Origin: Nitrospira sp.
Lineage (GTDB): Bacteria; Nitrospirota; Nitrospiria; Nitrospirales; Nitrospiraceae
Assembly (NCBI GenBank): GCA_030123605.1
Contig: CP126123.1
Coordinates: forward strand, 4,121,237 to 4,185,236
Direction of reading: 5' to 3'
DNA length: 64,000 bases
A program made the translations under genes and the position numbers. The notes under the pieces are model-generated. The model was given only the letters and a program-made list of their open reading frames with translations. It was not told the DNA's origin and did no database searches. Shown here one piece after another: positions 1 through 64,000 of the stretch (the first letter of the stretch is position 1; each line of letters opens with the position of its first letter).

Positions 1-2
1 CG

Positions 3-809
3 GTATCCATGCTGTCGATGGCCGGGATTGTCGTGGCGATCGATGCCTTCGGGCCGATCACCGACAATGCGGGAGGCATCGCGGAAATGTCGCACCTCGG
101 CAGCGAAGTGCGGAACATCACCGACCCGCTCGACGCGGTCGGCAACACGACGAAGGCGGTGACCAAGGGTTATGCCATCGGGTCTGCAGCCTTAGCGGCC
201 GTCGTGCTGTTCGCCGAGTTCTCACGCGAAGTGGCGGCATACAATCCCGCTCTGGCTGCGTTCGACCTTTCCGATCCCAAGGTCCTGGTGGGGCTGTTCC
301 TGGGCGGGATGTTGCCGTTCATTTTCGGTGCGCTCTGCATGAAAGCGGTGGGAGAAGCGGCTGGTCTGGTCGTCGAAGAGGTCCGACGGCAGTTTCGGAC
401 GATCAAGGGCATCATGGAAGGGACCGGCAAACCTGAATATGGCACCTGTGTGGATATCGTGACACAGGCGGCGATTCAGAAGATGATGATCCCAGGGTTG
501 ATTCCCGTGGCCTCGCCGATTCTGGTCGGGGCGATCCTCGGTCCTCAGGCGCTCGGCGGCGTGCTTGTCGGCAGCATCGTGACGGGGCTGTTCGTCGCGA
601 TTTCGATGACCAGCGGTGGCGGCGCCTGGGATAACGCCAAGAAATACATTGAGGAGCAGGGCTTGAAGGGTACCGAGACCCACAAGGCGGCGGTGACCGG
701 CGATACGGTCGGCGACCCCTATAAAGATACGGCTGGTCCGGCAATCAACCCGATGATCAAGGTCATCAACATCGTCGCGCTGCTGATCGTCTCGCTGATT
801 GTCAAATAG
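3..809 (+). CDS. hppA: Membrane-bound proton-pumping pyrophosphatase, C-terminal part (5' end outside window)
   Basis: This is the last 268 codons of a membrane pyrophosphatase, which hydrolyses PPi at the cytoplasmic face and pumps H+ across the inner membrane. The reading frame is open from the window edge, so the start is missing. Visible family features are the Asp-rich segment [12 protein letters not shown] near the beginning, hydrophobic helices, and the C-terminal substrate loop with DNAKK and [14 protein letters not shown]. The segment [10 protein letters not shown] carries Lys and Thr at the positions that in this family mark K+-independent enzymes (K+-dependent ones have Ala and Gly there), so I call it the K+-insensitive H+ type. 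A nitrite oxidiser with a low energy yield could use it to conserve energy from biosynthetic PPi. Confidence 0.95.
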
Positions 810-896
810 TGGAAGACGTAACGCGTGACGCGTATTGCCCGGAGCGCTCCGAGCGAATAACCACCTACGAACGACGGTCTGCGTTTGCCTGTCGGC

Positions 897-926
897 TTGA
901 CGCGTTCGGCGACCCTAGAGTAATGT
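897..926 (+). promoter_or_regulatory. Candidate sigma70-type promoter of pup
   Basis: TTGACG at 897-902 and TAATGT at 921-926 are separated by 18 bp and sit about 50 bp before the pup start codon. The match is good at both boxes. The assignment is by inspection only. Confidence 0.5.
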
Positions 927-975
927 GACGAGAAGGGTTAGTCGTAACAGTTCCTGATTGACGGGAGGTGCTCCG

Positions 976-1173
976 ATGGAGAAACAGGAGAGGAGACCGG
1001 AATCCAGGAAAGAATCCCATAGTAAGGAAGAGGTCAAGCCGAACCCTAAAGTCGTCGAGTCCGGGAAGAAAATGAAAGAGGACATCGACAAGCTGGTCGA
1101 TGAAATCGACGACGTCCTCGAAAAAAATGCCGAAGAATTTGTGAAGAACTACGTGCAAAAGGGGGGGGAATAG
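976..1173 (+). CDS. pup: Prokaryotic ubiquitin-like protein Pup
   Basis: A 65-aa highly charged protein with the Pup signature: a Lys/Glu-rich disordered N-terminal half, then IDKLVDEIDDVLEKNAEEF, then a tail ending in VQKGGE. Pup is ligated through its C-terminal Glu to lysines of target proteins by PafA and delivers them to the Mpa/proteasome machine. The C-terminus already ends in Glu, so no deamidation by Dop would be needed before ligation. The ATG at 976 follows a GGGAGGTG ribosome site at 7 nt; an upstream in-frame TTG at 958 is less likely. No mpa, dop, pafA or prcBA genes are next to it, and it has its own promoter and terminator, so it looks monocistronic. Confidence 0.93.
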   Translation: MEKQERRPESRKESHSKEEVKPNPKVVESGKKMKEDIDKLVDEIDDVLEKNAEEFVKNYVQKGGE

Positions 1174-1187
1174 TCCCCTCCCTTTTT
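1159..1187 (+). terminator. Rho-independent terminator after pup
   Basis: A G8 run that includes the last pup codons pairs with CCCCTCCC across a short AATAGT loop and is followed by TTTTT. It would isolate pup from recJ. Confidence 0.7.
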
Positions 1188-1385
1188 AATTGTGTGCTCC
1201 GTTCCGATCTCCCTCCCTTCACCTGAGGTTCATCCGTCAACCACAGGGCTCATCGCTCCGTTCACCTCATTCTTGTCAGGTCGGTGCCTCGTTTGACAAA
1301 GATGGGGTGAGTCGATACCATTCCCTTTACTTCTCAGTCACTTCTGAATGTTTTGCAGAGAGTCAGGGAGAGAGATAGAGGATCC

Positions 1386-3092
1386 ATGCGGGAAAAACTG
1401 TGGGTATTTCGACCGTCGGATGTTGCATTGCAGAACAACCTGTCGCGGATGTTGTCGATCTCGCCTGTGACGGCATCGGTGTTACTTGCGCGCGGTGTGA
1501 CCACCGCCGATGAGGCGAGTCGATGGATGTCCGGGGCCCCGGACGGTCCGCATGATCCGTTCTTGATTCCCGATATGGAGCTGGCCGTCGAGCGGTTGCA
1601 TCTGGCCCTCTCTCGGCAGGAGCAAGTCTGTTTCTATGGCGACTATGATGTCGATGGGGTGTCGGCCACGAGTCTCTACCTGTCGTTCTATCAAGGCCTC
1701 GGGGGGAATGGCTGCGGGTATATTCCGCATCGAGTCCGAGAGGGATACGGTTTGAACGAAGGGGCGATCCGACATCTGGCACAGGAGGGCGTCACGTTGT
1801 TGGTGACTTCCGACTGCGGTACGACTTCCCATCGCGAGATTGCACTCGCCCGGCAGCTGGGCATGGATGTCGTCGTGACGGATCACCACCAGACGGATGC
1901 CACGATGCCTCCGGCCCTCGCCGTGCTCAATCCCCATCGGCGAGGCGCGATGTATCCGTTCAAGGGACTTTGCTCAGCCGGACTGGCCTATAAGGTGGTG
2001 TCGGCCTACCGACAGCGGTATGGATCAGGCGATGTGGACCCGGAATCCTGCCTGGACCTCGTGGCCTTGGCGACGGTGGCTGATATCGTACCGCTTCAGG
2101 ATGAGAATCGTATCTTGGTTCGAGAAGGGCTCATGCAGATCACGCGCGGCTCACGTTGCGGCATTCGCGCCCTGAAGCAGGTGGCCGGCATCACGAAAGC
2201 CTGTACGAGCGACACCGTCGGCTTCCGCCTGGGTCCTCGTCTGAATGCCGCAGGCCGGTTGGACCATGCGATGGCCTGTGTGCGGCTGTTGACGACGGAA
2301 TCCGATGTGGAGGCCATGCAGATTGCCGAACAATTGGAGCAGCTCAACCGGCAGCGCCAGCAGATCGAAGAAGGGATCACCAGCGAGGCAGCTGCATCCT
2401 TGGCGCCGGATGAATCGGCTGCCGCAATCGTGTTGGGCTCGCGCGATTGGCATCTAGGCGTGGTCGGGATTGTCGCGGCCCGATTAGTGGATCGGTTCCA
2501 TCGGCCGAGCATTGTGATTGCGGTGGATCGGCAAGGAATCGGCAAGGGATCGGCTCGGACGGTGGAGGGTTTTGATCTCTATCAGGGGCTGTCCAAGTGT
2601 CGGGATCTGCTGGAGGCCTATGGCGGTCATCCGAGCGCCGCCGGATTGACAATCAAGGAAACGCGGTTGGAGGAGTTCCGCCGGCGATTCTGCGAAGTGG
2701 TTGCAGAACGGTCTGGCCGCTCCCCTTTCATGCCGACCTTGCATGTCGATGCTGAGGTGAACCTTACGGAGGTCAATTTCAACTTGATCCAAGAGCTCGA
2801 GTCCCTCCATCCCTTCGGAGCCGGCAACCCGGAACCGACGCTGGCGGTTCTCGGCCTCGATGTGGTGGACGCGCGGGTGGTCGGTGAGAAGCATCTCAAA
2901 CTCCGTGTCCGGCAAGGCCGGTCAGTTATCTTTGACAGTATCGGGTTTCGTATGGGCTCGTTTGAAGAGTTGGGGCTCAAGGTCGGCCGCCCGGTCGATT
3001 TGGCCTTTCGTCCCGAACGCAACCATTGGAACGGCTACGATCGGATGCAGTTGCGCATCAAGGCCCTTCGCATGAGCGGTGAGGGATCCTGA
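1386..3092 (+). CDS. recJ: Single-stranded-DNA-specific exonuclease RecJ
   Basis: RecJ degrades single-stranded DNA 5' to 3' in RecF-pathway repair and mismatch repair in the cytoplasm. The 568-aa protein has the DHH phosphoesterase motifs in order: DYDVDGVSA at about residue 75, DCGTTS and TDHHQ at about 135-160, then the DHHA1 motif GGHPSAAG at about 405-412 and a C-terminal OB-like domain. Length is normal for the family. I chose the ATG at 1386 (AGAGG just upstream) over an in-frame TTG at 1353. The stop codon lies 2 nt before the rel start codon, so the two genes are probably co-transcribed. Confidence 0.95.
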   Translation: MREKLWVFRPSDVALQNNLSRMLSISPVTASVLLARGVTTADEASRWMSGAPDGPHDPFLIPDMELAVERLHLALSRQEQVCFYGDYDVDGVSATSLYLSFYQGLGGNGCGYIPHRVREGYGLNEGAIRHLAQEGVTLLVTSDCGTTSHREIALARQLGMDVVVTDHHQTDATMPPALAVLNPHRRGAMYPFKGLCSAGLAYKVVSAYRQRYGSGDVDPESCLDLVALATVADIVPLQDENRILVREGLMQITRGSRCGIRALKQVAGITKACTSDTVGFRLGPRLNAAGRLDHAMACVRLLTTESDVEAMQIAEQLEQLNRQRQQIEEGITSEAAASLAPDESAAAIVLGSRDWHLGVVGIVAARLVDRFHRPSIVIAVDRQGIGKGSARTVEGFDLYQGLSKCRDLLEAYGGHPSAAGLTIKETRLEEFRRRFCEVVAERSGRSPFMPTLHVDAEVNLTEVNFNLIQELESLHPFGAGNPEPTLAVLGLDVVDARVVGEKHLKLRVRQGRSVIFDSIGFRMGSFEELGLKVGRPVDLAFRPERNHWNGYDRMQLRIKALRMSGEGS

Positions 3093-3094
3093 GC

Positions 3095-5272
3095 ATGCCG
3101 CATGAGACGGTGACAGACCTCGGTCAATTGATCGAGCGGGTGAAGAGCTACAACGTCGAGGCGGATCTGGACCTCGTGCGCCGGGCCTATGATTTTTCCG
3201 CCAAAGCGCATGAGGGGCAAACGCGCCGGTCCGGCGAGCCTTACCTGCGACATCCCTTGGCGGTTGCCGGCCTGCTGACCCACCTCAAGACCGACGTCAC
3301 CGCTATTGTCGCCGGCCTCCTGCACGACACGCTGGAAGATACGCTGGCCACGCCCCATGAATTGGAACAGCGGTTCGGGAAAGACGTGGTGCATCTGGTT
3401 GACGGCGTCACCAAGATCGGCAAGATCACCTTTCGCAACTACGAAGAAAAGCAGGCGGAGAACTTCCGCAAGATGGTGCTGTCGATGGCGGACGACATTC
3501 GCGTCGTCCTCATCAAGCTGGCGGACCGGCTGCACAACATGCGAACCCTGGAGTATCTCAGCGAGGGTAAGCGGCAGGAAATCGCCCAGGAGACGTTAGA
3601 AATCTATGCCCCGCTGGCCAACCGGCTGGGGATCGGCTGGATCAAGAACGAGTTGGAAGATCTCTGTCTGAAGCATCTCAAGCCGGACGTCTACGAATCG
3701 TTGCGCGTCCGTGTGGCGAAGCGGGACGAGGATCGGCAGCAATACATTTTGGAAGTCGTCGATCTCGTGAAGAAGGCCATGGCCGAGGCGGGATTACAGG
3801 GTGAGGTGTCCGGGCGGCCCAAACATTTGTACGGCATCTATCAGAAAATGGAGAAGCAGTCGATTTCGTTCGAGGAAGTGTACGACCTGGCGGCTCTCCG
3901 TATCATTACCGACACCAAGATGAATTGTTATGCGCTGCTCGGCGTCATCCACTCTCTGTGGCGACCACTGCCCGGACGCTTCAAGGATTACATCGCGATT
4001 CCAAAATCCAACCTCTACCAATCGTTGCATACCACGGTGGTCGGTCCCAAGGGCGAGCATGTGGAATTTCAGATCCGCACGGAGGAGATGCATCGGGTGT
4101 CGGAGCAGGGCATCGCCGCGCATTGGAAATACAAAGAGCAGGGTCGCATCGACGAAAAGGACGGCAAGGTCTTCAGTTGGTTGCGGCAGTTCGTGGAGTG
4201 GCATCAGGACTTGCCGGACAATCGGCAGTTCATGGACTCCGTCAAGCTGGATCTGTTTCATGATGTCGTCTATGTGTTTACTCCCCAAGGCATGGTGAAG
4301 GAGTTGCCCAAAGGCTCCACGCCGGTGGATTTTGCCTACTCCATCCATACGGAGATCGGGGACCATTGTGTGGGTGCCAAGGTCAACGGAAAGATCGTCC
4401 CCCTGAAACATATGTTGGAGAGCGGGGACATGGTGGAAATCTTGACCGCCGCCAACCAAACGCCACACAGGGACTGGCTGAAGTTCGTCCGGACGTCGCG
4501 GGCCAAAACGAAGATCAAACATTGGATCAAGGCGGAGGAGCAGTCCCGTAGCGTCGAGATCGGCAAGCGATTGCTGGAAGCGGAGTTTCGGAGACATGGC
4601 CTGGCGCCGGCTCAGATGATGCGTTCGGAGCAACTTCTCGCGGTGGCAAAACAGGTCGGGTATGAGTCGACGGACGAGTTGGCGGCTGCCGTCGGCTTCG
4701 GACACCTGCCGACCTCCCAGGTAATGAGCAAGCTCGCTCCACCGGCTCTCACGGAGAGCCAGACGTTGGTACAGGAGACGCCCGCGCCGCCGAAATCGGT
4801 CACTGGCCGGGCCGATGACAGGGGAGTGCAGGTCAAGGGTGCACGGGACTTGCTCATGCAGTTGTCGCGCTGCTGCAATCCTGTGCCGGGCGATCGCATT
4901 TTGGGCTACATCACGCGGGGACGGGGGTTGACGATCCATACCGTCGATTGTCCGAATCTGGAAGCGCTGGACTACGATAAAAACCGGCTGGTCGAAGTGG
5001 AGTGGGACCACTCCACGCCCAGCACCCATGCCGTGAAGATTTCGGTCATCGCCGTGGACAAGACCGGGGTACTGGCGCATGTGTCCACGGCTATTTCGGA
5101 ATGCCAGGCGAACATCAGTCGCGCCGAAATTACGACCCGCGAGGATCGGAAGGCGATGCTGGATTTTGTCGTCGAAGTCCTTGACACCGCACATTTGGCC
5201 CGGGTGCTCAAGGCGGTCGAAAAGGTCGATGGCGTGATCACGGTACGGCGGGTTCGTACGTGGCAGGAATGA
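3095..5272 (+). CDS. rel: Bifunctional (p)ppGpp synthetase/hydrolase (RelA/SpoT family)
   Basis: This 725-aa enzyme makes and degrades the stringent-response alarmone (p)ppGpp. The N-terminal HD hydrolase domain shows LLHDTLEDT at about residue 75-80. The synthetase domain includes GRPKHLYGIYQKM and the RFKD form of the RxKD motif, which is the bifunctional rather than the RelA-only variant. A TGS domain follows (VYVFTPQG to VEILT, about 390-450), then a zinc-finger-like segment with SRCCNPVPGD and a C-terminal ACT domain. The hydrolase signature is intact, so one Rel enzyme can set both synthesis and breakdown. It directly follows recJ and is followed 54 bp later by the channel gene on the same strand. 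Confidence 0.95.
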   Translation: MPHETVTDLGQLIERVKSYNVEADLDLVRRAYDFSAKAHEGQTRRSGEPYLRHPLAVAGLLTHLKTDVTAIVAGLLHDTLEDTLATPHELEQRFGKDVVHLVDGVTKIGKITFRNYEEKQAENFRKMVLSMADDIRVVLIKLADRLHNMRTLEYLSEGKRQEIAQETLEIYAPLANRLGIGWIKNELEDLCLKHLKPDVYESLRVRVAKRDEDRQQYILEVVDLVKKAMAEAGLQGEVSGRPKHLYGIYQKMEKQSISFEEVYDLAALRIITDTKMNCYALLGVIHSLWRPLPGRFKDYIAIPKSNLYQSLHTTVVGPKGEHVEFQIRTEEMHRVSEQGIAAHWKYKEQGRIDEKDGKVFSWLRQFVEWHQDLPDNRQFMDSVKLDLFHDVVYVFTPQGMVKELPKGSTPVDFAYSIHTEIGDHCVGAKVNGKIVPLKHMLESGDMVEILTAANQTPHRDWLKFVRTSRAKTKIKHWIKAEEQSRSVEIGKRLLEAEFRRHGLAPAQMMRSEQLLAVAKQVGYESTDELAAAVGFGHLPTSQVMSKLAPPALTESQTLVQETPAPPKSVTGRADDRGVQVKGARDLLMQLSRCCNPVPGDRILGYITRGRGLTIHTVDCPNLEALDYDKNRLVEVEWDHSTPSTHAVKISVIAVDKTGVLAHVSTAISECQANISRAEITTREDRKAMLDFVVEVLDTAHLARVLKAVEKVDGVITVRRVRTWQE

Positions 5273-5326
5273 TTGTCGTCCGAGTTACGAGCTCAAGGTC
5301 TCTGCCCCACATCAGGTGACAACCGC

Positions 5327-6850
5327 ATGGATCTCGGGAGACTAGCCGGTACGGTGATCGGGATTTGTGTCGTCGTGGCCACGGCGCTGATCGGTGTGGC
5401 GTATCTGTCTTCCCGACGCGGCAGGCCGGCACCGCTTCCTCCCTTCTATGCCGGTGGCGTCGCGCTGTTGTTCGTCATCGCGGCGTTGGTGGCCCGCAGT
5501 GAACTGGTCGAGAGTCTTCCGCAAGTGGTCCGCTCCGGACTCGATGTCGCAGCGTGGCTCGGCGTGTCCTTTTTTTTCTTCACGATTCTCGATTATCTGA
5601 TCATCGGTGAGTGGCTGATCGATCGGGGACAGCGGTATATCCCCGACATCGTCCGGCACCTGTTGATCGGTGCCGAAGTCGTGGCTGCGGGAGTGTTGAT
5701 CCTCTGGTTGGTCATGGGGATCAACCTCGTGGCCTTGGTGGCGTTGCCGACCGTGGCGGCAGCGATGGTCGGGGTTGCGTTGAAAGATACGTTGACAAGA
5801 TTTTTTTCCGGCATCGAGTTGGGCAAGATCGTCAAGATCGGGGATTGGATCACGGTGCTCGACCGAGAAGGCGTCGTGACCCATATCGGCATGGAGCATG
5901 TCACGCTCTTGACCCGTACGCAGGACCTTGTGTCGCTACCCAATGATCTCGTGATTCAAAGCGGGGTCACGAATTTTACCCGGCCGACGACGACACACCT
6001 CTGCTCGGTCTACGTCGAAGCCGCCTATCGAACCGCCCCGGATCAGGTGTGCGCAACCTTGATCGAGGCGGCATCGTCCGTGCCGGGAGTCGCGGCGGAC
6101 CCGAAGCCCGTCGCCATGGTGACGGGCTTCAACGAATCGGGCATTCAGTATCGTATCAAGTTTCCCATTTTGGATTACGGACGATACCCCATCATTGAGA
6201 GCTTGGTCCGAACCTATATCTGGCATGCATTTGTACGAAAAGGCATCGAAATTCCGTTCCCTCAACGGGTGGTTCACACTATCGTGGATGGTGATGCGGC
6301 ACCGAAGGAGCAGTCCATCGCGCGGATCATCGCACAACTGACGGCGGTCGATTTTCTTGCCATGCTGGATACGAAGCAGGTCGAAGTCCTGGCACGGGAA
6401 GCGCGGTGGGAATCCTACCTGATCGGTGAGCGGGTGGTCCGCCAGGGCGAGTCAGGAGATGTCCTCTACGTCATCGTGTCGGGACAAGCTGATGTGCGAT
6501 TGGAGCAGGGGGGGCTCAGTTCCACCGTCACGACCCTGAGCGGCGGGCAATTTTTCGGCGAGATGTCGTTGTTGACAGGCGAACCCCGCTCGGCCACGGT
6601 GGTGGCGGCGACGGAACTATCAGTCGTTGCAGTGGGAAAAGATGCTCTCATGCGAATCGTGGAGGACGATCGGCGGTTGCTCGAACGGATCGGTGAGATC
6701 GTGGCTAAGCGCCAGGCGGCCACGGCTGCTGCGAAGACACAGCTGTCTCGTGATGCGGCGGCTCTCTCGGCGGTCACTCACGCTCGCTCGTTGATCGAGC
6801 GCATTCAGAATTTTTTCTGGGGAGACCACAAGCCCATATCGTCGAACTGA
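5327..6850 (+). CDS. MscS-family mechanosensitive channel with C-terminal cyclic-nucleotide-binding domain
   Basis: A 507-aa inner-membrane protein. Residues 1-170 contain four or five hydrophobic helices, and the MscS pore and beta domain follow (VGVALKDTLTRFFSGIELGKIVKIGDW, then the THIGMEHVTLLT and SLPNDLVIQSGVTNF segments). From about residue 350 there is a complete cNMP-binding domain with a typical phosphate cassette, GEMSLLTGEPRSATV. MscS channels open under membrane tension to release solutes, and such fusions are known to respond to cyclic nucleotides. I chose the ATG at 5327 because AGGTGA lies upstream; an in-frame TTG at 5273 immediately after rel has no visible ribosome site. Confidence 0.9.
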   Translation: MDLGRLAGTVIGICVVVATALIGVAYLSSRRGRPAPLPPFYAGGVALLFVIAALVARSELVESLPQVVRSGLDVAAWLGVSFFFFTILDYLIIGEWLIDRGQRYIPDIVRHLLIGAEVVAAGVLILWLVMGINLVALVALPTVAAAMVGVALKDTLTRFFSGIELGKIVKIGDWITVLDREGVVTHIGMEHVTLLTRTQDLVSLPNDLVIQSGVTNFTRPTTTHLCSVYVEAAYRTAPDQVCATLIEAASSVPGVAADPKPVAMVTGFNESGIQYRIKFPILDYGRYPIIESLVRTYIWHAFVRKGIEIPFPQRVVHTIVDGDAAPKEQSIARIIAQLTAVDFLAMLDTKQVEVLAREARWESYLIGERVVRQGESGDVLYVIVSGQADVRLEQGGLSSTVTTLSGGQFFGEMSLLTGEPRSATVVAATELSVVAVGKDALMRIVEDDRRLLERIGEIVAKRQAATAAAKTQLSRDAAALSAVTHARSLIERIQNFFWGDHKPISSN

Positions 6851-6857
6851 AGCCGAG

Positions 6858-7370
6858 CTAGGGCTGTTTGAAGCTCAATCGCATGCCGCGTTGCAATTGA
6901 AGCGCCTCCGTCCGCCCCCCACCCAGTTCCAGAACATAGAGCGCACCTTCGTCGGAATGGTATTGCGGGCAGCCGTCGTCCTGTCTGGTGCAGATGGGGA
7001 CGTTGCGTTCGATATGGATGATCGTTTTCTTCGCATCCATCCAGATGATGTCGAGGGGAATTTTGGTGTTCTTCATCCAAAAGGTCCAGGGCTGGGCGTC
7101 GCCGAAGATGAACAACATGCCGCGGTCGTCTGGGAGGTGTTCGCGAAACATCAAGCCCTGAGCCCGCTTCAGTGCGGTGTCCGCCAATTCAGCTTGGATC
7201 AGGGCGCCGTTCGGTGTCTTGACGGTGATGAGGGTATCGACGGTATGATCGGCGGCTTCGGTTGGTGTCGTCGTTGAAAACAGGGTGATGACCGCTATGC
7301 AGCACATCGAGAGACTCAACACGATTGATCTGCGTCTCCCGAGCAAAAAAAACGTGACGTTTTTCATCAT
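6858..7370 (-). CDS. DUF192 family exported protein
   Basis: A 170-aa protein with an N-terminal signal segment (about residues 15-38, ending near TEAADH) and a DUF192 domain: AELADTALKRAQGLMFREHLPDDRGMLFIF, then WTFWMKNTKIPLDIIWMD and a C-terminal LELGGGRTEAL segment. The family is widespread and mostly uncharacterised; it is usually periplasmic or extracellular. It is convergent with the channel gene, with only 7 bp between the stop codons. No neighbour suggests a specific role. Confidence 0.85.
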   Translation of the reverse strand: MMKNVTFFLLGRRRSIVLSLSMCCIAVITLFSTTTPTEAADHTVDTLITVKTPNGALIQAELADTALKRAQGLMFREHLPDDRGMLFIFGDAQPWTFWMKNTKIPLDIIWMDAKKTIIHIERNVPICTRQDDGCPQYHSDEGALYVLELGGGRTEALQLQRGMRLSFKQP

Positions 7371-7506
7371 GGCCGCATCCTAACTGGCCGCTATTGGGCC
7401 GTCAAGTTGCTTTGAGCGGTGGGAAACTCAACTCGGCGTTGTCTTGCAATTCCGCCGGCCCCTGTGCCATCCTCACCCTATCGCGTGATTCGTAAGGAGG
7501 ATATTC

Positions 7507-7692
7507 ATGAAAGAGAAGCGACGCGTGCTCTATAAAAGAGGCGTGTTTGTCTGTCCGAAGTGCCGTCAATCGTATGTACAGGAAAAGTGGATCGAAGAGT
7601 TCCGCATCCGTTGTCACAAATGCGATTATCGCGGAACCTTGACCGAGGTGTCCGTCGAAGAGCATATGGATGAGGAAACGGTTCGCCGTTAA
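7507..7692 (+). CDS. Small zinc-ribbon protein
   Basis: A 61-aa cytoplasmic protein with two CxxC pairs, CPKC at about residues 17-20 and CHKC at about 37-40, which would bind one zinc ion. The rest is basic in the N-terminal half and acidic at the end. A strong AAGGAGG site lies 6-7 nt before the ATG. The fold is typical of small rubredoxin-like or nucleic-acid-binding ribbons. I do not recognise a named family, and no function is assigned. Confidence 0.7.
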   Translation: MKEKRRVLYKRGVFVCPKCRQSYVQEKWIEEFRIRCHKCDYRGTLTEVSVEEHMDEETVRR

Positions 7693-7831
7693 GGAACTCC
7701 GTCTGTCGGGCGACTATTGTGGAAATCCTTTCCGTACCTTCCGATCGGGAAGTGCCAGTTCGATCAGGTCATTCATAAACCTGACTCTGCCGATTCAGCC
7801 TCCGCTTCTGCAAGCATCAAGAGGGTACGTC

Positions 7832-8446
7832 ATGATTCGACTATGGCGACTGTTGCTTCTTTGTGCAACCGGTTGTCTGGCGACTACCACCGCCGGTCAC
7901 GCTACCGATAGTCCTCCGATCGTCAACGTGCTGGTGGCGTACCACTCTCTTTCCGGTCATACTGAGCGGATGGCCGGAGCAGTGGCCGAAGGGGCCAGGA
8001 CCGTTGTCCGCACGCATGTGATAGTGAAGCGTGTGCACCAGGTCACGGCCGAAGAGTTATTCGCCGCCGATGCTATCGTCCTTGGATCTCCCGTCTATTG
8101 GTCCAATATGGCCGGTGAGGTCAAGGCCTTTATCGACGATTGGCAATTCAAGTTCGGAGTCTTTCCCGAGTTCAAACTCAAGAACAAAGTTGGGGCGGCG
8201 TTTGCCACCGGGGGGCAGATTTCAAGCGGAAAAGAGCTGACGATGGTATCGATTCTGGCGGCGATGCTTGGGAATTATATGATTGTCGTCAGCGGGGGGG
8301 GAGCTTTTGGAGCCTCCGCGACGACAGAAGGCGACAGCCCAGGCCTCGATGAACAAGAGTTGGTCGGAGCCCGTGATTTAGGGCAACGGGTGGCAAATGT
8401 GGCTGCTGCTGTGAAGTGGGGATTAGCTCAAAGAGAAAAACGATAG
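7832..8446 (+). CDS. Exported flavodoxin-like (WrbA-type) protein
   Basis: A 204-aa protein with a hydrophobic leader (about residues 3-25, possible lipobox CATGC) and a flavodoxin fold. YHSLSGHTERMA forms the FMN phosphate loop, GSPVYWSNMAGEVKAFIDDW the second FMN loop, and GGGAFGASATTEGD the third. These match the NAD(P)H:quinone oxidoreductase WrbA group, but WrbA itself is cytoplasmic, so an exported version is unusual. The start at 7832 is preceded by GAGGG; the longer frame from 7670 overlaps the previous gene. Its redox partner and substrate are unknown. Confidence 0.75.
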   Translation: MIRLWRLLLLCATGCLATTTAGHATDSPPIVNVLVAYHSLSGHTERMAGAVAEGARTVVRTHVIVKRVHQVTAEELFAADAIVLGSPVYWSNMAGEVKAFIDDWQFKFGVFPEFKLKNKVGAAFATGGQISSGKELTMVSILAAMLGNYMIVVSGGGAFGASATTEGDSPGLDEQELVGARDLGQRVANVAAAVKWGLAQREKR

Positions 8447-8516
8447 ACGTCTCGCAGATGGGAGAGGAGGGGTTTTGTTTCAGAAACGCCTATGGCTGAC
8501 CGGGCAAGATCGGCTC

Positions 8517-8723
8517 TTAGGAGGGAACAGGTTTGTGGCAGACCCCTTCAAGGTGACTCTTGGCCAAAGCCACCAGCTCATGAATGTTCTTCGCGCAACG
8601 ACCGCAACATCCGATTTCACGCAGACCGAACTCGGCAATGATCTGTCGAGTTGTCACGGAGCCCTGTCGACCGGCTTCCCGCACATCTGATTCCGTCAAG
8701 CCTTTACATAAACAAACATACAT
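8517..8723 (-). CDS. bfd: Bacterioferritin-associated ferredoxin (Bfd-like)
   Basis: A 68-aa [2Fe-2S] protein with the Bfd pattern: MYVCLCKG at the start (CxC) and IGCCGRCAKN at about 35-45, giving the four cluster cysteines (CxC and CxxC). Bfd passes electrons to bacterioferritin to release stored iron. I chose the ATG at 8723 because GGGAG lies 9 nt upstream and the family starts with MYVCLC. An ATG three codons earlier, at 8732, directly abuts that site. A Fur-box-like sequence lies about 70 bp upstream, fitting iron-controlled expression. Confidence 0.88.
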   Translation of the reverse strand: MYVCLCKGLTESDVREAGRQGSVTTRQIIAEFGLREIGCCGRCAKNIHELVALAKSHLEGVCHKPVPS

Positions 8724-8789
8724 GAGTGGCATCTCCCGCTGAATATTTGTTCTTGCCGGATGTAGGGGCCGATTTGTTTGTTTTTTTCG

Positions 8790-8822
8790 ATACTGATAAG
8801 CGTTCTCAACTTTGATCAGTAT
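8790..8822 (-). promoter_or_regulatory. Fur-box-like operator upstream of bfd
   Basis: Positions 8794-8808 read TGATAAGCGTTCTCA, which matches 11 of 14 defined positions of the Fur 7-1-7 consensus TGATAATnATTATCA. It is framed by a perfect 8-bp inverted repeat, ATACTGAT at 8790-8797 and ATCAGTAT at 8815-8822. The site lies 70-100 bp upstream of bfd, a gene commonly repressed by Fur. The match is by eye. Confidence 0.45.
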
Positions 8823-8898
8823 AGCTTCTACTATGAGGCCTGTCAAGCAAGCTCTATAGAACAGCTGATCAATTGAACATTTGGTGGAGGTCTCGGCA

Positions 8899-9024
8899 AT
8901 GTTCAAGATGGAGACAAAAATTATCCTGAAGGTCCTTAGAAATCGCTACGACGAGGGGATGGGTGGGGCTTGGAGGGAGTCTATTCCGGCTGTATCAATA
9001 GGCCGATGGCCATTTCGATGTTAA
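8899..9024 (+). CDS. Possible 41-aa ORF of unknown function
   Basis: An ATG preceded by GGAGGT at 7 nt opens a 41-codon frame (beginning MFKMETKIILKVLRN, basic, no membrane segment) that ends in TAA. The good ribosome site is the only support. The remainder of the 8724-9157 interval holds the bfd operator and the nxrB1 terminators, and I see nothing else coding there. Confidence 0.22.
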   Translation: MFKMETKIILKVLRNRYDEGMGGAWRESIPAVSIGRWPFRC

Positions 9025-9058
9025 CAATCATTGGAAGCATTGAGGATCAAGCCTGGAT

Positions 9059-9103
9059 CAAAAATACGAAGGCAGAAGGCCCTTTCGAACCTCCTGCCTT
9101 CGT
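9059..9103 (-). terminator. Rho-independent terminator of nxrAB1
   Basis: On the minus strand ACGAAGGCAG and CTGCCTTCGT form a 10-bp stem followed by ATTTTTG. A second hairpin closer to the gene (9125-9144, arms GAGAGAGG and CCTCTCTC) has no T run and may protect the transcript end. Confidence 0.75.
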
Positions 9104-9157
9104 TGTGCTGTCATCCCCACCGAAGAGAGAGGAACACCTCTCTCCTCGATGCACGTT

Positions 9158-10447
9158 TTACAGCCAGTTCACGCGTTCGGCCGGCCGAATGTAGATCGGC
9201 TCTTCGACCTGAATCCGCGCCACTTCCTTGCCCGACTTGTTGAAGCCCAGGACGGTATCGTTGTACATGTCGAACCGCTTCCCGTGGATCTGGGTCTCAA
9301 ACACCTTCGGGCCCGGAATGACGTCGTACCGGAAGATGATCTGCTGGCTGGCTCTCCAGAGTTGGAGCACCGCCAACAGTTCCCGACTCGGCACGAGATA
9401 CTTCTCGATCGCGTTATCCACCCCCGGCCCGAACATCTGCCGGTTGTAGCCCCGCGGCGCATGCCGCGGCGGAATGTAGTACCCGTTGGGCTCCGTGCCC
9501 CACTGCGGGTACAGCGGCAACGCCACCTGCTCCACGCGGATCGCGTAGTACAGCGGATGCCACCGGTCTTCCGCCCACAGCCCGTCTTCGCCGATCCGCA
9601 CCAGGCTCTGCATGCGGATCTTCCCCACGCAGGCCGCCATACAGCGCGTTTCCATCGGCTCACCGCCTGTCAAGGGGTCCTTCCCCTCGATCCGCGGATA
9701 ACAGGCGATACACTTCTCCGACACCCGGGTCGTGCCCCGGTACATCGGCTTCTTGAACGGGCACTGCTCCACGCACTTCTTGTACCCTCGGCACCGGTTC
9801 TGGTCGATCAACACGATGCCGTCTTCCGGCCGCTTGTAGATCGCCTTCCGCGGACAGGCCGCCAGACACCCGGGATACGTGCAGTGGTTGCAGATCCGCT
9901 GCAGATAGAAGAAGTACGTCTCGTGCTCCGGCAAGCTGCTGCCGGACAGCCGCCACGGTTCGTCCCGCGTGAAGCCCGACTTGTCGATGTTCTCGACAAT
10001 GGCCCGCATCGAGGTCGCCGTGTCTTCATAGATATTCACGAACCGCCATTCCTGGTCCGTGGGGATGTACCCGATCGCCGCCTGGCCCACCTTGGCCCCC
10101 GCGTCGAAAATCGTCATCCCTTCGAACACCCCGTACGGCGCATGGTGCTTGCGGCCCACCCGCACGTTCCACACCTGCCCGCCCGGATTCACCTGCTCGA
10201 TGAGCTGGGTGATCTTCACGTCGTAGAACTGCGGATACCCGCCGTAGGGCTTCGTCTCCACGTTGTTCCACCACATGTACTCCTGCCCCTTCGAGAAGAG
10301 CCAGGTCGACTTGTCGGCCATCGAACAGGTCTGACACGCCAAACAGCGATTGATGTTGAACACAAAGGCAAACTGCCACTTCGGATGCCGCTCCTCATAC
10401 GGATACAGCATCTTCCGTCCCAGTTGCCAGTTATAGACTTCTGGCAT
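9158..10447 (-). CDS. nxrB: Nitrite oxidoreductase beta subunit, copy 1
   Basis: A 429-aa iron-sulfur subunit that carries electrons from the molybdenum subunit NxrA during oxidation of nitrite to nitrate. Four cysteine clusters are visible: CLACQTC near residue 35, CNHCTYPGCLAACP at about 185-200, CRGYKKCVEQCP at about 217-230, and CIACYP plus CMAACVG at about 245-280. These would hold three [4Fe-4S] and one [3Fe-4S] centre as in the type II DMSO reductase family. There is no signal peptide, so NxrB is presumably co-exported with Tat-targeted NxrA. An AGAAGGAGG site precedes the ATG. It differs from copy 2 at only two residues (RLS for KLT near residue 170). Confidence 0.97.
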   Translation of the reverse strand: MPEVYNWQLGRKMLYPYEERHPKWQFAFVFNINRCLACQTCSMADKSTWLFSKGQEYMWWNNVETKPYGGYPQFYDVKITQLIEQVNPGGQVWNVRVGRKHHAPYGVFEGMTIFDAGAKVGQAAIGYIPTDQEWRFVNIYEDTATSMRAIVENIDKSGFTRDEPWRLSGSSLPEHETYFFYLQRICNHCTYPGCLAACPRKAIYKRPEDGIVLIDQNRCRGYKKCVEQCPFKKPMYRGTTRVSEKCIACYPRIEGKDPLTGGEPMETRCMAACVGKIRMQSLVRIGEDGLWAEDRWHPLYYAIRVEQVALPLYPQWGTEPNGYYIPPRHAPRGYNRQMFGPGVDNAIEKYLVPSRELLAVLQLWRASQQIIFRYDVIPGPKVFETQIHGKRFDMYNDTVLGFNKSGKEVARIQVEEPIYIRPAERVNWL

Positions 10448-10521
10448 TGTACATCCTCCTTCTGAACATGATCACGCGGTGAATGGTTCGCATTCGTTTC
10501 AAGTCCTGCGGCCGACGTGCC

Positions 10522-10537
10522 GAGCGGCATGCCGCTC
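10522..10537 (-). repeat. 16-bp perfect palindrome in the nxrA1-nxrB1 spacer
   Basis: GAGCGGCATGCCGCTC lies in the 108-bp spacer between the two subunit genes and is kept identically in copy 2 at 40944-40959. It could fold in the mRNA and act as a processing or stability element. It has no T run, so it should not terminate transcription. Confidence 0.5.
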
Positions 10538-10555
10538 AGTCGGTGCGCCTCGGTC

Positions 10556-13500
10556 CTAGACCTTGATCTTGATATGTTCCCCCTTGAGCCACTTGATCAT
10601 GAACTCGTTTTCCTGACCCGGCGTAAACCCGGTCCGGACCGGTTCCCACGGACCACGGGCTCCGATGCCGCCGTCTTCCGCCTTCGTGATGCGGATCAAG
10701 CATTCCTTCGGAGTCGTGTTGATGCCATGGTGATCGATGGCATACCCCCATTTGAACTTCCAGGCAATCGTATGTTTGCCGGGGAGAGAGTCGGTTTGGT
10801 GCATCGGCATCAACCAGCTTCTGGTGAACGACTGTTGGGCGCCGTACCGGAAGTTGGACTGATAGCCGGTGTCCACCGCGATGGCGCGCCCGTCCGGCCG
10901 CGTCTCGTGGCCCTTCACCGACTTCGCCGTCGACACGTACGGGGCATGTTTCGCCATCGTGACGTGGTACGGATAGGCCGGGTTGTACTTGGCCCGGATC
11001 ATCAACCGCGACACCTTGTAGAACGGATCCGAGGGTTTCCAGCCGCGATAGGGCCGGTCCACCGGGTTCCCGTCGACAAAGACGTAGTCGCCGTCGTTGA
11101 TGCCGCGGTCTTTCGCCGCCTGCGGGTTGATGTGCAACTGGTGCTCGCCGACGCCCGGTGTCCGTTTGTCCATGCGGTACGGATCGCCGAAGTTCGACTC
11201 GTAGATCTGCACCCAGTCGTTCACCGACCATTGGCTGTGCACCCGGTGCCGGGTCTTGGGCGTGACGCAGTAGAACTGGTAGCCCTTCTCCCACAACGGG
11301 TTCGGATGCCGCTTGATTTCCTGCCACGGCAGCTTGAGGTTCCGCACATGTTTGTCGTCATGGTGCTGCGCCGTGATGGGAATTCCGTAGTCGTCGGGCC
11401 GAATGAACGGATTGTTCGAGAAAATCGCATTCGGCAAGTACGGCGTACACTCCGGGCCTTCCCGGTGGACGATGAAGTTCTCTCCGTACTCAATGGCTTC
11501 CGGCTCGACACGGTAGGTCTCGATGCGGCCCGACCGCGTCCACTGAGGCTTGGACTCGTTGGTCTCCTCCCAGAGCGGATGCCGCGGATAGGTCCGCCCC
11601 ATCACCATCCAGCCCTTTTCCGACTTCAACATGACGTCGGCGCTGTACCCGTAGCAGGTGGAGCTGGCATCCAGCATCCGCTGCGGATAGACATCGACCC
11701 GGTTCATGTAGACGAAGTGGAAGACCCCGCGGAACCGGGCATCGCCGGTCATTTCTGACAGCTTCGCGGCCACACCGGCAAAGGTGTCGGCGTCGTTCCG
11801 GGTGTCGTACAGCGGACGAATCCCTCCCTTCCAGATCTGAATCCACGGGTTGGAGACCGTGCCGGTCATTTCTGGATAGGTGAACTCCATCCACGAGTTA
11901 CACGCAAACGCCACGTCCGCATGGTTGACGTCCGAGGTCATCTCGATGTCTTGCGTGACGATCATCTCGATGTTCGGATCGACGTTCTTCACCATGTCAT
12001 AGTGGTGCTTGGCGTTGTTGAGGATGTTCACGTTGGTCACCCAGCGCACTTTGCTGGCGCACGGCATGTGGGTCTTGCCGGTGAACACCTTGCGTCCGTA
12101 CTTCGGCGTGTTGACGATCAAGGCCGTATCCCCATGGTTCCAGTAGCCGACTTCTTCCCCATAGTAATAGGAGCGAGTCTTGATCTCTTTGCCGTGGGCG
12201 TTCGGATCCAAGGTCAGATTGAACGGATCCTCTCCCGTATGCACCGCCAACCCCGCACCCGACCACGGCACGGCGTTCCAGATCCCAGCCTTGTAGTTGC
12301 CGGACCAGGTATGGCATCCGGTGCCGAACTTGCCGATGTTACCCGTGATGGTCATCACGAACGCCGCCGCCCGTCCCATTTCCGTCATGTGGAAATAGTG
12401 GCAGACGCCTTCGCCGTTGTGCATGGCGGCCGGCTTGATCGTCCCCGAATCCCGCGCCCACCGAACGATGAGGTCCTTCGGGGCTCGCGAGATTTGAACC
12501 GTGGTGTCCAGGTCGTAGTCCTGGAGGTGCACCTGATACATCTGATACAGCGGCATCACGTCGATTTCACGGCCATTGAGCAACTTCACCCGATGGGTAC
12601 CGGTCAAGCCGACGTCGATCCCGCTCGCCTTGAAGTGGAAGCCGCACTGTTCCCGGTGCAGGGGGACCGCTTGGTTCTTGGCCAAGTCCCACACCATCAT
12701 GCCGCCGAGCCGTTCAACCTGTTCCGGCTTCAACGACTGGATGCGTCCCGAATAGCTCTTGGAGAAATCCGGGAACTTGTAGTCCGCAATCACGTCACGC
12801 GGATCGAGATACTGCAAGGTATCCGTCCGAATGAGCAGCGGCAAGTCGGTGAATTCCTTGATGTAGTCGATGTCCTGCAGATTTTCATCGAAGATAATCT
12901 TGCTGGCACCGAGGAAGTTCGCCGCATCGGTCTCCGGCCGCACAGGAATCCAGTAGTCGGCGCGGTAGGCCGTCGGGTTGTATTCCGGCGTCATGACGAC
13001 GATCCGCGCGCCGCGCTCGATCGACTCGAGCTTCCAGTGCGCTTCCGGCATCTTGTTCTCGACGAAGTTCTTGCCCCAGCTGGTGTTCAGCTTGGAGAAG
13101 CGCATGTCCGAGAGGTCCACGTCGCAGTTCTGCGTCCCGTTCCAGAACGGATGGGACGGATCTTGGTCGCCGTGCCAGGTGTAGTTGGAATAGTACTTGC
13201 CGCCTTGCGCCTTATCCGGATCCACCTTACGGATCCAGGAGTCCAGCAGCGGCAGGCATCCGCCGTTAAAGCGGGTGTTCATCATCTTGCCGATGATGCC
13301 GAGCACCGGCATGCCGGCTCGATGTTTGAAGCAGCGCACGCCCGCGCCCTTCATCATCTCGATCATTTCCGGCGCATACCCCTGCTCCCGGAGTCGGCGG
13401 GCCCCCGCCTCGCCGCTGTACCGCGTGGCAATGAGAATGGCGCCTTTGGCCACATAGGTGAAGGCCGTATCCCACGAGACCCGATTCAGGTCGTCGAGGA

Positions 13501-13999
13501 ACCGGCTGTCGAATTTGTACTTGCGCTTCACATCCGGGGTCAGCTCGGGCGAGCCATCGTCCATCCACTGCTTCCAGCCCTTCCGCATCAAGGGCCCCTT
13601 CAAGCGATAGGGCCCGTACACGCGCCGATGGAAGGTGAACCCCTTCAAGCACATGCGCGGATTGTGCGCAAACGTACCGCGGTTGCCGTAGAGGTCTTCA
13701 TAGGTCTGGTGGTCATAGTTCTGCTCCACACGCATCACGACGCCGTTCCGGACGAAGGCCCGGATGCGGCACCCGTGCGTGTCGTTCGGGGAGCAGCACC
13801 ACGTAAAGGACGAGTCATACCGATACTGGTCGTGATACACCCGCTCCCACGATCGGTCCGGATACTCGCCCAGCGGGTTCCCCACCTCGATGACCGGTTG
13901 CAACGCGGTCAGCGCGAGGACTTTGTCCGCCACGGCCACGGCCGCGACGGTACCCGCCGAGATCTTGAGAAACTGTCTCCGTGAAACGGAAACCTGCAT
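10556..13999 (-). CDS. nxrA: Nitrite oxidoreductase alpha subunit, copy 1
   Basis: A 1147-aa molybdo-bis(guanine dinucleotide) catalytic subunit that oxidises nitrite to nitrate in the periplasm. The N-terminus has a twin-arginine signal, SRRQFLKISAG, followed by a hydrophobic stretch. The first iron-sulfur binding segment is WCCSPNDTHGC with a later Cys in PRMCLKG, giving a C-x3-D-x3-C arrangement in which Asp takes the middle position. GGCLPLLDSW contains the Asp expected to ligate molybdenum, as in NarG. ATG 13999 has an AAGGAGGT ribosome site; the upstream frame from 14023 is unnecessary. nxrB follows 108 bp downstream. A sigma54-like promoter lies 74 bp upstream, with an NtrC-type regulator beyond it. 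Confidence 0.97.
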   Translation of the reverse strand: MQVSVSRRQFLKISAGTVAAVAVADKVLALTALQPVIEVGNPLGEYPDRSWERVYHDQYRYDSSFTWCCSPNDTHGCRIRAFVRNGVVMRVEQNYDHQTYEDLYGNRGTFAHNPRMCLKGFTFHRRVYGPYRLKGPLMRKGWKQWMDDGSPELTPDVKRKYKFDSRFLDDLNRVSWDTAFTYVAKGAILIATRYSGEAGARRLREQGYAPEMIEMMKGAGVRCFKHRAGMPVLGIIGKMMNTRFNGGCLPLLDSWIRKVDPDKAQGGKYYSNYTWHGDQDPSHPFWNGTQNCDVDLSDMRFSKLNTSWGKNFVENKMPEAHWKLESIERGARIVVMTPEYNPTAYRADYWIPVRPETDAANFLGASKIIFDENLQDIDYIKEFTDLPLLIRTDTLQYLDPRDVIADYKFPDFSKSYSGRIQSLKPEQVERLGGMMVWDLAKNQAVPLHREQCGFHFKASGIDVGLTGTHRVKLLNGREIDVMPLYQMYQVHLQDYDLDTTVQISRAPKDLIVRWARDSGTIKPAAMHNGEGVCHYFHMTEMGRAAAFVMTITGNIGKFGTGCHTWSGNYKAGIWNAVPWSGAGLAVHTGEDPFNLTLDPNAHGKEIKTRSYYYGEEVGYWNHGDTALIVNTPKYGRKVFTGKTHMPCASKVRWVTNVNILNNAKHHYDMVKNVDPNIEMIVTQDIEMTSDVNHADVAFACNSWMEFTYPEMTGTVSNPWIQIWKGGIRPLYDTRNDADTFAGVAAKLSEMTGDARFRGVFHFVYMNRVDVYPQRMLDASSTCYGYSADVMLKSEKGWMVMGRTYPRHPLWEETNESKPQWTRSGRIETYRVEPEAIEYGENFIVHREGPECTPYLPNAIFSNNPFIRPDDYGIPITAQHHDDKHVRNLKLPWQEIKRHPNPLWEKGYQFYCVTPKTRHRVHSQWSVNDWVQIYESNFGDPYRMDKRTPGVGEHQLHINPQAAKDRGINDGDYVFVDGNPVDRPYRGWKPSDPFYKVSRLMIRAKYNPAYPYHVTMAKHAPYVSTAKSVKGHETRPDGRAIAVDTGYQSNFRYGAQQSFTRSWLMPMHQTDSLPGKHTIAWKFKWGYAIDHHGINTTPKECLIRITKAEDGGIGARGPWEPVRTGFTPGQENEFMIKWLKGEHIKIKV

Positions 14000-14072
14000 A
14001 GTAGCTACCTCCTTGTGAGGCACATGATTTCCTCATGCACCTGTTCGTACACACTCTCTACACTCTCTAGAA

Positions 14073-14088
14073 TGCAATCTAGCTCCCA
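14073..14088 (-). promoter_or_regulatory. Candidate sigma54 promoter of nxrA1
   Basis: The minus strand reads TGGGAGCTAGATTGCA, with GG at -24 and TTGCA at -12 at the exact 12-bp spacing. Positions 4, 6 and 7 differ from TGGCACG. The leader to nxrA1 would be about 60 nt. The rest of 14000-14476 is AT-rich for this genome, has no gene, and includes an imperfect inverted repeat at 14241-14268 (GGAATcAA / TTAATTCC) that could be an activator site. Confidence 0.5.
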
Positions 14089-14476
14089 CCACCCCCTTTC
14101 CATGTGTCGAATTGGAAACATCAATCACCCGTAACTCGATTTTCATGAGCGGACACTCGCTCGCGCGTTAAAGACAATACAATTGATGTGCCGAAACGGA
14201 TGGCGGAGCTGGCCATGTGAAAACTTTAAAAAATAATACGGAATCAATTAGTTACGATGTTAATTCCGGTTCGAGACGGAGAGCGTGAGGAGGCTAAAAA
14301 CCCGTAGAGTCAGGAACTACTGACTATCCAGATGGGATGGTTTTATAACTATATGAAAAACAATGACAATGTTATGTCTGTAAAGGCTGACTGGCAGGAG
14401 ATGTTTCGGAAAATGAAGAAAAAACAATTGGTTGGAATCATTAGGTCTGGTGCAGTGTCATGCAATACTGACAGCG

Positions 14477-15898
14477 CTATTTTTCATCTTTTGTATAGCG
14501 ACGCATGATTTCATGGAAATAAGAGCGTGGAAGACCGGCATCCTGAGCGGCGTGGGTGACATTACCTCGATGGATTGTCAGTTTGGTTGAGATGTACCGT
14601 CGGTTAAAGGCTTCCAGCACCTGTTCTTTGGCCTTGGCATAGGGAAGGTGCAGGTAGTCTTCATCGATGGACTCTCGCTGGCGTTCGTCGGGAACCGCCA
14701 GCATGCCGGCTACGTCGGCCAAGCCGATACGATCGCCTTTCGCGAGCATCACGGCCCGCTCCATCACATTTCGCAGTTCTCGGACATTTCCCGGCCAGGG
14801 ATAGGCGACCAACTCGGTGACTGCCGACGGATGAAGGTCCTCTACGTGTTTCGTAAACTCCTTGGCATAGCGGGCCATGAAGTGACGTGCGAGGACTGGG
14901 ATGTCTTCCGGGCGTTCGCGCAGGGGCGGTACGCGGATCACCATGACATTCAGGCGAAAGAAAAGGTCTTTCCTGAACTCGTTCCGCTTGACCTTCTCGG
15001 CCAGGTCCTGGTTGGTGGCCGCGATGAAGCGGACGTTGACTTTTCTCTGCTGTGTACTGCCGACGGCCCGGACCTCGCCTTCTTCCAAGACACGCAAGAG
15101 TTTGGCTTGAAGGTTGGCGGGGAGGTCGCCGATTTCATCGAGGAAGACGGTGCCGTGCCTTCCTGACTCGATCAAGCCGGTCTTGTCGGCCACGGCGCCG
15201 GTGAATGCGCCGCGCACGTGGCCGAACAACTCGCTTTCCACAGTGCCTTCCGCGAAGGTAGTGCAGTCGACGACCTGAAACGGTCCGTCGCAATCGAGGC
15301 TTCGCTCGTGGATCGCCTTCGCGATCAGTTCTTTGCCCGTACCGGTTTCTCCGATAATCAAGGTCGTCGAGGGGACTTTCGCGATGGCTTCGATCATCGC
15401 CATGACATTTCTGATCGGAGAACTCACGCCGACCAGATTCTTAAAGGGAATGCGGGGAGCGGCCGGCTCATCGGGAACGGCCTGCAATAAGATTTCGGAC
15501 ATGCGCATGGCCCGATGAATGCGCGTCGCCAGATCCATGGTTTCATAGGGTTTGACGATATAGTCGAAGGCCCCGTGCCGCATGGCATCGATGACCGTGT
15601 CGGTCGCATTGACCCAACTGACGATGATGACGGGAATGCGCCGGTTCATATCCTGCACGCGCCGTAGGAGCTCGATACCGCTCATGCTAGGTAAGCGAAC
15701 GTCGGCGATGATCAAGTCAACCGGCTGTTGGTGCAGACGTTCCAGCGCGCCTTCGGCCGTGGCATTGATGACCAGCTCGACCTGTTCGTCCTCATGGCGC
15801 GGCAGCTCCTGCTCGACGGTCCGTAGGAACATATCCACGTCCCCGGCACGGCCTTCGACCAGCAAGATGGTGAAGACTCTACGTTTGGTGCCCGACAT
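14477..15898 (-). CDS. Orphan NtrC-family sigma54-dependent response regulator
   Basis: A 473-aa regulator: receiver domain (about 8-130), AAA+ sigma54 activation domain (about 155-390) with Walker [15 protein letters not shown] loop and Walker B FLDEIGD, then a Fis-type HTH near the C-terminus (NVTHAAQDAGLPRSYFHEIMRR). The phosphoacceptor Asp is in IIADVRLP and the Lys in IVKPYE. The N-terminal acidic pair is only partly kept (LLVEGRAGD, Gly where a second acid is usual). No kinase is adjacent. Its position upstream of and co-oriented with nxrA1 makes nxrAB1 the obvious candidate target. Confidence 0.9.
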   Translation of the reverse strand: MSGTKRRVFTILLVEGRAGDVDMFLRTVEQELPRHEDEQVELVINATAEGALERLHQQPVDLIIADVRLPSMSGIELLRRVQDMNRRIPVIIVSWVNATDTVIDAMRHGAFDYIVKPYETMDLATRIHRAMRMSEILLQAVPDEPAAPRIPFKNLVGVSSPIRNVMAMIEAIAKVPSTTLIIGETGTGKELIAKAIHERSLDCDGPFQVVDCTTFAEGTVESELFGHVRGAFTGAVADKTGLIESGRHGTVFLDEIGDLPANLQAKLLRVLEEGEVRAVGSTQQRKVNVRFIAATNQDLAEKVKRNEFRKDLFFRLNVMVIRVPPLRERPEDIPVLARHFMARYAKEFTKHVEDLHPSAVTELVAYPWPGNVRELRNVMERAVMLAKGDRIGLADVAGMLAVPDERQRESIDEDYLHLPYAKAKEQVLEAFNRRYISTKLTIHRGNVTHAAQDAGLPRSYFHEIMRRYTKDEK

Positions 15899-15966
15899 CC
15901 TCGTCTCTCTCCGTTCCGTTCATCATGTTCATTTCGCCAGGCGAGGATGTGGCGGCCTGGTGCCTC

Positions 15967-17157
15967 TCACTTTTCGAAGATCAGCATGACATAGGCCCAA
16001 AACAGGAGCAAGTGGACGGCACCCAAGAGCACGTTGGTGCGTCGGACGGCGAACGTCAGCATGCTGATGACGAAGGTCAGGATGAGCAGAATGGTATCGA
16101 CCGTGTCCAGGCCGAGAATGATCGTCGATTTGGTAAAAAACCCGATGGCGAGCACCGAGGGAATCGTGAGGCTGATACTGGCGAGGACCGACCCCAACAG
16201 GATATTGACGGAACGTTGCAATTGGTTGGCGAGGGCGGCGCGGACCGCACCCATGGATTCCGGCGCCAGCACGAGCACGGCCACCAGGACGCCGCCGAGA
16301 GCGGGGGGAAGTTGCCACAGCCGAAGCGCGTGGTCCATCGGTACGGCCATATGTTCCGACAGGACGACGAGAGGGAGGAGATAGGCGAAGAGCAGAATCG
16401 TGTGGAACCAGACGGAGGTGCCCGGGGGAGGAGAGAGGGGGACGTGGAGGAGTGTAGTCTTGCGGTCGCCGATCGCCCGGGGCGCCATGAAATAGTCACG
16501 GTGGCGGAGGTTCTGAATCGCGAGGAAGACCCCGTACAATCCCAAGGACATCACGATCAGAAAAATGGATTGATGGGGTGAGTAGGTGGGCCCCGGCGAA
16601 GAGATCGTGTAACTCGGCATCACGAGCCCCAAGACCGCCAACGGGACGATGACCGCAAGAAAGGCGTTGGCTCCCTGGAGATTGTAGGTTTGCTCGTGAT
16701 ACCGCAGGCCGCCGAGCAGGAGCGAGAGGCCGACCATGCCGTTCAAGACGATCATCACGACGGCGAACATGGCATCTCGTGCAAGCGACGCATTGCCCGA
16801 CCCGGTATACATGAAGGCGGCGATCATCATCACCTCGATCCCGGTGACCGACAGGGTCAGGATGACGGTGCCCATCGGTTCACCCAGTCTCGTCGCGAGA
16901 TGTTCCGCATGGCGCAACACGGCAAAGGCTGCGAGGAGAATCGCGCACAAGAGCCATCCGAGCATGGCGCCCAATCGAGCGGGATGCGAGAGGTCGCTCA
17001 ACCACTCATGGCCATACATGAAGAACAGGCTAGCGGTTCCGGCGGGGAGGATCAGCTGCCATTCGCCGAGGGACCAGTGACGTCGATTCATGTTATGACG
17101 GTTCGGAAAGCGCAGCAGCAATGCGTGCTGTTGATCGGATGTCGTGAGGGGCAACAT
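15967..17157 (-). CDS. chaA: Ca2+(Na+,K+)/H+ antiporter of the ChaA type
   Basis: An inner-membrane cation/proton antiporter of about 396 aa with some 11 hydrophobic helices in two repeats. The family motifs are GEPMGTVILTLSVTGIEVMMI and RDAMFAVVMIVLNGMVGLSLLLGGLRYHEQ in the first half, and the SLTIPSVLAIGF/LGLDTVDTILLILTF segments in the second. Such proteins export Ca2+ or monovalent cations and help in alkaline or salt stress. The start is uncertain: ATG 17157 gives the longest product, while ATG 17091 (MNRRHW) gives 374 aa, closer to the family length. Neither has a clear ribosome site. Confidence 0.85.
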   Translation of the reverse strand: MLPLTTSDQQHALLLRFPNRHNMNRRHWSLGEWQLILPAGTASLFFMYGHEWLSDLSHPARLGAMLGWLLCAILLAAFAVLRHAEHLATRLGEPMGTVILTLSVTGIEVMMIAAFMYTGSGNASLARDAMFAVVMIVLNGMVGLSLLLGGLRYHEQTYNLQGANAFLAVIVPLAVLGLVMPSYTISSPGPTYSPHQSIFLIVMSLGLYGVFLAIQNLRHRDYFMAPRAIGDRKTTLLHVPLSPPPGTSVWFHTILLFAYLLPLVVLSEHMAVPMDHALRLWQLPPALGGVLVAVLVLAPESMGAVRAALANQLQRSVNILLGSVLASISLTIPSVLAIGFFTKSTIILGLDTVDTILLILTFVISMLTFAVRRTNVLLGAVHLLLFWAYVMLIFEK

Positions 17158-17362
17158 GGTGTGGTGTAGATCTTTGGACGAGGAACCGGTGTGCGATCAA
17201 TCAGGAACCGCCTTCTCCACGAGGGCGTCACCGTCGGTCAGAGCCTGGTAAATCCATCTCTGTCGACAGGTGAACATAGGCGATCGAGGCCACTCATCGT
17301 ACCAGATACGTTTCCAGGACAAACCTCGGCATCTCACTAGGGAAGACAAGACGTTTGCGGTA

Positions 17363-20300
17363 TCAATGTGCAGGCCTGCCACCCGGTGCGGCTTGCCCCT
17401 CTTGATGACGGTCGAACCATCGATAGAGTACCGGCAGGACGATCAGCGTCAGCAGGGTCGAACTGACCAGTCCGCCGATCACGACGACGGCGAGGGGGCG
17501 TTGGACTTCCGACCCGATTCCGGTTGCAGACGCGAGAGGGAGCAGTGCCAGCAGCGCGACCATCGCAGTCATTAAAATGGGCCGGAGGCGCAGCATGCAG
17601 CCTTCCGTGATGGCTTCATCCAGTGGCTTTCCCTGCTCCCGGAGCCCATTGATATAGGAGATCAAGACGATTCCGTTTAAGACGGCGACCCCGAACAAAT
17701 TGATGAACCCGACTGATGCAGGCACGCTGATGTATTCGCCGGTGATCCAGAGGGCGACGATGCCGCCAATCAGGGCGAGGGGCAGATTCAAAATGATCAA
17801 GCCGGCATACCGTATCGAGTTGAACGACGTATACAGCAGCATGAAAATCAATGCGATCGTGATGGGGACGATGATCTTCAGTCGGGCCATCGCGCGTTGC
17901 ATGTTTTCGAAGGAGCCGCCCCACACTAGTTGGTAACCTTGCGGCAACTTCACCTGCTTGGCGATCTTCGCTTGGGCCTCCGAAACGATGCTCTCAATGT
18001 CGCGCCCAAGCGTATTGAACCCGATATAGATGCGGCGATGCAGATTTTCCCGGCTGATTAATGCCGGTCCTTCCACCAATTCCACCTTTGCCAAGTCCCC
18101 GAGGGGAATCAAGGTGCCGGTCGTCGTCGTCAGGAGGATGCTTCGGATGGTGTCTACGCTGTTTCGATATTTTTCCGGGTACCGGAAGGTCAAATCGAAT
18201 CGCTTGTTGCCCTCGTAGACGGTGGTCGCCGCTTCCTGTCCGATCGCCGTCGTGATGATCTCCTGAATGTGCGCGACGTTGATGCCGTGACGGGCGATCT
18301 TGCCTCGATCGATGTCCACCGTCAGGTAGACTTGTCCGAACAATTGTTCCACGCGGATGTCCTGCACGCCGCGCACCTGGTGCATGACACCCTGGATGTC
18401 TTCGGCGATTTTTCGCAACATGCCGAGGTCTTCGCCCAACACCTTCACGGTCGCCTCGGCTCGCACTCCGGAGACGAGTTCGTCTACGCGCTGCTGAATG
18501 GGTTGGCTCAGCAGGTAATTCGCTCCGGGCACCTTCTCGATTCGTTTTCGGATGGCGTCGTCCAACTCAGGTTTCGTCGAGGCGGTGGTCCATTCGTCCA
18601 TGGGTTTCAGCACCACCACCGGATCGCTGGCGTTCGGTTCCTGCGGATCATTCCCCAGTTCGGAACGACCGATTTTTGAGACGATGTGCGTCACTTCAGG
18701 AAATTCCATGACCGCTCGCTGCATCTCCTTCTCGATGTCGATCGATTCGTCGAGGGAGATGCTGGGATGGCGGATGGTTTGCGGTGTCACGGAGCCTTCG
18801 TTCAGAATCGGGATGAATTCACCACCCAGGAACGGGAACAAGGCGATACTGGCTGCCAACATGACTGCCGCGGCGCTGATGACGAGGCCGCGGTGTCCCA
18901 GGGCCCATTCGAGGGCCGGACGGTACAATCGCTTGGCCCACCGGACTGGGAATGTGTCGCCGTGATGGGCCGTCTTGAGTAGGAACAAACAGAGGGCGGG
19001 GGAGAGCGTAAACGACAGGATCAGTGAAATGAACAGCGCCATCATGATCGTCAGCGCGAGCGGGTGGAACATTTTTCCTTCCATCCCGATCAAGCCGAGG
19101 ATCGGCAGGAACGTGAGGGCGATGATCAACTCGCCGAACAGGCTCGGCGCGCGGACTTCCTGCACACCCTTCAAGACGATCGGAAGCCGTTTTTCGATCG
19201 AACTCAACACGTCACGGCCGGCGGAGGCCAGATGCCGTTCGACGTTTTCCACCTGGATGATGGCCGCGTCGGTGATCATGCCGAGCGAAATGGCGAGCCC
19301 TCCCAACGACATGAGATTGGCTGTTAACCCATAAAAGTACATAGCGATGAACGTGGCAACGGGGGCGACCACGAGGACGATCGTCACCGCGAGCGCACTG
19401 CGGAGATTGCCGAGGAAAAGTAACAGAATGAGTACGACGAAGAACACTCCCTCCGCCAAGGCCTTGTAGACCGTGTGGAGAGCCGATTTGATGAGTTCGA
19501 TCCGATCGTAAAACGGCACGATGCGAAGCCCGTCCGGCAGAATGCCCTTCGTATAGATATCGTCCACCTGATTCTTGACCGCTTGAACTACGTCCCGGGC
19601 ATTTCCTCCCCGAAGCATGAGGACGATGCCGACGACAACTTCCCGGCTCCCATCCGCGACGGCGGCGCCATGGCGCACGGCAGGGCCGATTTGCACGTCG
19701 GCGACGTCGCGCACGTAAACCGGCACACCGTGGACCTCCTTGACCACGATGTTCTCGATATCCTCGATTGTCTTGATAAGGCCGATGCCGCGGACGATGT
19801 ATTTTTCGGGGCCCTTCTCCAAAATGTTGCCGCCGGCATTGGCGTTATTCTTGGCGACCGCTTGGAAGACGTCGTGGAGCGCGAAGTCATATTTCCGCAG
19901 CAGTGCGGGCTCGACCATGACCTGATATTGCTTCACGAACCCGCCCATGGAATTGATATCCACCACATCGGGCAGTCCCTTGAGCATCGGACGGATCACC
20001 CAATCCATGATCGTCCGACGGTCCATCAGCTCTTGCCTCGAGATCCGGTAATTGGGTTCTCGGTCGTGTGGTCCTTCGAGATAGAACTGGTACACTTCGC
20101 CGAGGCCGGTCGTATTCGGCACCAGTTGCGAGGTCGCGCCGGGAGGAAGTAGATCTTGAGCTTCGAGCACCCGTTCCAGCACGACCTGACGAGCGAGATA
20201 GATATCGATGTCGTCGCGGAACACGACCGTGATCATTGAGAGGCCGACCTTGGAAAAGGATCGAATATCGGTCAGACCGGGGGCCCCTCTTAATTGCAGT

Positions 20301-20509
20301 TCGAGGGGAAAGGTGACGAATCGTTCGACTTCTTCCGGGGACAGCCCCTCGACTTTGGTGACGACCTGCACCAACACATTGGTTACGTCGGGAAACGCAT
20401 CAATCGAGATGATGCGGAAGGTATAGATCCCGGTCGCGGCCAGCGCGCAGGTGAATACGAGCACCAGAACGCGTTGTCGGAGGGAAAACTGCAACAGCTG
20501 CGTCAGCAT
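17363..20509 (-). CDS. Heavy-metal-type RND efflux pump (CzcA/CusA-like)
   Basis: A 1048-aa inner-membrane proton antiporter with the RND plan: TM1, a large periplasmic loop, TM2-6, a second loop and TM7-12. The segment LGMITDAAIIQVENVERH in TM4 resembles the HME (metal) branch rather than the AcrB branch, and the N-terminus LRQRVLVLVFTCALAATGIYTFRIISIDAFPDVTNVLVQV is typical of CzcA/CusA. It forms a trans-envelope complex with the adaptor and TolC-like protein encoded immediately upstream. The ATG at 20509 is 4 nt after the adaptor stop codon; the frame extends further upstream but would overlap that gene. The metal cannot be fixed from sequence alone. Confidence 0.9.
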   Translation of the reverse strand: MLTQLLQFSLRQRVLVLVFTCALAATGIYTFRIISIDAFPDVTNVLVQVVTKVEGLSPEEVERFVTFPLELQLRGAPGLTDIRSFSKVGLSMITVVFRDDIDIYLARQVVLERVLEAQDLLPPGATSQLVPNTTGLGEVYQFYLEGPHDREPNYRISRQELMDRRTIMDWVIRPMLKGLPDVVDINSMGGFVKQYQVMVEPALLRKYDFALHDVFQAVAKNNANAGGNILEKGPEKYIVRGIGLIKTIEDIENIVVKEVHGVPVYVRDVADVQIGPAVRHGAAVADGSREVVVGIVLMLRGGNARDVVQAVKNQVDDIYTKGILPDGLRIVPFYDRIELIKSALHTVYKALAEGVFFVVLILLLFLGNLRSALAVTIVLVVAPVATFIAMYFYGLTANLMSLGGLAISLGMITDAAIIQVENVERHLASAGRDVLSSIEKRLPIVLKGVQEVRAPSLFGELIIALTFLPILGLIGMEGKMFHPLALTIMMALFISLILSFTLSPALCLFLLKTAHHGDTFPVRWAKRLYRPALEWALGHRGLVISAAAVMLAASIALFPFLGGEFIPILNEGSVTPQTIRHPSISLDESIDIEKEMQRAVMEFPEVTHIVSKIGRSELGNDPQEPNASDPVVVLKPMDEWTTASTKPELDDAIRKRIEKVPGANYLLSQPIQQRVDELVSGVRAEATVKVLGEDLGMLRKIAEDIQGVMHQVRGVQDIRVEQLFGQVYLTVDIDRGKIARHGINVAHIQEIITTAIGQEAATTVYEGNKRFDLTFRYPEKYRNSVDTIRSILLTTTTGTLIPLGDLAKVELVEGPALISRENLHRRIYIGFNTLGRDIESIVSEAQAKIAKQVKLPQGYQLVWGGSFENMQRAMARLKIIVPITIALIFMLLYTSFNSIRYAGLIILNLPLALIGGIVALWITGEYISVPASVGFINLFGVAVLNGIVLISYINGLREQGKPLDEAITEGCMLRLRPILMTAMVALLALLPLASATGIGSEVQRPLAVVVIGGLVSSTLLTLIVLPVLYRWFDRHQEGQAAPGGRPAH

Positions 20510-20513
20510 TCGG

Positions 20514-21746
20514 TCACAGTTGCTCGCCGAGCAGCTCTGATTTGAGGATAAAGGCCCCCGCCGTGACGATGGGCTCACCTTCGCGCAACCCGTCGCGCAC
20601 CTTCACAACCTGGCCGTTAGACTCGCCGAGCGTGACGTCCCGGACTTCGAACGCGCCTTCTTCTCGTTGGACGAACACGAAATTGCGATCCCGTTCGCGT
20701 TGGATGGCTTGTTCCGGTACCGTGAGGACGCTCTTCTCGGGCTCGGAATACACCCGAATCGTCACGTACATTTCGGGCTTCAGTTTGCGATCAGGGTTGG
20801 AGACTTCGATCCGCAGGTTCATCGTGCGCGTTTTGGCTTCCAGGACATCCCCCACGTACGTCAGCTTTCCCTGAAAGACCTGGTTAGGATAGGCGTTGAC
20901 CAGGATGTCGATTTTCTGAGGTGTGCCGCCGTCGTCCTGGTGGATGAACGGGATATCTTTTTCAGGAATGTTTCCGAGCACCCACACTTCGGACAGATCG
21001 GCTACGGTAAACAGTTTCTCGGTAGTTTCGACAACCTCGCCTTTGGTCAGGTTGCGGGCGATCACTCGACCGTCGAACGGGGCTACCACCGGGACGTGTG
21101 AACGGATCGTCTGGTTGCGATCCAAATTCTTCAGATCCTCATCAGTCAAGCCCAAGAGCAGGAGGCGGTCATGGGCCTCTCGCAGTTCGGCCCTCAGGCT
21201 GAGCATTTCTCCTTCCCGTCGCTGCAATTCGGCTAAGCCGATGACTTTTTCCTTGAGGAGGAGTTTTGCCCGCCAAAAGGCTCGATCGGCCACGTTGAGT
21301 TTCGCGGAGGCTTTCAAATAGGCCGACTGGGCCATCCCCAACTCGTTGCTGTAGAGCAGCGCCAAGAGGGTCCCTCCTTTTACTTCCCTGCCGAGGTCGG
21401 CGTAGACGTCGATCACGCGACCGCGGACCAACGTGGTGATTTCCGCTAAGGCATGTTCATTCGGCACGATGGTGCCGGGAAAATCACGGGTGGTGTGAAA
21501 GTCGGTGCGCATGACCGGTTGGACGGCGATTCCGGAGGCCTTGAGTTCTTCGGCGGTCAGGTGCACCAAGCCCTTGTCGGCGGTGGGAGCCGGTGGATTG
21601 GCGCCGGTCGCGTTCGGAGGGGGTCCGTCGCATCCTGTAGACAGGAACAGGATGATCGCGCCGAGAAGGGCCGTTACGGAGCGCATTCGAAGTCGGTTGT
21701 GTCGAAAAGGCTGAGGTCGGTTGGAAATCGGTTCGGTCTGTGGCAT
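20514..21746 (-). CDS. RND membrane fusion protein (CusB/CzcB-like), probable lipoprotein
   Basis: A 410-aa periplasmic adaptor with a hydrophobic leader ending in a lipobox-like LSTGC (about residues 35-39). The barrel-sandwich halves lie around residues 85-130 and 215-235, with an alpha-hairpin between them and beta-barrel and membrane-proximal domains after. It bridges the RND pump and the outer-membrane protein. The ATG overlaps the stop codon of the upstream gene (TAATG), implying translational coupling. No His-rich metal-binding N-terminus is seen. Confidence 0.87.
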   Translation of the reverse strand: MPQTEPISNRPQPFRHNRLRMRSVTALLGAIILFLSTGCDGPPPNATGANPPAPTADKGLVHLTAEELKASGIAVQPVMRTDFHTTRDFPGTIVPNEHALAEITTLVRGRVIDVYADLGREVKGGTLLALLYSNELGMAQSAYLKASAKLNVADRAFWRAKLLLKEKVIGLAELQRREGEMLSLRAELREAHDRLLLLGLTDEDLKNLDRNQTIRSHVPVVAPFDGRVIARNLTKGEVVETTEKLFTVADLSEVWVLGNIPEKDIPFIHQDDGGTPQKIDILVNAYPNQVFQGKLTYVGDVLEAKTRTMNLRIEVSNPDRKLKPEMYVTIRVYSEPEKSVLTVPEQAIQRERDRNFVFVQREEGAFEVRDVTLGESNGQVVKVRDGLREGEPIVTAGAFILKSELLGEQL

Positions 21747-23119
21747 TAGAGTGCGCCTCCCACGGCGCGTTCCAGGAGCGCCAATGCGACCGAAAGATCG
21801 AATTGTGCCTGTGCATAGTCTAACAGAATCTGGCGTTGGACACGTTGGGCGTCGAGCACTTCGATCAGGCTGGACGCGCCCTGTTGGAAACTGAACTTGG
21901 CGACCCGCAGTGCCTCGTCGGCCTGTTTGAGCAGACCCTTCTCATACACTTCGATCAATTCTGCCGTGGTCTTGGCGTCTTGAAAGTGTTGGCTGATGTT
22001 GCGGATCAACTCGTTCCGGGCGCGGAGGTAATCGGCTTCCCCCTTCCGTTTGCTTCCGAAAGCCGCCATGATTTCACCCTGCCGCCGGTCCCATAGGGGA
22101 GTCGGGATCGTGAGGCCGCCTTGAAAGGCTTCGCGTCCGATTTCCCGCCAATAGCTGCCGCCGACGGTGATGTTCGGCACCCGAGCCTGGCGTTCGAATT
22201 CCAAAGTATGGTCGGCTTGTTCGACGAATTTCGTCAAACGGTGGATGGTCGGGTGTTGTGTGAGCGCGCGTTGCGTCAACACGTCGAGTCCGAAGCTGGG
22301 GCCGACGCGGTGGAACTGGCCGTTGATCGAATAGGAGGTTCCCAGTGAGCCGGCCGTCAGCATGTCGAGCATTACGCGACTGACGCGCACGCGATTGACA
22401 GCTTGGGTGAGCGATTGATTGGCTTTGAGGACTTCCACCTCGGACCGGATCGCTTCAAATTGCGGACTTTCTCCCAGGCGCACGCGGGTGCGCACGGCCT
22501 TGTGCACGTCTTCGATGGTCGCGAGATTTTGCTGAGCCAGCGTCACCGCGCGTTGGGCCAGGAGCATATCGTAAAATGCGACCTTGACATCGGCCTTCAA
22601 ATTCAGACGAGTTTCTTCGAGGCCGGCGGAAGCGACGGCGACGCCCGCCTCTGTCGCGCGCTGCCGGGCCGCGCGTTTTGACGGCCACTCGATCGGTTGG
22701 CCGACCGTGACATTGAATTCCGTGATCGATTGCCGGGTCAACGTATCGCGAATGTCCCCGCGCCCTGCATCTCGGATGACGCCATGGCCGCTGTTGGCAT
22801 TGACCGAGGGATTGGGGTAGGTGTGGGCGGCGACCTGATGGCCTCGGTTTTGATCGATGGCGCCTTCGGCGCTGGTGACCGACGGGTTACGCGACATTGC
22901 AAAGGTCAAGATAGTCTCCAGGGAGTAGGCCTGTTCAGGCGTCATCGGGGAGAGGGGGGGGGAAGGTTCGGCGGCAAGGCCGGGAGTCGGGTTTGAGAGC
23001 GCCAGACAAAGCAACGTGCCGAAAACACAGACGGCGGTCGCTTGCCTGTGTCCCGCGCAGATCCTTTGCTGCGGATTCGAACTCCGGACAGCCCCTGGTC
23101 GGCGTAGATGCGTCATCAT
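21746..23119 (-). CDS. TolC-family outer-membrane efflux protein (CzcC/CusC-like)
   Basis: A 457-aa outer-membrane factor with a signal peptide (hydrophobic part VCVFGTLLCLALSNPTPGLAAE) and two repeated outer-membrane-efflux domains that form the trimeric channel. The C-terminal repeat ends with FSFQQGASSLIEVLDAQRVQRQILLDYAQAQFDLSVALALLERAVG. I placed the start at ATG 23119, behind a GGAGGGAGGG site, instead of the longer frame from 23356. It is the first gene of a three-gene efflux operon (outer-membrane factor, adaptor, RND pump). Confidence 0.88.
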   Translation of the reverse strand: MMTHLRRPGAVRSSNPQQRICAGHRQATAVCVFGTLLCLALSNPTPGLAAEPSPPLSPMTPEQAYSLETILTFAMSRNPSVTSAEGAIDQNRGHQVAAHTYPNPSVNANSGHGVIRDAGRGDIRDTLTRQSITEFNVTVGQPIEWPSKRAARQRATEAGVAVASAGLEETRLNLKADVKVAFYDMLLAQRAVTLAQQNLATIEDVHKAVRTRVRLGESPQFEAIRSEVEVLKANQSLTQAVNRVRVSRVMLDMLTAGSLGTSYSINGQFHRVGPSFGLDVLTQRALTQHPTIHRLTKFVEQADHTLEFERQARVPNITVGGSYWREIGREAFQGGLTIPTPLWDRRQGEIMAAFGSKRKGEADYLRARNELIRNISQHFQDAKTTAELIEVYEKGLLKQADEALRVAKFSFQQGASSLIEVLDAQRVQRQILLDYAQAQFDLSVALALLERAVGGAL

Positions 23120-23499
23120 GACTTCCCTCCCTCCGCAGCAGCATGAATCATCGGCACATAGCGCCGATTCACGACGTCGTCCTATTGTGTCGATCCGGCA
23201 ACGTAGCATCTTTTCATTCATCAAGTCGATCACGTGTCCTGACGCTTCACGGCGTGGAGACAGTGGTGACTGCCTGGCCGGCGGTTCCACCGAGAGGACA
23301 ATGCGTGGTGTGAGGGAAGGGTATTCCGACGACTCACGATGAAACGGGTTCGGCACTGTCCGGTCCGGTGGAGCCGACCCGGCAAAGGGTTATCCGATGC
23401 GCTCGGTTGCGGAGGGTGATCCTCGACCACAGGTGCCGGCCGGTGGAGGACGGTGCTGAGCGATCCTTCGGGGGTATCCTGTGAGGCCGGTCGTTGCGC
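23120..23499. other. Non-coding interval upstream of the metal-efflux operon
   Basis: About 380 bp between the efflux operon and the small zinc-ribbon gene. It should hold the operon promoter. An imperfect inverted repeat around 23149-23173 (GAATCatCGGC / GCCGATTC) is a possible operator. No convincing coding frame is seen. Confidence 0.4.
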
Positions 23500-23781
23500 T
23501 CATCCGAACCGCATCAGCGGTTTGCGTGCCCTGGTCTGATGTACGTGGGGCTTCGGACGAACGGCCTGGTGTTGGACGATCACTCGGTCCACGATGGCGC
23601 CACAGATCACGCAACGCCAACCGGTAAAACTGACGGGGCTCGTATCGGCCTGTAGATCGACGAACGTTTCCTCTACCATGAGATTTCGACATCGAGGGCA
23701 TCCCACGATCGGGCCTCGCTGGTTGGTCGGTGGTGTCGGGTTTCGACCGGTTAGGACCAGATCTCTTGTGTAAGTCGGCAA
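23500..23781 (-). CDS. Small zinc-ribbon protein (CPRC/CVIC)
   Basis: A protein of up to 93 aa with two CxxC pairs about 30 residues apart, CPRC and CVIC, in the segment CPRCRNLMVEE and GWRCVICGAIVDRVI, followed by a basic tail. The pattern of CPRC-x-x-LMVEE followed by an FxGWRC stretch and CxxCG looks like a conserved small zinc-ribbon family, but I cannot name it. The start is unclear: TTG 23781 overlaps the upstream gene by 31 bp, and the first internal ATG (23679) would cut off the CPRC pair. Confidence 0.6.
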   Translation of the reverse strand: MPTYTRDLVLTGRNPTPPTNQRGPIVGCPRCRNLMVEETFVDLQADTSPVSFTGWRCVICGAIVDRVIVQHQAVRPKPHVHQTRARKPLMRFG

Positions 23782-23954
23782 TAGAACTGATTACACTGTG
23801 GGCAATACCCTTCGGACAGGATGAGATCATGGGGCGTCACATCGTATTTCTGCAGGAACGCCGGCAGATCGGCCCATACTGCAGGGGAATGTCCGTCAGG
23901 TCCGTTATCTTGAACACGCCAGCAGAACTGGCATTGCGTGGCTGCGGGATCCAT
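23751..23954 (-). CDS. Small zinc-ribbon protein (CQFC/CPQC)
   Basis: A 67-aa protein starting MDPAATQCQFCW, with a second pair CPQC about 42 residues later and a C-terminal FYCRLTQEIW. Four cysteines probably bind one zinc ion. The ATG at 23954 has GGAGGT at 8 nt; the longer frame from 24056 lacks this. It precedes and overlaps the next zinc-ribbon gene, so the two are probably co-expressed. Function unknown. Confidence 0.55.
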   Translation of the reverse strand: MDPAATQCQFCWRVQDNGPDGHSPAVWADLPAFLQKYDVTPHDLILSEGYCPQCNQFYCRLTQEIWS

Positions 23955-24092
23955 CGCCCAGACCTCCTTCGACAGTACCGGGAGAAAACGACATGCCTCC
24001 ATCGGGCTCGGCGCACCATATGGAGAGAAGGTAGCGGACCGAGGCGCGACTGACAACTAGGTGATTTCCTAGGTCGATCATGAATTATTGCG

Positions 24093-24113
24093 AGGTCTTG
24101 TCTCCGAAGACCT
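24093..24113 (-). terminator. Hairpin after the NarL-type regulator gene
   Basis: AGGTCTT and AAGACCT form a 7-bp stem with a 7-nt loop just after the stop codon at 24121. It lacks a strong T run, so it is a weak terminator candidate. Confidence 0.35.
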
Positions 24114-24120
24114 TGTCCGA

Positions 24121-24765
24121 CTAGGCGGATGTCAATCCATGGGCGAGGGCATACTTCGTCAATTCGGCCGTGGTGTGCAGGTTGAGGTGGAACATGATCT
24201 GAGCCTTGTGAAATTCCACGGTCTTCGGCGAAATATTGAGCAACGCGGCGATTTCCTTGATGGTGCGCCCTTCCGCAACGAGCTGAAGCACCTCGCGCTG
24301 ACGCGGGGTCAGGTCTTGCCGCTGCACGAAGAGGTTTCCTTGGCCTTCGGCCAAGGAGGTGACGAGGTCCCGTGTCAACAGAGAGGTCACGAAATATTGT
24401 CCCTTCAAGACGGAGTCGATGGCGTGCTCCAGTTCCCGAGCGGCCGACCGTTTGAGCAGATAGGCCGATGCGCCGGCCTTGAACGCCTCGCTCACATAGG
24501 CCGGATCGGCATGCATGGTGACGAAGACGAGTTTGACGTCGGGAAGCAGCTTTTTCACCTGCCTTGCCGCATCGATGCCGTTCAGCAGCGGCATGGAGAT
24601 GTCCAGCAGGATCAGATCGGGATGCAAGCGCGCGGCGGCATCGAGCAAGGCACGACCGTCTTCGACCGTTCCCACGACCTCGCACCGTTGCTCCACGATG
24701 CGTCGAAAGCCTTCAAGCACCAGGGTATGGTCGTCGGCCAGCAGCACTCGCGGCATCGTCGTCAC
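24121..24765 (-). CDS. NarL/FixJ-family response regulator
   Basis: A 214-aa regulator with a receiver domain (VLLADDHTLV, phosphoacceptor Asp in LILLDISMP, Lys in YLLKRSA) and a C-terminal LuxR-type HTH (LTPRQREVLQLVAEGRTIKEIAALLNISPKTVEFHK). It binds DNA when phosphorylated by its partner, the kinase encoded just upstream. The start is GTG 24765, overlapping the kinase stop codon as GTGA, with GGAGGT 6 nt before it. A much longer frame through the kinase gene on this strand is a spurious extension. No target gene is evident nearby. Confidence 0.92.
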   Translation of the reverse strand: MTTMPRVLLADDHTLVLEGFRRIVEQRCEVVGTVEDGRALLDAAARLHPDLILLDISMPLLNGIDAARQVKKLLPDVKLVFVTMHADPAYVSEAFKAGASAYLLKRSAARELEHAIDSVLKGQYFVTSLLTRDLVTSLAEGQGNLFVQRQDLTPRQREVLQLVAEGRTIKEIAALLNISPKTVEFHKAQIMFHLNLHTTAELTKYALAHGLTSA

Positions 24766-25916
24766 GCCGGCACCTCCATGTGCGGCACGCTGATGTGCAG
24801 GCGGGTGCCCTGCTGCGGAGCCGAGTCGATCGTGACAGTGCCATGGACCAACCGTACCCGCTCGGCCATACTGACCAGCCCGAGGCCGCGATTGTCGGTT
24901 CCCGCCTGCGTATCGAATCCGACCCCGTCGTCCTCTATGGTGAGACTGACGGTATCGGCGGTGGACGACAGGGCCACGAGCACCTTCCTGGCCCGCGCAT
25001 GTTTCATGACATTGGCCAGGCATTCTTGCGCGACGCGATAGAGACACGTCGATACCTCTTGCGGCACGGAGCGGGGTGTCAGGTGGACTTCGAACCTGCC
25101 CTGGAAGTTCGAGCGTGCGGCACAATCCTCCACCAGGCGCTGCAAGGCGACGGTGAGTCCGAGATCGTCGAGAATGGAGGGGTGGAACTGATAGGCCAAA
25201 TGGCGGACATCGTCGGACAGTTCGATCAAACGGTCCTGGATCGATCGTAACTCTTTGCTGCAGGCGCCGGCGGAGGCCGGAAGACCGGTATCCAGCGATT
25301 CGACCTGCACGACCAGCATGGCCAACCGTTGATTGATGTCGTCGTGGAGATCTCTGGAAATGCGCCGACGTTCCTCCTCCTGTGCCGTGAGCAGCCGTGC
25401 GGTCAGATCTTGCAACTCCTGCCGGCTGACCGCGAGCGCGTGCTCGCTCGCGCGGAGGGACTCCTCCGTTTCGACATGTTCGGAGATTTCGTTCAACAGC
25501 GATCGGTTGACATCGGCGAGTTCTTTGGTACGGACGGCGACGCGATTTTCCAGTTGATCCTTGGCCTGACGCAACCGGACCTCGGCTTGGTGCCGCTGCC
25601 GGAGCAGTATGGCCGAGACCCAGACGATGACCAGGCTGAGGGTGCGATTGACGACTCCGACCCAGAGAGGAATGTTCCCCAGGTGAGGCCCCATCAAGGT
25701 TCCCGCGAGGAGGAGGCCTGTGGTGCCGACTGCGGTGAGCAGCAAGAGTCGCGGGTTCGAAGAGGCCGATGCCAACAGCACGACCCCGGCATAGAGCACG
25801 CCGTTGGCCACCCCCAGCGGCATGAAAAGGTCGAACACAAACAGGCCGCCGCTCAATCCGGCGACAATCGGCGGAATCCATCGCTCACGGGGGTCGGCCG
25901 TTACGCATTGGTCCAT
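24762..25916 (-). CDS. NarX/DesK-type sensor histidine kinase
   Basis: A 384-aa kinase with four or five hydrophobic helices in residues 15-105, a coiled coil (about 110-175), the HisKA_3 dimerisation domain with RRRISRDLHDDINQRLAML (phosphoacceptor His in DLHDD), and a HATPase domain with IEDDGVGFD and NRGLGLVSMAERV. The sensor part is almost all membrane helices with no large periplasmic loop, suggesting an intramembrane or accessory-protein signal. It overlaps its response regulator gene by 4 bp. Confidence 0.9.
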   Translation of the reverse strand: MDQCVTADPRERWIPPIVAGLSGGLFVFDLFMPLGVANGVLYAGVVLLASASSNPRLLLLTAVGTTGLLLAGTLMGPHLGNIPLWVGVVNRTLSLVIVWVSAILLRQRHQAEVRLRQAKDQLENRVAVRTKELADVNRSLLNEISEHVETEESLRASEHALAVSRQELQDLTARLLTAQEEERRRISRDLHDDINQRLAMLVVQVESLDTGLPASAGACSKELRSIQDRLIELSDDVRHLAYQFHPSILDDLGLTVALQRLVEDCAARSNFQGRFEVHLTPRSVPQEVSTCLYRVAQECLANVMKHARARKVLVALSSTADTVSLTIEDDGVGFDTQAGTDNRGLGLVSMAERVRLVHGTVTIDSAPQQGTRLHISVPHMEVPA

Positions 25917-25984
25917 GAGTCGATTATCCGCCCTCGACAGACGCTGTTCAACCTGGAATTGAAGAGGAGGCCTGCCGGAGGGGA

Positions 25985-27376
25985 TCAGTCGTGTTCCAGT
26001 TGTTTTTTCAGCCGGCGATCCAGGGCGAACCGCGTCAACCCCAGATGTTTGGCGGCGAGCGTCTTGTTGTGATCCGAGAGACGAACCACTTCCTCGATGA
26101 GGGCGGACTCGATGTCCGACAGGGTTTGCTGGCCGAGCACCATCTCGATGCGCAGCGAAGGATGTTCGCTCTGGCTCATGGCGACCGCGACCTGCGGCGC
26201 GTGCTCATGGAGTTCGCGCGGCAGGCAGCCGGCGGTCAAGGTCTTGTCGTGACAGAGGATCATCGCGCGTTCGATGATGTTCTGAAGTTCGCGGATGTTG
26301 CCGGGATAGCTGTATCGCTGCAACAACGCCTGAGCCTCGGGTTCGATTTCGACGACTTCTTTGCCGAATTCCTTCCCGAACCGCAGGACCGCCTGCATGC
26401 AGAGCGGAAGAATGTCTTCCGTGCGCGCGCGCAGGGGAGGCAATTCGAATGTGACCACGTTCAGGCGGAAGTAGAGGTCTTCGCGGAAGGCGCCGCGTGC
26501 GACTTCCTTCTTGAGGTCGCGGTTGGTCGCCGTCATCAAGCGGAAATCGACGGAGAGGTCCTCGGTGCCGCCTACGCGCCGGAATGTCCGTTCCTGGAGC
26601 ACCCGTAACAACTTGGCCTGCATGGCCTGGTCCAGATCGCCGATTTCGTCGAGAAACAACGTGCCGCCCTCCGCCTTCTCCAGGAGGCCGCGTTTGCGTT
26701 GGTGGGCGCCGGTAAAAGCGCCGCGTTCGTATCCGAACAACTCGCTTTCAAACAGCTCTTTCGGGATGGCCGTGCAGTTGACGGCGACGAAGGGACCTGT
26801 GGCACGCGGGCCGTTACAGTGGATGACGCGCGCGAGAAATTCTTTGCCGGTGCCGGTTTCTCCTTGGAGCAACACCGTCGACCTGGCGTTTTGCGCCACG
26901 TCCCGCACCTGGCTGAGCAGCAGTTGCATGACGGAACTGTGTATGTCGATGTTGGACAGTGCGTAGGGGCTGTTCTGATCTTCGAGCGAGAATTCGACCC
27001 GGTGGCGCAGCGCGAGGAATTCGAGGGCGCGATCCACGACAGGGTCGACGCCGGAGAGATCGACCGTCTTGATCAAGAAATCGTAGGCGCCCAGCCGCAT
27101 CGCTTCGACGGCGTCTTCCACCGTGCCGTACGCCGTCAACATGATGACCAGCGTCTGCGGGGCGATCGGGCGGATCTGCCGGAGCGCCTCCAGTCCTCCC
27201 ATGCCGGGCATTTTCAGATCCAGGAGGATGAGGTCGGGCAGGTGTTGTGTGACAGCCCGGAGCAGGTCCTCGCCCGATTCGAATCCGGTGACGGCGTGGT
27301 GACGTCGTGAGAGGCGTTTGACGATGGCGGTGCGAATGGCTGGTTCGTCATCCGTGACGTAGATGGTGGCCCGCAT
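25985..27376 (-). CDS. NtrC-family sigma54-dependent response regulator
   Basis: A 463-aa regulator with a receiver (VTDDEP, Asp in LILLDLKMP), AAA+ domain ([22 protein letters not shown]) and a Fis-type HTH at the C-terminus (NKTLAAKHLGLTRFALDRRLKK). It should open sigma54 promoters when phosphorylated by the kinase encoded directly upstream, whose 3' end overlaps it by 29 bp. ATG 27376 is preceded by GGGAGAAGGGA; the longer frame is spurious. The divergently transcribed nitrite/formate channel gene has a strong sigma54 promoter and is the best candidate target. Confidence 0.92.
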   Translation of the reverse strand: MRATIYVTDDEPAIRTAIVKRLSRRHHAVTGFESGEDLLRAVTQHLPDLILLDLKMPGMGGLEALRQIRPIAPQTLVIMLTAYGTVEDAVEAMRLGAYDFLIKTVDLSGVDPVVDRALEFLALRHRVEFSLEDQNSPYALSNIDIHSSVMQLLLSQVRDVAQNARSTVLLQGETGTGKEFLARVIHCNGPRATGPFVAVNCTAIPKELFESELFGYERGAFTGAHQRKRGLLEKAEGGTLFLDEIGDLDQAMQAKLLRVLQERTFRRVGGTEDLSVDFRLMTATNRDLKKEVARGAFREDLYFRLNVVTFELPPLRARTEDILPLCMQAVLRFGKEFGKEVVEIEPEAQALLQRYSYPGNIRELQNIIERAMILCHDKTLTAGCLPRELHEHAPQVAVAMSQSEHPSLRIEMVLGQQTLSDIESALIEEVVRLSDHNKTLAAKHLGLTRFALDRRLKKQLEHD

Positions 27377-29351
27377 GATTCCCTTCTCCCTGCATACGTT
27401 GTGGCTGTTGCTGTATGGGGCACCACATGCGAACGGTGGTGCCGCTCCCCAACTCACTCTCCAGCACAATGTCTCCGCCGTGCGCATCGAGAATGTTCCG
27501 GCAGATGGCGAGCCCCAACCCTGTGCCGCGCGGCTTGCCGCTGGTGAAAAACGGCTCGAATACATGCGGCAGGTGGGCGGGACTGATCCCGCTTCCTCGA
27601 TCTGTCACGACGATCGCCAAACCCGGTTCCGCCCCTCGGGGTTGCTGGGCCAAGGTCACGGTGATGGACTGACCCGGCGGCGTGGCTTCGAGGGCGTTCT
27701 GGATCACGTTGAGCAGTACCTGCTTGAATTGATCGCGATCGGCCTGGATGGTGTAGGGCGGCGCCGGCGCCGCCAGGTGGATCGTCGCCTGTTTGCGGGC
27801 CAGGGGTTCGTCCAACACCTTACCGACTTCTTGCACCAGTTGTGCCATGTCGAAGGCAGCCGACATGATCTCGCGGGGACGGGCATAGTCAATGATTTGA
27901 TTGACGATCCGATCGAGCCGTCTGGTTTCCTGGAGAATGACGTCGAGATCGGGCCGTCGAGTATCGCTCGGATCGGTGTCGTCCAGCAACAGTGAGGCCG
28001 TCGAGCCGATGCCCACGAGCGGGTTTCTGATTTCGTGCGCGATTCCTGCGGCGACTTGCCCGAGCGTCGCGAGCCGTTCGGCCCGGCGCAGGCGTGTCTG
28101 CATGAGGTCGAGCGCGGTGATATCCACGTTGAATCCCTGGTACATCACGATCTGTCCCGAATGGTCTCGAATCGGGATGCGTCGGCTCAAGGCCTTTCGG
28201 ACGGTCCCGTCCGCGTGGAGAAACCGAAAGACCGTTTCGTACGACCGTCCTTCCTCCACGGCCTGCGCGAATTCCGCGATGACCCGGTCGCGATCTTCCG
28301 GGTGTATGGCGCGTCGCACCGCGTCAGGATCCTTTTCTTCACTGGGGTCGAGTCCCGCGAGGATGCTGTTGTATCGATTGCTGAAGATCAGGGTCATGCC
28401 ACGGGTCGTGAAAATGCCGAAGGGGGCGTGGTCGACGATGCTGCGATACTTGGCTTCCGAACCGGCCAGGTCTTGATTGACCTGACGCAGATTGGCTTCC
28501 GACTGTTCGACTGCGACGATGTGGGAATGAATGGCCGAGCTCATGGCACGGATGACGCGCGACAGATTCCCGATTTCGTCCGTTCTGGTCATCACCGGAA
28601 CTTCAGGGACGGGTGTGGCTTCGGACACCACCACGGCTTTGGCCAGTCGCTCGAGCGGCGTCGTGATGGAACGGGCGATGAGATGCAACGCCCCTACCAT
28701 GCAGGTCAAGGCGAAGAGGCCGCCTCCCAGGATCGTCATCAACATGTCGTCGCGATCCTGCGCGAGTTTGGCCAGTTTGTTGTTCAGGGCGGCTTGAGCG
28801 AGGTGGTCCAGCCGTCCCATCTCCTGCCTGATCTTCAACATCAACGCGCGCCCCTTGCCCTCCTCGATGTAGAGTCGCGCGTCGTTCGTATGTTCGGCCT
28901 TGACGGCTTCGATCAGCTCCTCTTTTTCCTCGATGAATTGCCTGACCAACTGTTGGATGGCAGCGATGAGTTCCCGTTGGTCCTCGTGCTGGGAGACGTG
29001 CGCCTCCAGGGTTCTGCCGAGGTTCAGGACGTGATCCTGCGCGGTTCGATAGGGGAACAGATAGTGTTCCTGGCTCGTCAGGACGAACCCTCGGAATCCC
29101 GTTTCGAGGTCGACGATCAGCCGGAGATATTCCGATGCCAGCCGCTGGGAATAATAGATATCGTTGAGCTGGCCTTCGTCATCGGAGAAGGTCGTGACGC
29201 TGCGGTAGGTCAAGATGCTGAGGAGGAGCACGGTCAGAGCAGGGATGACCGACGCAAGAAACAGCTTGCGGGCGATGGGTAGATTGCTCAGCAGGTCGCT
29301 CAAGGGGGCGTTTAATCTCCGAGCCGTATCGTAGTCTTCACCCTTGTCCAT
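27348..29351 (-). CDS. CHASE3-HAMP-PAS sensor histidine kinase
   Basis: A 667-aa inner-membrane kinase: TM1 near residues 28-50, a periplasmic four-helix CHASE3 sensor (about 60-185, with the hallmark DLETGFRGFVLTSQE), TM2 near 195-220, HAMP, a PAS domain (about 300-420), HisKA with IAHEIRNPLVGIG, and HATPase with GSGISP and GTGLGLAICRNI. It would phosphorylate the overlapping NtrC-type regulator. The ATG at 29351 follows GAGG at 7 nt. Its CHASE3 module resembles the kinase-less protein encoded after nxrB2. Confidence 0.92.
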   Translation of the reverse strand: MDKGEDYDTARRLNAPLSDLLSNLPIARKLFLASVIPALTVLLLSILTYRSVTTFSDDEGQLNDIYYSQRLASEYLRLIVDLETGFRGFVLTSQEHYLFPYRTAQDHVLNLGRTLEAHVSQHEDQRELIAAIQQLVRQFIEEKEELIEAVKAEHTNDARLYIEEGKGRALMLKIRQEMGRLDHLAQAALNNKLAKLAQDRDDMLMTILGGGLFALTCMVGALHLIARSITTPLERLAKAVVVSEATPVPEVPVMTRTDEIGNLSRVIRAMSSAIHSHIVAVEQSEANLRQVNQDLAGSEAKYRSIVDHAPFGIFTTRGMTLIFSNRYNSILAGLDPSEEKDPDAVRRAIHPEDRDRVIAEFAQAVEEGRSYETVFRFLHADGTVRKALSRRIPIRDHSGQIVMYQGFNVDITALDLMQTRLRRAERLATLGQVAAGIAHEIRNPLVGIGSTASLLLDDTDPSDTRRPDLDVILQETRRLDRIVNQIIDYARPREIMSAAFDMAQLVQEVGKVLDEPLARKQATIHLAAPAPPYTIQADRDQFKQVLLNVIQNALEATPPGQSITVTLAQQPRGAEPGLAIVVTDRGSGISPAHLPHVFEPFFTSGKPRGTGLGLAICRNILDAHGGDIVLESELGSGTTVRMWCPIQQQPQRMQGEGNHAGHHLRHG

Positions 29352-29585
29352 GTGCAACCTCGCTGCCTGATCCGTTGCAGCTTCCAGAGAACGTAACCAT
29401 AGAGCCGAATTGCACGTGATTCCGGCGTCCATCTTCTTCCAGCAGGCCTTCGTCATGACCTCGTCGAGTCGCACTCTTCTTTGCATCGAGCGATTTTGAA
29501 CTGTGCGGCCGTGCGATTACGCCCGTGCTCAGGCGTCAGGAGAATAGGTCTATCGACCCAGAAACGACTCTGCGCAAGAGGGCGA

Positions 29586-29625
29586 GCGGGGTATTCGTGC
29601 GAGAGCGAACGGGGTACTCGCGTGC
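29586..29625 (+). repeat. Direct repeat upstream of the nitrite/formate channel promoter
   Basis: CGGGGTATTCGTGCG (29586-29600) and CGGGGTACTCGCGTGCG (29609-29625) are repeated 23 bp apart and end 34 bp before the -24 element. They could be binding sites for the divergently encoded NtrC-type regulator. This is an inference from position. Confidence 0.4.
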
Positions 29626-29658
29626 GGTTCCGTGGCGACACGCAAAAGATTACCGTCG

Positions 29659-29674
29659 AGGCATGCGGTTTGCT
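29659..29674 (+). promoter_or_regulatory. Sigma54 promoter of the nitrite/formate channel gene
   Basis: AGGCATGCGGTTTGCT matches TGGCACG-N4-TTGCW at all but two positions (first base A, C to T at position 6), with correct GG-to-GC spacing. The leader to the ATG at 29757 is about 70 nt. The divergent gene pair encodes a kinase and a sigma54 activator. Confidence 0.65.
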
Positions 29675-29756
29675 CACTCCGGCAGTCCAACGAAAGCTCG
29701 GTCCGTGATCCGGAGGATCGCGGGGTCTGCGTTGAACGGCAAACAAGGAGGATGCG

Positions 29757-30626
29757 ATGGATTATGTGAAGCCTTACGGCGTGGTGGACAGTATGCTGGC
29801 TGGCGGCGCATTGAAGTTGAGCCTGCCGCCGCGCCAGCTTGTGCTTCGCGGCATGTTGGCCGGCGCCTATTTGGGCATCGGGACCAGCATGGCCGTGACG
29901 GCGGCGGTCGAGACCGGCTATTGGATCATCGGTAGTTTGCTGTTCCCGTTCGGCCTGGCCCTGGCGATTTTGCTCGGGGCTGAGATCATCACCGGCAGTT
30001 TCGCCTTGCTCCCCGTCGCAGTGGCCGACGGTCAGAAAAACGCCGGTCTCCGCCATGTGGTGACAAACATGGGGTGGGTATTTTTAGGCAATCTCCTCGG
30101 CAGCGTCTTGTATGCGGGCTTGTTCGCGATCGCGCTGACCACGGGAGGTGATGCTCCGGTCAATGCGGTCGGTGCCAAACTCATTGCGGTTGCCGAGGCG
30201 AAGACCAACTATTATGTGTCGCACGGCTCGGCCGGTCTCCTGGCGGCCTTCACCAAGGGGATATTGTGCAACTGGATGGTCAGCCTCGCAGTCGTCGCCG
30301 CCTATATGTCGACGTCGTTCTCCGGGAAAATCCTCGCCATCTGGGGGCCGACGCTGATGTTCTTTTCGCAGGGGTTCGAGCACGCGGTCGTGAATATGTT
30401 CTTGATGCCGGTCGCGATGTTCTTGGGAGGCAATATCACGGTCTCTACGTGGTGGTTGTGGAATCAGATTCCGGTGACCTTGGGAAATTTGGTCGGCGGG
30501 ATGGTCTTTACCGGTTTAGCGATGTACGCGGCCCATCGTGCCGTGGCCCCGGCGGCGCAGCCTGTCCCGGCGGCAGGCCAGACGAACGCTCGGTCCGAGC
30601 AAGCGGGCTACTCTCCTTCGTATTGA
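29757..30626 (+). CDS. Formate/nitrite transporter (FocA/NirC family)
   Basis: A 289-aa inner-membrane pentameric channel protein with six hydrophobic helices and the family features: AGAYLGIG in the first helix region, LGAEIITGSFALLP, CNWMVSLAVVAAYMSTSFSGKILAIWGP, and GFEHAVVNMFLMP with the conserved pore-region His. Members move nitrite or formate. Next to nitrite oxidoreductase genes, nitrite transport or nitrite leakage control is likely, but formate cannot be excluded, since Nitrospira can also use formate. A strong AAGGAGG site precedes the ATG, and a sigma54 promoter lies upstream. Confidence 0.92.
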   Translation: MDYVKPYGVVDSMLAGGALKLSLPPRQLVLRGMLAGAYLGIGTSMAVTAAVETGYWIIGSLLFPFGLALAILLGAEIITGSFALLPVAVADGQKNAGLRHVVTNMGWVFLGNLLGSVLYAGLFAIALTTGGDAPVNAVGAKLIAVAEAKTNYYVSHGSAGLLAAFTKGILCNWMVSLAVVAAYMSTSFSGKILAIWGPTLMFFSQGFEHAVVNMFLMPVAMFLGGNITVSTWWLWNQIPVTLGNLVGGMVFTGLAMYAAHRAVAPAAQPVPAAGQTNARSEQAGYSPSY

Positions 30627-30672
30627 ACCAGCGGGTCCTTCTCCCTTATCGCGACGGTGTCGGAGGACGATG

Positions 30673-32271
30673 ATGGCGGCGGTGTATCTTGGGCGGTTGC
30701 ATGGATGGCGGTTCGTGCTCTTCAATGCCGTACTCGGCTTGGCGCACATCGTCGTCCTATTCAACGCCGGGTCCTACATCGCCCTCTTGCCGCATGTGTC
30801 GGGCGATCTGGGCGGTGTGTTGCCCAGCTTCCTCACCTGGGCGCAGACCGATTTCATGGTCGGACTGGCGCTGGGGTTTCCTCTCGCGCGGTATTTCTCC
30901 GGGCGGATCGGTGACTACCGGCTGTTGATCGCGGCGTTCCTGGTGTACAGCGTGGCCTCTTTTCTCTGCGGGGACAGCAAGACTCTCACGCAGTTCGTGC
31001 CGGCTCGGATCATCCAGGGCATTGCCGGCGGCATCACCATTCCGCTGGTCCAATCGATGTTGCTCAACGAATACCCCAAACGGTTGAAGGCACTCGCCCT
31101 CACCGTCTGGGGTCTGTTCAGCATCACACCCTTCACGATCGGTATGCCGGTGGGGGGCTACATCGCCTATCTGTTCGGCTGGCGGTTTCTGTTCTATCTG
31201 GATTTCGTGCTGACTCTCGTCATCGTAGGGGTTTTGGGGGCCTTGCTGTATGGCCGAGGCTTTCGGCGCCGGTACTCCCGTTTCGACACCGTCGGGTTCC
31301 TGCTGCTGGCCGTGCTGCTGCTGGGCCTCCAGACGTTGCTCAACATGGGCAACGATTTCGATTGGCTGGACTCGCCGTTCCTCCAGGTTGTAGCCATCGT
31401 GCTCGTCGTGGTCTTTCCCTGTTTCGTCATCTGGGAACTCGGCGAACGGCATCCGACCCTGGATCTCCGCCTGTTTCTGCATCGTAATTTCTTGATCGGC
31501 ATCATCAGCCTCACGCTCGGTTTTTTTTCGATCCAAGGGCTGCTGTCCTTGTTGATCGTCCAGATCCAGTACCTGTTTGGGTATTCGTCGAAATTGGCCG
31601 GCCTGGCGCTGTTGCCGATGGTGTTGTTGGGAGCGCCGATCATTGCGATCATGCACATACTGTGCAAGTACGTTGATGCGCGCTGGCTGGTTTGTTTCAA
31701 TAGCCTCGGCTTTGCCTGGACGTTCTATTGGATCGGCCTGTACGACGATCCCCATTCATTCGAAGAGCTGTTCTGGCCGATGGTCGTGGAGGGGATTTTC
31801 CTGGGATCGTTCTTTACGCCGATGACGGTGCTGCTCCTGCACGGCCTGTCCGGTCCCATGATCACCCGTGCAGCCGAGGTCGCGAACTTGTTGCGAGTGG
31901 CGGCCGGAGCGTTCGGCATCACGTTCCAAGGCATCGTGCTTTTTCGCCGGCGGTACTTTCATCAGCTGCATCTGGCCGATCATTTCGGCGGACGACAGTG
32001 GATTTCCTTCGATCCGTTGGATCGTCTGGCGAGCAAATACAGCGCCGCCGGACTCAGCCCGTCTGAGATCCAAGGCCAATTCGGAGTCTTGATCAAGCAA
32101 CAGGCGGCGATTCTCGGCATGAACGACGCGTTTCTGCTCAGCAGTTATCTGTTCATTGGATTGGGTTTGTTGGTTTGGTTCGCGCATCCGACCCATCTGC
32201 CGGTGGCTATGACCCCCGCTGATGAGCTGCGGGAGATGCGCGCGGAAGAATTGATGGAGGAAGTGCCATGA
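30673..32271 (+). CDS. DHA2-family MFS efflux transporter (EmrB-like)
   Basis: A 532-aa inner-membrane antiporter with about 14 hydrophobic helices. The N-terminal motif around TM2-3 (DFMVGLALGFPLARYFSGRIGDYRLL) fits MFS motif A, and GGITIPLVQSMLLNEYPKR and GMPVGGYIAY match the DHA2/EmrB group. It would drive drug or small-molecule export with the adaptor and outer-membrane protein encoded next. I chose the ATG at 30673, with GGAGG at 6 nt, over the ATG 3 nt earlier. The next gene overlaps it by 4 bp. Confidence 0.88.
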   Translation: MAAVYLGRLHGWRFVLFNAVLGLAHIVVLFNAGSYIALLPHVSGDLGGVLPSFLTWAQTDFMVGLALGFPLARYFSGRIGDYRLLIAAFLVYSVASFLCGDSKTLTQFVPARIIQGIAGGITIPLVQSMLLNEYPKRLKALALTVWGLFSITPFTIGMPVGGYIAYLFGWRFLFYLDFVLTLVIVGVLGALLYGRGFRRRYSRFDTVGFLLLAVLLLGLQTLLNMGNDFDWLDSPFLQVVAIVLVVVFPCFVIWELGERHPTLDLRLFLHRNFLIGIISLTLGFFSIQGLLSLLIVQIQYLFGYSSKLAGLALLPMVLLGAPIIAIMHILCKYVDARWLVCFNSLGFAWTFYWIGLYDDPHSFEELFWPMVVEGIFLGSFFTPMTVLLLHGLSGPMITRAAEVANLLRVAAGAFGITFQGIVLFRRRYFHQLHLADHFGGRQWISFDPLDRLASKYSAAGLSPSEIQGQFGVLIKQQAAILGMNDAFLLSSYLFIGLGLLVWFAHPTHLPVAMTPADELREMRAEELMEEVP

Positions 32272-33773
32272 CAGGTTCCACGACGGCGCGCCGGCTGCGG
32301 ATCGGTCTCGGGGTCGGCTGCGCGCTGTTCTTCGGCAGTTGTGCCTGGATCCCGAAGGGCGATCCGCCGGCCGAGTATCTCGAACCGCCGGAGATGAAGG
32401 AGACGCTGGAAGAGGTGACGAGCCGGCTTCAGCAATGGCCTGAGGACCGGTGGTGGGAACAGTTCGGCAATCCAGAACTGAACGAGCTGATCGAAACGGC
32501 CCTCAAGGACAATCCCGGACTGAAACATGCCTCGGCCAGGCTACGCCAGGCGGAAGCGCTCGTGAAGGTCGAAGGGGCGCGACTCTTGCCGTTTATGGAA
32601 GCCGAGGCGTCTCTCACCTATGAGCGCATTTCACAACACGGTGTCTTTGCCGCTCTGAATCCGGAGGTGGGCGGCATAAGAATCGCGTACGGGATCATCA
32701 ACCCGTTGAGCTTCCGGTACGAATTCGATTTCTGGGGGAAGAATCGCGCCATGCTCGAGGCGGCCTTGGGGCATGCGGCAGCCGAGGAGGCGGAAACCGC
32801 AGAGGTGCGTTTGCGGCTGACCGCCGGCATTGCACGCGCGTACTTCCGCGGACAAGCGCTCCAGCAGCAGCTCAATGTAGTGAAGACCATCGTCGGAATC
32901 CGGCGTGATCTCCAGAAGCTGGCGGAGACTAGGTTCCGACTCGGCCTGGACAACGACCAGCCGGTGAAGATCGCCGTGGCCGATTATGAAGCGGCCTTCA
33001 AACGGCAGGCAGCGGTTCGCGACCAACTGGATGTCCAGCGTCATTTGCTTGCCAGATTGGCGGGAAAGGGACCGGATGAGGCGATCCATTTGTTTGCGAA
33101 GCCACGAGTGGTTGTTCCCAATCAGATTGCGGCGCCCGACCACCTGTCCATCGGTTTGTTGGTCCATCGCCCAGACCTGGCTGCGGCCCTCTATCGAGCC
33201 CACGCCGCGTCGCGGATGGTCAAGGTCGCCAAGACACAATTCTATCCCACGATCGACCTGACGGGATTCGTGGGGTTCAATGCCTTGACGTTGACGAAGG
33301 GCACGGACAAACTTGCCAATTTCCTCTTCAGCGGTCAGAGCTTTTCGTATGGATTGGCTCCGGGGTTGCGCATGCCTTGGTTCGAAGGCGGCAGACTCCG
33401 GGGAGAGTTGGGGGCACAACGCGCCGAATATGACGCGGCGGTGGAGCTGTACAACGACACCTTGCTGGACGCGATGAGGGAGGTGGCCGACAGTTTGAGC
33501 GCCTGGCAAACGACCAAGGAAATGATGGAGTCTCACAGGCGCTTGCTCGCCTCGCTCGGCGCGGACTGGCGGCTGGCGAAGGTACGGCTCGTCAGCGGTC
33601 TCGACGACGATCGCGAGGTGTTGCGCCATCAACATCCGATGTTGGAGCAGGAATACGCTTTGAGGGCGTTGGAGAGCGATCAGTTGGTCGCCGCCGTCGA
33701 TCTCATCGAATCGCTGGGCGGGGGCTATCACAATCCGGACATCGAAAAACGGCCGAATCACAACCCGAGTTAA
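32268..33773 (+). CDS. NodT-type outer-membrane efflux lipoprotein
   Basis: A 501-aa TolC-superfamily outer-membrane factor with a lipoprotein signal (lipobox near FGSCAW, residue about 26) followed by the NodT-family opening WEQFGNPELNELIETALKDNPGLKHASARLRQAEA. Two helical efflux repeats follow. It overlaps the MFS gene by ATGA and lies 3 bp before the EmrA-like gene, so this is a complete tripartite export operon. Confidence 0.87.
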   Translation: MTGSTTARRLRIGLGVGCALFFGSCAWIPKGDPPAEYLEPPEMKETLEEVTSRLQQWPEDRWWEQFGNPELNELIETALKDNPGLKHASARLRQAEALVKVEGARLLPFMEAEASLTYERISQHGVFAALNPEVGGIRIAYGIINPLSFRYEFDFWGKNRAMLEAALGHAAAEEAETAEVRLRLTAGIARAYFRGQALQQQLNVVKTIVGIRRDLQKLAETRFRLGLDNDQPVKIAVADYEAAFKRQAAVRDQLDVQRHLLARLAGKGPDEAIHLFAKPRVVVPNQIAAPDHLSIGLLVHRPDLAAALYRAHAASRMVKVAKTQFYPTIDLTGFVGFNALTLTKGTDKLANFLFSGQSFSYGLAPGLRMPWFEGGRLRGELGAQRAEYDAAVELYNDTLLDAMREVADSLSAWQTTKEMMESHRRLLASLGADWRLAKVRLVSGLDDDREVLRHQHPMLEQEYALRALESDQLVAAVDLIESLGGGYHNPDIEKRPNHNPS

Positions 33774-33776
33774 TTT

Positions 33777-35288
33777 ATGACCACTACGACAACGTCGGAA
33801 ACGAATCCAGCTCCTTCATCCGGTTCACTCAGAATTCACCCCAAGGCCATTCGTGCCAGCCGGAATCGCCGGTTGCTGCTCGTCGCTTTGCTGATCCTGG
33901 TCGCCTCCGTCGGGTATTTCGTCTACTGGTGGACACACGACCGACACTGGGTCAAGACCGACAACGCCTACGTCACGGGCAACCTGGTGCCGGTCGCGGC
34001 GCAAGCCTCCGGTATCATCACGCAGGTGCTGTTCGAGGAGACGCAATTCGTGAACCGAGGCGACCTGATGATTCGTCTCGATGAGCACCTGGCCTACGCG
34101 GCCTTGGGTCGCGCCCGCGGACGATTGGGTGAAGAGGTTCGGCGCGTCGCCGCCCTGTTCATGACGAGGAAGCAGTTGGCGGAAAAATTGAAGTCGCGAA
34201 CCGCACGCTTGGGCCTGGCTGAACACGACATGGAACGCTATCAAAAGGCCTCTCCGAGCGGCGCGGTTTCCAAGCAAATCGTGCAAAACACGAGGGATGT
34301 AATCGCGTCCTTGGAAGCCGAGGTGCGGGAGACGCAGGCCGAGCTCGATACGCTCGATGCGCAGATCGGAGGCACGACGGTCGCGGCACACCCGGCCGTC
34401 GAATTCGCCAAGCATCAGCTCATCGACGCGCATCTGGAGTATGCTCGTCAACAAGTTCGGGCTCCGGTGTCCGGATACGTAGCCAAACGCAAGGCGCAAG
34501 TGGGAGACCGTGTGCAACCCGGCGCTCCGCTCATGACGATCGTGCCGCTGGACCATCTCTGGGTCGAGGCGAATTTGCGGGAAACGGAACTGCAGCACGT
34601 CAGGCCGGGGCAGCCGGCCTTGGTGAACGTGAGCCTGTACGGGTCGAAGCAGACCTTCCATGGCACCGTCGAGGGTTTGGTGCCGGGTAGCGGTAGTCCG
34701 TTCGCGCTGCTTCCGCCGGACAATTCCACGGGCAATTTCATCCACATCGTCGAGCGTGTGCCGGTGCGCATCGCGCTGCCGGCGGAGGAGCTGCGTGAAC
34801 ATCCGATCAGACCGGGACTTTCGACGGTGACGAGCATCAACATCACCGAGTCCGGCCAATCCGTCTGGTCGTCTTTGGCGACGGCGTCGACACACGAATA
34901 CGAAACCGATGTCTACGCGGATGAGCTGCCCTCGGCGGAATCCATGGCGAACGAGGTGATGGCGACGAATCTCGTCGTCGCGAACGAAATCGAACAATCC
35001 GACTTGTTGTTTACTCAAGAAGGCGAAGAGAGCGTTGCGCCGATAAAAGGACGATACGGAAGACCGGGGAAGGAATTCGCTCCGGATGCTCGAAGCCGTT
35101 CCGTTCAATCAGGCGTTGAGCCGGCGCAGCCCTTTGCGCCGCGTCGGAGTCCGGATCTCGGTCTCTCCACTGCACCGTTAACTCCGTCCGTTGGTCCCAG
35201 TACCGGGTCGTTGGGGCCTGAGGCTGGGCGGAATCCTGCCGGTTTAAAATTTGGCCGCGAACGAGATCGTGGACGGCAAGCGTTTTAG
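33777..35288 (+). CDS. EmrA/HlyD-type membrane fusion protein
   Basis: A 503-aa adaptor with one N-terminal membrane helix (about 33-53), the EmrA signature WVKTDNAYVTGNLVPVAAQASG, an alpha-hairpin (about 100-200), and a lipoyl/beta-barrel half (VRAPVSGYVAKRKAQVGDRV, then WVEANLRETELQHVRPGQ). It bridges the MFS pump and the NodT-like protein. About 100 C-terminal residues after the normal domain end are Ser/Pro/Arg-rich, without a recognisable domain; this extension is unusual for EmrA. Confidence 0.88.
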   Translation: MTTTTTSETNPAPSSGSLRIHPKAIRASRNRRLLLVALLILVASVGYFVYWWTHDRHWVKTDNAYVTGNLVPVAAQASGIITQVLFEETQFVNRGDLMIRLDEHLAYAALGRARGRLGEEVRRVAALFMTRKQLAEKLKSRTARLGLAEHDMERYQKASPSGAVSKQIVQNTRDVIASLEAEVRETQAELDTLDAQIGGTTVAAHPAVEFAKHQLIDAHLEYARQQVRAPVSGYVAKRKAQVGDRVQPGAPLMTIVPLDHLWVEANLRETELQHVRPGQPALVNVSLYGSKQTFHGTVEGLVPGSGSPFALLPPDNSTGNFIHIVERVPVRIALPAEELREHPIRPGLSTVTSINITESGQSVWSSLATASTHEYETDVYADELPSAESMANEVMATNLVVANEIEQSDLLFTQEGEESVAPIKGRYGRPGKEFAPDARSRSVQSGVEPAQPFAPRRSPDLGLSTAPLTPSVGPSTGSLGPEAGRNPAGLKFGRERDRGRQAF

Positions 35289-35535
35289 AATCGTTAAGGG
35301 CGCTTTTGTGATGAGCTCCCTGACTCCGTGTGCCCCATCCTGCCGAAGGTGGCAATTCTTCTGGCGCAATCGTGATCGGATTTGATTGTTGCCTGCTTGA
35401 ATGGTCTGCCACGAATCCATTATTTTCAACAGTGCTGGATAACTGCGTCCGACGAATTTATGATGTCGCCTCTCGTGCATTGCCGGCGAAATGGCCGTAG
35501 GCGCGGCGTGAGTGGTGTCGTTCAAGGAGTGGAAT

Positions 35536-37056
35536 GTGCGTAAAGTCGATCTGAGCTACCGAACCCTTCTCTCCGTGACCAATGTGCTGAATTCCCAGCA
35601 AAATAGACAGAACCTCTTCCGCGCGGTGACCGAGCAATTGGCCAAAGTCGTGCGATGGGAACGGGCGGGCATCACGGTATATGACCTGGAGGCCGATGCA
35701 TTCCGGTTTTATGCGGTCGAAACGAATCTCCCCAAAGTCGTGCTGCGCAGTGATGCGATGATTCCACGCGCGCAAAGTGCTGTTGGATGGGTCTATGACC
35801 ATCAATGTGTGCACGTACGTCCTCGTTTGCAGGAAGAACAACTGTTCATCGAAGATAAATGTTATTTGCAGGAAGGTCTTGGGCGGATGATCAATCTTCC
35901 CATGGTCGTGCAGGACTCCTGCCTCGGGACGTTGAATATCGGCAGCGTCGAAGCGGGTCTCCCGGATCCTGACGATGTGGAGTTTCTTCAGCAGGTGGCG
36001 ACGCAGATAGGGTTTGCGATCGCGCATGTCAACGCTTACGAAGAAATCAATCGTTTGCGCGAGCAACTGGCGCGGGAAAACGTCTACCTGACCGAAGAGT
36101 TAAAAACAACGCAAAATTACGATATGGTCGTAGGGCGAAGCCAAGTGTTCGGCCGGGTGCTTTCGCTGGCTAACCAGGCAGCCCCGACGACGGCCACCGT
36201 CCTGATTACCGGAGAAACCGGGACCGGAAAAGAGGTGTTGGCCCGTGCCATTCACGAACAGAGCCCTCGACGAGATCGGGCATTCGTGCGCCTCAACTGT
36301 GCTGCGTTGCCGGCCGGTCTCATTGAAAGCGAATTGTTCGGCCATGAGCGCGGCGCCTTTACCGGTGCAGCTCAACAACGTGTCGGGCGTTTCGAATTGG
36401 CCACCGGGGGCACCTTGTTTCTCGATGAGATCGGTGAAATGTCGTTGGAGGCGCAAGCTAAGCTGTTGCGTGTGCTGCAGGATGGCATGGTCGACCGAAT
36501 CGGTGGGACAAAGTCGATTCCGGTCGATGTGCGGGTGATCGCCGCGACGAATACCGATCTGCAAGCGGCGATTCAGCGAGGGAGGTTTCGCAGCGATTTA
36601 TATTATCGATTGAACGTTTTTCCTATTCACATGCCTTCCTTGCGGGAGCGTCCGGAAGATATTCCGATTCTCGCCAGACATTTCATGCGCTTTCATGCGC
36701 AGCGGTTGAAGCGTCCTTGCCGTGATTTCGATGGGCCGACAATGGAGCGATTGGTGCGCTATGAATGGCCGGGCAATGTACGAGAGCTTGAAAATCTCAT
36801 CGAGCGAGGGTTGATCCTCTGTCATGATCTCGTCCTTCGCATTGATCCGGCCATGGGTGACGTGCGGCTATCGGCGGAGGTGAGCCCTCGACGCACCCTT
36901 CAAGATGAAGAGCGTCACCATATTCTTCAGGCACTCACATTGGCGGATTGGCGCATCGAAGGTCCGAGCGGAGCTGCGGAACAACTGGGATTGGCGCCCA
37001 GCACACTTCGTAGTCGCATGTATCGTTTGGGGATTCGTCGTTCTCCACATTCATAA
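35536..37056 (+). CDS. GAF-domain sigma54-dependent transcriptional activator (FhlA/NorR-like layout)
   Basis: A 506-aa regulator with an N-terminal GAF sensor domain (about 15-165), AAA+ domain ([15 protein letters not shown] in [20 protein letters not shown]) and a C-terminal Fis HTH ([21 protein letters not shown]). It has no receiver, so it probably senses a small ligand directly. I chose GTG 35536, with AAGGAG at 6 nt, over GTG 35512. It lies directly upstream of nxrA2 on the same strand, and a consensus sigma54 promoter lies between them, so nxrAB2 is the likely target. What the GAF domain binds is unknown; nitrite, NO or a redox ligand are guesses. Confidence 0.9.
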
Positions 37057-37090
37057 TCCCTCCTCTCACCGAACGCCTCACCGACAAGTG

Positions 37091-37142
37091 CCCACGAAAT
37101 ATCGTGGTGCCATCTTCGTGTCCCACCACGATATTTCGCGGG
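37091..37142. repeat. Long inverted repeat between the GAF activator gene and nxrA2
   Basis: CGAAATATCGTGGTG at 37095-37109 and its exact reverse complement at 37124-37138 are separated by 14 bp, and pairing resumes outside after one mismatch. It starts 35 bp after the activator stop codon and ends 89 bp before the sigma54 promoter. Two readings are possible: an upstream activating sequence, or a transcript-end hairpin without a T run. Confidence 0.6.
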
Positions 37143-37230
37143 ATACGAGGCTTGTCGAGGTCCCCTCGGAAATTCGCCGATTATGTTTAGTAAATTCAAT
37201 GACATGGAAATCGAGATCGATACGCATGTT

Positions 37231-37246
37231 TGGCACATGAAGTGCA
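37231..37246 (+). promoter_or_regulatory. Sigma54 promoter of nxrA2
   Basis: TGGCACATGAAGTGCA carries the full TGGCAC -24 box and TGCA at -12 with exact spacing; position 12 is G rather than T. The leader to nxrA2 would be about 230 nt. The rest of 37057-37484 has no gene, apart from the inverted repeat upstream. Confidence 0.6.
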
Positions 37247-37484
37247 AAGGTTGGCCGCGTGATTTTTATGTTCTCTTTTACTTCTAACGGAAGGGTGTGG
37301 TGTCTGCAGATCAAGTAGTGCACCGCTGCGCTGTTGAGCGACCGGGTCACCGGCACAGCGGAACGTCACACGCCTGGAAAGGGGTTCATCATAAATTTAC
37401 GACGCCGGTCATCCTTTAAGTAGGGTCGGCGCTAAGGATGTATAGCGCCGGAGGTTGTTCTGTATTTTTACGAGGAGGGTTTTC

Positions 37485-40400
37485 ATGATGCAATTGTCAC
37501 GGAGACAGTTTCTCAAGATCTCGGCGGGTACCGTCGCGGCCGTGGCCGTGGCGGACAAAGTCCTCGCGCTGACCGCGTTGCAACCGGTCATCGAGGTGGG
37601 GAACCCGCTGGGCGAGTATCCGGACCGGTCGTGGGAGCGGGTGTATCACGACCAGTATCGGTATGACTCGTCCTTTACGTGGTGCTGCTCCCCGAACGAC
37701 ACGCACGGGTGCCGCATCCGGGCCTTCGTCCGGAACGGCGTCGTGATGCGTGTGGAGCAGAACTATGACCACCAGACCTATGAAGACCTCTACGGCAACC
37801 GCGGTACGTTTGCGCACAATCCGCGCATGTGCTTGAAGGGGTTCACCTTCCATCGGCGCGTGTACGGGCCCTATCGCTTGAAGGGGCCCTTGATGCGGAA
37901 GGGCTGGAAGCAGTGGATGGACGATGGCTCGCCCGAGCTGACCCCGGATGTGAAGCGCAAGTACAAATTCGACAGCCGGTTCCTCGACGACCTGAATCGG
38001 GTCTCGTGGGATACGGCCTTCACCTATGTGGCCAAAGGCGCCATTCTCATTGCCACGCGGTACAGCGGCGAGGCGGGGGCCCGCCGACTCCGGGAGCAGG
38101 GGTATGCGCCGGAAATGATCGAGATGATGAAGGGCGCGGGCGTGCGCTGCTTCAAACATCGAGCCGGCATGCCGGTGCTCGGTATCATCGGCAAGATGAT
38201 GAACACCCGCTTTAACGGCGGATGCCTGCCGCTGCTGGACTCCTGGATCCGTAAGGTGGATTCGGATAAGGCGCAAGGCGGCAAATATTATACGAACTAT
38301 ACCTGGCACGGCGACCAAGATCCGTCCCATCCGTTCTGGAACGGGACGCAGAACTGCGACGTGGACCTCTCGGACATGCGCTTCTCCAAGCTGAACACCA
38401 GCTGGGGCAAGAACTTCACTGAGAACAAGATGCCGGAAGCGCACTGGAAGCTCGAGTCGATCGAGCGCGGCGCGCGGATCGTCGTCATGACGCCGGAATA
38501 CAACCCGACGGCCTACCGCGCCGACTACTGGATTCCTGTGCGGCCGGAGACCGATGGGGCGAACTTCCTCGGTGCCAGCAAGATTATCTTCGATGAAAAT
38601 CTGCAGGACATCGACTACATCAAGGAATTCACCGACTTGCCGCTGCTCATTCGGACGGATACCTTGCAGTATCTCGATCCGCGTGACGTGATTGCGGACT
38701 ACAAGTTCCCGGATTTCTCCAAGAGCTATTCGGGGCGCATCCAGTCGTTGAAGCCGGAACAGATTGAACGGCTCGGCGGCATGATGGTGTGGGACTTGGC
38801 CAAGAACCAAGCGGTCCCCCTGCACCGGGAACAGTGCGGCTTCCACTTCAAGGCGAGCGGGATCGACGTCGGCCTGACCGGCACCTATCGGGTGAAGTTG
38901 CTCAATGGCCGTGAAATCGACGTGATGCCGCTGTATCAGATGTATCAGGTGCACCTCCAGGACTACGACCTGGACACCACGCACCAAATCACACGAGCCC
39001 CGAAGGACCTCATCGTTCGGTGGGCGCGGGATTCGGGGACGATCAAGCCGGCCGCCATGCACAACGGCGAAGGCGTCTGCCACTATTTCCACATGACGGA
39101 AATGGGGCGGGCGGCGGCGTTCGTGATGACCATCACGGGTAACATCGGCAAGTTCGGCACCGGATGCCATACCTGGTCCGGCAACTACAAGGCTGGGATC
39201 TGGAACGCCGTGCCGTGGTCGGGTGCGGGGTTGGCGGTGCATACGGGAGAGGATCCGTTCAATCTGACCTTGGATCCGAACGCCCACGGCAAAGAGATCA
39301 AGACTCGCTCCTATTACTATGGGGAAGAAGTCGGCTACTGGAACCATGGGGATACGGCCTTGATCGTCAACACGCCGAAGTACGGACGCAAGGTGTTCAC
39401 CGGCAAGACCCACATGCCGTGCGCCAGCAAAGTGCGCTGGGTGACCAACGTGAACATTTTGAATAATTCCAAGCACCACTATGACATGGTGAAGAACGTC
39501 GATCCGAACATCGAGATGATCGTCACGCAAGACATCGAGATGACCTCGGACGTCAACCATGCGGACGTGGCGTTTGCGTGTAACTCGTGGATGGAGTTCA
39601 CCTATCCAGAAATGACCGGCACGGTCTCCAACCCGTGGATTCAGATCTGGAAGGGAGGGATTCGTCCGCTGTACGACACCCGGAACGACGCCGACACCTT
39701 TGCCGGTGTGGCCGCGAAGCTGTCAGAAATGACCGGCGATGCCCGGTTCCGCGGGGTCTTCCACTTCGTCTACATGAACCGGGTCGATGTCTATCCGCAG
39801 CGGATGCTGGATGCCAGCTCCACCTGCTACGGGTACAGCGCCGACGTCATGTTGAAGTCGGAAAAGGGCTGGATGGTGATGGGGCGGACCTATCCGCGGC
39901 ATCCGCTCTGGGAGGAGACCAACGAGTCCAAGCCTCAGTGGACGCGGTCGGGCCGCATCGAGACCTACCGCATCGAGCCGGAAGCCATTGAGTACGGAGA
40001 GAACTTCATCGTCCACCGGGAAGGCCCGGAGTGTACGCCGTACTTGCCGAATGCGATCATGACCAGTAACCCGTACGTCCGACCGGACGACTACGGAATT
40101 CCCATCACGGCGCAGCACCATGACGACAAGACGGTGCGGAACCTCAAGCTGCCGTGGCAGGAAATCAAGCGGCATCCGAACCCGTTGTGGGAGAAGGGCT
40201 ACCAGTTCTACTGCGTCACGCCCAAGACCCGGCACCGGGTGCACAGCCAATGGTCGGTGAACGACTGGGTGCAGATCTACGAGTCGAACTTCGGCGATCC
40301 GTACCGCATGGACAAACGGACACCGGGCGTCGGCGAGCACCAGTTGCACATCAACCCGCAGGCGGCGAAAGACCGCGGCATCAACGACGGCGACTACGTC

Positions 40401-40925
40401 TTTGTCGACGGGAACCCGGTGGACCGGCCCTATCGCGGCTGGAAACCCTCGGATCCGTTCTACAAGGTGTCGCGGTTGATGATCCGGGCCAAGTACAACC
40501 CGGCCTATCCGTACCACGTCACGATGGCGAAACATGCCCCGTACGTGTCGACGGCGAAGTCGGTGAAGGGCCACGAGACGCGGCCGGACGGGCGCGCCAT
40601 CGCGGTGGACACCGGCTATCAGTCCAACTTCCGGTACGGCGCCCAACAGTCGTTCACACGGAATTGGCTGATGCCGATGCACCAAACCGACTCTCTCCCC
40701 GGCAAACATACGATTGCCTGGAAGTTCAAATGGGGCTTTACCATCGATCACCATGGCATCAACACGGTGCCGAAGGAATGCTTGATCCGCATCACGAAGG
40801 CGGAAGACGGCGGCATCGGAGCCCGTGGTCCGTGGGAACCGGTCCGGACCGGGTTTACGCCGGGTCAGGAAAACGAGTTCATGATCAAGTGGCTCAAGGG
40901 GGAACATATCAAGATCAAGGTCTAG
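37485..40925 (+). CDS. nxrA: Nitrite oxidoreductase alpha subunit, copy 2
   Basis: A 1146-aa molybdenum catalytic subunit for nitrite oxidation, about 98% identical to copy 1. Beyond the N-terminal tip I count about twenty substitutions, five of them in one short patch (MTSNPYV here, FSNNPFI in copy 1, at roughly residue 860). The Tat signal (SRRQFLKISAG), the C-x3-D-x3-C iron-sulfur segment and the putative Mo-ligand Asp in LLDSW are identical. GAGGAGGG precedes two adjacent ATGs (37485 and 37488); either could be used. nxrB2 follows after an identical 108-bp spacer. Upstream are a sigma54 promoter and a GAF-type activator gene instead of the receiver-type regulator at copy 1. Confidence 0.97.
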   Translation: MMQLSRRQFLKISAGTVAAVAVADKVLALTALQPVIEVGNPLGEYPDRSWERVYHDQYRYDSSFTWCCSPNDTHGCRIRAFVRNGVVMRVEQNYDHQTYEDLYGNRGTFAHNPRMCLKGFTFHRRVYGPYRLKGPLMRKGWKQWMDDGSPELTPDVKRKYKFDSRFLDDLNRVSWDTAFTYVAKGAILIATRYSGEAGARRLREQGYAPEMIEMMKGAGVRCFKHRAGMPVLGIIGKMMNTRFNGGCLPLLDSWIRKVDSDKAQGGKYYTNYTWHGDQDPSHPFWNGTQNCDVDLSDMRFSKLNTSWGKNFTENKMPEAHWKLESIERGARIVVMTPEYNPTAYRADYWIPVRPETDGANFLGASKIIFDENLQDIDYIKEFTDLPLLIRTDTLQYLDPRDVIADYKFPDFSKSYSGRIQSLKPEQIERLGGMMVWDLAKNQAVPLHREQCGFHFKASGIDVGLTGTYRVKLLNGREIDVMPLYQMYQVHLQDYDLDTTHQITRAPKDLIVRWARDSGTIKPAAMHNGEGVCHYFHMTEMGRAAAFVMTITGNIGKFGTGCHTWSGNYKAGIWNAVPWSGAGLAVHTGEDPFNLTLDPNAHGKEIKTRSYYYGEEVGYWNHGDTALIVNTPKYGRKVFTGKTHMPCASKVRWVTNVNILNNSKHHYDMVKNVDPNIEMIVTQDIEMTSDVNHADVAFACNSWMEFTYPEMTGTVSNPWIQIWKGGIRPLYDTRNDADTFAGVAAKLSEMTGDARFRGVFHFVYMNRVDVYPQRMLDASSTCYGYSADVMLKSEKGWMVMGRTYPRHPLWEETNESKPQWTRSGRIETYRIEPEAIEYGENFIVHREGPECTPYLPNAIMTSNPYVRPDDYGIPITAQHHDDKTVRNLKLPWQEIKRHPNPLWEKGYQFYCVTPKTRHRVHSQWSVNDWVQIYESNFGDPYRMDKRTPGVGEHQLHINPQAAKDRGINDGDYVFVDGNPVDRPYRGWKPSDPFYKVSRLMIRAKYNPAYPYHVTMAKHAPYVSTAKSVKGHETRPDGRAIAVDTGYQSNFRYGAQQSFTRNWLMPMHQTDSLPGKHTIAWKFKWGFTIDHHGINTVPKECLIRITKAEDGGIGARGPWEPVRTGFTPGQENEFMIKWLKGEHIKIKV

Positions 40926-40943
40926 GACCGAGGCGCACCGACT

Positions 40944-40959
40944 GAGCGGCATGCCGCTC
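40944..40959 (+). repeat. 16-bp perfect palindrome in the nxrA2-nxrB2 spacer
   Basis: The same sequence and position as in copy 1 (10522-10537), inside a 108-bp spacer that is identical between the two operons. It may be an mRNA processing or stability hairpin between the subunit genes. Confidence 0.5.
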
Positions 40960-41033
40960 GGCACGTCGGCCGCAGGACTTGAAACGAATGCGAACCATTC
41001 ACCGCGTGATCATGTTCAGAAGGAGGATGTACA

Positions 41034-42323
41034 ATGCCAGAAGTCTATAACTGGCAACTGGGACGGAAGATGCTGTATCCGTATGAGGAGCGGCATCCGA
41101 AGTGGCAGTTTGCCTTTGTGTTCAACATCAATCGCTGTTTGGCGTGTCAGACCTGTTCGATGGCCGACAAGTCGACCTGGCTCTTCTCGAAGGGGCAGGA
41201 GTACATGTGGTGGAACAACGTGGAGACGAAGCCCTACGGCGGGTATCCGCAGTTCTACGACGTGAAGATCACCCAGCTCATCGAGCAGGTGAATCCGGGC
41301 GGGCAGGTGTGGAACGTGCGGGTGGGCCGCAAGCACCATGCGCCGTACGGGGTGTTCGAAGGGATGACGATTTTCGACGCGGGGGCCAAGGTGGGCCAGG
41401 CGGCGATCGGGTACATCCCCACGGACCAGGAATGGCGGTTCGTGAATATCTATGAAGACACGGCGACCTCGATGCGGGCCATTGTCGAGAACATCGACAA
41501 GTCGGGCTTCACGCGGGACGAACCGTGGAAGCTTACCGGCAGCAGCCTGCCGGAGCACGAGACGTACTTCTTCTATCTGCAGCGGATCTGCAACCACTGC
41601 ACGTATCCTGGGTGTCTGGCGGCCTGTCCGCGGAAGGCGATCTACAAGCGGCCGGAAGACGGCATCGTGTTGATCGACCAGAACCGGTGCCGAGGGTACA
41701 AGAAGTGCGTGGAGCAGTGCCCGTTCAAGAAGCCGATGTACCGGGGCACGACCCGGGTGTCGGAGAAGTGTATCGCCTGTTATCCGCGGATCGAGGGGAA
41801 GGACCCCTTGACAGGCGGTGAGCCGATGGAAACGCGCTGTATGGCGGCCTGCGTGGGGAAGATCCGCATGCAGAGCCTGGTGCGGATCGGCGAAGACGGG
41901 CTGTGGGCGGAAGACCGGTGGCATCCGCTGTACTACGCGATCCGCGTGGAGCAGGTGGCGTTGCCGCTGTACCCGCAGTGGGGCACGGAGCCCAACGGGT
42001 ACTACATTCCGCCGCGGCATGCGCCGCGGGGCTACAACCGGCAGATGTTCGGGCCGGGGGTGGACAACGCGATCGAGAAGTATCTCGTGCCGAGTCGGGA
42101 ACTGTTGGCGGTGCTCCAACTCTGGAGAGCCAGCCAGCAGATCATCTTCCGGTACGACGTCATTCCGGGCCCGAAGGTGTTTGAGACCCAGATCCACGGG
42201 AAGCGGTTCGACATGTACAACGATACCGTGCTGGGCTTCAACAAGTCGGGCAAGGAAGTGGCGCGGATTCAGGTCGAAGAGCCGATCTATATTCGGCCGG
42301 CCGAACGCGTGAACTGGCTGTAG
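41034..42323 (+). CDS. nxrB: Nitrite oxidoreductase beta subunit, copy 2
   Basis: A 429-aa four-cluster iron-sulfur subunit, identical to copy 1 except Lys and Thr in place of Arg and Ser near residue 170 (EPWKLTGSS). All cluster cysteines are conserved. An AGAAGGAGG site lies just before the ATG. It forms the electron-transfer partner of NxrA2 and, given the near identity, presumably of NxrA1 too. A strong terminator-like palindrome follows the stop codon. Confidence 0.97.
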   Translation: MPEVYNWQLGRKMLYPYEERHPKWQFAFVFNINRCLACQTCSMADKSTWLFSKGQEYMWWNNVETKPYGGYPQFYDVKITQLIEQVNPGGQVWNVRVGRKHHAPYGVFEGMTIFDAGAKVGQAAIGYIPTDQEWRFVNIYEDTATSMRAIVENIDKSGFTRDEPWKLTGSSLPEHETYFFYLQRICNHCTYPGCLAACPRKAIYKRPEDGIVLIDQNRCRGYKKCVEQCPFKKPMYRGTTRVSEKCIACYPRIEGKDPLTGGEPMETRCMAACVGKIRMQSLVRIGEDGLWAEDRWHPLYYAIRVEQVALPLYPQWGTEPNGYYIPPRHAPRGYNRQMFGPGVDNAIEKYLVPSRELLAVLQLWRASQQIIFRYDVIPGPKVFETQIHGKRFDMYNDTVLGFNKSGKEVARIQVEEPIYIRPAERVNWL

Positions 42324-42335
42324 GGTCATGCAGCC

Positions 42336-42371
42336 AACGGATGGGAGGAGGCATGCCTCCTCCCATCCGTT
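42336..42371 (+). terminator. Hairpin after nxrB2
   Basis: Two perfect 17-nt arms (starting AACGGATGGGAGG and ending CCATCCGTT) flank AT, 12 bp after the nxrB2 stop codon. The stem is very stable but no T run follows, so it may act as an mRNA 3'-end stabiliser or a factor-assisted terminator. It is unrelated to the terminator of copy 1. Confidence 0.65.
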
Positions 42372-42407
42372 ATCCTAGACCTCTCGCAAGGCTTCACCGT
42401 CGTGTCA

Positions 42408-43151
42408 ATGAATCAGGTGATTCCGAAGAGTGAGCGGCCCGAGGATGCTCTGCTTTCGGATCGTCAAGTAGATCGGAGAGCGTCGCACGCATCGATGGGT
42501 ATACGCGGTCGGTTCATCGGACTCCTCCTCGTCGTCACGGCTGCCTTGGCCGTCTCTTTCTTCGGCCATACCTTTCTCTTCGAACAATGGCGGGTTCAGC
42601 ATGAGCGGCAGCTCCATCGCTCGAAAATTCTCGAGGAACTGTTGCGGTTGCAGCGCCTTGTCATGGACGTGGAGACGAGTTTCCGCGGGTACCTGCTGGC
42701 TGAACAGCAATCCTTTCTCGAACCGATCCATTCAGCCGAAGACCGGCTGGCAACCGGCATTGTGCGGTTGGCCGACCTGACCGTCGACATACCGGGCCTG
42801 CAGGCCGGTGTACAGGTACTTTCCTCCCGCTTCAAGGAGTTCATCGACAGTAAAAAGCAGTTGGTGGCGCTTGTCGGGACGGACCAGCAAGACCAAGTTC
42901 GGTTGTATGTGCGAAACGGAAACGGCCGCGCGTTGTTCTTGACCATCGAAAAGGCCATCGGAGATTTCGAAATCCGGATTGAGCGTGAATTACCGGTCGA
43001 ATCTATGACCTATGAGTCATGGATGCAGCGGGTCAAATGGCAGCTTCTCCTCTTGGAAGTCCTTGGGGTCCTTGTCTGTGTCTCCCTCACCGTGGCTTGG
43101 AGCCTTCCGAAAAACACGTCTTTCAAGCAGGGTGTTCATTTCCTCCATTGA
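42408..43151 (+). CDS. CHASE3-only membrane protein (no output domain)
   Basis: A 247-aa protein with TM1 near residues 38-58, a periplasmic CHASE3-type helical domain (VMDVETSFRGYLLAEQQSFLEP is the hallmark) and TM2 near 213-235, then only about a dozen residues. CHASE3 normally feeds signals into kinases, cyclases or chemoreceptors, but here no output domain follows. The start is uncertain (GTG 42402 or ATG 42408; no strong ribosome site). It follows nxrB2 by about 85 bp beyond a strong hairpin. It could be a decoy or subunit for a kinase, or a truncated relic. Confidence 0.75.
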   Translation: MNQVIPKSERPEDALLSDRQVDRRASHASMGIRGRFIGLLLVVTAALAVSFFGHTFLFEQWRVQHERQLHRSKILEELLRLQRLVMDVETSFRGYLLAEQQSFLEPIHSAEDRLATGIVRLADLTVDIPGLQAGVQVLSSRFKEFIDSKKQLVALVGTDQQDQVRLYVRNGNGRALFLTIEKAIGDFEIRIERELPVESMTYESWMQRVKWQLLLLEVLGVLVCVSLTVAWSLPKNTSFKQGVHFLH

Positions 43152-43228
43152 GACAACTCTGGAATCCTGTCTCTCGTCCAATCTGAGTCGGTTGGCTTGT
43201 TTCTTCGCTGAAGGCTGATCTAACAGCG

Positions 43229-43254
43229 ATCCGCACAGTGCGATAGGTGCGAAT
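43229..43254 (-). promoter_or_regulatory. Three-half-site element, upstream activating sequence candidate (peptide gene)
   Basis: On the minus strand: ATTCGCAC, CTATCGCACT, GTGCGGAT. The element is two GCAC half-sites 11 bp apart followed by an inverted GTGCG, 26 bp in total. The same arrangement occurs at 54856-54881, 59091-59116 and 62709-62734. Its centre is about 71 bp upstream of the -24 box at 43312. It is read in the opposite orientation to its promoter, which enhancer-type sites tolerate. Confidence 0.6.
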
Positions 43255-43311
43255 CCGCTCGGTTTATGGCCTCAAAAGCTCAAAAACATTGACTTTCAAC
43301 GTTGCTCGTAA

Positions 43312-43327
43312 TGGCATGCCCCTTGCT
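43312..43327 (+). promoter_or_regulatory. Sigma54 promoter of the 33-aa peptide gene
   Basis: TGGCATGCCCCTTGCT matches TGGCACG-N4-TTGCW at every position except C to T at position 6. Transcription would begin near 43339, giving a short leader of about 27 nt containing AAAGGAG before the ATG at 43366. Confidence 0.75.
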
Positions 43328-43365
43328 TTATCAATGATTATCACGAGCAAGAAAGGAGTCGACTC

Positions 43366-43467
43366 ATGGTGCAGATGTTGAAAAAGTTCGGAGACCGAGA
43401 ATTGGCCTGGGTGATGTTGGCAGTGGCCGCTGTTGCCATCTGGAGCACATGGGGGCTGGTTTCCTAG
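43366..43467 (+). CDS. 33-aa single-span membrane peptide under sigma54 control
   Basis: A 33-codon frame with AAAGGAG at 8-9 nt before ATG. The peptide has a charged N-terminal part (MVQMLKKFGDRE) and one hydrophobic helix (WVMLAVAAVAIWSTWGLV), so the N-terminus is probably cytoplasmic. It is too short for usual gene finders, but a near-consensus sigma54 promoter, a shared upstream element and a good ribosome site all support it. I know no homologue. Small single-span peptides often serve as accessory subunits of membrane enzymes or pumps, or as kinase modulators. It lies 1 kb downstream of nxrB2 but has its own promoter. Confidence 0.7.
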   Translation: MVQMLKKFGDRELAWVMLAVAAVAIWSTWGLVS

Positions 43468-43866
43468 CCTATTGAGACGATCGTCGCTTGTTTTAAGTCG
43501 GGTGACTTGTTTTCGATGAGAACTGATCCGTGTTACTGGTTCGAATCAAAAGAACAACGTCAGGTTTCGTTCAGGTTGTTCCCTAGCTTGAGGCTTTGAG
43601 TCTTCCTCTCACCTTATCTGCTCAAGCACTTCCAACACCACTTTCCTAATCATGTTCCTCATCTGATCTTTCGTACACGAGCGCGAAGGCATTGGTTCTG
43701 GCAAGTCGAGTAAGCCATTGGAACGCTTCGCTTTGCTCAGGCTGCCTCAGTTCCGCACGGTAACGCGTGCGAAAGTCATCTCATTTTTTGAGACCTCCGC
43801 ACCATGGTCGATTGGGACGTCATGCCGCTTCGGTTTTTTTCTCGACCGAACTCACAGGTTGCACGG
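43468..43866. other. Non-coding interval with a shortened copy of the three-half-site element
   Basis: No coding frame with support is seen. Positions 43751-43774 read TTCCGCAC, GGTAACGC, GTGCGAAA: the same outer half-sites as the 26-bp elements, but only 8 bp between them and no central GCAC. I find no convincing -24/-12 box beside it, so it may be a degenerate or unrelated site. Confidence 0.35.
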
Positions 43867-44511
43867 TCAGAGGTTTTTTCTTAACCGGATGATTTTACCT
43901 AAGATTTGATCCTGCTTCGCCACCGGAAGGTCTTCGTACTTTCGATTCAACGGATGGAGCATGGATTGATTGCCGATGCGCTTGATTTGGCGAAGGAGGA
44001 TGGAGTCTTCACTTCCGTCCCGACTATCGGCGATGACGTAGTCTCCGGGTTTGCATTCGAGATCCGGATTCACAAAGATGATCTCGCCTTCGGTGAACAA
44101 CGGCGCCATCGAGTCGTCCCTCACATGTACTGCAAAGGTCCGAGGTCCTGCCACATCCGTCTCCAGCATCGCCTCCGCGCGAATCATGGACGGTATGTCC
44201 TTGCTGGTCACCATCCCGTCGATCTGACTCCAACTCAACACGGGAACCTTTCGCATACGGCCGTCAGATGCGGCGGGATCGCTTCCGGACAATTCGAACA
44301 AGGCTCCCGAGGGAGTCAAACCACCGGATCGCAGGAAGTCTGCGTCCATACGAAAATATTTTGCGAATTGCTCCCAGACGGCAGGATCTGCCGGAGCCTT
44401 GTCCGCAAGAATCTTCTTGAGCGTCCGCAGCGGAACTCCCACCGACGACGCCAGTTCTTTTTCGGTCAACCCCTCGCCCAGTTCTCGATGAATAAGACTT
44501 TTCAGATCCAC
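43867..44511 (-). CDS. HTH repressor with S24/LexA-like peptidase domain
   Basis: A 214-aa regulator of the phage-repressor type. An N-terminal helix-turn-helix (GLTEKELASSVGVPLRTLKKILADK) is followed by a linker and an S24 domain with the nucleophile Ser in HVRDDSMAPLF and the partner Lys in LLRQIKRIG. Such proteins repress promoters and can self-cleave under stress, although no clear Ala-Gly cleavage site is visible. I prefer GTG 44511, with a GAGGAGGAG site upstream, to ATG 44547. It is monocistronic. It could control a prophage-independent stress function; its targets are unknown. Confidence 0.85.
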   Translation of the reverse strand: MDLKSLIHRELGEGLTEKELASSVGVPLRTLKKILADKAPADPAVWEQFAKYFRMDADFLRSGGLTPSGALFELSGSDPAASDGRMRKVPVLSWSQIDGMVTSKDIPSMIRAEAMLETDVAGPRTFAVHVRDDSMAPLFTEGEIIFVNPDLECKPGDYVIADSRDGSEDSILLRQIKRIGNQSMLHPLNRKYEDLPVAKQDQILGKIIRLRKNL

Positions 44512-44834
44512 AGGCTCCTCCTCACATGTGTGAACGGAACGGCGCATCCGCGCCGACCCGAGAGGTCAGTCTTCGATGCTCACGGCGAGACCGATCGAGG
44601 TTCGGAGGAGATCGTGCCGTGTGACTGTCTTGAAGCCTTCCGCTGAAATACCCACGTTGTTCATCACATGCCCTTTCGATGGGGATGTCGCCTCGACGAA
44701 AGGTTCCGATGCTTCTCCTTATCTGACCGCCGGTGGAACCGCATACGCCTCATCTCTCGATGGCCGCATCGGTTCCCATGTTCATCGGACCGGCAGCACA
44801 GAGCCGACCTAAGGATGAACGTAGTCATTCGGCC
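44512..44834. other. Non-coding interval between the S24 regulator and a secreted protein gene
   Basis: About 320 bp. It must hold the promoter of the minus-strand regulator. A TCACATGTGTGA sequence at 44523-44534 overlaps the translation start region and could be an autoregulatory site. No gene is seen. Confidence 0.3.
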
Positions 44835-45299
44835 TTAGAATGCCAGGGCCGCCCGCTCATCTTGATCTTTGATGGAGGCTGCAAATCGTTTCATCCGGCT
44901 TATCAGCGCCTTTTCGTCCGCATCCAGCTTGTCTTCACTCTTGAGCGGAAGGAGAACGGCATAGGGGACTGATTTGACGACGGCGGCAAAGATTTTGTGT
45001 GCGGCGTCGGCGCTGATCCCGCCTTCCTTCGTTTCCAACATTTCCAGGAAACGGTTCATGCCCTTTCGCTTTCCGTTGTACTCGCCCTTGACGGCTGCTT
45101 CACTCACCGCTTCCAGTTGTTGGAAATAGGGGTCGAAGTTTCCGCTCTTGGCGAGGGTTTTTTGTTCCATCACGACCAAGGCGATTTTGTCGATCCACGG
45201 GGGCGCTACCCACGCTCCGGCCAAGGTCGGCATCATCCACAGACAGGAAACAACCAGCAAGGCGGAGAGTAATCCTTTGTATGAGAGATGTGAGGTCAT
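44835..45299 (-). CDS. Small secreted protein of unknown function
   Basis: A 154-aa protein with a clear signal peptide (GLLSALLVVSCLWMMPTLAGA, cleavage after about residue 28) and a helical, charged mature part containing WVAPPWIDKIALVVMEQKTL and a C-terminal LSRMKRFAAS-like helix. The ATG at 45299 has AAGGAG at 7 nt; the longer frame from 45467 is not needed. I do not recognise a domain. It is probably periplasmic. Confidence 0.65.
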   Translation of the reverse strand: MTSHLSYKGLLSALLVVSCLWMMPTLAGAWVAPPWIDKIALVVMEQKTLAKSGNFDPYFQQLEAVSEAAVKGEYNGKRKGMNRFLEMLETKEGGISADAAHKIFAAVVKSVPYAVLLPLKSEDKLDADEKALISRMKRFAASIKDQDERAALAF

Positions 45300-45823
45300 G
45301 ATCGGCTCCTTTTTTTTCTCTTGAGAATGCAAGGAATGAGGTGACGATAGCGATTCAGAACGGTGAGATTGCGGAGGCGGGCGAACGACTCTCGGGAACG
45401 CCACGCGTGCGCGATGGTCGAAGCGAAGTGACGAAGCAAGAAGTGGAACGACTGAGTGCAGTGTCACGTCTGCGTCCTTCGTGGTGGCTGCGGAATTCGA
45501 GGAAGCCGATCAAAAATGGTCTCTGCCTTGAAGAGAGGGCAAATATTGTGCCGCCTGCGTATCCTGCGAAATGAAGAACAACTTCAGTATAGTTCGGTAG
45601 GAGGAGGGGCGTGGACCGAGCGTTTGTGCACAGAGCGCACGTTACGAAGTCGCACCATGACGGATCGTCTATGCGATGTCTCGTGCGAATATGCAACACT
45701 AGGTGCGTTTGAGAGAGCGATTCCGCAGATGATCTGGTTTTTCGAGGCTGTGACCCAATACGCGAGAACCGAAAAGTGGTTCAGTCGTGCGGTCAATCGG
45801 TAGGACGCCGTGCGATCGGACCG
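45300..45823. other. Intergenic stretch without a supported gene
   Basis: About 520 bp with a few open frames that lack ribosome sites or recognisable features. I see no -24/-12 promoter and no copy of the three-half-site element. It separates the end of the triple-TolC operon from the secreted protein gene. Confidence 0.4.
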
Positions 45824-47278
45824 TCAGAATTCCTGGTAGGTCTTGCCTCGCGCATACCCGACGACGGCGATGCTGGTCTGGACCGCATAGCGAGCTTCCG
45901 ACAGGCGCACTTCCGCCATGAGGAGGGCGGTAGTGGCGGTGGTGATATCGACGATCGACGCTAGGCCGAGACGGTACCGTTCCTTCGCCAAGGTGAGGGC
46001 GCTGCGGGCGGAAGCTACCTCCTGCTCTTCGACCCGGATCTGTTGTCGGGCTGTTTGCAACGACAGATAGGCATCGGTCATTTCTAGGGTGATTCTATTC
46101 GTCAAGTCCGATTTCGTGTACTCCCGCTTGTATCGCTGCGCGCGGGCTTCAGCTACGCGGTTCTCGATCAGGAAACCCGTGAAAATCGGGACCGACAGGG
46201 TCGCTCCGACACCCCACCAGAGGTTGGTTTGCCCGACATGCGCCCCCGCATATTGATTCAGCGGAGCATCGCTGAAGTGGATGACACCATACATGCCTTG
46301 AGCAGACACGGTCGGTCGATTCATGGCTTCGGCTGACCTGAACTGTTCGGCCGCCTGGCGGATCCGATCGGTGGCGCCGCGTACTTCCGGGCGTTCTTCC
46401 AAGGCTTGGGTGATGAGCGTCTCCAGGCTGTCCGCTCCGGAATCCGGCAGGGAAACGTCTTCGAGCGTGTATTCTTCTGGCCCCTGCACCCCCATTGCGT
46501 TGTTGAGCGAGGCAAAGGCCGCGCGCCGTTCGTTCCTGGCTTGGAGGAGCTGCACTTCGGCATTGCGCAGCTCGATAGCGATTAAATCGAGGTCAAGTTT
46601 GGACTTCAACTCGCGGCGATACAGGATCGCGATCTGATCGCGCAACAGCCCCCGTTCCCGGACGGTTTCCTCTGCGATATCGACCAACCGCTTCTGCCGC
46701 AGACAGTGGATGTAGGCCTGTTGCACCCGCAGGATGACCAAGGCCTTGTGTGTGTGAATGTCCTGCCCCGCCGCCTCCCGCCCGGCCTCCTCCGCCAGAA
46801 TCTTGTGAGCCGTCTGGCCGAAGTCATAGAGAAGCTGGTCGGCACGAACCCCGGCGCTTTCGACGTAGGAGGTCGGTTTATTCTGCGACCCGGCAATGTT
46901 GAAGGCGCTCGACGGTCGAGCCGTTCCTCCGGTCTGAATGGCATAGGCATTCAGTTCCGGATAATAGCGCGAGCGAGCTTGCTCGGCGATGGCTTCAGCA
47001 CCCTTCGCGCGCTGTTCGGATCGCTGCAGTTGAGGGTGCTGTTCGAGGCCGATCTGAATGGCGGTGCGATAGCCGAGAAACGCTCCCTTCGTGTCGGGAA
47101 CCTCGAGGGGCTGCTTGATCGCAGGCTGCGCCGTTTCACTTGGCGATTCCGCCGGCCAGGCGAAAGGGGTCGCCCCGATCACGGCGGCCGCCGCGAGGCC
47201 GTTCGCAAGGCGCCGGAACAGGCGCAGTCGTGAAGCCGTCTCTTGTCTTCGACGCACCTTGGCGTCAATAGCGGTCAT
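45824..47278 (-). CDS. TolC-family outer-membrane protein, third of three tandem
   Basis: A 484-aa outer-membrane factor with an N-terminal signal region (LANGLAAAAVIGATPFAWPAES) and two outer-membrane-efflux repeats, ending FTLAKERYRLGLASIVDITTATTALLMAE-like and VGYARGKTYQEF. Like its two upstream neighbours it has the ERYRLGL-hydrophobic-V-A/TTT signature. ATG 47278 overlaps the previous gene by 14 bp. It is the last gene of an RND operon with three such channels. Confidence 0.87.
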   Translation of the reverse strand: MTAIDAKVRRRQETASRLRLFRRLANGLAAAAVIGATPFAWPAESPSETAQPAIKQPLEVPDTKGAFLGYRTAIQIGLEQHPQLQRSEQRAKGAEAIAEQARSRYYPELNAYAIQTGGTARPSSAFNIAGSQNKPTSYVESAGVRADQLLYDFGQTAHKILAEEAGREAAGQDIHTHKALVILRVQQAYIHCLRQKRLVDIAEETVRERGLLRDQIAILYRRELKSKLDLDLIAIELRNAEVQLLQARNERRAAFASLNNAMGVQGPEEYTLEDVSLPDSGADSLETLITQALEERPEVRGATDRIRQAAEQFRSAEAMNRPTVSAQGMYGVIHFSDAPLNQYAGAHVGQTNLWWGVGATLSVPIFTGFLIENRVAEARAQRYKREYTKSDLTNRITLEMTDAYLSLQTARQQIRVEEQEVASARSALTLAKERYRLGLASIVDITTATTALLMAEVRLSEARYAVQTSIAVVGYARGKTYQEF

Positions 47279-48650
47279 GGGTGGTTCCCGTTGCATAGGT
47301 CAGCGCCGCGTCGCTCGCATGGAATTCATACTGCGATTGAGTCAGTCCTGTTTCGGCGCTCAACAGATCGGTCGTGGCCGTCACCACGTCCAGGATCGAC
47401 CCCAGTCCGGTCTTGTACCGTTCTCTCGCCAACGTCAGGGCCTCGCGCGCGATGGCCACCTTCTCCTGTGCGACCGTGATCTGCTGCTCCGCCGTCAAGC
47501 GGCTGAAGTAAGCCTGTGCGACCTGTAAGGCGATTTGGTTGGCAATGGCTTGGGACCCGGCGCCAGCTTCGCCCTGCTTGGCTTCCGCCTCCTCGATCTG
47601 GCCGCTGATTCGGCCACCGGTATATAAAGGAAGGGAACCGGATCCGCCCAAGCCGTACCAGCCTTGTTGGGCTCCCGGATTGTTGACGTCCCTTCCGTTC
47701 GTCCGTTCCTCGCGACCCCACCAGGTGTAGCCGAGCGTACCGATTGCGGTCACCGATCCGAAGCGCAGCGCCTTCGCTGCCTGTACCGCTTCCGCCGCCG
47801 CCTGTTGCCGGTCGCGTCCGCCCAGCAGTTCCGGACGTTTCTCCATGGCCTCTTGCAAGAGCGCATCGATCGGGGCGATGGGCTGTTTCGCGATCGGTAG
47901 GGCCACCGACGAGGGGCGGGCAGGATCCCGTTGTCCCATCGCGTTGCCCAAGGCAGCATAGGCGACCTGCAGGTCGTTCTCCGCCTTGATCAAGGTCAAT
48001 TCGGCACGGTCGGCTTCCACCGAGGCAAAGTCGAGATCCAGTTTGGAGCGCAGTTCCCGCCGATGAAAGATTTCCGTCTGCCGGCGGATCAATTCCCGTT
48101 CCGTGAGCACTTCGTGTGCGACCTGCACGAGGCGTTGTTGCTTCAATGCATTTAAGTAGGCCTGCTGCACGGTCAGGATCGTCAGGGCCTTCGAGGCCAG
48201 GACTGCATTCTTGGCGGAAGCGGTGAGGGACTTTTGAGCCAGAATGTTGTGTGCGGTGCGGCCGAAGTCCGTGATCAACAAGTCGGCGCGCAGGCCTGGT
48301 GAAGTCAGATAATTGGTCGGCTTCGGCAACGACCCGGAAATCCCCAGGTTGGCGAGCACACGGGTGTTGCCGCCTGAATTGGAAAAGAAACCCGTGACCT
48401 GCGGATAGGTGGCCGACTCGATCTGTTTGACGACGGCCTCTGAGGCGGCGACGTCTTGCTCGGCGATTCTGATTTGTGGGTGCCGTTCGATCGCCGTTCT
48501 GATCGCCTCCTCCCAGGTCACGGTGTGGTCAGAGGAAGACGGCCGGCTCGAAGGGGCTTCGCTCGCCGCCCAAGCCGATGTCAGGCAGAGCGTGATGAGA
48601 CCGATCGAGAGGGAGAGGCTAAAACCGTTTGTAATCCTGTCCGACGGCAT
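47265..48650 (-). CDS. TolC-family outer-membrane protein, second of three tandem
   Basis: A 461-aa outer-membrane factor: signal peptide (FSLSLSIGLITLCLTSAWAAS), then two efflux repeats ending in LARERYKTGLGSILDVVTATTDLLSAE and THDRY. It overlaps the upstream TolC-like gene by 32 bp and the downstream one by 14 bp, indicating one transcript. The start at ATG 48650 is chosen because it precedes the signal peptide; no obvious ribosome site is seen, so translation may be coupled. Confidence 0.87.
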   Translation of the reverse strand: MPSDRITNGFSLSLSIGLITLCLTSAWAASEAPSSRPSSSDHTVTWEEAIRTAIERHPQIRIAEQDVAASEAVVKQIESATYPQVTGFFSNSGGNTRVLANLGISGSLPKPTNYLTSPGLRADLLITDFGRTAHNILAQKSLTASAKNAVLASKALTILTVQQAYLNALKQQRLVQVAHEVLTERELIRRQTEIFHRRELRSKLDLDFASVEADRAELTLIKAENDLQVAYAALGNAMGQRDPARPSSVALPIAKQPIAPIDALLQEAMEKRPELLGGRDRQQAAAEAVQAAKALRFGSVTAIGTLGYTWWGREERTNGRDVNNPGAQQGWYGLGGSGSLPLYTGGRISGQIEEAEAKQGEAGAGSQAIANQIALQVAQAYFSRLTAEQQITVAQEKVAIAREALTLARERYKTGLGSILDVVTATTDLLSAETGLTQSQYEFHASDAALTYATGTTHDRY

Positions 48651-50079
48651 AGGCGACCACGGCTTCAGAGGTTTTGTAAATGTATTGGGCTTCCTTGAGG
48701 CGCGATTCGGCCTCGAAGAGACTGGTGGTGGCGCGTACGACTTCGACAACGGGACTCAGACCGAGCCGGTATCGCTCCTGAGCCAATTTCACCGCCTCTT
48801 GGGCGAAGGCGACACGGTCCCGCTCCAGCATGATTTGTTCGGCGTTCGTGGCCCTGGCCAGATACGCACGGATGATTTGCAGGACGACTTCGTTGGCCAG
48901 GTTTCGCAGCTCCGCTTCGGACTCGCCTTTAAGGGCGTCCGCCTCCTTGACCTGGTTCTGAATTCGAAATCCGGTGAAGATCGGCACCTTCGCGGCGGCT
49001 CCGATACCCCAGAAGGGCGCGATGCCGTCGGAAGGAATGCCTCCGTCGTGGACCGTGCCGTACTTGGTGATGCCGATGGAACCAACGGCGGTGATCGATC
49101 CGAAATGCAGGGCCTTCGCCGCGCGGAGCAGTTCCTCGCTTGCGACCAGTTGGTCACGGCTGCCCAGAAGCTCGGGCCGGTTGCCGAGGCCGGCGGTGAC
49201 AAGTTGATCGACGTCCGGGCTCGGGTTCACAGACACCGGAACGTCTTCCAGTCTGTAGTGGTCCGTCCGCTCCAGGCCCATCGCGTTGTTCAAGGCGGCA
49301 AACGCCTGATGCAGGTCGTTCTGAGCCCTGATCAAGGCCAATTCGGCATTGGACACCTCGACCTTGATGAGGTCCAGATCCACTTTCGATTTCAGCTGGT
49401 TTTTATACAGAGACTGGATCTGGTCCCGGATGACTTTGCGCCGCGCGACCGTTTCCGCTGCGATGGAGACCAAGTGTTGTTGAAGCAGGCAGGACAAGTA
49501 GGTCTTCTGGACATTGAGAATGACAAAGGCCTTGTTCGTCAGGATCGCTTTCTCCGATGCAGATTCTGTGGCTTCGCCGGCCGCGATGCGGTGAGCCGTA
49601 TAGCCGAAGTCGGTAATCAATTGGTTGAGAATCAAGCCGCCGGTCAGCATGTTTTGGTTGTGGTGGGGAAGCGCACTGCCGAGATTGAACCCGCTCCCGC
49701 CCCGATCGTGGACGGTTTTACCGTCGGTGGTGACGATGCGGAGGGCGCCGCTGCTCTCTGCGATCGACGCCTCCAACCAAGGGTACCGGTCGCCTCTGGC
49801 CTGTTTCGCCAGCGCGCCGGCGATGCGGGAGCGGTGACGCGATTCGGTGATCGAGGGGTGGGTATCCAACCCGGTACGAATCGCCGCCGTCAGGGTCAGG
49901 GGGCCGTCTGCGACCGGTAAGGCGCCGGGGAACGGATTCTGCTCTGATTGTGCGAACACCTGCCCCGTGACTGCGAACAGCAGACACCCACCCACCAGGA
50001 GCGAGTATAGTCGGCGAGCCGACGGTCCGGCCCTTGCGACCGGCCTGTGATGAATGTCCATGTCGATCATACCCGTCAT
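48619..50079 (-). CDS. TolC-family outer-membrane protein, first of three tandem
   Basis: A 486-aa outer-membrane factor with a signal peptide (RRLYSLLVGGCLLFAVTGQVFA) and two efflux repeats ending in LAQERYRLGLSPVVEVVRATTSLFEAE and VGQDYKRF. ATG 50079 overlaps the adaptor stop codon as ATGA; ATGs at 50070 and 50061 are alternatives. A longer frame reaching 50817 on this strand only reads through the adaptor gene in the wrong frame. It follows the RND pump and adaptor genes. Confidence 0.87.
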   Translation of the reverse strand: MTGMIDMDIHHRPVARAGPSARRLYSLLVGGCLLFAVTGQVFAQSEQNPFPGALPVADGPLTLTAAIRTGLDTHPSITESRHRSRIAGALAKQARGDRYPWLEASIAESSGALRIVTTDGKTVHDRGGSGFNLGSALPHHNQNMLTGGLILNQLITDFGYTAHRIAAGEATESASEKAILTNKAFVILNVQKTYLSCLLQQHLVSIAAETVARRKVIRDQIQSLYKNQLKSKVDLDLIKVEVSNAELALIRAQNDLHQAFAALNNAMGLERTDHYRLEDVPVSVNPSPDVDQLVTAGLGNRPELLGSRDQLVASEELLRAAKALHFGSITAVGSIGITKYGTVHDGGIPSDGIAPFWGIGAAAKVPIFTGFRIQNQVKEADALKGESEAELRNLANEVVLQIIRAYLARATNAEQIMLERDRVAFAQEAVKLAQERYRLGLSPVVEVVRATTSLFEAESRLKEAQYIYKTSEAVVAYAVGQDYKRF

Positions 50080-51317
50080 ATTTTTTGGCGCGCCGGTTTC
50101 CCGTCCGGCAGGTTGTACGGAGAAGCGTGGACCTCTTGGCCGTCTTTGAGGCCGCCCTTTCCGACCACGACCACGTCCTCTGTGCCGGTCAAACCGTCGG
50201 TCACTTCGACCCAGAGGCCGTCGTCGAGCCCGGTCTTGATGCGGGTGAGTGTGGCCTTCCCCTGATCGATCACGTAGAGGGACTTCTCCTGTCCGCCCTT
50301 GGTCGTGATCACGGCCGCGGGAGGAACAGCGAGGGTATCCGGATGTGTTTCGAGGTGCAGCGTGACGTTGGCGAACATGCCCGGTTGGAGTTTGCGTGCC
50401 GCATTGTCGAGGTCGATCTCGACGAGCAACGTTCGCGTGGCCGGATCCAGGGCTTCGGTCGTGCGGGTCACGGTCGCCTCGAATCGCTCCTGAGGCAGTT
50501 CGCGGATTGTGAGGACGGCGGGAGTCCCGGCCTTTGAGAGCAGCGCGGACTCTTGCGGTACGTTGACGTAGACCCGTACCGTGTCCATGTCCATGATGGT
50601 GAAGAGGGGGACCGCCTGGGTGGCAGAACCGGTCGCGGCTTGGATCAAGGCGCCGGGATCCGCAAACCGCGCCGTAATCACCCCTGCGAACGGCGCATAG
50701 ACCTTGGTGTATTCGAGCATCGTCCGTCGGCTGTCGCGGAGATGTTTTGCCGACTGGGCCGCCGAGCGGGCGACGTCCACGTCCTGTTTGGCGATGATGT
50801 CGTGATTCTCCTGCCAAACACTGAGGTACCGTTCGAAGGTGATGCGCTTGATCTCGTAATCGGCCTCGGCCTGTTTGTAATGGTCGTCGATTTCAGGTGC
50901 ATCGATCACGGCCAAGAGCTGTCCTTTCTTGACGACATCACCCTTGTCGGCTCCGATCCATTTCAAGTAACCGGAGACCTTGCCGTACAGGGTGGCTTGG
51001 TACCAGGGGGAAATATTGGCCGGCAACGTAAGGGTCCTGACGATGTCGCGACGCTGCGGCTTGAGCACCTGCACGGCGGGGACGGACGAACTCCGAGCCT
51101 CCGGTCCATGCGGCGTTGCGGCGGCCGGCTGCTGCGGAGTCGAAGAGACCGCCGGTTCTTCGCGCCCGTTGAGCGCAATGACCGCGATCACGGCGGCCAA
51201 CCCTCCGAGCACGACGCCGGCGACGATCAAGCGCGCCGGCTTCATATGGGAGCGAGGTTCCGGGAACTGCGACCTCGTGCGGGGGTCTGCCGGTGTTGCC
51301 ATCGGGTTCTCTCTCAT
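50076..51317 (-). CDS. RND membrane fusion protein (AcrA/MdtA-like)
   Basis: A 413-aa adaptor with an N-terminal membrane anchor (about 28-48), lipoyl and hairpin domains (VSGYLKWIGADKGDVVKKGQLLAVIDAPEIDDHYKQAEA at about 115-150; YAPFAGVITARFADPGALI at about 210-230), and a beta-barrel with VYVNVPQESAL and LTIRELPQERFEATVTRTTEALDPATRTLLVEIDL. It connects the RND pump to one or more of the three TolC-like channels. Its ATG overlaps the RND stop codon (ATGA). Confidence 0.9.
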   Translation of the reverse strand: MRENPMATPADPRTRSQFPEPRSHMKPARLIVAGVVLGGLAAVIAVIALNGREEPAVSSTPQQPAAATPHGPEARSSSVPAVQVLKPQRRDIVRTLTLPANISPWYQATLYGKVSGYLKWIGADKGDVVKKGQLLAVIDAPEIDDHYKQAEADYEIKRITFERYLSVWQENHDIIAKQDVDVARSAAQSAKHLRDSRRTMLEYTKVYAPFAGVITARFADPGALIQAATGSATQAVPLFTIMDMDTVRVYVNVPQESALLSKAGTPAVLTIRELPQERFEATVTRTTEALDPATRTLLVEIDLDNAARKLQPGMFANVTLHLETHPDTLAVPPAAVITTKGGQEKSLYVIDQGKATLTRIKTGLDDGLWVEVTDGLTGTEDVVVVGKGGLKDGQEVHASPYNLPDGKPARQKI

Positions 51318-54300
51318 CCCCTACTTGGGCTTTCGATCGGCTGTCGGCGGTGGACGTCGGCCGATCTACGCCGGACGAGCGCGTGTAAGACCGGGATGAA
51401 CAGGAGCGTCATGAACGTCGATACCGTCAAGCCGCCGATCACCGCGCGCGCCAGGGGCATGTTCGTTTCGCTGCCTTCGCCGATGCCGAGCGCCATGGGG
51501 CCCAGTCCGATCACGGTGGCCAGCGACGTCATGAGGATCGGCCTGATCCGGAGGCGGCCTGCTTCCACGACGGCCTCTTCGAGGGGCATCCCTTCGTTCA
51601 GTTTGTTATTGGCGAAATCGACGAGCAGGACGCTGTTCGAGACGACGATACCGATCATCATGAGCGTGCCGATCAACGATTCGACGTTGACGGAGGTATG
51701 GGTCAGCAACAACATCCAGATGACGCCGATAAACCCCAGCGGGACGGCGAACATGACGACGAAGGGGTCGAGCCAGGACCGGAAGAGCCCGACCATCACC
51801 AGATAGATCAGTACCATCGCCAGGGGCAAGGTTCCGGCGAAGCCTTTCAAGGCAGCCCGCAGGCTGTCGATTTCCCCCTTTATGGCGACCCGCACGTCCT
51901 TCGGAATCTCGACGCGCTTGATCGCCTCTTCGATCTTGGTCGCGACGCGGCCGAGATCGTTTCCCGGCACGCTCACCAGCACGTCCATCGTTCGTTGCAG
52001 ATTGTAGTGATCGACGGTTTCAGGTCCGCTGCGCCGGGTGACGTCGATCAAATCCCTGAGCAGGATCGGTGAGCCGTGGTTGGCGGCGACGTGAGGGAGT
52101 TGCGGCCGTTCGGTGAAGGGGGTCTGTTGCATGACGAGCGAACTGCCGATCGTTCTGTTCCCTCCCACGCTGACGGCGGCCGGCCGCTCCACCTTCGTGC
52201 CGACCAAGGGGAGATTGAGAAAGTCTTCGAAGGCGACGAGAATTTGTTCGGGGAACTGTGTGACGACGAAATAGGCGTTGTTGGTCCGAGGATCGATCCA
52301 GTAGCCGGGGTTCAAGGTCACGTTGGAGGCCAGACCGGTAATGAGATCGGTGACGATCTGCCGTTCGTTCAACCCGGCGGTCAGGGCCTTGTCTCGATTG
52401 ATGTCCAGATGAATCTCGGGATAGTCCATGCCCTGCCGTACCTGAACGTCCGCCGTGCCGACCTCGGCGGCTGCGGCATCGCGGAGGCGTCCGGCGGTGT
52501 CGGCCAGATCGGACATGTTCTGCCCGCTGACCTTGATGTCGATCGGGGCGGGCAATCCGAAATTGATCACGTCGCTCACGATGCCACCGGTCTGGAACGA
52601 AAACTTCAAACCCGGGAGTGCTTCGCGAAGGGTGGTACGCAAGCGAGCGATGATGTCGTCGGTTCGGCTCTCATGGTCCCGCGCCAGGCTGACCAGGATG
52701 AAGGCCTGGTGCGGACCGTTGACGGGGGAGTACAGCACCATCCAGCCTTGCGGCAAACCGATGTTCGAGACAAGCTGATCCAACTCCTCGGCGGGAACGG
52801 CTTCGCGGATGAATCCTTCGATTTTCGCGATGATCGCTTCCGTTTTCTCGATCCTGGTTCCTTCCGGGGCGGAGACGTTCAAGATGAACGACCCCGCGTC
52901 CACCTTCGGGAAAAATTCCGTCGCCAGTTTCGGTGTGACCAGGAGCGTGCCGCCGAACGCGATCATCACCGTGATGATCACGACGGCCTTGTGGCCGAGA
53001 CACCATCGCAGGACGACGAGATACCGCTCGACGAAGGGGTCGAAGAGATTGACGCGATTCCACCAGGCGGCGAGTCCGCGCTGAGGAGGGGCCGGATGCC
53101 CCGCCTCTCCATGACCCTTCCGAAAAAGCCAGGCGAGGGAGACGGGAGCCACCGTGAGCGCGACGAAATAAGAGGCCATCATGGCGTAGGCGACGGTGAG
53201 CGCCAAGGGTACGAACAGGAACTTGATGATGCCCGTGAAGAACGCGATCGGCAGAAAGACGAGGAAGACGGTGAGAGTGATGATGAGCATCGGCAACGCG
53301 ACCTCGGTGACGGCGTCGCCGGCCGCGTCCTTTGCCGACTTGCCCATGTCCATATGGCGGTGGGTGTTCTCCACGACCACGATGGCGTCGTCGACGAGCC
53401 GTCCGACGGCCAGCGCCAACCCTCCCAAGGTCATGATGTTGACCGTGTGGCCGGTGAAATACAGACCGATGAACGCCGCCGTCACGGACAGCGGAATGGC
53501 CATCGCGATGATGATCGTATACCGCAGACTGCCTAGGAACAGCAGGACCATCAGGCAGGCGAGGCCGCCTCCCAACAGTCCCTCATGTTCCAAGGTATGG
53601 ATCGCTTGGCGGATATAGAGCGACTGGTCGAACAGCAGCTTGACCGTCAGGTCCTTCGGAATGCCGACCAGCTTGGGGATCACGTCCTTGATGCCGTCGA
53701 TCACCTGCAGCGTGTTGGCGCCGGCCTGCTTCATGATCGGCAGATAGACCGCCCGATTGCCGTTGATGCGGACGATGTTGACCTGCACCATCGTCGAGTC
53801 GACGGCTTTGCCGACGTCGCGCAGATAGAGCGGCACGCCGTTGACCATTTTGATCGGGATCTCGTTCATCTGATCCACGACTTTGATCATGCTGTTGGTA
53901 TAGACGTTGTAATCGAAGTCGCCGATCTTGACGTCTCCGGCCGGCAACAGCACGCTCTGCGCATTGACGGAGTTGACGATCTCGTGCGTGGACACCCCGC
54001 GGGCCATCATCCGTTCCGGGTCGAGAAAAACCGTGATTTGGCGCACGGTTCCGCCGAAGGTCGTGGGGAAGGAGATGCCGGGCACGTGGCCGAGCTGCGG
54101 GCGAACGTTGAAGTAGGCGAGGTCGCGCACTTCCTTTTCCGTCATCGTCTCGCTGCTGGTGGTCTGGACTGCGATGGGCAGACTCGCCGCGCCGAACTTG
54201 ATGATGATGGGGGGGAAAATGCCTTGCGGCAAATAACGCAGATTCGAATAGGTCAGACTCGTGATTTCGGCGACGGCCGCATTGACGTCATAAGAAGAGT

Positions 54301-54580
54301 GAAAATAGATCTTGATCAGACTGACACCGGGCAACGACCGCGATTCGATGTGCTCGATGTAGGATGCTTGCAGGTAGGCCTGTTCGAGGCGAAGCGTGAC
54401 GGCCCCTTCGATCTCCGATGGTCCCATGCCCTTGTAGAACGTCGCGACTGCGATCACCGGCAAGTTGATCTCCGGAAAAATGTCCACCACCATGTTCTGG
54501 TAGGAGACGATTCCGAGAATGACGAAGATCAGGCTGATCGCTGCGACGGCGAAGGGGTTTTTCAGGGCGGCACGGACCAT
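51314..54580 (-). CDS. RND efflux transporter of the HAE1/AcrB-like class
   Basis: A 1088-aa proton-driven inner-membrane pump with the full RND plan. The N-terminus is NPFAVAAISLIFVILGIVSYQNMVVDIFPEINLPVIAV, TM4 contains GGLALAVGRLVDDAIVVVENTHRH with the paired Asp residues used in proton relay, and the C-terminal half repeats the fold. Substrates could be drugs, lipids or metabolites. GGAGG lies about 9 nt before the ATG. It is the first gene of a five-gene operon (pump, adaptor, three TolC-like proteins), preceded by a sigma54 promoter and a three-half-site element. Confidence 0.92.
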   Translation of the reverse strand: MVRAALKNPFAVAAISLIFVILGIVSYQNMVVDIFPEINLPVIAVATFYKGMGPSEIEGAVTLRLEQAYLQASYIEHIESRSLPGVSLIKIYFHSSYDVNAAVAEITSLTYSNLRYLPQGIFPPIIIKFGAASLPIAVQTTSSETMTEKEVRDLAYFNVRPQLGHVPGISFPTTFGGTVRQITVFLDPERMMARGVSTHEIVNSVNAQSVLLPAGDVKIGDFDYNVYTNSMIKVVDQMNEIPIKMVNGVPLYLRDVGKAVDSTMVQVNIVRINGNRAVYLPIMKQAGANTLQVIDGIKDVIPKLVGIPKDLTVKLLFDQSLYIRQAIHTLEHEGLLGGGLACLMVLLFLGSLRYTIIIAMAIPLSVTAAFIGLYFTGHTVNIMTLGGLALAVGRLVDDAIVVVENTHRHMDMGKSAKDAAGDAVTEVALPMLIITLTVFLVFLPIAFFTGIIKFLFVPLALTVAYAMMASYFVALTVAPVSLAWLFRKGHGEAGHPAPPQRGLAAWWNRVNLFDPFVERYLVVLRWCLGHKAVVIITVMIAFGGTLLVTPKLATEFFPKVDAGSFILNVSAPEGTRIEKTEAIIAKIEGFIREAVPAEELDQLVSNIGLPQGWMVLYSPVNGPHQAFILVSLARDHESRTDDIIARLRTTLREALPGLKFSFQTGGIVSDVINFGLPAPIDIKVSGQNMSDLADTAGRLRDAAAAEVGTADVQVRQGMDYPEIHLDINRDKALTAGLNERQIVTDLITGLASNVTLNPGYWIDPRTNNAYFVVTQFPEQILVAFEDFLNLPLVGTKVERPAAVSVGGNRTIGSSLVMQQTPFTERPQLPHVAANHGSPILLRDLIDVTRRSGPETVDHYNLQRTMDVLVSVPGNDLGRVATKIEEAIKRVEIPKDVRVAIKGEIDSLRAALKGFAGTLPLAMVLIYLVMVGLFRSWLDPFVVMFAVPLGFIGVIWMLLLTHTSVNVESLIGTLMMIGIVVSNSVLLVDFANNKLNEGMPLEEAVVEAGRLRIRPILMTSLATVIGLGPMALGIGEGSETNMPLARAVIGGLTVSTFMTLLFIPVLHALVRRRSADVHRRQPIESPSRG

Positions 54581-54757
54581 CCGACGAGTTCCTCCACGAT
54601 GGTGTCCGGATGCGAATGATGAGCATGGATCCTACCGTGATGCGACCGTGAGGACGGTAGGCCTTCGAAGGGAGTCGACGATCACTTCCTGCCTTGTTGC
54701 AACGTCGTGAGGACTCATAAACCGATGCACGTTGCAATGCTCAACCTCACACAGTAT

Positions 54758-54773
54758 AGCAAAAGGAGCGCCA
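54758..54773 (-). promoter_or_regulatory. Sigma54 promoter of the RND/triple-TolC operon
   Basis: The minus strand reads TGGCGCTCCTTTTGCT, which fits TGGCAC-N5-TTGCT except A to G at position 5. The leader to ATG 54580 is about 165 nt. Confidence 0.65.
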
Positions 54774-54855
54774 GAGTCCGTCCCGTGCTCGTTCCTGTCA
54801 TTTCCCACCGTGATCCGCATCGTGTTGAGCGAACAGATGACGTGCAAACGAGCAG

Positions 54856-54881
54856 TTCCGCACGGCACGCACGGTGCGATA
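54856..54881 (-). promoter_or_regulatory. Three-half-site element, upstream activating sequence candidate (RND operon)
   Basis: Plus-strand reading: TTCCGCAC, GGCACGCACG, GTGCGATA. Its centre lies about 97 bp upstream of the -24 box of the RND promoter, a normal distance for an NtrC-type activator. Confidence 0.6.
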
Positions 54882-54906
54882 TGGAAATCTTCGTATTGAG
54901 GAGTGT

Positions 54907-54948
54907 AAAAAACTGAAGGCAACCGAGTCCGATGCTCGGTTGCCTTCA
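54907..54948 (-). terminator. Rho-independent terminator of the REC-only gene
   Basis: A perfect 14-bp stem (54914-54927 with 54935-54948) and 7-nt loop are followed on the minus strand by TTTTTT. It separates the REC-only gene from the RND operon promoter region. Confidence 0.85.
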
Positions 54949-55006
54949 CGGAGCGGAGGGCTGGGTCCGGTTCATCGTGGTGAGTAGCCGGACCACGACG
55001 ACGTCG

Positions 55007-55438
55007 TCACGGTCTTAGGTGCGCTTCGTTGCCTGCGTGAGACGTCATGATGTGAGAACGGACATCCGTCGAGGCATGGGCCGCATCTCGGATCACTTCG
55101 AGAAGAAACCACGCATCGTAGGGTTTCGGGACCCAGGCATAGACCCCTCGCTGATCCACCATGTGCGACAATTCGGTATAGTCTCCCGAAATCATGATCA
55201 CCGGCGTGTCCGGCCAGACGATGCGACTGAGCGACAACAATTCCATCCCATTGAGCCGCGGCATGTGATAGTCGGTGACCACCACGTCGAAGTGTCTCCG
55301 CTTCATCTCGGCCAACGCTTCCTGTCCATCTCTCGCGGCATGAACCATATAACCCGCCTGGATGAGGATGGCGCTCAACATGTCTCTGGCGACGTCGTCG
55401 TCTTCTACGACCAGCACTCGTTTTCCGTATCCGTCCAT
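55007..55438 (-). CDS. Single-domain response regulator (REC only)
   Basis: A 143-aa protein consisting of a receiver domain (VLVVEDDDVARDML, phosphoacceptor Asp in VVVTDYHMPRLNG, Thr/Ser in VIMISGDYTE, Lys in WVPKPYD) and a short tail without an output domain. It might act as a phosphate sink or a phospho-relay partner, perhaps for the kinase encoded 1.7 kb upstream. ATG 55438 is preceded by AAAGGAG at 6 nt. It has its own sigma54 promoter and terminator. Confidence 0.88.
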   Translation of the reverse strand: MDGYGKRVLVVEDDDVARDMLSAILIQAGYMVHAARDGQEALAEMKRRHFDVVVTDYHMPRLNGMELLSLSRIVWPDTPVIMISGDYTELSHMVDQRGVYAWVPKPYDAWFLLEVIRDAAHASTDVRSHIMTSHAGNEAHLRP

Positions 55439-55560
55439 GGAAGTCTCCTTTCGTCCATGCATCTTGGAGCGACCGTCATCGGTCAATTCTGTATTCGTCC
55501 AGTTGACGGCTCACCATACGCATGTAAGCGTGATTGAATCGCATGACGATTCTCCCGGTA

Positions 55561-55576
55561 CGCAAGTGTGATGCCA
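55561..55576 (-). promoter_or_regulatory. Sigma54 promoter of the REC-only gene
   Basis: The minus strand reads TGGCATCACACTTGCG: TGGCA and TTGC intact with exact spacing. The leader is about 110 nt. I see no clear three-half-site element just upstream. Confidence 0.6.
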
Positions 55577-55703
55577 CTCGAAAACGAGATGGCGAAGCGG
55601 CCTGGCTTGTGTTGAACAGGGCTGTTTCAACGATTGCGAATGAGGATCTTCCGACATGCCTCCGTGTCACTATGGCATGGAGTGTCAAGCGGGCGCAGCG
55701 AGC

Positions 55704-57110
55704 CTATTCTGTCGCTGGAATCGTGGAGTCGTCGAGGGGATCGGAATGAGTGGCGGTCCGACCGCCGCCGTGTCTTGCCAAAAAACGATACAGGGTCCTC
55801 CGACTGATGCCCAGCAAGCGGGCGGTCTGTTCTTTGTTGCCTTTCATCGATTCCAAAACGGTGAAAATGCGTTCGCGTTGAAGCGCGCTGAGTGTTCCTG
55901 GGAGATCGAGGCGTGATTCTCCGGTGCGAAGGGTCGTGACGCGGATTTCCTGCGCCAGGTCATCGACGGAGAGGACCGAATGGGTGGCGAGCGTCACCGC
56001 TCGTTCGATCACATGCTGTAGTTCCCGCACGTTTCCCGGCCAGGGATACTTCAACAGAATCTGCATGGCGGCGGAAGATAAGGCCGTCACGCGTACATCC
56101 TTGTCGGCCCCATAACGCGAGAGAAAAAATTCCGCCAGAAGCGGGATATCCTCCGGACGTTCGCGAAGAGGCGGCAACGTGATCGTGACCGTGTTCAAAC
56201 GGTATAGCAGATCTTCGCGGAACCGCCCGATCTGAACCAGTTGCGGGAGGTGTCGGCGCGAAGCGGCAATGACGCGCAGGTCGATGGGAATGGTCTCATT
56301 GCTTCCGACCCGTCTGATTTCCCTTTCCTGCAATGCCCGCAGGAGTTTGGCCTGGGCGACTGCGGAAAGGTCTCCCACCTCGTCGAGGAAAAACGTCCCT
56401 CCGTCGGCTTCCTCCAGCAGCCCCCTCCGGAGCGACTGGGCGCCCGTGAACGACCCTTTGACGTGACCGAACAATTCACTCTCCAGGAGCGAGTCCGGCA
56501 TGGCGCTGCAGTTCACAGCCACAAACGGCTTGAGAGCGCGCGGGCTGTTTTCGTGGATGGCTCGGGCGATCAGTTCTTTGCCGGTCCCGCTTTCGCCCTG
56601 AATCAGGACGGTGGTCTTGCTGGGAGCCACCTTCCCGACCAGTTTGAAGACCTCCACGATGTTTCGGCTCTGTCCGATCATCGAGGCCGTGCGCAAGTGC
56701 TGGCTCAACGAGGTGTGCACCTGTCGGTTCTCTCGGACAAGCCGACACTGTTCCACTGCGCGAGTCGCGACGACGATCAGGTCGTTCAAATTGACGGGTT
56801 TGGTGATGTAATCGAATGCTCCGCGCTTCATGGCCTCGATCGCCGCCTCGACGGACCCGAAGGCGGTCAACAGGATGACGGGTGTTTCTGGCGCCGTTTT
56901 ACGAAAGGCATCCAACACGTCCAGGCCGGACAGGGGAGCCATTTTGAGGTCGCTGAGGACCACGTCATAGTGCCCGCCGCTCGCGAGCGCTTCCTCTCCT
57001 CCCGCCGCAAGGGTCACGGTGAAATCCGCCTGGCGGAGGGCCTGCGCCAACAACTCGCGATTCATCCGATCATCATCGATGACGAGGACCGAGCCTTTAG
57101 ATGTTTTCAC
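55704..57110 (-). CDS. NtrC-family sigma54-dependent response regulator, candidate master of the local regulon
   Basis: A 468-aa regulator: receiver (VLVIDDDRMN, Asp in VVLSDLKMAP, Lys in YITKPVN), AAA+ domain (GESGTGKE, FLDEVGD) and a Fis-type HTH (NKEQTARLLGISRRTLYRFLARHGG). The sigma54-contact loop reads GSFTGA, not the usual GAFTGA. GTG 57110 has GAGG at 6 nt and overlaps the kinase gene by 14 bp. A three-half-site element and a perfect sigma54 promoter lie upstream of the kinase-regulator operon, consistent with autoregulation. The layout resembles ZraR/HydG. Confidence 0.92.
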   Translation of the reverse strand: MKTSKGSVLVIDDDRMNRELLAQALRQADFTVTLAAGGEEALASGGHYDVVLSDLKMAPLSGLDVLDAFRKTAPETPVILLTAFGSVEAAIEAMKRGAFDYITKPVNLNDLIVVATRAVEQCRLVRENRQVHTSLSQHLRTASMIGQSRNIVEVFKLVGKVAPSKTTVLIQGESGTGKELIARAIHENSPRALKPFVAVNCSAMPDSLLESELFGHVKGSFTGAQSLRRGLLEEADGGTFFLDEVGDLSAVAQAKLLRALQEREIRRVGSNETIPIDLRVIAASRRHLPQLVQIGRFREDLLYRLNTVTITLPPLRERPEDIPLLAEFFLSRYGADKDVRVTALSSAAMQILLKYPWPGNVRELQHVIERAVTLATHSVLSVDDLAQEIRVTTLRTGESRLDLPGTLSALQRERIFTVLESMKGNKEQTARLLGISRRTLYRFLARHGGGRTATHSDPLDDSTIPATE

Positions 57111-58722
57111 GCTCGTCCTCGTTCCGCGAACCGCCCGACAGAGGGGGAAAATCCACGGTGAATTGCGTGCCATGGCCCAGGGTGCTCTGGACCGCGAGGC
57201 GACCACCGTGAGCGGACACCGTTCGTTGGCAGATCGTCAAACCCAACCCTGTTCCGCCCGTATTGTGGCGGGTCGTAAAAAACGGCTCGAAAATGTGCGG
57301 GAGCGTGTGTTCCTGAATGCCGACGCCTGAATCACGTACGATCATCCGCACCCCTCCGGCATTCAGGTGCGGACTTCCATGGACCACGATGAGGCCCGGG
57401 AGGGGGCCGTCCACGACGGTGGAGGTGATGAGATCCAGCTCGCCGCCGCGCGGCATCGCCTGGATGGCGTTTGTGATCAGATTGAACACCAATCCGCGAA
57501 GCGCCCGAGCATCTCCCGACACGAGAGGCAAGTGGGGTGAGAAACTGTTTTTGACCGTGATCTTCCGTGCTTCCGTGGTCGGCGTTACCACGGCCAGGAC
57601 ATTATGGAGGATGGCGTTCATATCGAGAGGGGCTTTCTGGGCGTGAATCCTTGTGGAATCCAGCAGACTTTGGATGGTGCGGACCATTCGGTCGGTTTCT
57701 GCCTTCACGATGGTCAAATGGTGGCGCAGCTGTGCTCGGTCCGTGGTGACCTCCGCCAGCTGAAGATGTCCTGAAATTGCGTTCAACGGATTTCCGAGTT
57801 CGTGGGCCATGACGGCGGAGAATTCTCCCAGTGCGGCCAGCTTCTCATTGCGTTCGGCTTGGATACGCGCCTCCACCAGCATCGCATGTGTCTGGTGGAG
57901 GGCCTCTTTGGCTTCTTCGACCTTGTTGGCCAAGGTCGTATTGAAATCCCTGATTTCACCGAGCAACCGTTCTTTATCCTCCATCGCATGCCGGACTCGG
58001 TCCAGCATGTGGTTAAATTGCCGTGACACTTCCTGTAGGTCGGCTGGTCCCGCCGGCAATGTCCGACTCGTCAAATCGCCGGCTTCGGCCCGGCGCATCG
58101 CATCGAGGAGGCGATGGATCGGTCGATGGACCTGGTGTTGAATCAGCATAAAAAAGACCAGGCAGGTGAGCCCGACCATTGCGATGGCGATCAGACGCGT
58201 CCGCTCCCGTTCCTGTTCGGTGATTCGGTCGAACCTCGCGACGGAAAAGCGTCCTCGCAAGGCTCCGATCACCTGTCCGTCCGACAAGACTGGCGCGGCG
58301 ATGATCCAGGCGCGATCGTCGGCCGCATCATCAAAATAGCTGGTCGAATGTCCCGCCGTGATCTCGGCAAGTTCGGAGGCGGGCAACGTTTCCGGCGCCT
58401 GGCCGGAAGCACTGCTCCACAGCAGCGGTGCGCCGTTTCGTGTGATGTCGAAGAAGCTCAGGCGACGGAGGCTCGGACGTAAATCGAGAATGTCTTTGGA
58501 CGTCCGTTCGATCGTCGCGAGACTGGGACGATCTCCGGAGGTCTGAATGGATCGGCTCATGGCGGCGGCCGCGCCAAGGAAGGCGCTGTGCCGGTCTCGC
58601 GCGGCGATCTCCTCGACCACGAGCTCGTCGACCAGATCGACGACGGCAATCGTCAAGACGATCAGGCCGGCCGCCGTGATGATCACCCAGGCAAGCAGCG
58701 TTTTGAGCGATCGAGTCGCCAT
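57097..58722 (-). CDS. Sensor histidine kinase (ZraS/NtrB-like layout)
   Basis: A 541-aa inner-membrane kinase: TM1 at about 10-30, a periplasmic sensor of about 150 residues (including LWSSASGQAPETLPASELAEIT), TM2 at about 180-200 (MVGLTCLVFFMLI), HAMP, a coiled coil, HisKA with VMAHELGNPLNAISGH, and HATPase with DSGVGI and GTGLGLTICQR. The signal is probably envelope damage or a periplasmic ligand. It is translated just ahead of its regulator. The ribosome site before ATG 58722 is weak. A perfect sigma54 promoter lies about 285 bp upstream. Confidence 0.92.
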   Translation of the reverse strand: MATRSLKTLLAWVIITAAGLIVLTIAVVDLVDELVVEEIAARDRHSAFLGAAAAMSRSIQTSGDRPSLATIERTSKDILDLRPSLRRLSFFDITRNGAPLLWSSASGQAPETLPASELAEITAGHSTSYFDDAADDRAWIIAAPVLSDGQVIGALRGRFSVARFDRITEQERERTRLIAIAMVGLTCLVFFMLIQHQVHRPIHRLLDAMRRAEAGDLTSRTLPAGPADLQEVSRQFNHMLDRVRHAMEDKERLLGEIRDFNTTLANKVEEAKEALHQTHAMLVEARIQAERNEKLAALGEFSAVMAHELGNPLNAISGHLQLAEVTTDRAQLRHHLTIVKAETDRMVRTIQSLLDSTRIHAQKAPLDMNAILHNVLAVVTPTTEARKITVKNSFSPHLPLVSGDARALRGLVFNLITNAIQAMPRGGELDLITSTVVDGPLPGLIVVHGSPHLNAGGVRMIVRDSGVGIQEHTLPHIFEPFFTTRHNTGGTGLGLTICQRTVSAHGGRLAVQSTLGHGTQFTVDFPPLSGGSRNEDERENI

Positions 58723-59005
58723 GGTCGTTCACGTCCGGAGACGGTCTGACGGCGAAGTGCTGCATCATCGTCCGTACCGTCGCCTGCCGCCCGAACAGGA
58801 GCGGGCTTCCGTACGAGGCTTCTCGGTCGATCGATTCGGGGAAGGGACAAGACCGGCCGCATCGAGAACGCCTTTCTGCAGCCTCAGGTACCGTAGAGGG
58901 ATCAGTCGTCCTGAGTGGTACTACTGATATGACCAGGCGTGATTCGGTTCGTCGTTATCGAGCACTACTCGCCTTATCAAAACCCCAGCCAATTCCCCAT
59001 AGCTG

Positions 59006-59021
59006 AGCAAGAGAAGTGCCA
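59006..59021 (-). promoter_or_regulatory. Sigma54 promoter of the kinase-regulator operon
   Basis: The minus strand reads TGGCACTTCTCTTGCT, a full match to TGGCAC-N5-TTGCT. It is the best -24/-12 box in the window. The leader to ATG 58722 is about 270 nt; I see no gene in it. Confidence 0.75.
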
Positions 59022-59090
59022 GCTCGATGGTTGGCATGATCGGCTGGATTCTCGTGTCATTGTGAGAGAAAACCCTGAGGGTTTGAGCGA

Positions 59091-59116
59091 TTTCGCACCG
59101 ATCGCACGGTGCGGAA
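59091..59116 (+). promoter_or_regulatory. Three-half-site element between divergent sigma54 promoters
   Basis: Reading TTTCGCAC, CGATCGCACG, GTGCGGAA. The centre is about 84 bp from the -24 box of the minus-strand kinase operon promoter and about 104 bp from the plus-strand promoter at 59206, so one element could serve both directions. Confidence 0.65.
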
Positions 59117-59205
59117 TTCTTCATAGGAACCATCATCGGCAGACGTGACGATGCCGTCGGTCTCTGCCTGAGCAGATAGGCGTCAACGATGCCCTACGAA
59201 ACGGT

Positions 59206-59221
59206 GGGATCATATATTGCA
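59206..59221 (+). promoter_or_regulatory. Candidate sigma54 promoter of the envelope operon
   Basis: GGGATCATATATTGCA has GG and TTGCA at correct spacing but a weak -24 extension (T to G, CA to AT). It resembles the boxes before nxrA1 (TGGGAGCTAGATTGCA) and before the lipoprotein at 62943 (GGGACCGCATATTGCT). Confidence 0.5.
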
Positions 59222-59303
59222 CATCAACAGAGCCATGAGCGGGCTCCGACCGGTCGCCCAGAGCGTCCGAAGTCGTCTCGATTCAGCAGAAGGGAGGTGC
59301 GCG

Positions 59304-59570
59304 ATGGAATCTCATGACGTTCGAACGGCTGATGGTCCTACGGATGAACAGATCTTGGTATTGCTGCAACGACATCAACGGCTCAGCTTTCTCACACTGG
59401 CGGAGTCGCTTCCGACCTACACCTGGCGCTCGTTGTTTGTGGCCTTGAACCGACTCTGCCATCAGGAGCACCTCGAATTGATGCCGCTGGCAGGAGATTA
59501 TGAAGTCGTGTGGCGGAATCGACGCCAACGACCGGCCGGGAACCCAAAGGATCTCTGGATGAGGATGTGA
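59304..59570 (+). CDS. Small protein with winged-helix-like fold
   Basis: An 88-aa protein. The middle (DEQILVLLQRHQRLSFLTLAESLPTYTWRSLFVALNRLCHQEHLELMPLAGDYEVVW) looks like a winged-helix unit: two helices, a recognition-like helix and a beta wing. The ATG at 59304 has GGGAGGTG upstream. It leads the plus-strand envelope operon, and only 2 bp separate its stop codon from the next gene. It may be a local DNA-binding co-regulator; that is an inference from fold only. Confidence 0.65.
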   Translation: MESHDVRTADGPTDEQILVLLQRHQRLSFLTLAESLPTYTWRSLFVALNRLCHQEHLELMPLAGDYEVVWRNRRQRPAGNPKDLWMRM

Positions 59571-59572
59571 CC

Positions 59573-59941
59573 ATGCGATCGATCCGGACGGCCGGTTTCA
59601 CATGGTTGGCGGTCGTCGGCATCTGCTCCCTGCTCGGTTGCGGGAATACAAAAACCGAGCTTGACCTGACGACCTACGATCGTTTGCAGGACCAGGACAA
59701 GATTGCCGAGGTGTACAGCCAGAAGGCGGAGAGGCTCCGGTACATGGCGCGTGAGCAGTTTCAGCGAGCGGCGGTCTACGAGCATCTCTTCGGGGCCGGT
59801 TCCGATTGGGTGGCGGGCACGCGCCTATTGGCTCAGTCGTATGAGAATGCGGCGAAAGAACAGGATCGCAGAGCCGAACAACATCGGGATCTTGCTCGGG
59901 GGGCACGGGCTTCAAAGTCCGTCGGGCCGGTCTCTCACTGA
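59573..59941 (+). CDS. Small lipoprotein, helical
   Basis: A 122-aa lipoprotein precursor with a lipobox SLLGC near residue 23. The mature part is helical and charged (DKIAEVYSQKAERLRYMAREQFQRAAVYEHLFGAGSDWVAGTRLLAQSYENAAKEQDRRAEQHRDLA) and likely forms a coiled coil in the periplasm. It has no recognised domain. It is the second gene of the envelope operon, whose later genes encode an SPFH protein and HtrA. Confidence 0.7.
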   Translation: MRSIRTAGFTWLAVVGICSLLGCGNTKTELDLTTYDRLQDQDKIAEVYSQKAERLRYMAREQFQRAAVYEHLFGAGSDWVAGTRLLAQSYENAAKEQDRRAEQHRDLARGARASKSVGPVSH

Positions 59942-59973
59942 TCGAGCACATCCGAATCAAGAAGGAGAAGACC

Positions 59974-60879
59974 ATGTGGCGATATATGACGATTTTCTTA
60001 GTCGTCGCTTCGATCGGAGTTCTGGAGGGCTGCGGGAACACCGTGAGTCCGGGACAGCGCGGGCTCCGTTGGTATCCGCTGACCGAAGGACTGACGACTG
60101 AACCGTTGAAGTCCGGATTTTATTGGCGGGCCCCCTGGAACGACATTTATATCTACGACGTGCGGTTACAAAGTTATACCGAGATGGTCGAGGCGCTCAG
60201 CTCGGACGATCTGTTGGTAAAGTTGAAGACTGCGATCATCATGCGGCCGATCGCCGAGGAAGTCTATTTTCTCGCCCAGGAAATCGGCCCTGATTTTTAT
60301 CCGCGGGTCGTGAGGCCGGAACTCCTGGCCGCCGTGCGAAGCGTGGTCTCGAACTATCCGATGGTGGTCGTTCCAGAAAAGAGCGCTGAAATCGCCAGCA
60401 AGGTGCAGGCGGTGGTGGTGGAAAAGTTGAAGGGGCGCCATTTGGATGTGCACAGCATCGCGCTGGCCGATATTGAATTGGCCAGGATCGTCCTGGAAGC
60501 GGTCGAACGTAAACAGTCCAAGGAACAGGAAAAGGAACAAAAGGAGTTCGAACTCATCATTGCGGAAAAAAACGCGGAGATCATGCGGCGGCTGGCGCGC
60601 GGAGAGGGTGATGCCGTCAGGATCCGTTCGGAGGGTGAGGCCGAAGGGCTGAAGATCCGGGCGGTCGGGCAGGCCAAGGCGCAGGAAACGATCACCAAGA
60701 CACTGACTCCGGAGTATCTGCGCTATAAGCTCTACGACAGCCCGAATGCAAAAATGGTGTTGTTGCCCGACAATTTACGGGTGCCGATTCTGATCAACCC
60801 GGATCAGGATCGCGGAACGAAGCCGACTCCTGAAAGTCTGATGCGGGCGGATCAAGAACTGACGGGACGAGGACGGTAG
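59974..60879 (+). CDS. Band-7/SPFH (prohibitin-like) lipoprotein
   Basis: A 301-aa protein with a lipobox GVLEGC near residue 20 followed by a prohibitin-like SPFH domain: GQRGLRWYPLTEGLTTEPLKSGFYWRAPWND, VRPELLAAVRSVVSNYPMVVVPEKSAEIASKVQ and a long coiled coil (QSKEQEKEQKEFELIIAEKNAEIMRRLARGEGDAVRIRSEGEAEG). Prohibitins form ring assemblies that organise membranes and hold proteases. A lipoprotein signal in place of the usual transmembrane anchor would put it in the periplasm or outer membrane, which is unusual. GAAGGAGAAG precedes the ATG. Confidence 0.85.
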   Translation: MWRYMTIFLVVASIGVLEGCGNTVSPGQRGLRWYPLTEGLTTEPLKSGFYWRAPWNDIYIYDVRLQSYTEMVEALSSDDLLVKLKTAIIMRPIAEEVYFLAQEIGPDFYPRVVRPELLAAVRSVVSNYPMVVVPEKSAEIASKVQAVVVEKLKGRHLDVHSIALADIELARIVLEAVERKQSKEQEKEQKEFELIIAEKNAEIMRRLARGEGDAVRIRSEGEAEGLKIRAVGQAKAQETITKTLTPEYLRYKLYDSPNAKMVLLPDNLRVPILINPDQDRGTKPTPESLMRADQELTGRGR

Positions 60880-60992
60880 GGCCCGCCGCATCGCATTCAC
60901 GATCACCTTTACCGGAGCACCAAGCTCGGCCCACGGAGACGAGGGTCGTGGATCGAGACGATGCGGGGCTACGAACAACGGCGAGGCGAAAG

Positions 60993-62174
60993 ATGAGGCG
61001 TCACGACTGGTCAAGGTATCAGAGGTTTCTCTCGCATCTGGCCGTGAGCGTCGCCGTGATCTGTGCGCTCGCGGCCTCTGCGCAGGCGTCGCGTGAGCGG
61101 GTCGAGTTGGACGAACATCGGACGATCGACCTGTACCAACGGCTCGCTCCCGCCACCGTCTTGCTCTCCATCACGTACGACTCAACCCATCCGCTGCTGA
61201 GCCCGCCTACCGCCGGGTTGGGAGCGGGGTTCGTCGTCGATGATGCCGGCACGGTTTTGACGAACAGCCATGTCGTCGATGGGGCAGGGACGGTGACCGC
61301 CACGCTGTACAATGGACAACGGGTCGCCGCATCGTTGGTCGGATTGGATCCCGCGTCGGATGTGGCGGTCCTTCAGCTTGCGGCGGAGCGACCTGCGATC
61401 GTTCCCGTTCCGCTCGGCGATTCCGACGCCCTGCATATCGGCCAACAGACCATGGTGGTGGGAAGCCCGTTCGGCCTCGGGTTTACCTTGACGACCGGCA
61501 TCATCAGCGGGGTGGGACCGGCGCAAGGCATGGCGCCGTTCACGCCTTCGCGCTTGATTCAAACCACCGCGCCGCTCAACCCCGGCAACAGCGGAGGACC
61601 TTTGGTGGATTCCCAAGGCCGGGTGGTCGGTATCGCGACGGCTACCTTGATGGGTGCGCAAAATATCGGGTTCGCCATTCCGATCAATACCGCGAAGCAG
61701 GTGCTGGCCGAGTTGAAGGAAAAGGGTCGGGTCGTGCGCCCCTGGCTCGGGATCACGGGAAAATTCGTGACCGAAGACCTCCAACGCCTGTTGACCTTGC
61801 CGCTCGCGAGCGGGCTGTTGGTGGAAGATGTCGAGGACGGGAGCCCCGCCGAGGAAGCAGGCTTCAAGACGGGGCGGTTGAGCCTGACGATCGAGGGGGT
61901 ACCGTGGGTGTTGGGCGGGGATATCGTGGTCGCGCTTCATGGACGATCGATTCCCACGGCGGCGGCCTTTGCGGATGCGGTGTCGCGGTTTCACGCGGGA
62001 CAGGAGATTCAGGTCGAAATCATGCGGGATGGGCAGCGACTGGAGAAGGCGGTGGTGCTCCGCGAACGGCCGTTGTACCAGCGTCGAGTGAAGCCTCACC
62101 CTCAACAGCAGGTGTCGGATACCATGCCTCGAGGATTCAGACGGTCGATCGGTGCACAGGAGTCGTCGTTCTGA
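60993..62174 (+). CDS. HtrA/Deg-family periplasmic serine protease
   Basis: A 393-aa secreted protease with a signal peptide (LSHLAVSVAVICALAASAQAS). The catalytic triad is visible: His in LTNSHVVDG, Asp in ASDVAVLQL and Ser in NPGNSGGPL. A PDZ domain follows at the C-terminus (SGLLVEDVEDGSPAEEAG, GDIVVALHGRSI). HtrA degrades or refolds damaged envelope proteins. The start at ATG 60993 is chosen over GTG 60948 because GAGG lies 6 nt upstream and the signal peptide fits. Its place after the SPFH gene suggests a protease controlled by a prohibitin-like scaffold, as in FtsH-HflKC, but in the periplasm. Confidence 0.92.
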   Translation: MRRHDWSRYQRFLSHLAVSVAVICALAASAQASRERVELDEHRTIDLYQRLAPATVLLSITYDSTHPLLSPPTAGLGAGFVVDDAGTVLTNSHVVDGAGTVTATLYNGQRVAASLVGLDPASDVAVLQLAAERPAIVPVPLGDSDALHIGQQTMVVGSPFGLGFTLTTGIISGVGPAQGMAPFTPSRLIQTTAPLNPGNSGGPLVDSQGRVVGIATATLMGAQNIGFAIPINTAKQVLAELKEKGRVVRPWLGITGKFVTEDLQRLLTLPLASGLLVEDVEDGSPAEEAGFKTGRLSLTIEGVPWVLGGDIVVALHGRSIPTAAAFADAVSRFHAGQEIQVEIMRDGQRLEKAVVLRERPLYQRRVKPHPQQQVSDTMPRGFRRSIGAQESSF

Positions 62175-62227
62175 TCGGATTGGCTCCTGTTATGACACAG
62201 ACACAATGAAAGAAACGGACGACGGTC

Positions 62228-62581
62228 ATGAACCGGTATCGGATGTTCATCGGAGCTCTCCTCGCGTGGACATCCTTGGCGGCCTGCGCAGGAACGCTTC
62301 AAGACAGTGCCAAGGCGGTCTCGTCCGTTCAGCCGATATCTCCTCCTCGCGAGTTCGCCGATGCGGCGTTCCGATGGCGTCAGGAGGCGAGAGAGTTGCG
62401 GAGGCTGGCCGATCGACATGATGCCGAGATCCGGGTGTTGTCGCAGAGCCGGGCGTTGCTGGATCAAAAGCTCGTAGAGCGGAGGCGAGTCCTCGTCCAA
62501 CAGTTGCGGGCGGCTGCAGAGCAGGCTGAGCAACGGGCGGAGGAGGCCCAGGAGCAAGTACCCCATGGGATGGTTCAATGA
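62228..62581 (+). CDS. Small coiled-coil lipoprotein, paralogue A
   Basis: A 117-aa lipoprotein precursor with lipobox SLAAC near residue 20. The mature part contains FRWRQEARELRRLADRHDAEI, then QKLVERRRVLVQQLRAAAEQAEQRAEEAQEQ, giving two helical hairpin segments. The protein at 62943 shares the pattern WRQEAxELR-x-x-ADRH and a similar C-terminal end (GMVQ / GIVQ), so the two are duplicates. Function unknown; the hairpin layout is reminiscent of periplasmic chaperone or sensor-buffer proteins such as ZraP and CpxP, without detectable motif identity. Confidence 0.7.
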   Translation: MNRYRMFIGALLAWTSLAACAGTLQDSAKAVSSVQPISPPREFADAAFRWRQEARELRRLADRHDAEIRVLSQSRALLDQKLVERRRVLVQQLRAAAEQAEQRAEEAQEQVPHGMVQ

Positions 62582-62708
62582 AACACATGGGACAAGACCA
62601 GAGAGATGGACGCTTGAGTATGCTTGTTCTTCGCTCCGAGAGCCTCCTCGTCATCCGCGGAACCCTCTGTCGTAATACGTATGGACACAACGAGCGGTCG
62701 ATGGGCGA

Positions 62709-62734
62709 TTCTGCACAGGCCGCACTGTGCGAAA
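62709..62734 (+). promoter_or_regulatory. Three-half-site element, upstream activating sequence candidate (second lipoprotein unit)
   Basis: Reading TTCTGCAC, AGGCCGCACT, GTGCGAAA, the same spacing as the other copies. Its centre is about 127 bp upstream of the -24 box at 62847. The rest of 62582-62942 has no supported gene. Confidence 0.6.
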
Positions 62735-62846
62735 CACCGCCATGTGATGGTCGTTTTCGCAGTGTCCTCCAGTCCGCCTGCCCTCAAGGCCGACTGTGGT
62801 TGCGGGGAATACGTGCCGCGCGCAAGATTTCTGGGTACACCATGGC

Positions 62847-62862
62847 GGGACCGCATATTGCT
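62847..62862 (+). promoter_or_regulatory. Sigma54 promoter of the second lipoprotein unit
   Basis: GGGACCGCATATTGCT: GG, C at position 6, G at position 7 and TTGCT at -12 agree with the consensus at exact spacing; positions 1, 4 and 5 differ. The leader to ATG 62943 is about 70 nt. Confidence 0.55.
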
Positions 62863-62942
62863 TAGTACGATGGATGAAGGAGATGTGCGATAGGTTGCCA
62901 TCCATCGTCTCTCAATTCTCGCAGACAGAAAGGAGCCTGATC

Positions 62943-63293
62943 ATGAATCGCTCCGTCGTGCACACGGGAATCGTCCTCGCGTTGTCATTGACCGGCTGTA
63001 CGGGATTGTCGCACAACAGGTCCCTGTCGGAGTCGGCTCTCATGCAACAGTCCTCGTCGGTTGAAGAGTCGGCCGAACGCGCTTCTCAGTGGCGTCAAGA
63101 AGCGGAGGAGCTGCGGATGTATGCGGATCGCCATGAAATCGAGGCCGAAATCCTGCTGCAACACCGGTCGCCGGATGTGGGATTGATCCGCCAGCGACGA
63201 GCCCTTGCCCGGCAACTGCGGGTCGCCGCTGCGCAGATCGAGCGGCAGGCTGACGAGGGAGAGAGCCAACCGGTTTCTGGAATCGTTCAGTGA
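62943..63293 (+). CDS. Small coiled-coil lipoprotein, paralogue B
   Basis: A 116-aa lipoprotein precursor with lipobox SLTGC near residue 19. The mature part has SQWRQEAEELRMYADRHEIEAEILLQ and RQRRALARQLRVAAAQIERQADEGE, in the same order as in paralogue A. ATG 62943 has AAAGGAG at 8 nt. It is followed after 19 bp by an HpnR-like gene and has its own sigma54 promoter and upstream element. Confidence 0.72.
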   Translation: MNRSVVHTGIVLALSLTGCTGLSHNRSLSESALMQQSSSVEESAERASQWRQEAEELRMYADRHEIEAEILLQHRSPDVGLIRQRRALARQLRVAAAQIERQADEGESQPVSGIVQ

Positions 63294-63312
63294 AGATTCA
63301 CATGGTGATCCG

Positions 63313-64000
63313 ATGAGAGTACTGCTCGTTCATCCCGGTCCGTTGATGTATACCAAGATTTACCTGCGCCTGGAGCCCTTGGGGCTCGAATTGGTCGCGG
63401 AGGCTGCTAGGCGCGACGGTCATGAGGTGCAGCTCATCGACCTGCAAGTCGATACGCAGCGGACCTATGTCGGACTGCTTGAAAGCTGGAAGCCCGAGGT
63501 CGTCGCGTTCTCGTGTAATTACTTGGCGAATGTCCCGGAGGTCGTCGACCTTGCGAAACTGACGAAGGCACGCCTTCCGCAGAGCTTTGTACTCGTCGGC
63601 GGACATAGTGCCTCGTTTATCGCGAAGGAACTGCTTCGACACGGAGCGGGCAGCATCGATTGCGTACTCAAAGGCGAAGGCGAAGCCGCGGTCCCGTTGT
63701 TGCTGCAAGCGGTCGAATATGATCGTCATGCTCTTTCTCTGGTGCCTGGTTGTGTGACGCTGGATGGAGAAGGGCCGGCCCCGGCGTTCGTGGAGGACCT
63801 TGACGACCTGCGACCGGCCCGCGATCTCGTTCGCCATCGACACAAATATTTCATCGGGGTGTTGGACCCCTGCGCGTCGATCGAATTCACGCGCGGTTGC
63901 CCTTGGGACTGCTCCTTCTGCAGCGCTTGGACGTTCTACGGGAGGAGTTACCGCGCGGTCAGCAGCGACAAGATCGTGGACGATCTGGCGCGAATCCAAG
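63313..64000 (+). CDS. B12-binding radical SAM protein, HpnR-like (3' end outside window)
   Basis: The first 229 codons of a larger protein. An N-terminal B12-binding-type domain begins MRVLLVHPGPLMYTKIYLRLEPLGLELVAEAARRDGHEVQLIDLQ and contains VGGHSASFIAKELL and VLKGEGE. The radical SAM [4Fe-4S] motif is CPWDCSFC at about residue 200. The opening resembles the hopanoid C-3 methylase HpnR, which methylates hopanoid lipids in the membrane, but other B12-dependent radical SAM methylases are close, so I leave the symbol empty. No hopanoid genes are seen nearby. The frame is open at the window end. Confidence 0.8.
   Translation, partial: MRVLLVHPGPLMYTKIYLRLEPLGLELVAEAARRDGHEVQLIDLQVDTQRTYVGLLESWKPEVVAFSCNYLANVPEVVDLAKLTKARLPQSFVLVGGHSASFIAKELLRHGAGSIDCVLKGEGEAAVPLLLQAVEYDRHALSLVPGCVTLDGEGPAPAFVEDLDDLRPARDLVRHRHKYFIGVLDPCASIEFTRGCPWDCSFCSAWTFYGRSYRAVSSDKIVDDLARIQ

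Follow-up and report, generated by a model that had tools for sequence, protein, structure and literature searches.

A 33-amino-acid single-helix membrane protein of Nitrospira with its own sigma54 promoter and enhancer, and its possible role in a transport module

INTRODUCTION

The gene for the E. coli small protein AcrZ lies outside the operon of its pump. AcrZ itself (49 aa, one helix) acts on the tripartite pump AcrAB-TolC (PMC10710835). In the WatS1/WatABO system of Methylomonas sp. DH-1, one transcription factor activates the pump together with separately encoded polypeptides of ~50 aa, four of which have one predicted helix, and WatS1 raises acetate tolerance solely when the pump is present (PMC10355033). 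A small membrane protein can also act on a regulatory system: MgrB, a 47-aa inner-membrane peptide, belongs to the regulon of the kinase that it inhibits (PMC2789325).

Genome annotation easily overlooks small membrane proteins, and little is known of how nitrite-oxidizing bacteria regulate their genes. We describe the gene of a 33-aa single-helix membrane protein in a 64,000-nucleotide stretch of a Nitrospira genome (the window), together with its promoter, its enhancer, its probable activator and the genes that accompany it among 175 genomes of the family.

RESULTS

The 33-aa frame and its promoter are conserved

The elements proposed in a sequence-only reading of this interval, namely the sigma54 box, the AAAGGAG motif and a 33-codon frame with one transmembrane helix, were all confirmed in place (Table 1). 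The GG to GC spacing of the box is the canonical 10 nt, and we infer that transcription starts near 43338. The single hydrophobic helix occupies the C-terminal half of the product (residues ~16-33, mean Kyte-Doolittle 1.86) and, because the positive charges all lie on its N-terminal side, an N-in, C-out topology is predicted. Since a terminator-like hairpin is found 3' of the ORF, the unit looks monocistronic. The peptide has no family match in Pfam or NCBIfam, and a profile search of the PDB gave no significant relative (best E 0.23).

Table 1. Features of the peptide locus and of related sites in the window
Feature	Position	Strand	Remarks
EBP_RR2, NtrC-type sigma54 response regulator	25985-27565	-	Probable UAS activator, by co-occurrence
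HK2, CHASE3-HAMP-PAS-histidine kinase	27348-29486	-	Partner of EBP_RR2
Degenerate UAS variant before FNT	29498-29522	+	3-nt instead of 4-nt spacer
Sigma54-like box upstream of FNT	29659-29674	+	AGGCATGCGGTTTGCT
FNT, formate/nitrite transporter	29757-30626	+	Pfam PF01226, E 1e-61
MFS exporter	30538-32271	+	Pfam MFS_1; EmrB-like by context
Outer-membrane efflux channel (OEP)	32268-33773	+	
HlyD/EmrA-type adaptor	33777-35288	+	Usual upstream neighbour of peptide
nxr cassette (GAF-sigma54 regulator, nxrA, nxrB)	35512-42323	+	Between HlyD and peptide; outside module
Stand-alone CHASE3 protein	42402-43151	+	Directly after nxrB2; resembles HK2 sensor domain
Enhancer (UAS) of peptide	43232-43258	+	CGCACAGTGCGATAGGTGCGAATCCGC; 27 bp, conserved block in upstream alignments
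Sigma54 -24/-12 box of peptide	43312-43327	+	TGGCATGCCCCTTGCT; full match to TGGCAYR-N4-TTGCW
Shine-Dalgarno AAAGGAG	43352-43358	+	7 nt ahead of ATG
33-aa single-helix membrane protein	43366-43467	+	MVQMLKKFGDRELAWVMLAVAAVAIWSTWGLVS; ATG at 43366, 33 codons, TAG stop ends at 43467; from orthologs, dN/dS, hydropathy
Terminator-like hairpin with T-rich tail	43483-43506	+	Region has 3 such vs 0.9 expected; weak alone
UAS of RND pump operon	54852-54878	-	Sigma54 box TGGCGCTCCTTTTGCT at 54758-54773; RND 51314-54580
UAS of second kinase/regulator operon	59087-59113	-	Sigma54 box TGGCACTTCTCTTGCT at 59006-59021
Genes of second kinase/regulator operon	57097-58722 and 55704-57206		UAS at 59087-59113

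The reading frame proved to be conserved in other Nitrospira. With tblastn, the peptide was matched in 45 of the 175 family genomes at E <= 0.1, and clear orthologs (E below 1e-8) were found in 36, among them 25 of the 29 genomes of the same genus. Synonymous and nonsynonymous changes were far from equal in rate, with a mean dN of 0.088 and a mean dS of 1.15 (dN/dS ~0.08) over 25 distinct same-genus sequences, and the variable sites at codon positions 1, 2 and 3 numbered 13, 7 and 28 of 33. Judged by these patterns, the ORF is a genuine gene under purifying selection, and neither of the outcomes named against it in the sequence-only reading occurred. Because the unit is short, looks monocistronic and has a hairpin resembling a terminator, it could also specify a small regulatory RNA in which the ORF is incidental, but we rejected this as most improbable given the third-position bias, the low dN/dS, the unconserved leader and 3' region and the lack of any Rfam match.

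Even among distant members (an example is MRRFLDKCGDRELFWMMMALIGLLVIGLNTFPIV), residues G9, R11 and W15 never vary, and D10 and E12 hardly do. The peptide bears a near-invariant GDRE motif at its N-terminus, and it ends in WSTWG, replaced by WGMWG in one genome (G062). A 42-aa version is present in G008, and in G007 and G152 the motif forms the N-terminal anchor of a periplasmic domain that is BamE-like by a sub-threshold Pfam match (E 0.004). Weak BamE-like periplasmic proteins with the enhancer and promoter of the peptide were seen at three loci (L052, 3079-3642; L059, 3065-3631; L128, 11576-12109), two of them bearing the GDREL-W helix as N-terminal anchor. A scan of public genomes with a peptide profile gave 21 loci, including FP929003.1 (Candidatus Nitrospira defluvii); 20 are titled Nitrospira or Nitrospiraceae, and the remaining one is an 'uncultured Nitrosospira' bin named NOB2.

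The sigma54 promoter is kept in the same-genus orthologs examined and in nearly all orthologs overall; it has decayed in G006. Genome-wide regulon searches were done by pattern matching. For the strict pattern TGGCAYRNNNNTTGCW, the 4.32-Mb genome has 13 matches versus one for the reversed control; with at most one mismatch, the sigma54 pattern occurs six times in the window versus 1.8 expected. On the point that a real, regulated gene with one helix stands here, the sequence-only reading was right.

Two other loci in this genome carry a one-helix protein behind a strict sigma54 box. The first (L171/L212, genome positions 2525608-2525796) encodes 32 aa (MELVMGGLLIGVSGMLILLIVAAWKGKETGSH); 27 of the 29 genomes of the genus have it, and the box stands at all 20 loci examined. 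The second (L172/L194, 2608059-2608231) encodes 38 aa (MENAVGLIITVVVFSALIGGWVADLLRDAGPEAVPRRR) and was matched in 18 of 29, again with the box at every locus (18/18). With these two conserved families, sigma54-driven microproteins look recurrent in Nitrospira. A sigma54 box at 3267859-3267874 (L041) precedes a possible 25-aa membrane peptide (MFWTIMIVATYVAGVYLIRLVWWQE).

A conserved enhancer precedes the peptide promoter

Alignment of the upstream regions revealed a conserved block, the UAS, which was missed in the sequence-only reading and is newly recognised here; most of the remaining intergenic sequence is unconserved. It starts exactly 80 bp before the start of the sigma54 box and has the consensus CGCACNGTGCG-N4-GTGCG-N3-YCGC. 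Allowing two mismatches, we found eight matches in this genome versus none for the control, and the UAS is present in 75 of the 175 family genomes, with ~1 control match.

The distance from UAS to box is 79-83 bp before every peptide with both elements recognised, distant forms included, with G006 as the exception among orthologs. The assignable targets at this spacing are all peptide-family or BamE-like proteins; one site at 82 bp (L130, G008) is without an assigned product. For other targets, comprising the formate/nitrite transporter, an RND pump, the second kinase/regulator, a porin, a CBS protein and a DUF488 protein, the distance to the box is mostly 89-95 bp or ~103-105 bp, longer by roughly one or two helical turns. 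Steps of ~10-12 bp would fit an activator whose bound positions are phased along the helix. Upstream of FNT, the window has only a degenerate UAS, ~160 bp from the sigma54-like box, and a better copy of this 3-nt-spacer variant is found in G044. For a further copy in the window (62705-62731, minus strand, one mismatch), neither a sigma54 box nor a target gene could be recognised.

The sigma54 box had been taken to link the peptide to an envelope regulon. Other envelope genes do share its regulon, but the link runs through the enhancer and its activator and not through the box, since sigma54 boxes elsewhere also precede flagellar, LpxC and unrelated genes.

EBP_RR2 is the probable activator

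Orthologs of EBP_RR2 occur in 69 of the 75 genomes with a UAS versus 21 of the 100 without, as raw counts from lists transcribed by hand from the search tables and uncorrected for shared ancestry. Where the two share a contig they are less than 25 kb apart in 37 of 41 genomes, the largest of these distances being 18.6 kb. EBP_RR2 is also present in 35 of the 36 peptide genomes, and 55 further genomes have it without a strict peptide. On this co-occurrence, EBP_RR2 is the probable activator of the peptide UAS. EBP_RR (55704-57206) was considered as a general activator and rejected on two grounds: its orthologs are associated with neither the peptide nor the UAS, and its recognition helix is unlike that of EBP_RR2. 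The stand-alone CHASE3 protein has a possible link to HK2.

The peptide accompanies a transport module

Comparison of neighbouring genes by tblastn with the window proteins gave a recurrent order, in which the EBP_RR2-HK2 pair is divergent from FNT-MFS-OEP-HlyD and the peptide follows. It is found in several genomes of genus g15, in g16 and in the same-genus genome G044, and its FNT-to-peptide part in G006 (g4). HlyD is directly upstream of the peptide in G025 (same genus), whereas some g15 genomes have an RND operon separating the two. The window keeps the order from 25985 to 43467, broken by the nxr cassette and the CHASE3 gene. In G032 some 1.9 Mb separate the peptide from both the pump and EBP_RR2, with enhancer and promoter still kept. 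In NCBIfam, the FNT protein scores under the cut-offs of both FocA and NirC.

In this genome, as in several relatives, the peptide adjoins nxrB2 and the CHASE3 gene, and the mode of membrane attachment of the Nitrospira NXR is an open question (PMC6606698); the peptide could accordingly be pictured as anchoring the upstream-encoded nitrite oxidoreductase in the membrane or as one of its accessory subunits. We consider this very unlikely and rejected it on synteny outside this lineage. The peptide stands by the export operon without nxr in g4, g15, g16 and G044, no nxr was found in the 20 kb covered in g15, and most of the family is without a clear peptide ortholog. Constant linkage of peptide and nxr was not found, and the earlier description of the peptide as 'beside nxrAB2' is misleading, since it follows HlyD with no intervening nxr in other genera, in G044 and in G025. 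The adjacency is explained by the nxr cassette sitting between the peptide and its usual transport partners, and shows that proximity to nxrAB can mislead. The window holds two inverted nxrAB-like copies (9149-14023 and 37455-42323), each near a different sigma54 regulator.

Scored across the 175 genomes, the peptide and an MFS ortholog (at least 74% identity) occur together in 33, the peptide alone in three, the MFS alone in one and neither in 138, again uncorrected for shared ancestry. Two of the three peptide genomes without an MFS ortholog have a HlyD ortholog, and the third is G062, with the altered end. Because EBP_RR2 is found in so many genomes without a strict peptide, the peptide on these counts is tied more tightly to the pump than to the regulator.

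DISCUSSION

Co-regulation and co-occurrence favour a role in transport, and we give an even chance to the proposal that the peptide is a sigma54-induced, N-in single-helix modulator of the FNT/MFS/OEP/HlyD module. HK2 would phosphorylate EBP_RR2, which would bind the enhancer at 43232-43258 and fire the promoter at 43312. EBP_RR2 would also switch on FNT and, via the FNT promoter, probably the MFS-OEP-HlyD operon. The peptide would insert in the inner membrane with the GDRE N-terminus in the cytoplasm and the WSTWG end at the periplasmic face. There it would bind a membrane protein of the module, at best guess the MFS exporter, and either stabilise the bound protein or tune the range of its substrates. 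Nitrite, nitrous acid or some other weak acid may be the stimulus, a guess prompted by the presence of FNT and by how the organism lives. The peptide would thus be a single-helix small protein in an efflux-pump regulon, where we infer control of the pump genes from the upstream FNT promoter. The sequence-only reading had named a pump, a kinase or a respiratory complex as possible partners; a pump or transporter is the best supported of these, and synteny makes the respiratory NXR unlikely. Against a modulator stand the peptide's own promoter, outside the pump operon, the degenerate UAS before FNT in this genome, the decayed peptide promoter of G006, and the distant relatives in G007, G152 and G008, which persist without a close pump ortholog and track EBP_RR2 more than the pump.

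It is for these distant forms, BamE-like anchors included, that feedback on the kinase is kept as the main rival, although we regard it as doubtful. A peptide made when the kinase/regulator system fires would, as MgrB does, bind the kinase (here HK2) in the membrane and adjust its activity. That system probably controls the peptide promoter, EBP_RR2 accompanies the peptide in all but one of its genomes and persists with the distant forms, and in this lineage a stand-alone CHASE3 protein is encoded directly upstream. The many genomes with EBP_RR2 and no strict peptide argue against feedback, whereas the peptide follows the pump, and conservation falls on the cytoplasmic GDRE and on the helix, not on a periplasmic segment. 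A quite improbable alternative is a general effector of membrane or envelope stress, whose target would be the lipid bilayer and not one transporter, or which would work with a nearby Band7/SPFH protein. Several loci of g1 (the genus of the window), as well as loci of g14, g15 and g16, have Band7/SPFH genes within ~10 kb, and the RND pump operon and second kinase/regulator carry the same enhancer, but the conserved GDRE and W15 and the tight co-occurrence with the pump would be left unexplained.

More broadly, and as a tentative possibility, Nitrospira may run a set of stand-alone membrane microproteins, with no fewer than three conserved families in this genome, through sigma54 and dedicated enhancers, tuning transporters or kinases post-translationally. 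The 33-aa protein would then adjust the nitrite/formate channel and the weak-acid export module, and so be the cell's answer to stress from nitrite or nitrous acid. With the gene, its promoter and enhancer, a probable activator and kinase and a candidate partner in hand, a nitrite or weak-acid regulatory circuit in Nitrospira becomes directly testable.

The described systems resemble this locus in different respects. Published sigma54 regulons of the bacterial exterior tie promoters and enhancer-binding proteins to envelope and transport genes, as here; unlike them, this locus has a specific enhancer, a probable activator and a microprotein as the most constant target (PMC3162934). MgrB, of the PhoQ/PhoP system, is likewise a small inner-membrane peptide in a two-component regulon (PMC2789325), but it acts on the kinase, whereas the distribution of the 33-aa peptide matches that of the pump better than that of the regulator. 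WatABO combines an RND pump with a LysR-type regulator, in place of the MFS/HlyD/OEP proteins, FNT and sigma54 two-component system found here. AcrZ binds the RND protein AcrB, and the putative partner of our peptide is of the MFS type. WatS1 and AcrZ, likened by description, are precedents for the proposed mechanism.
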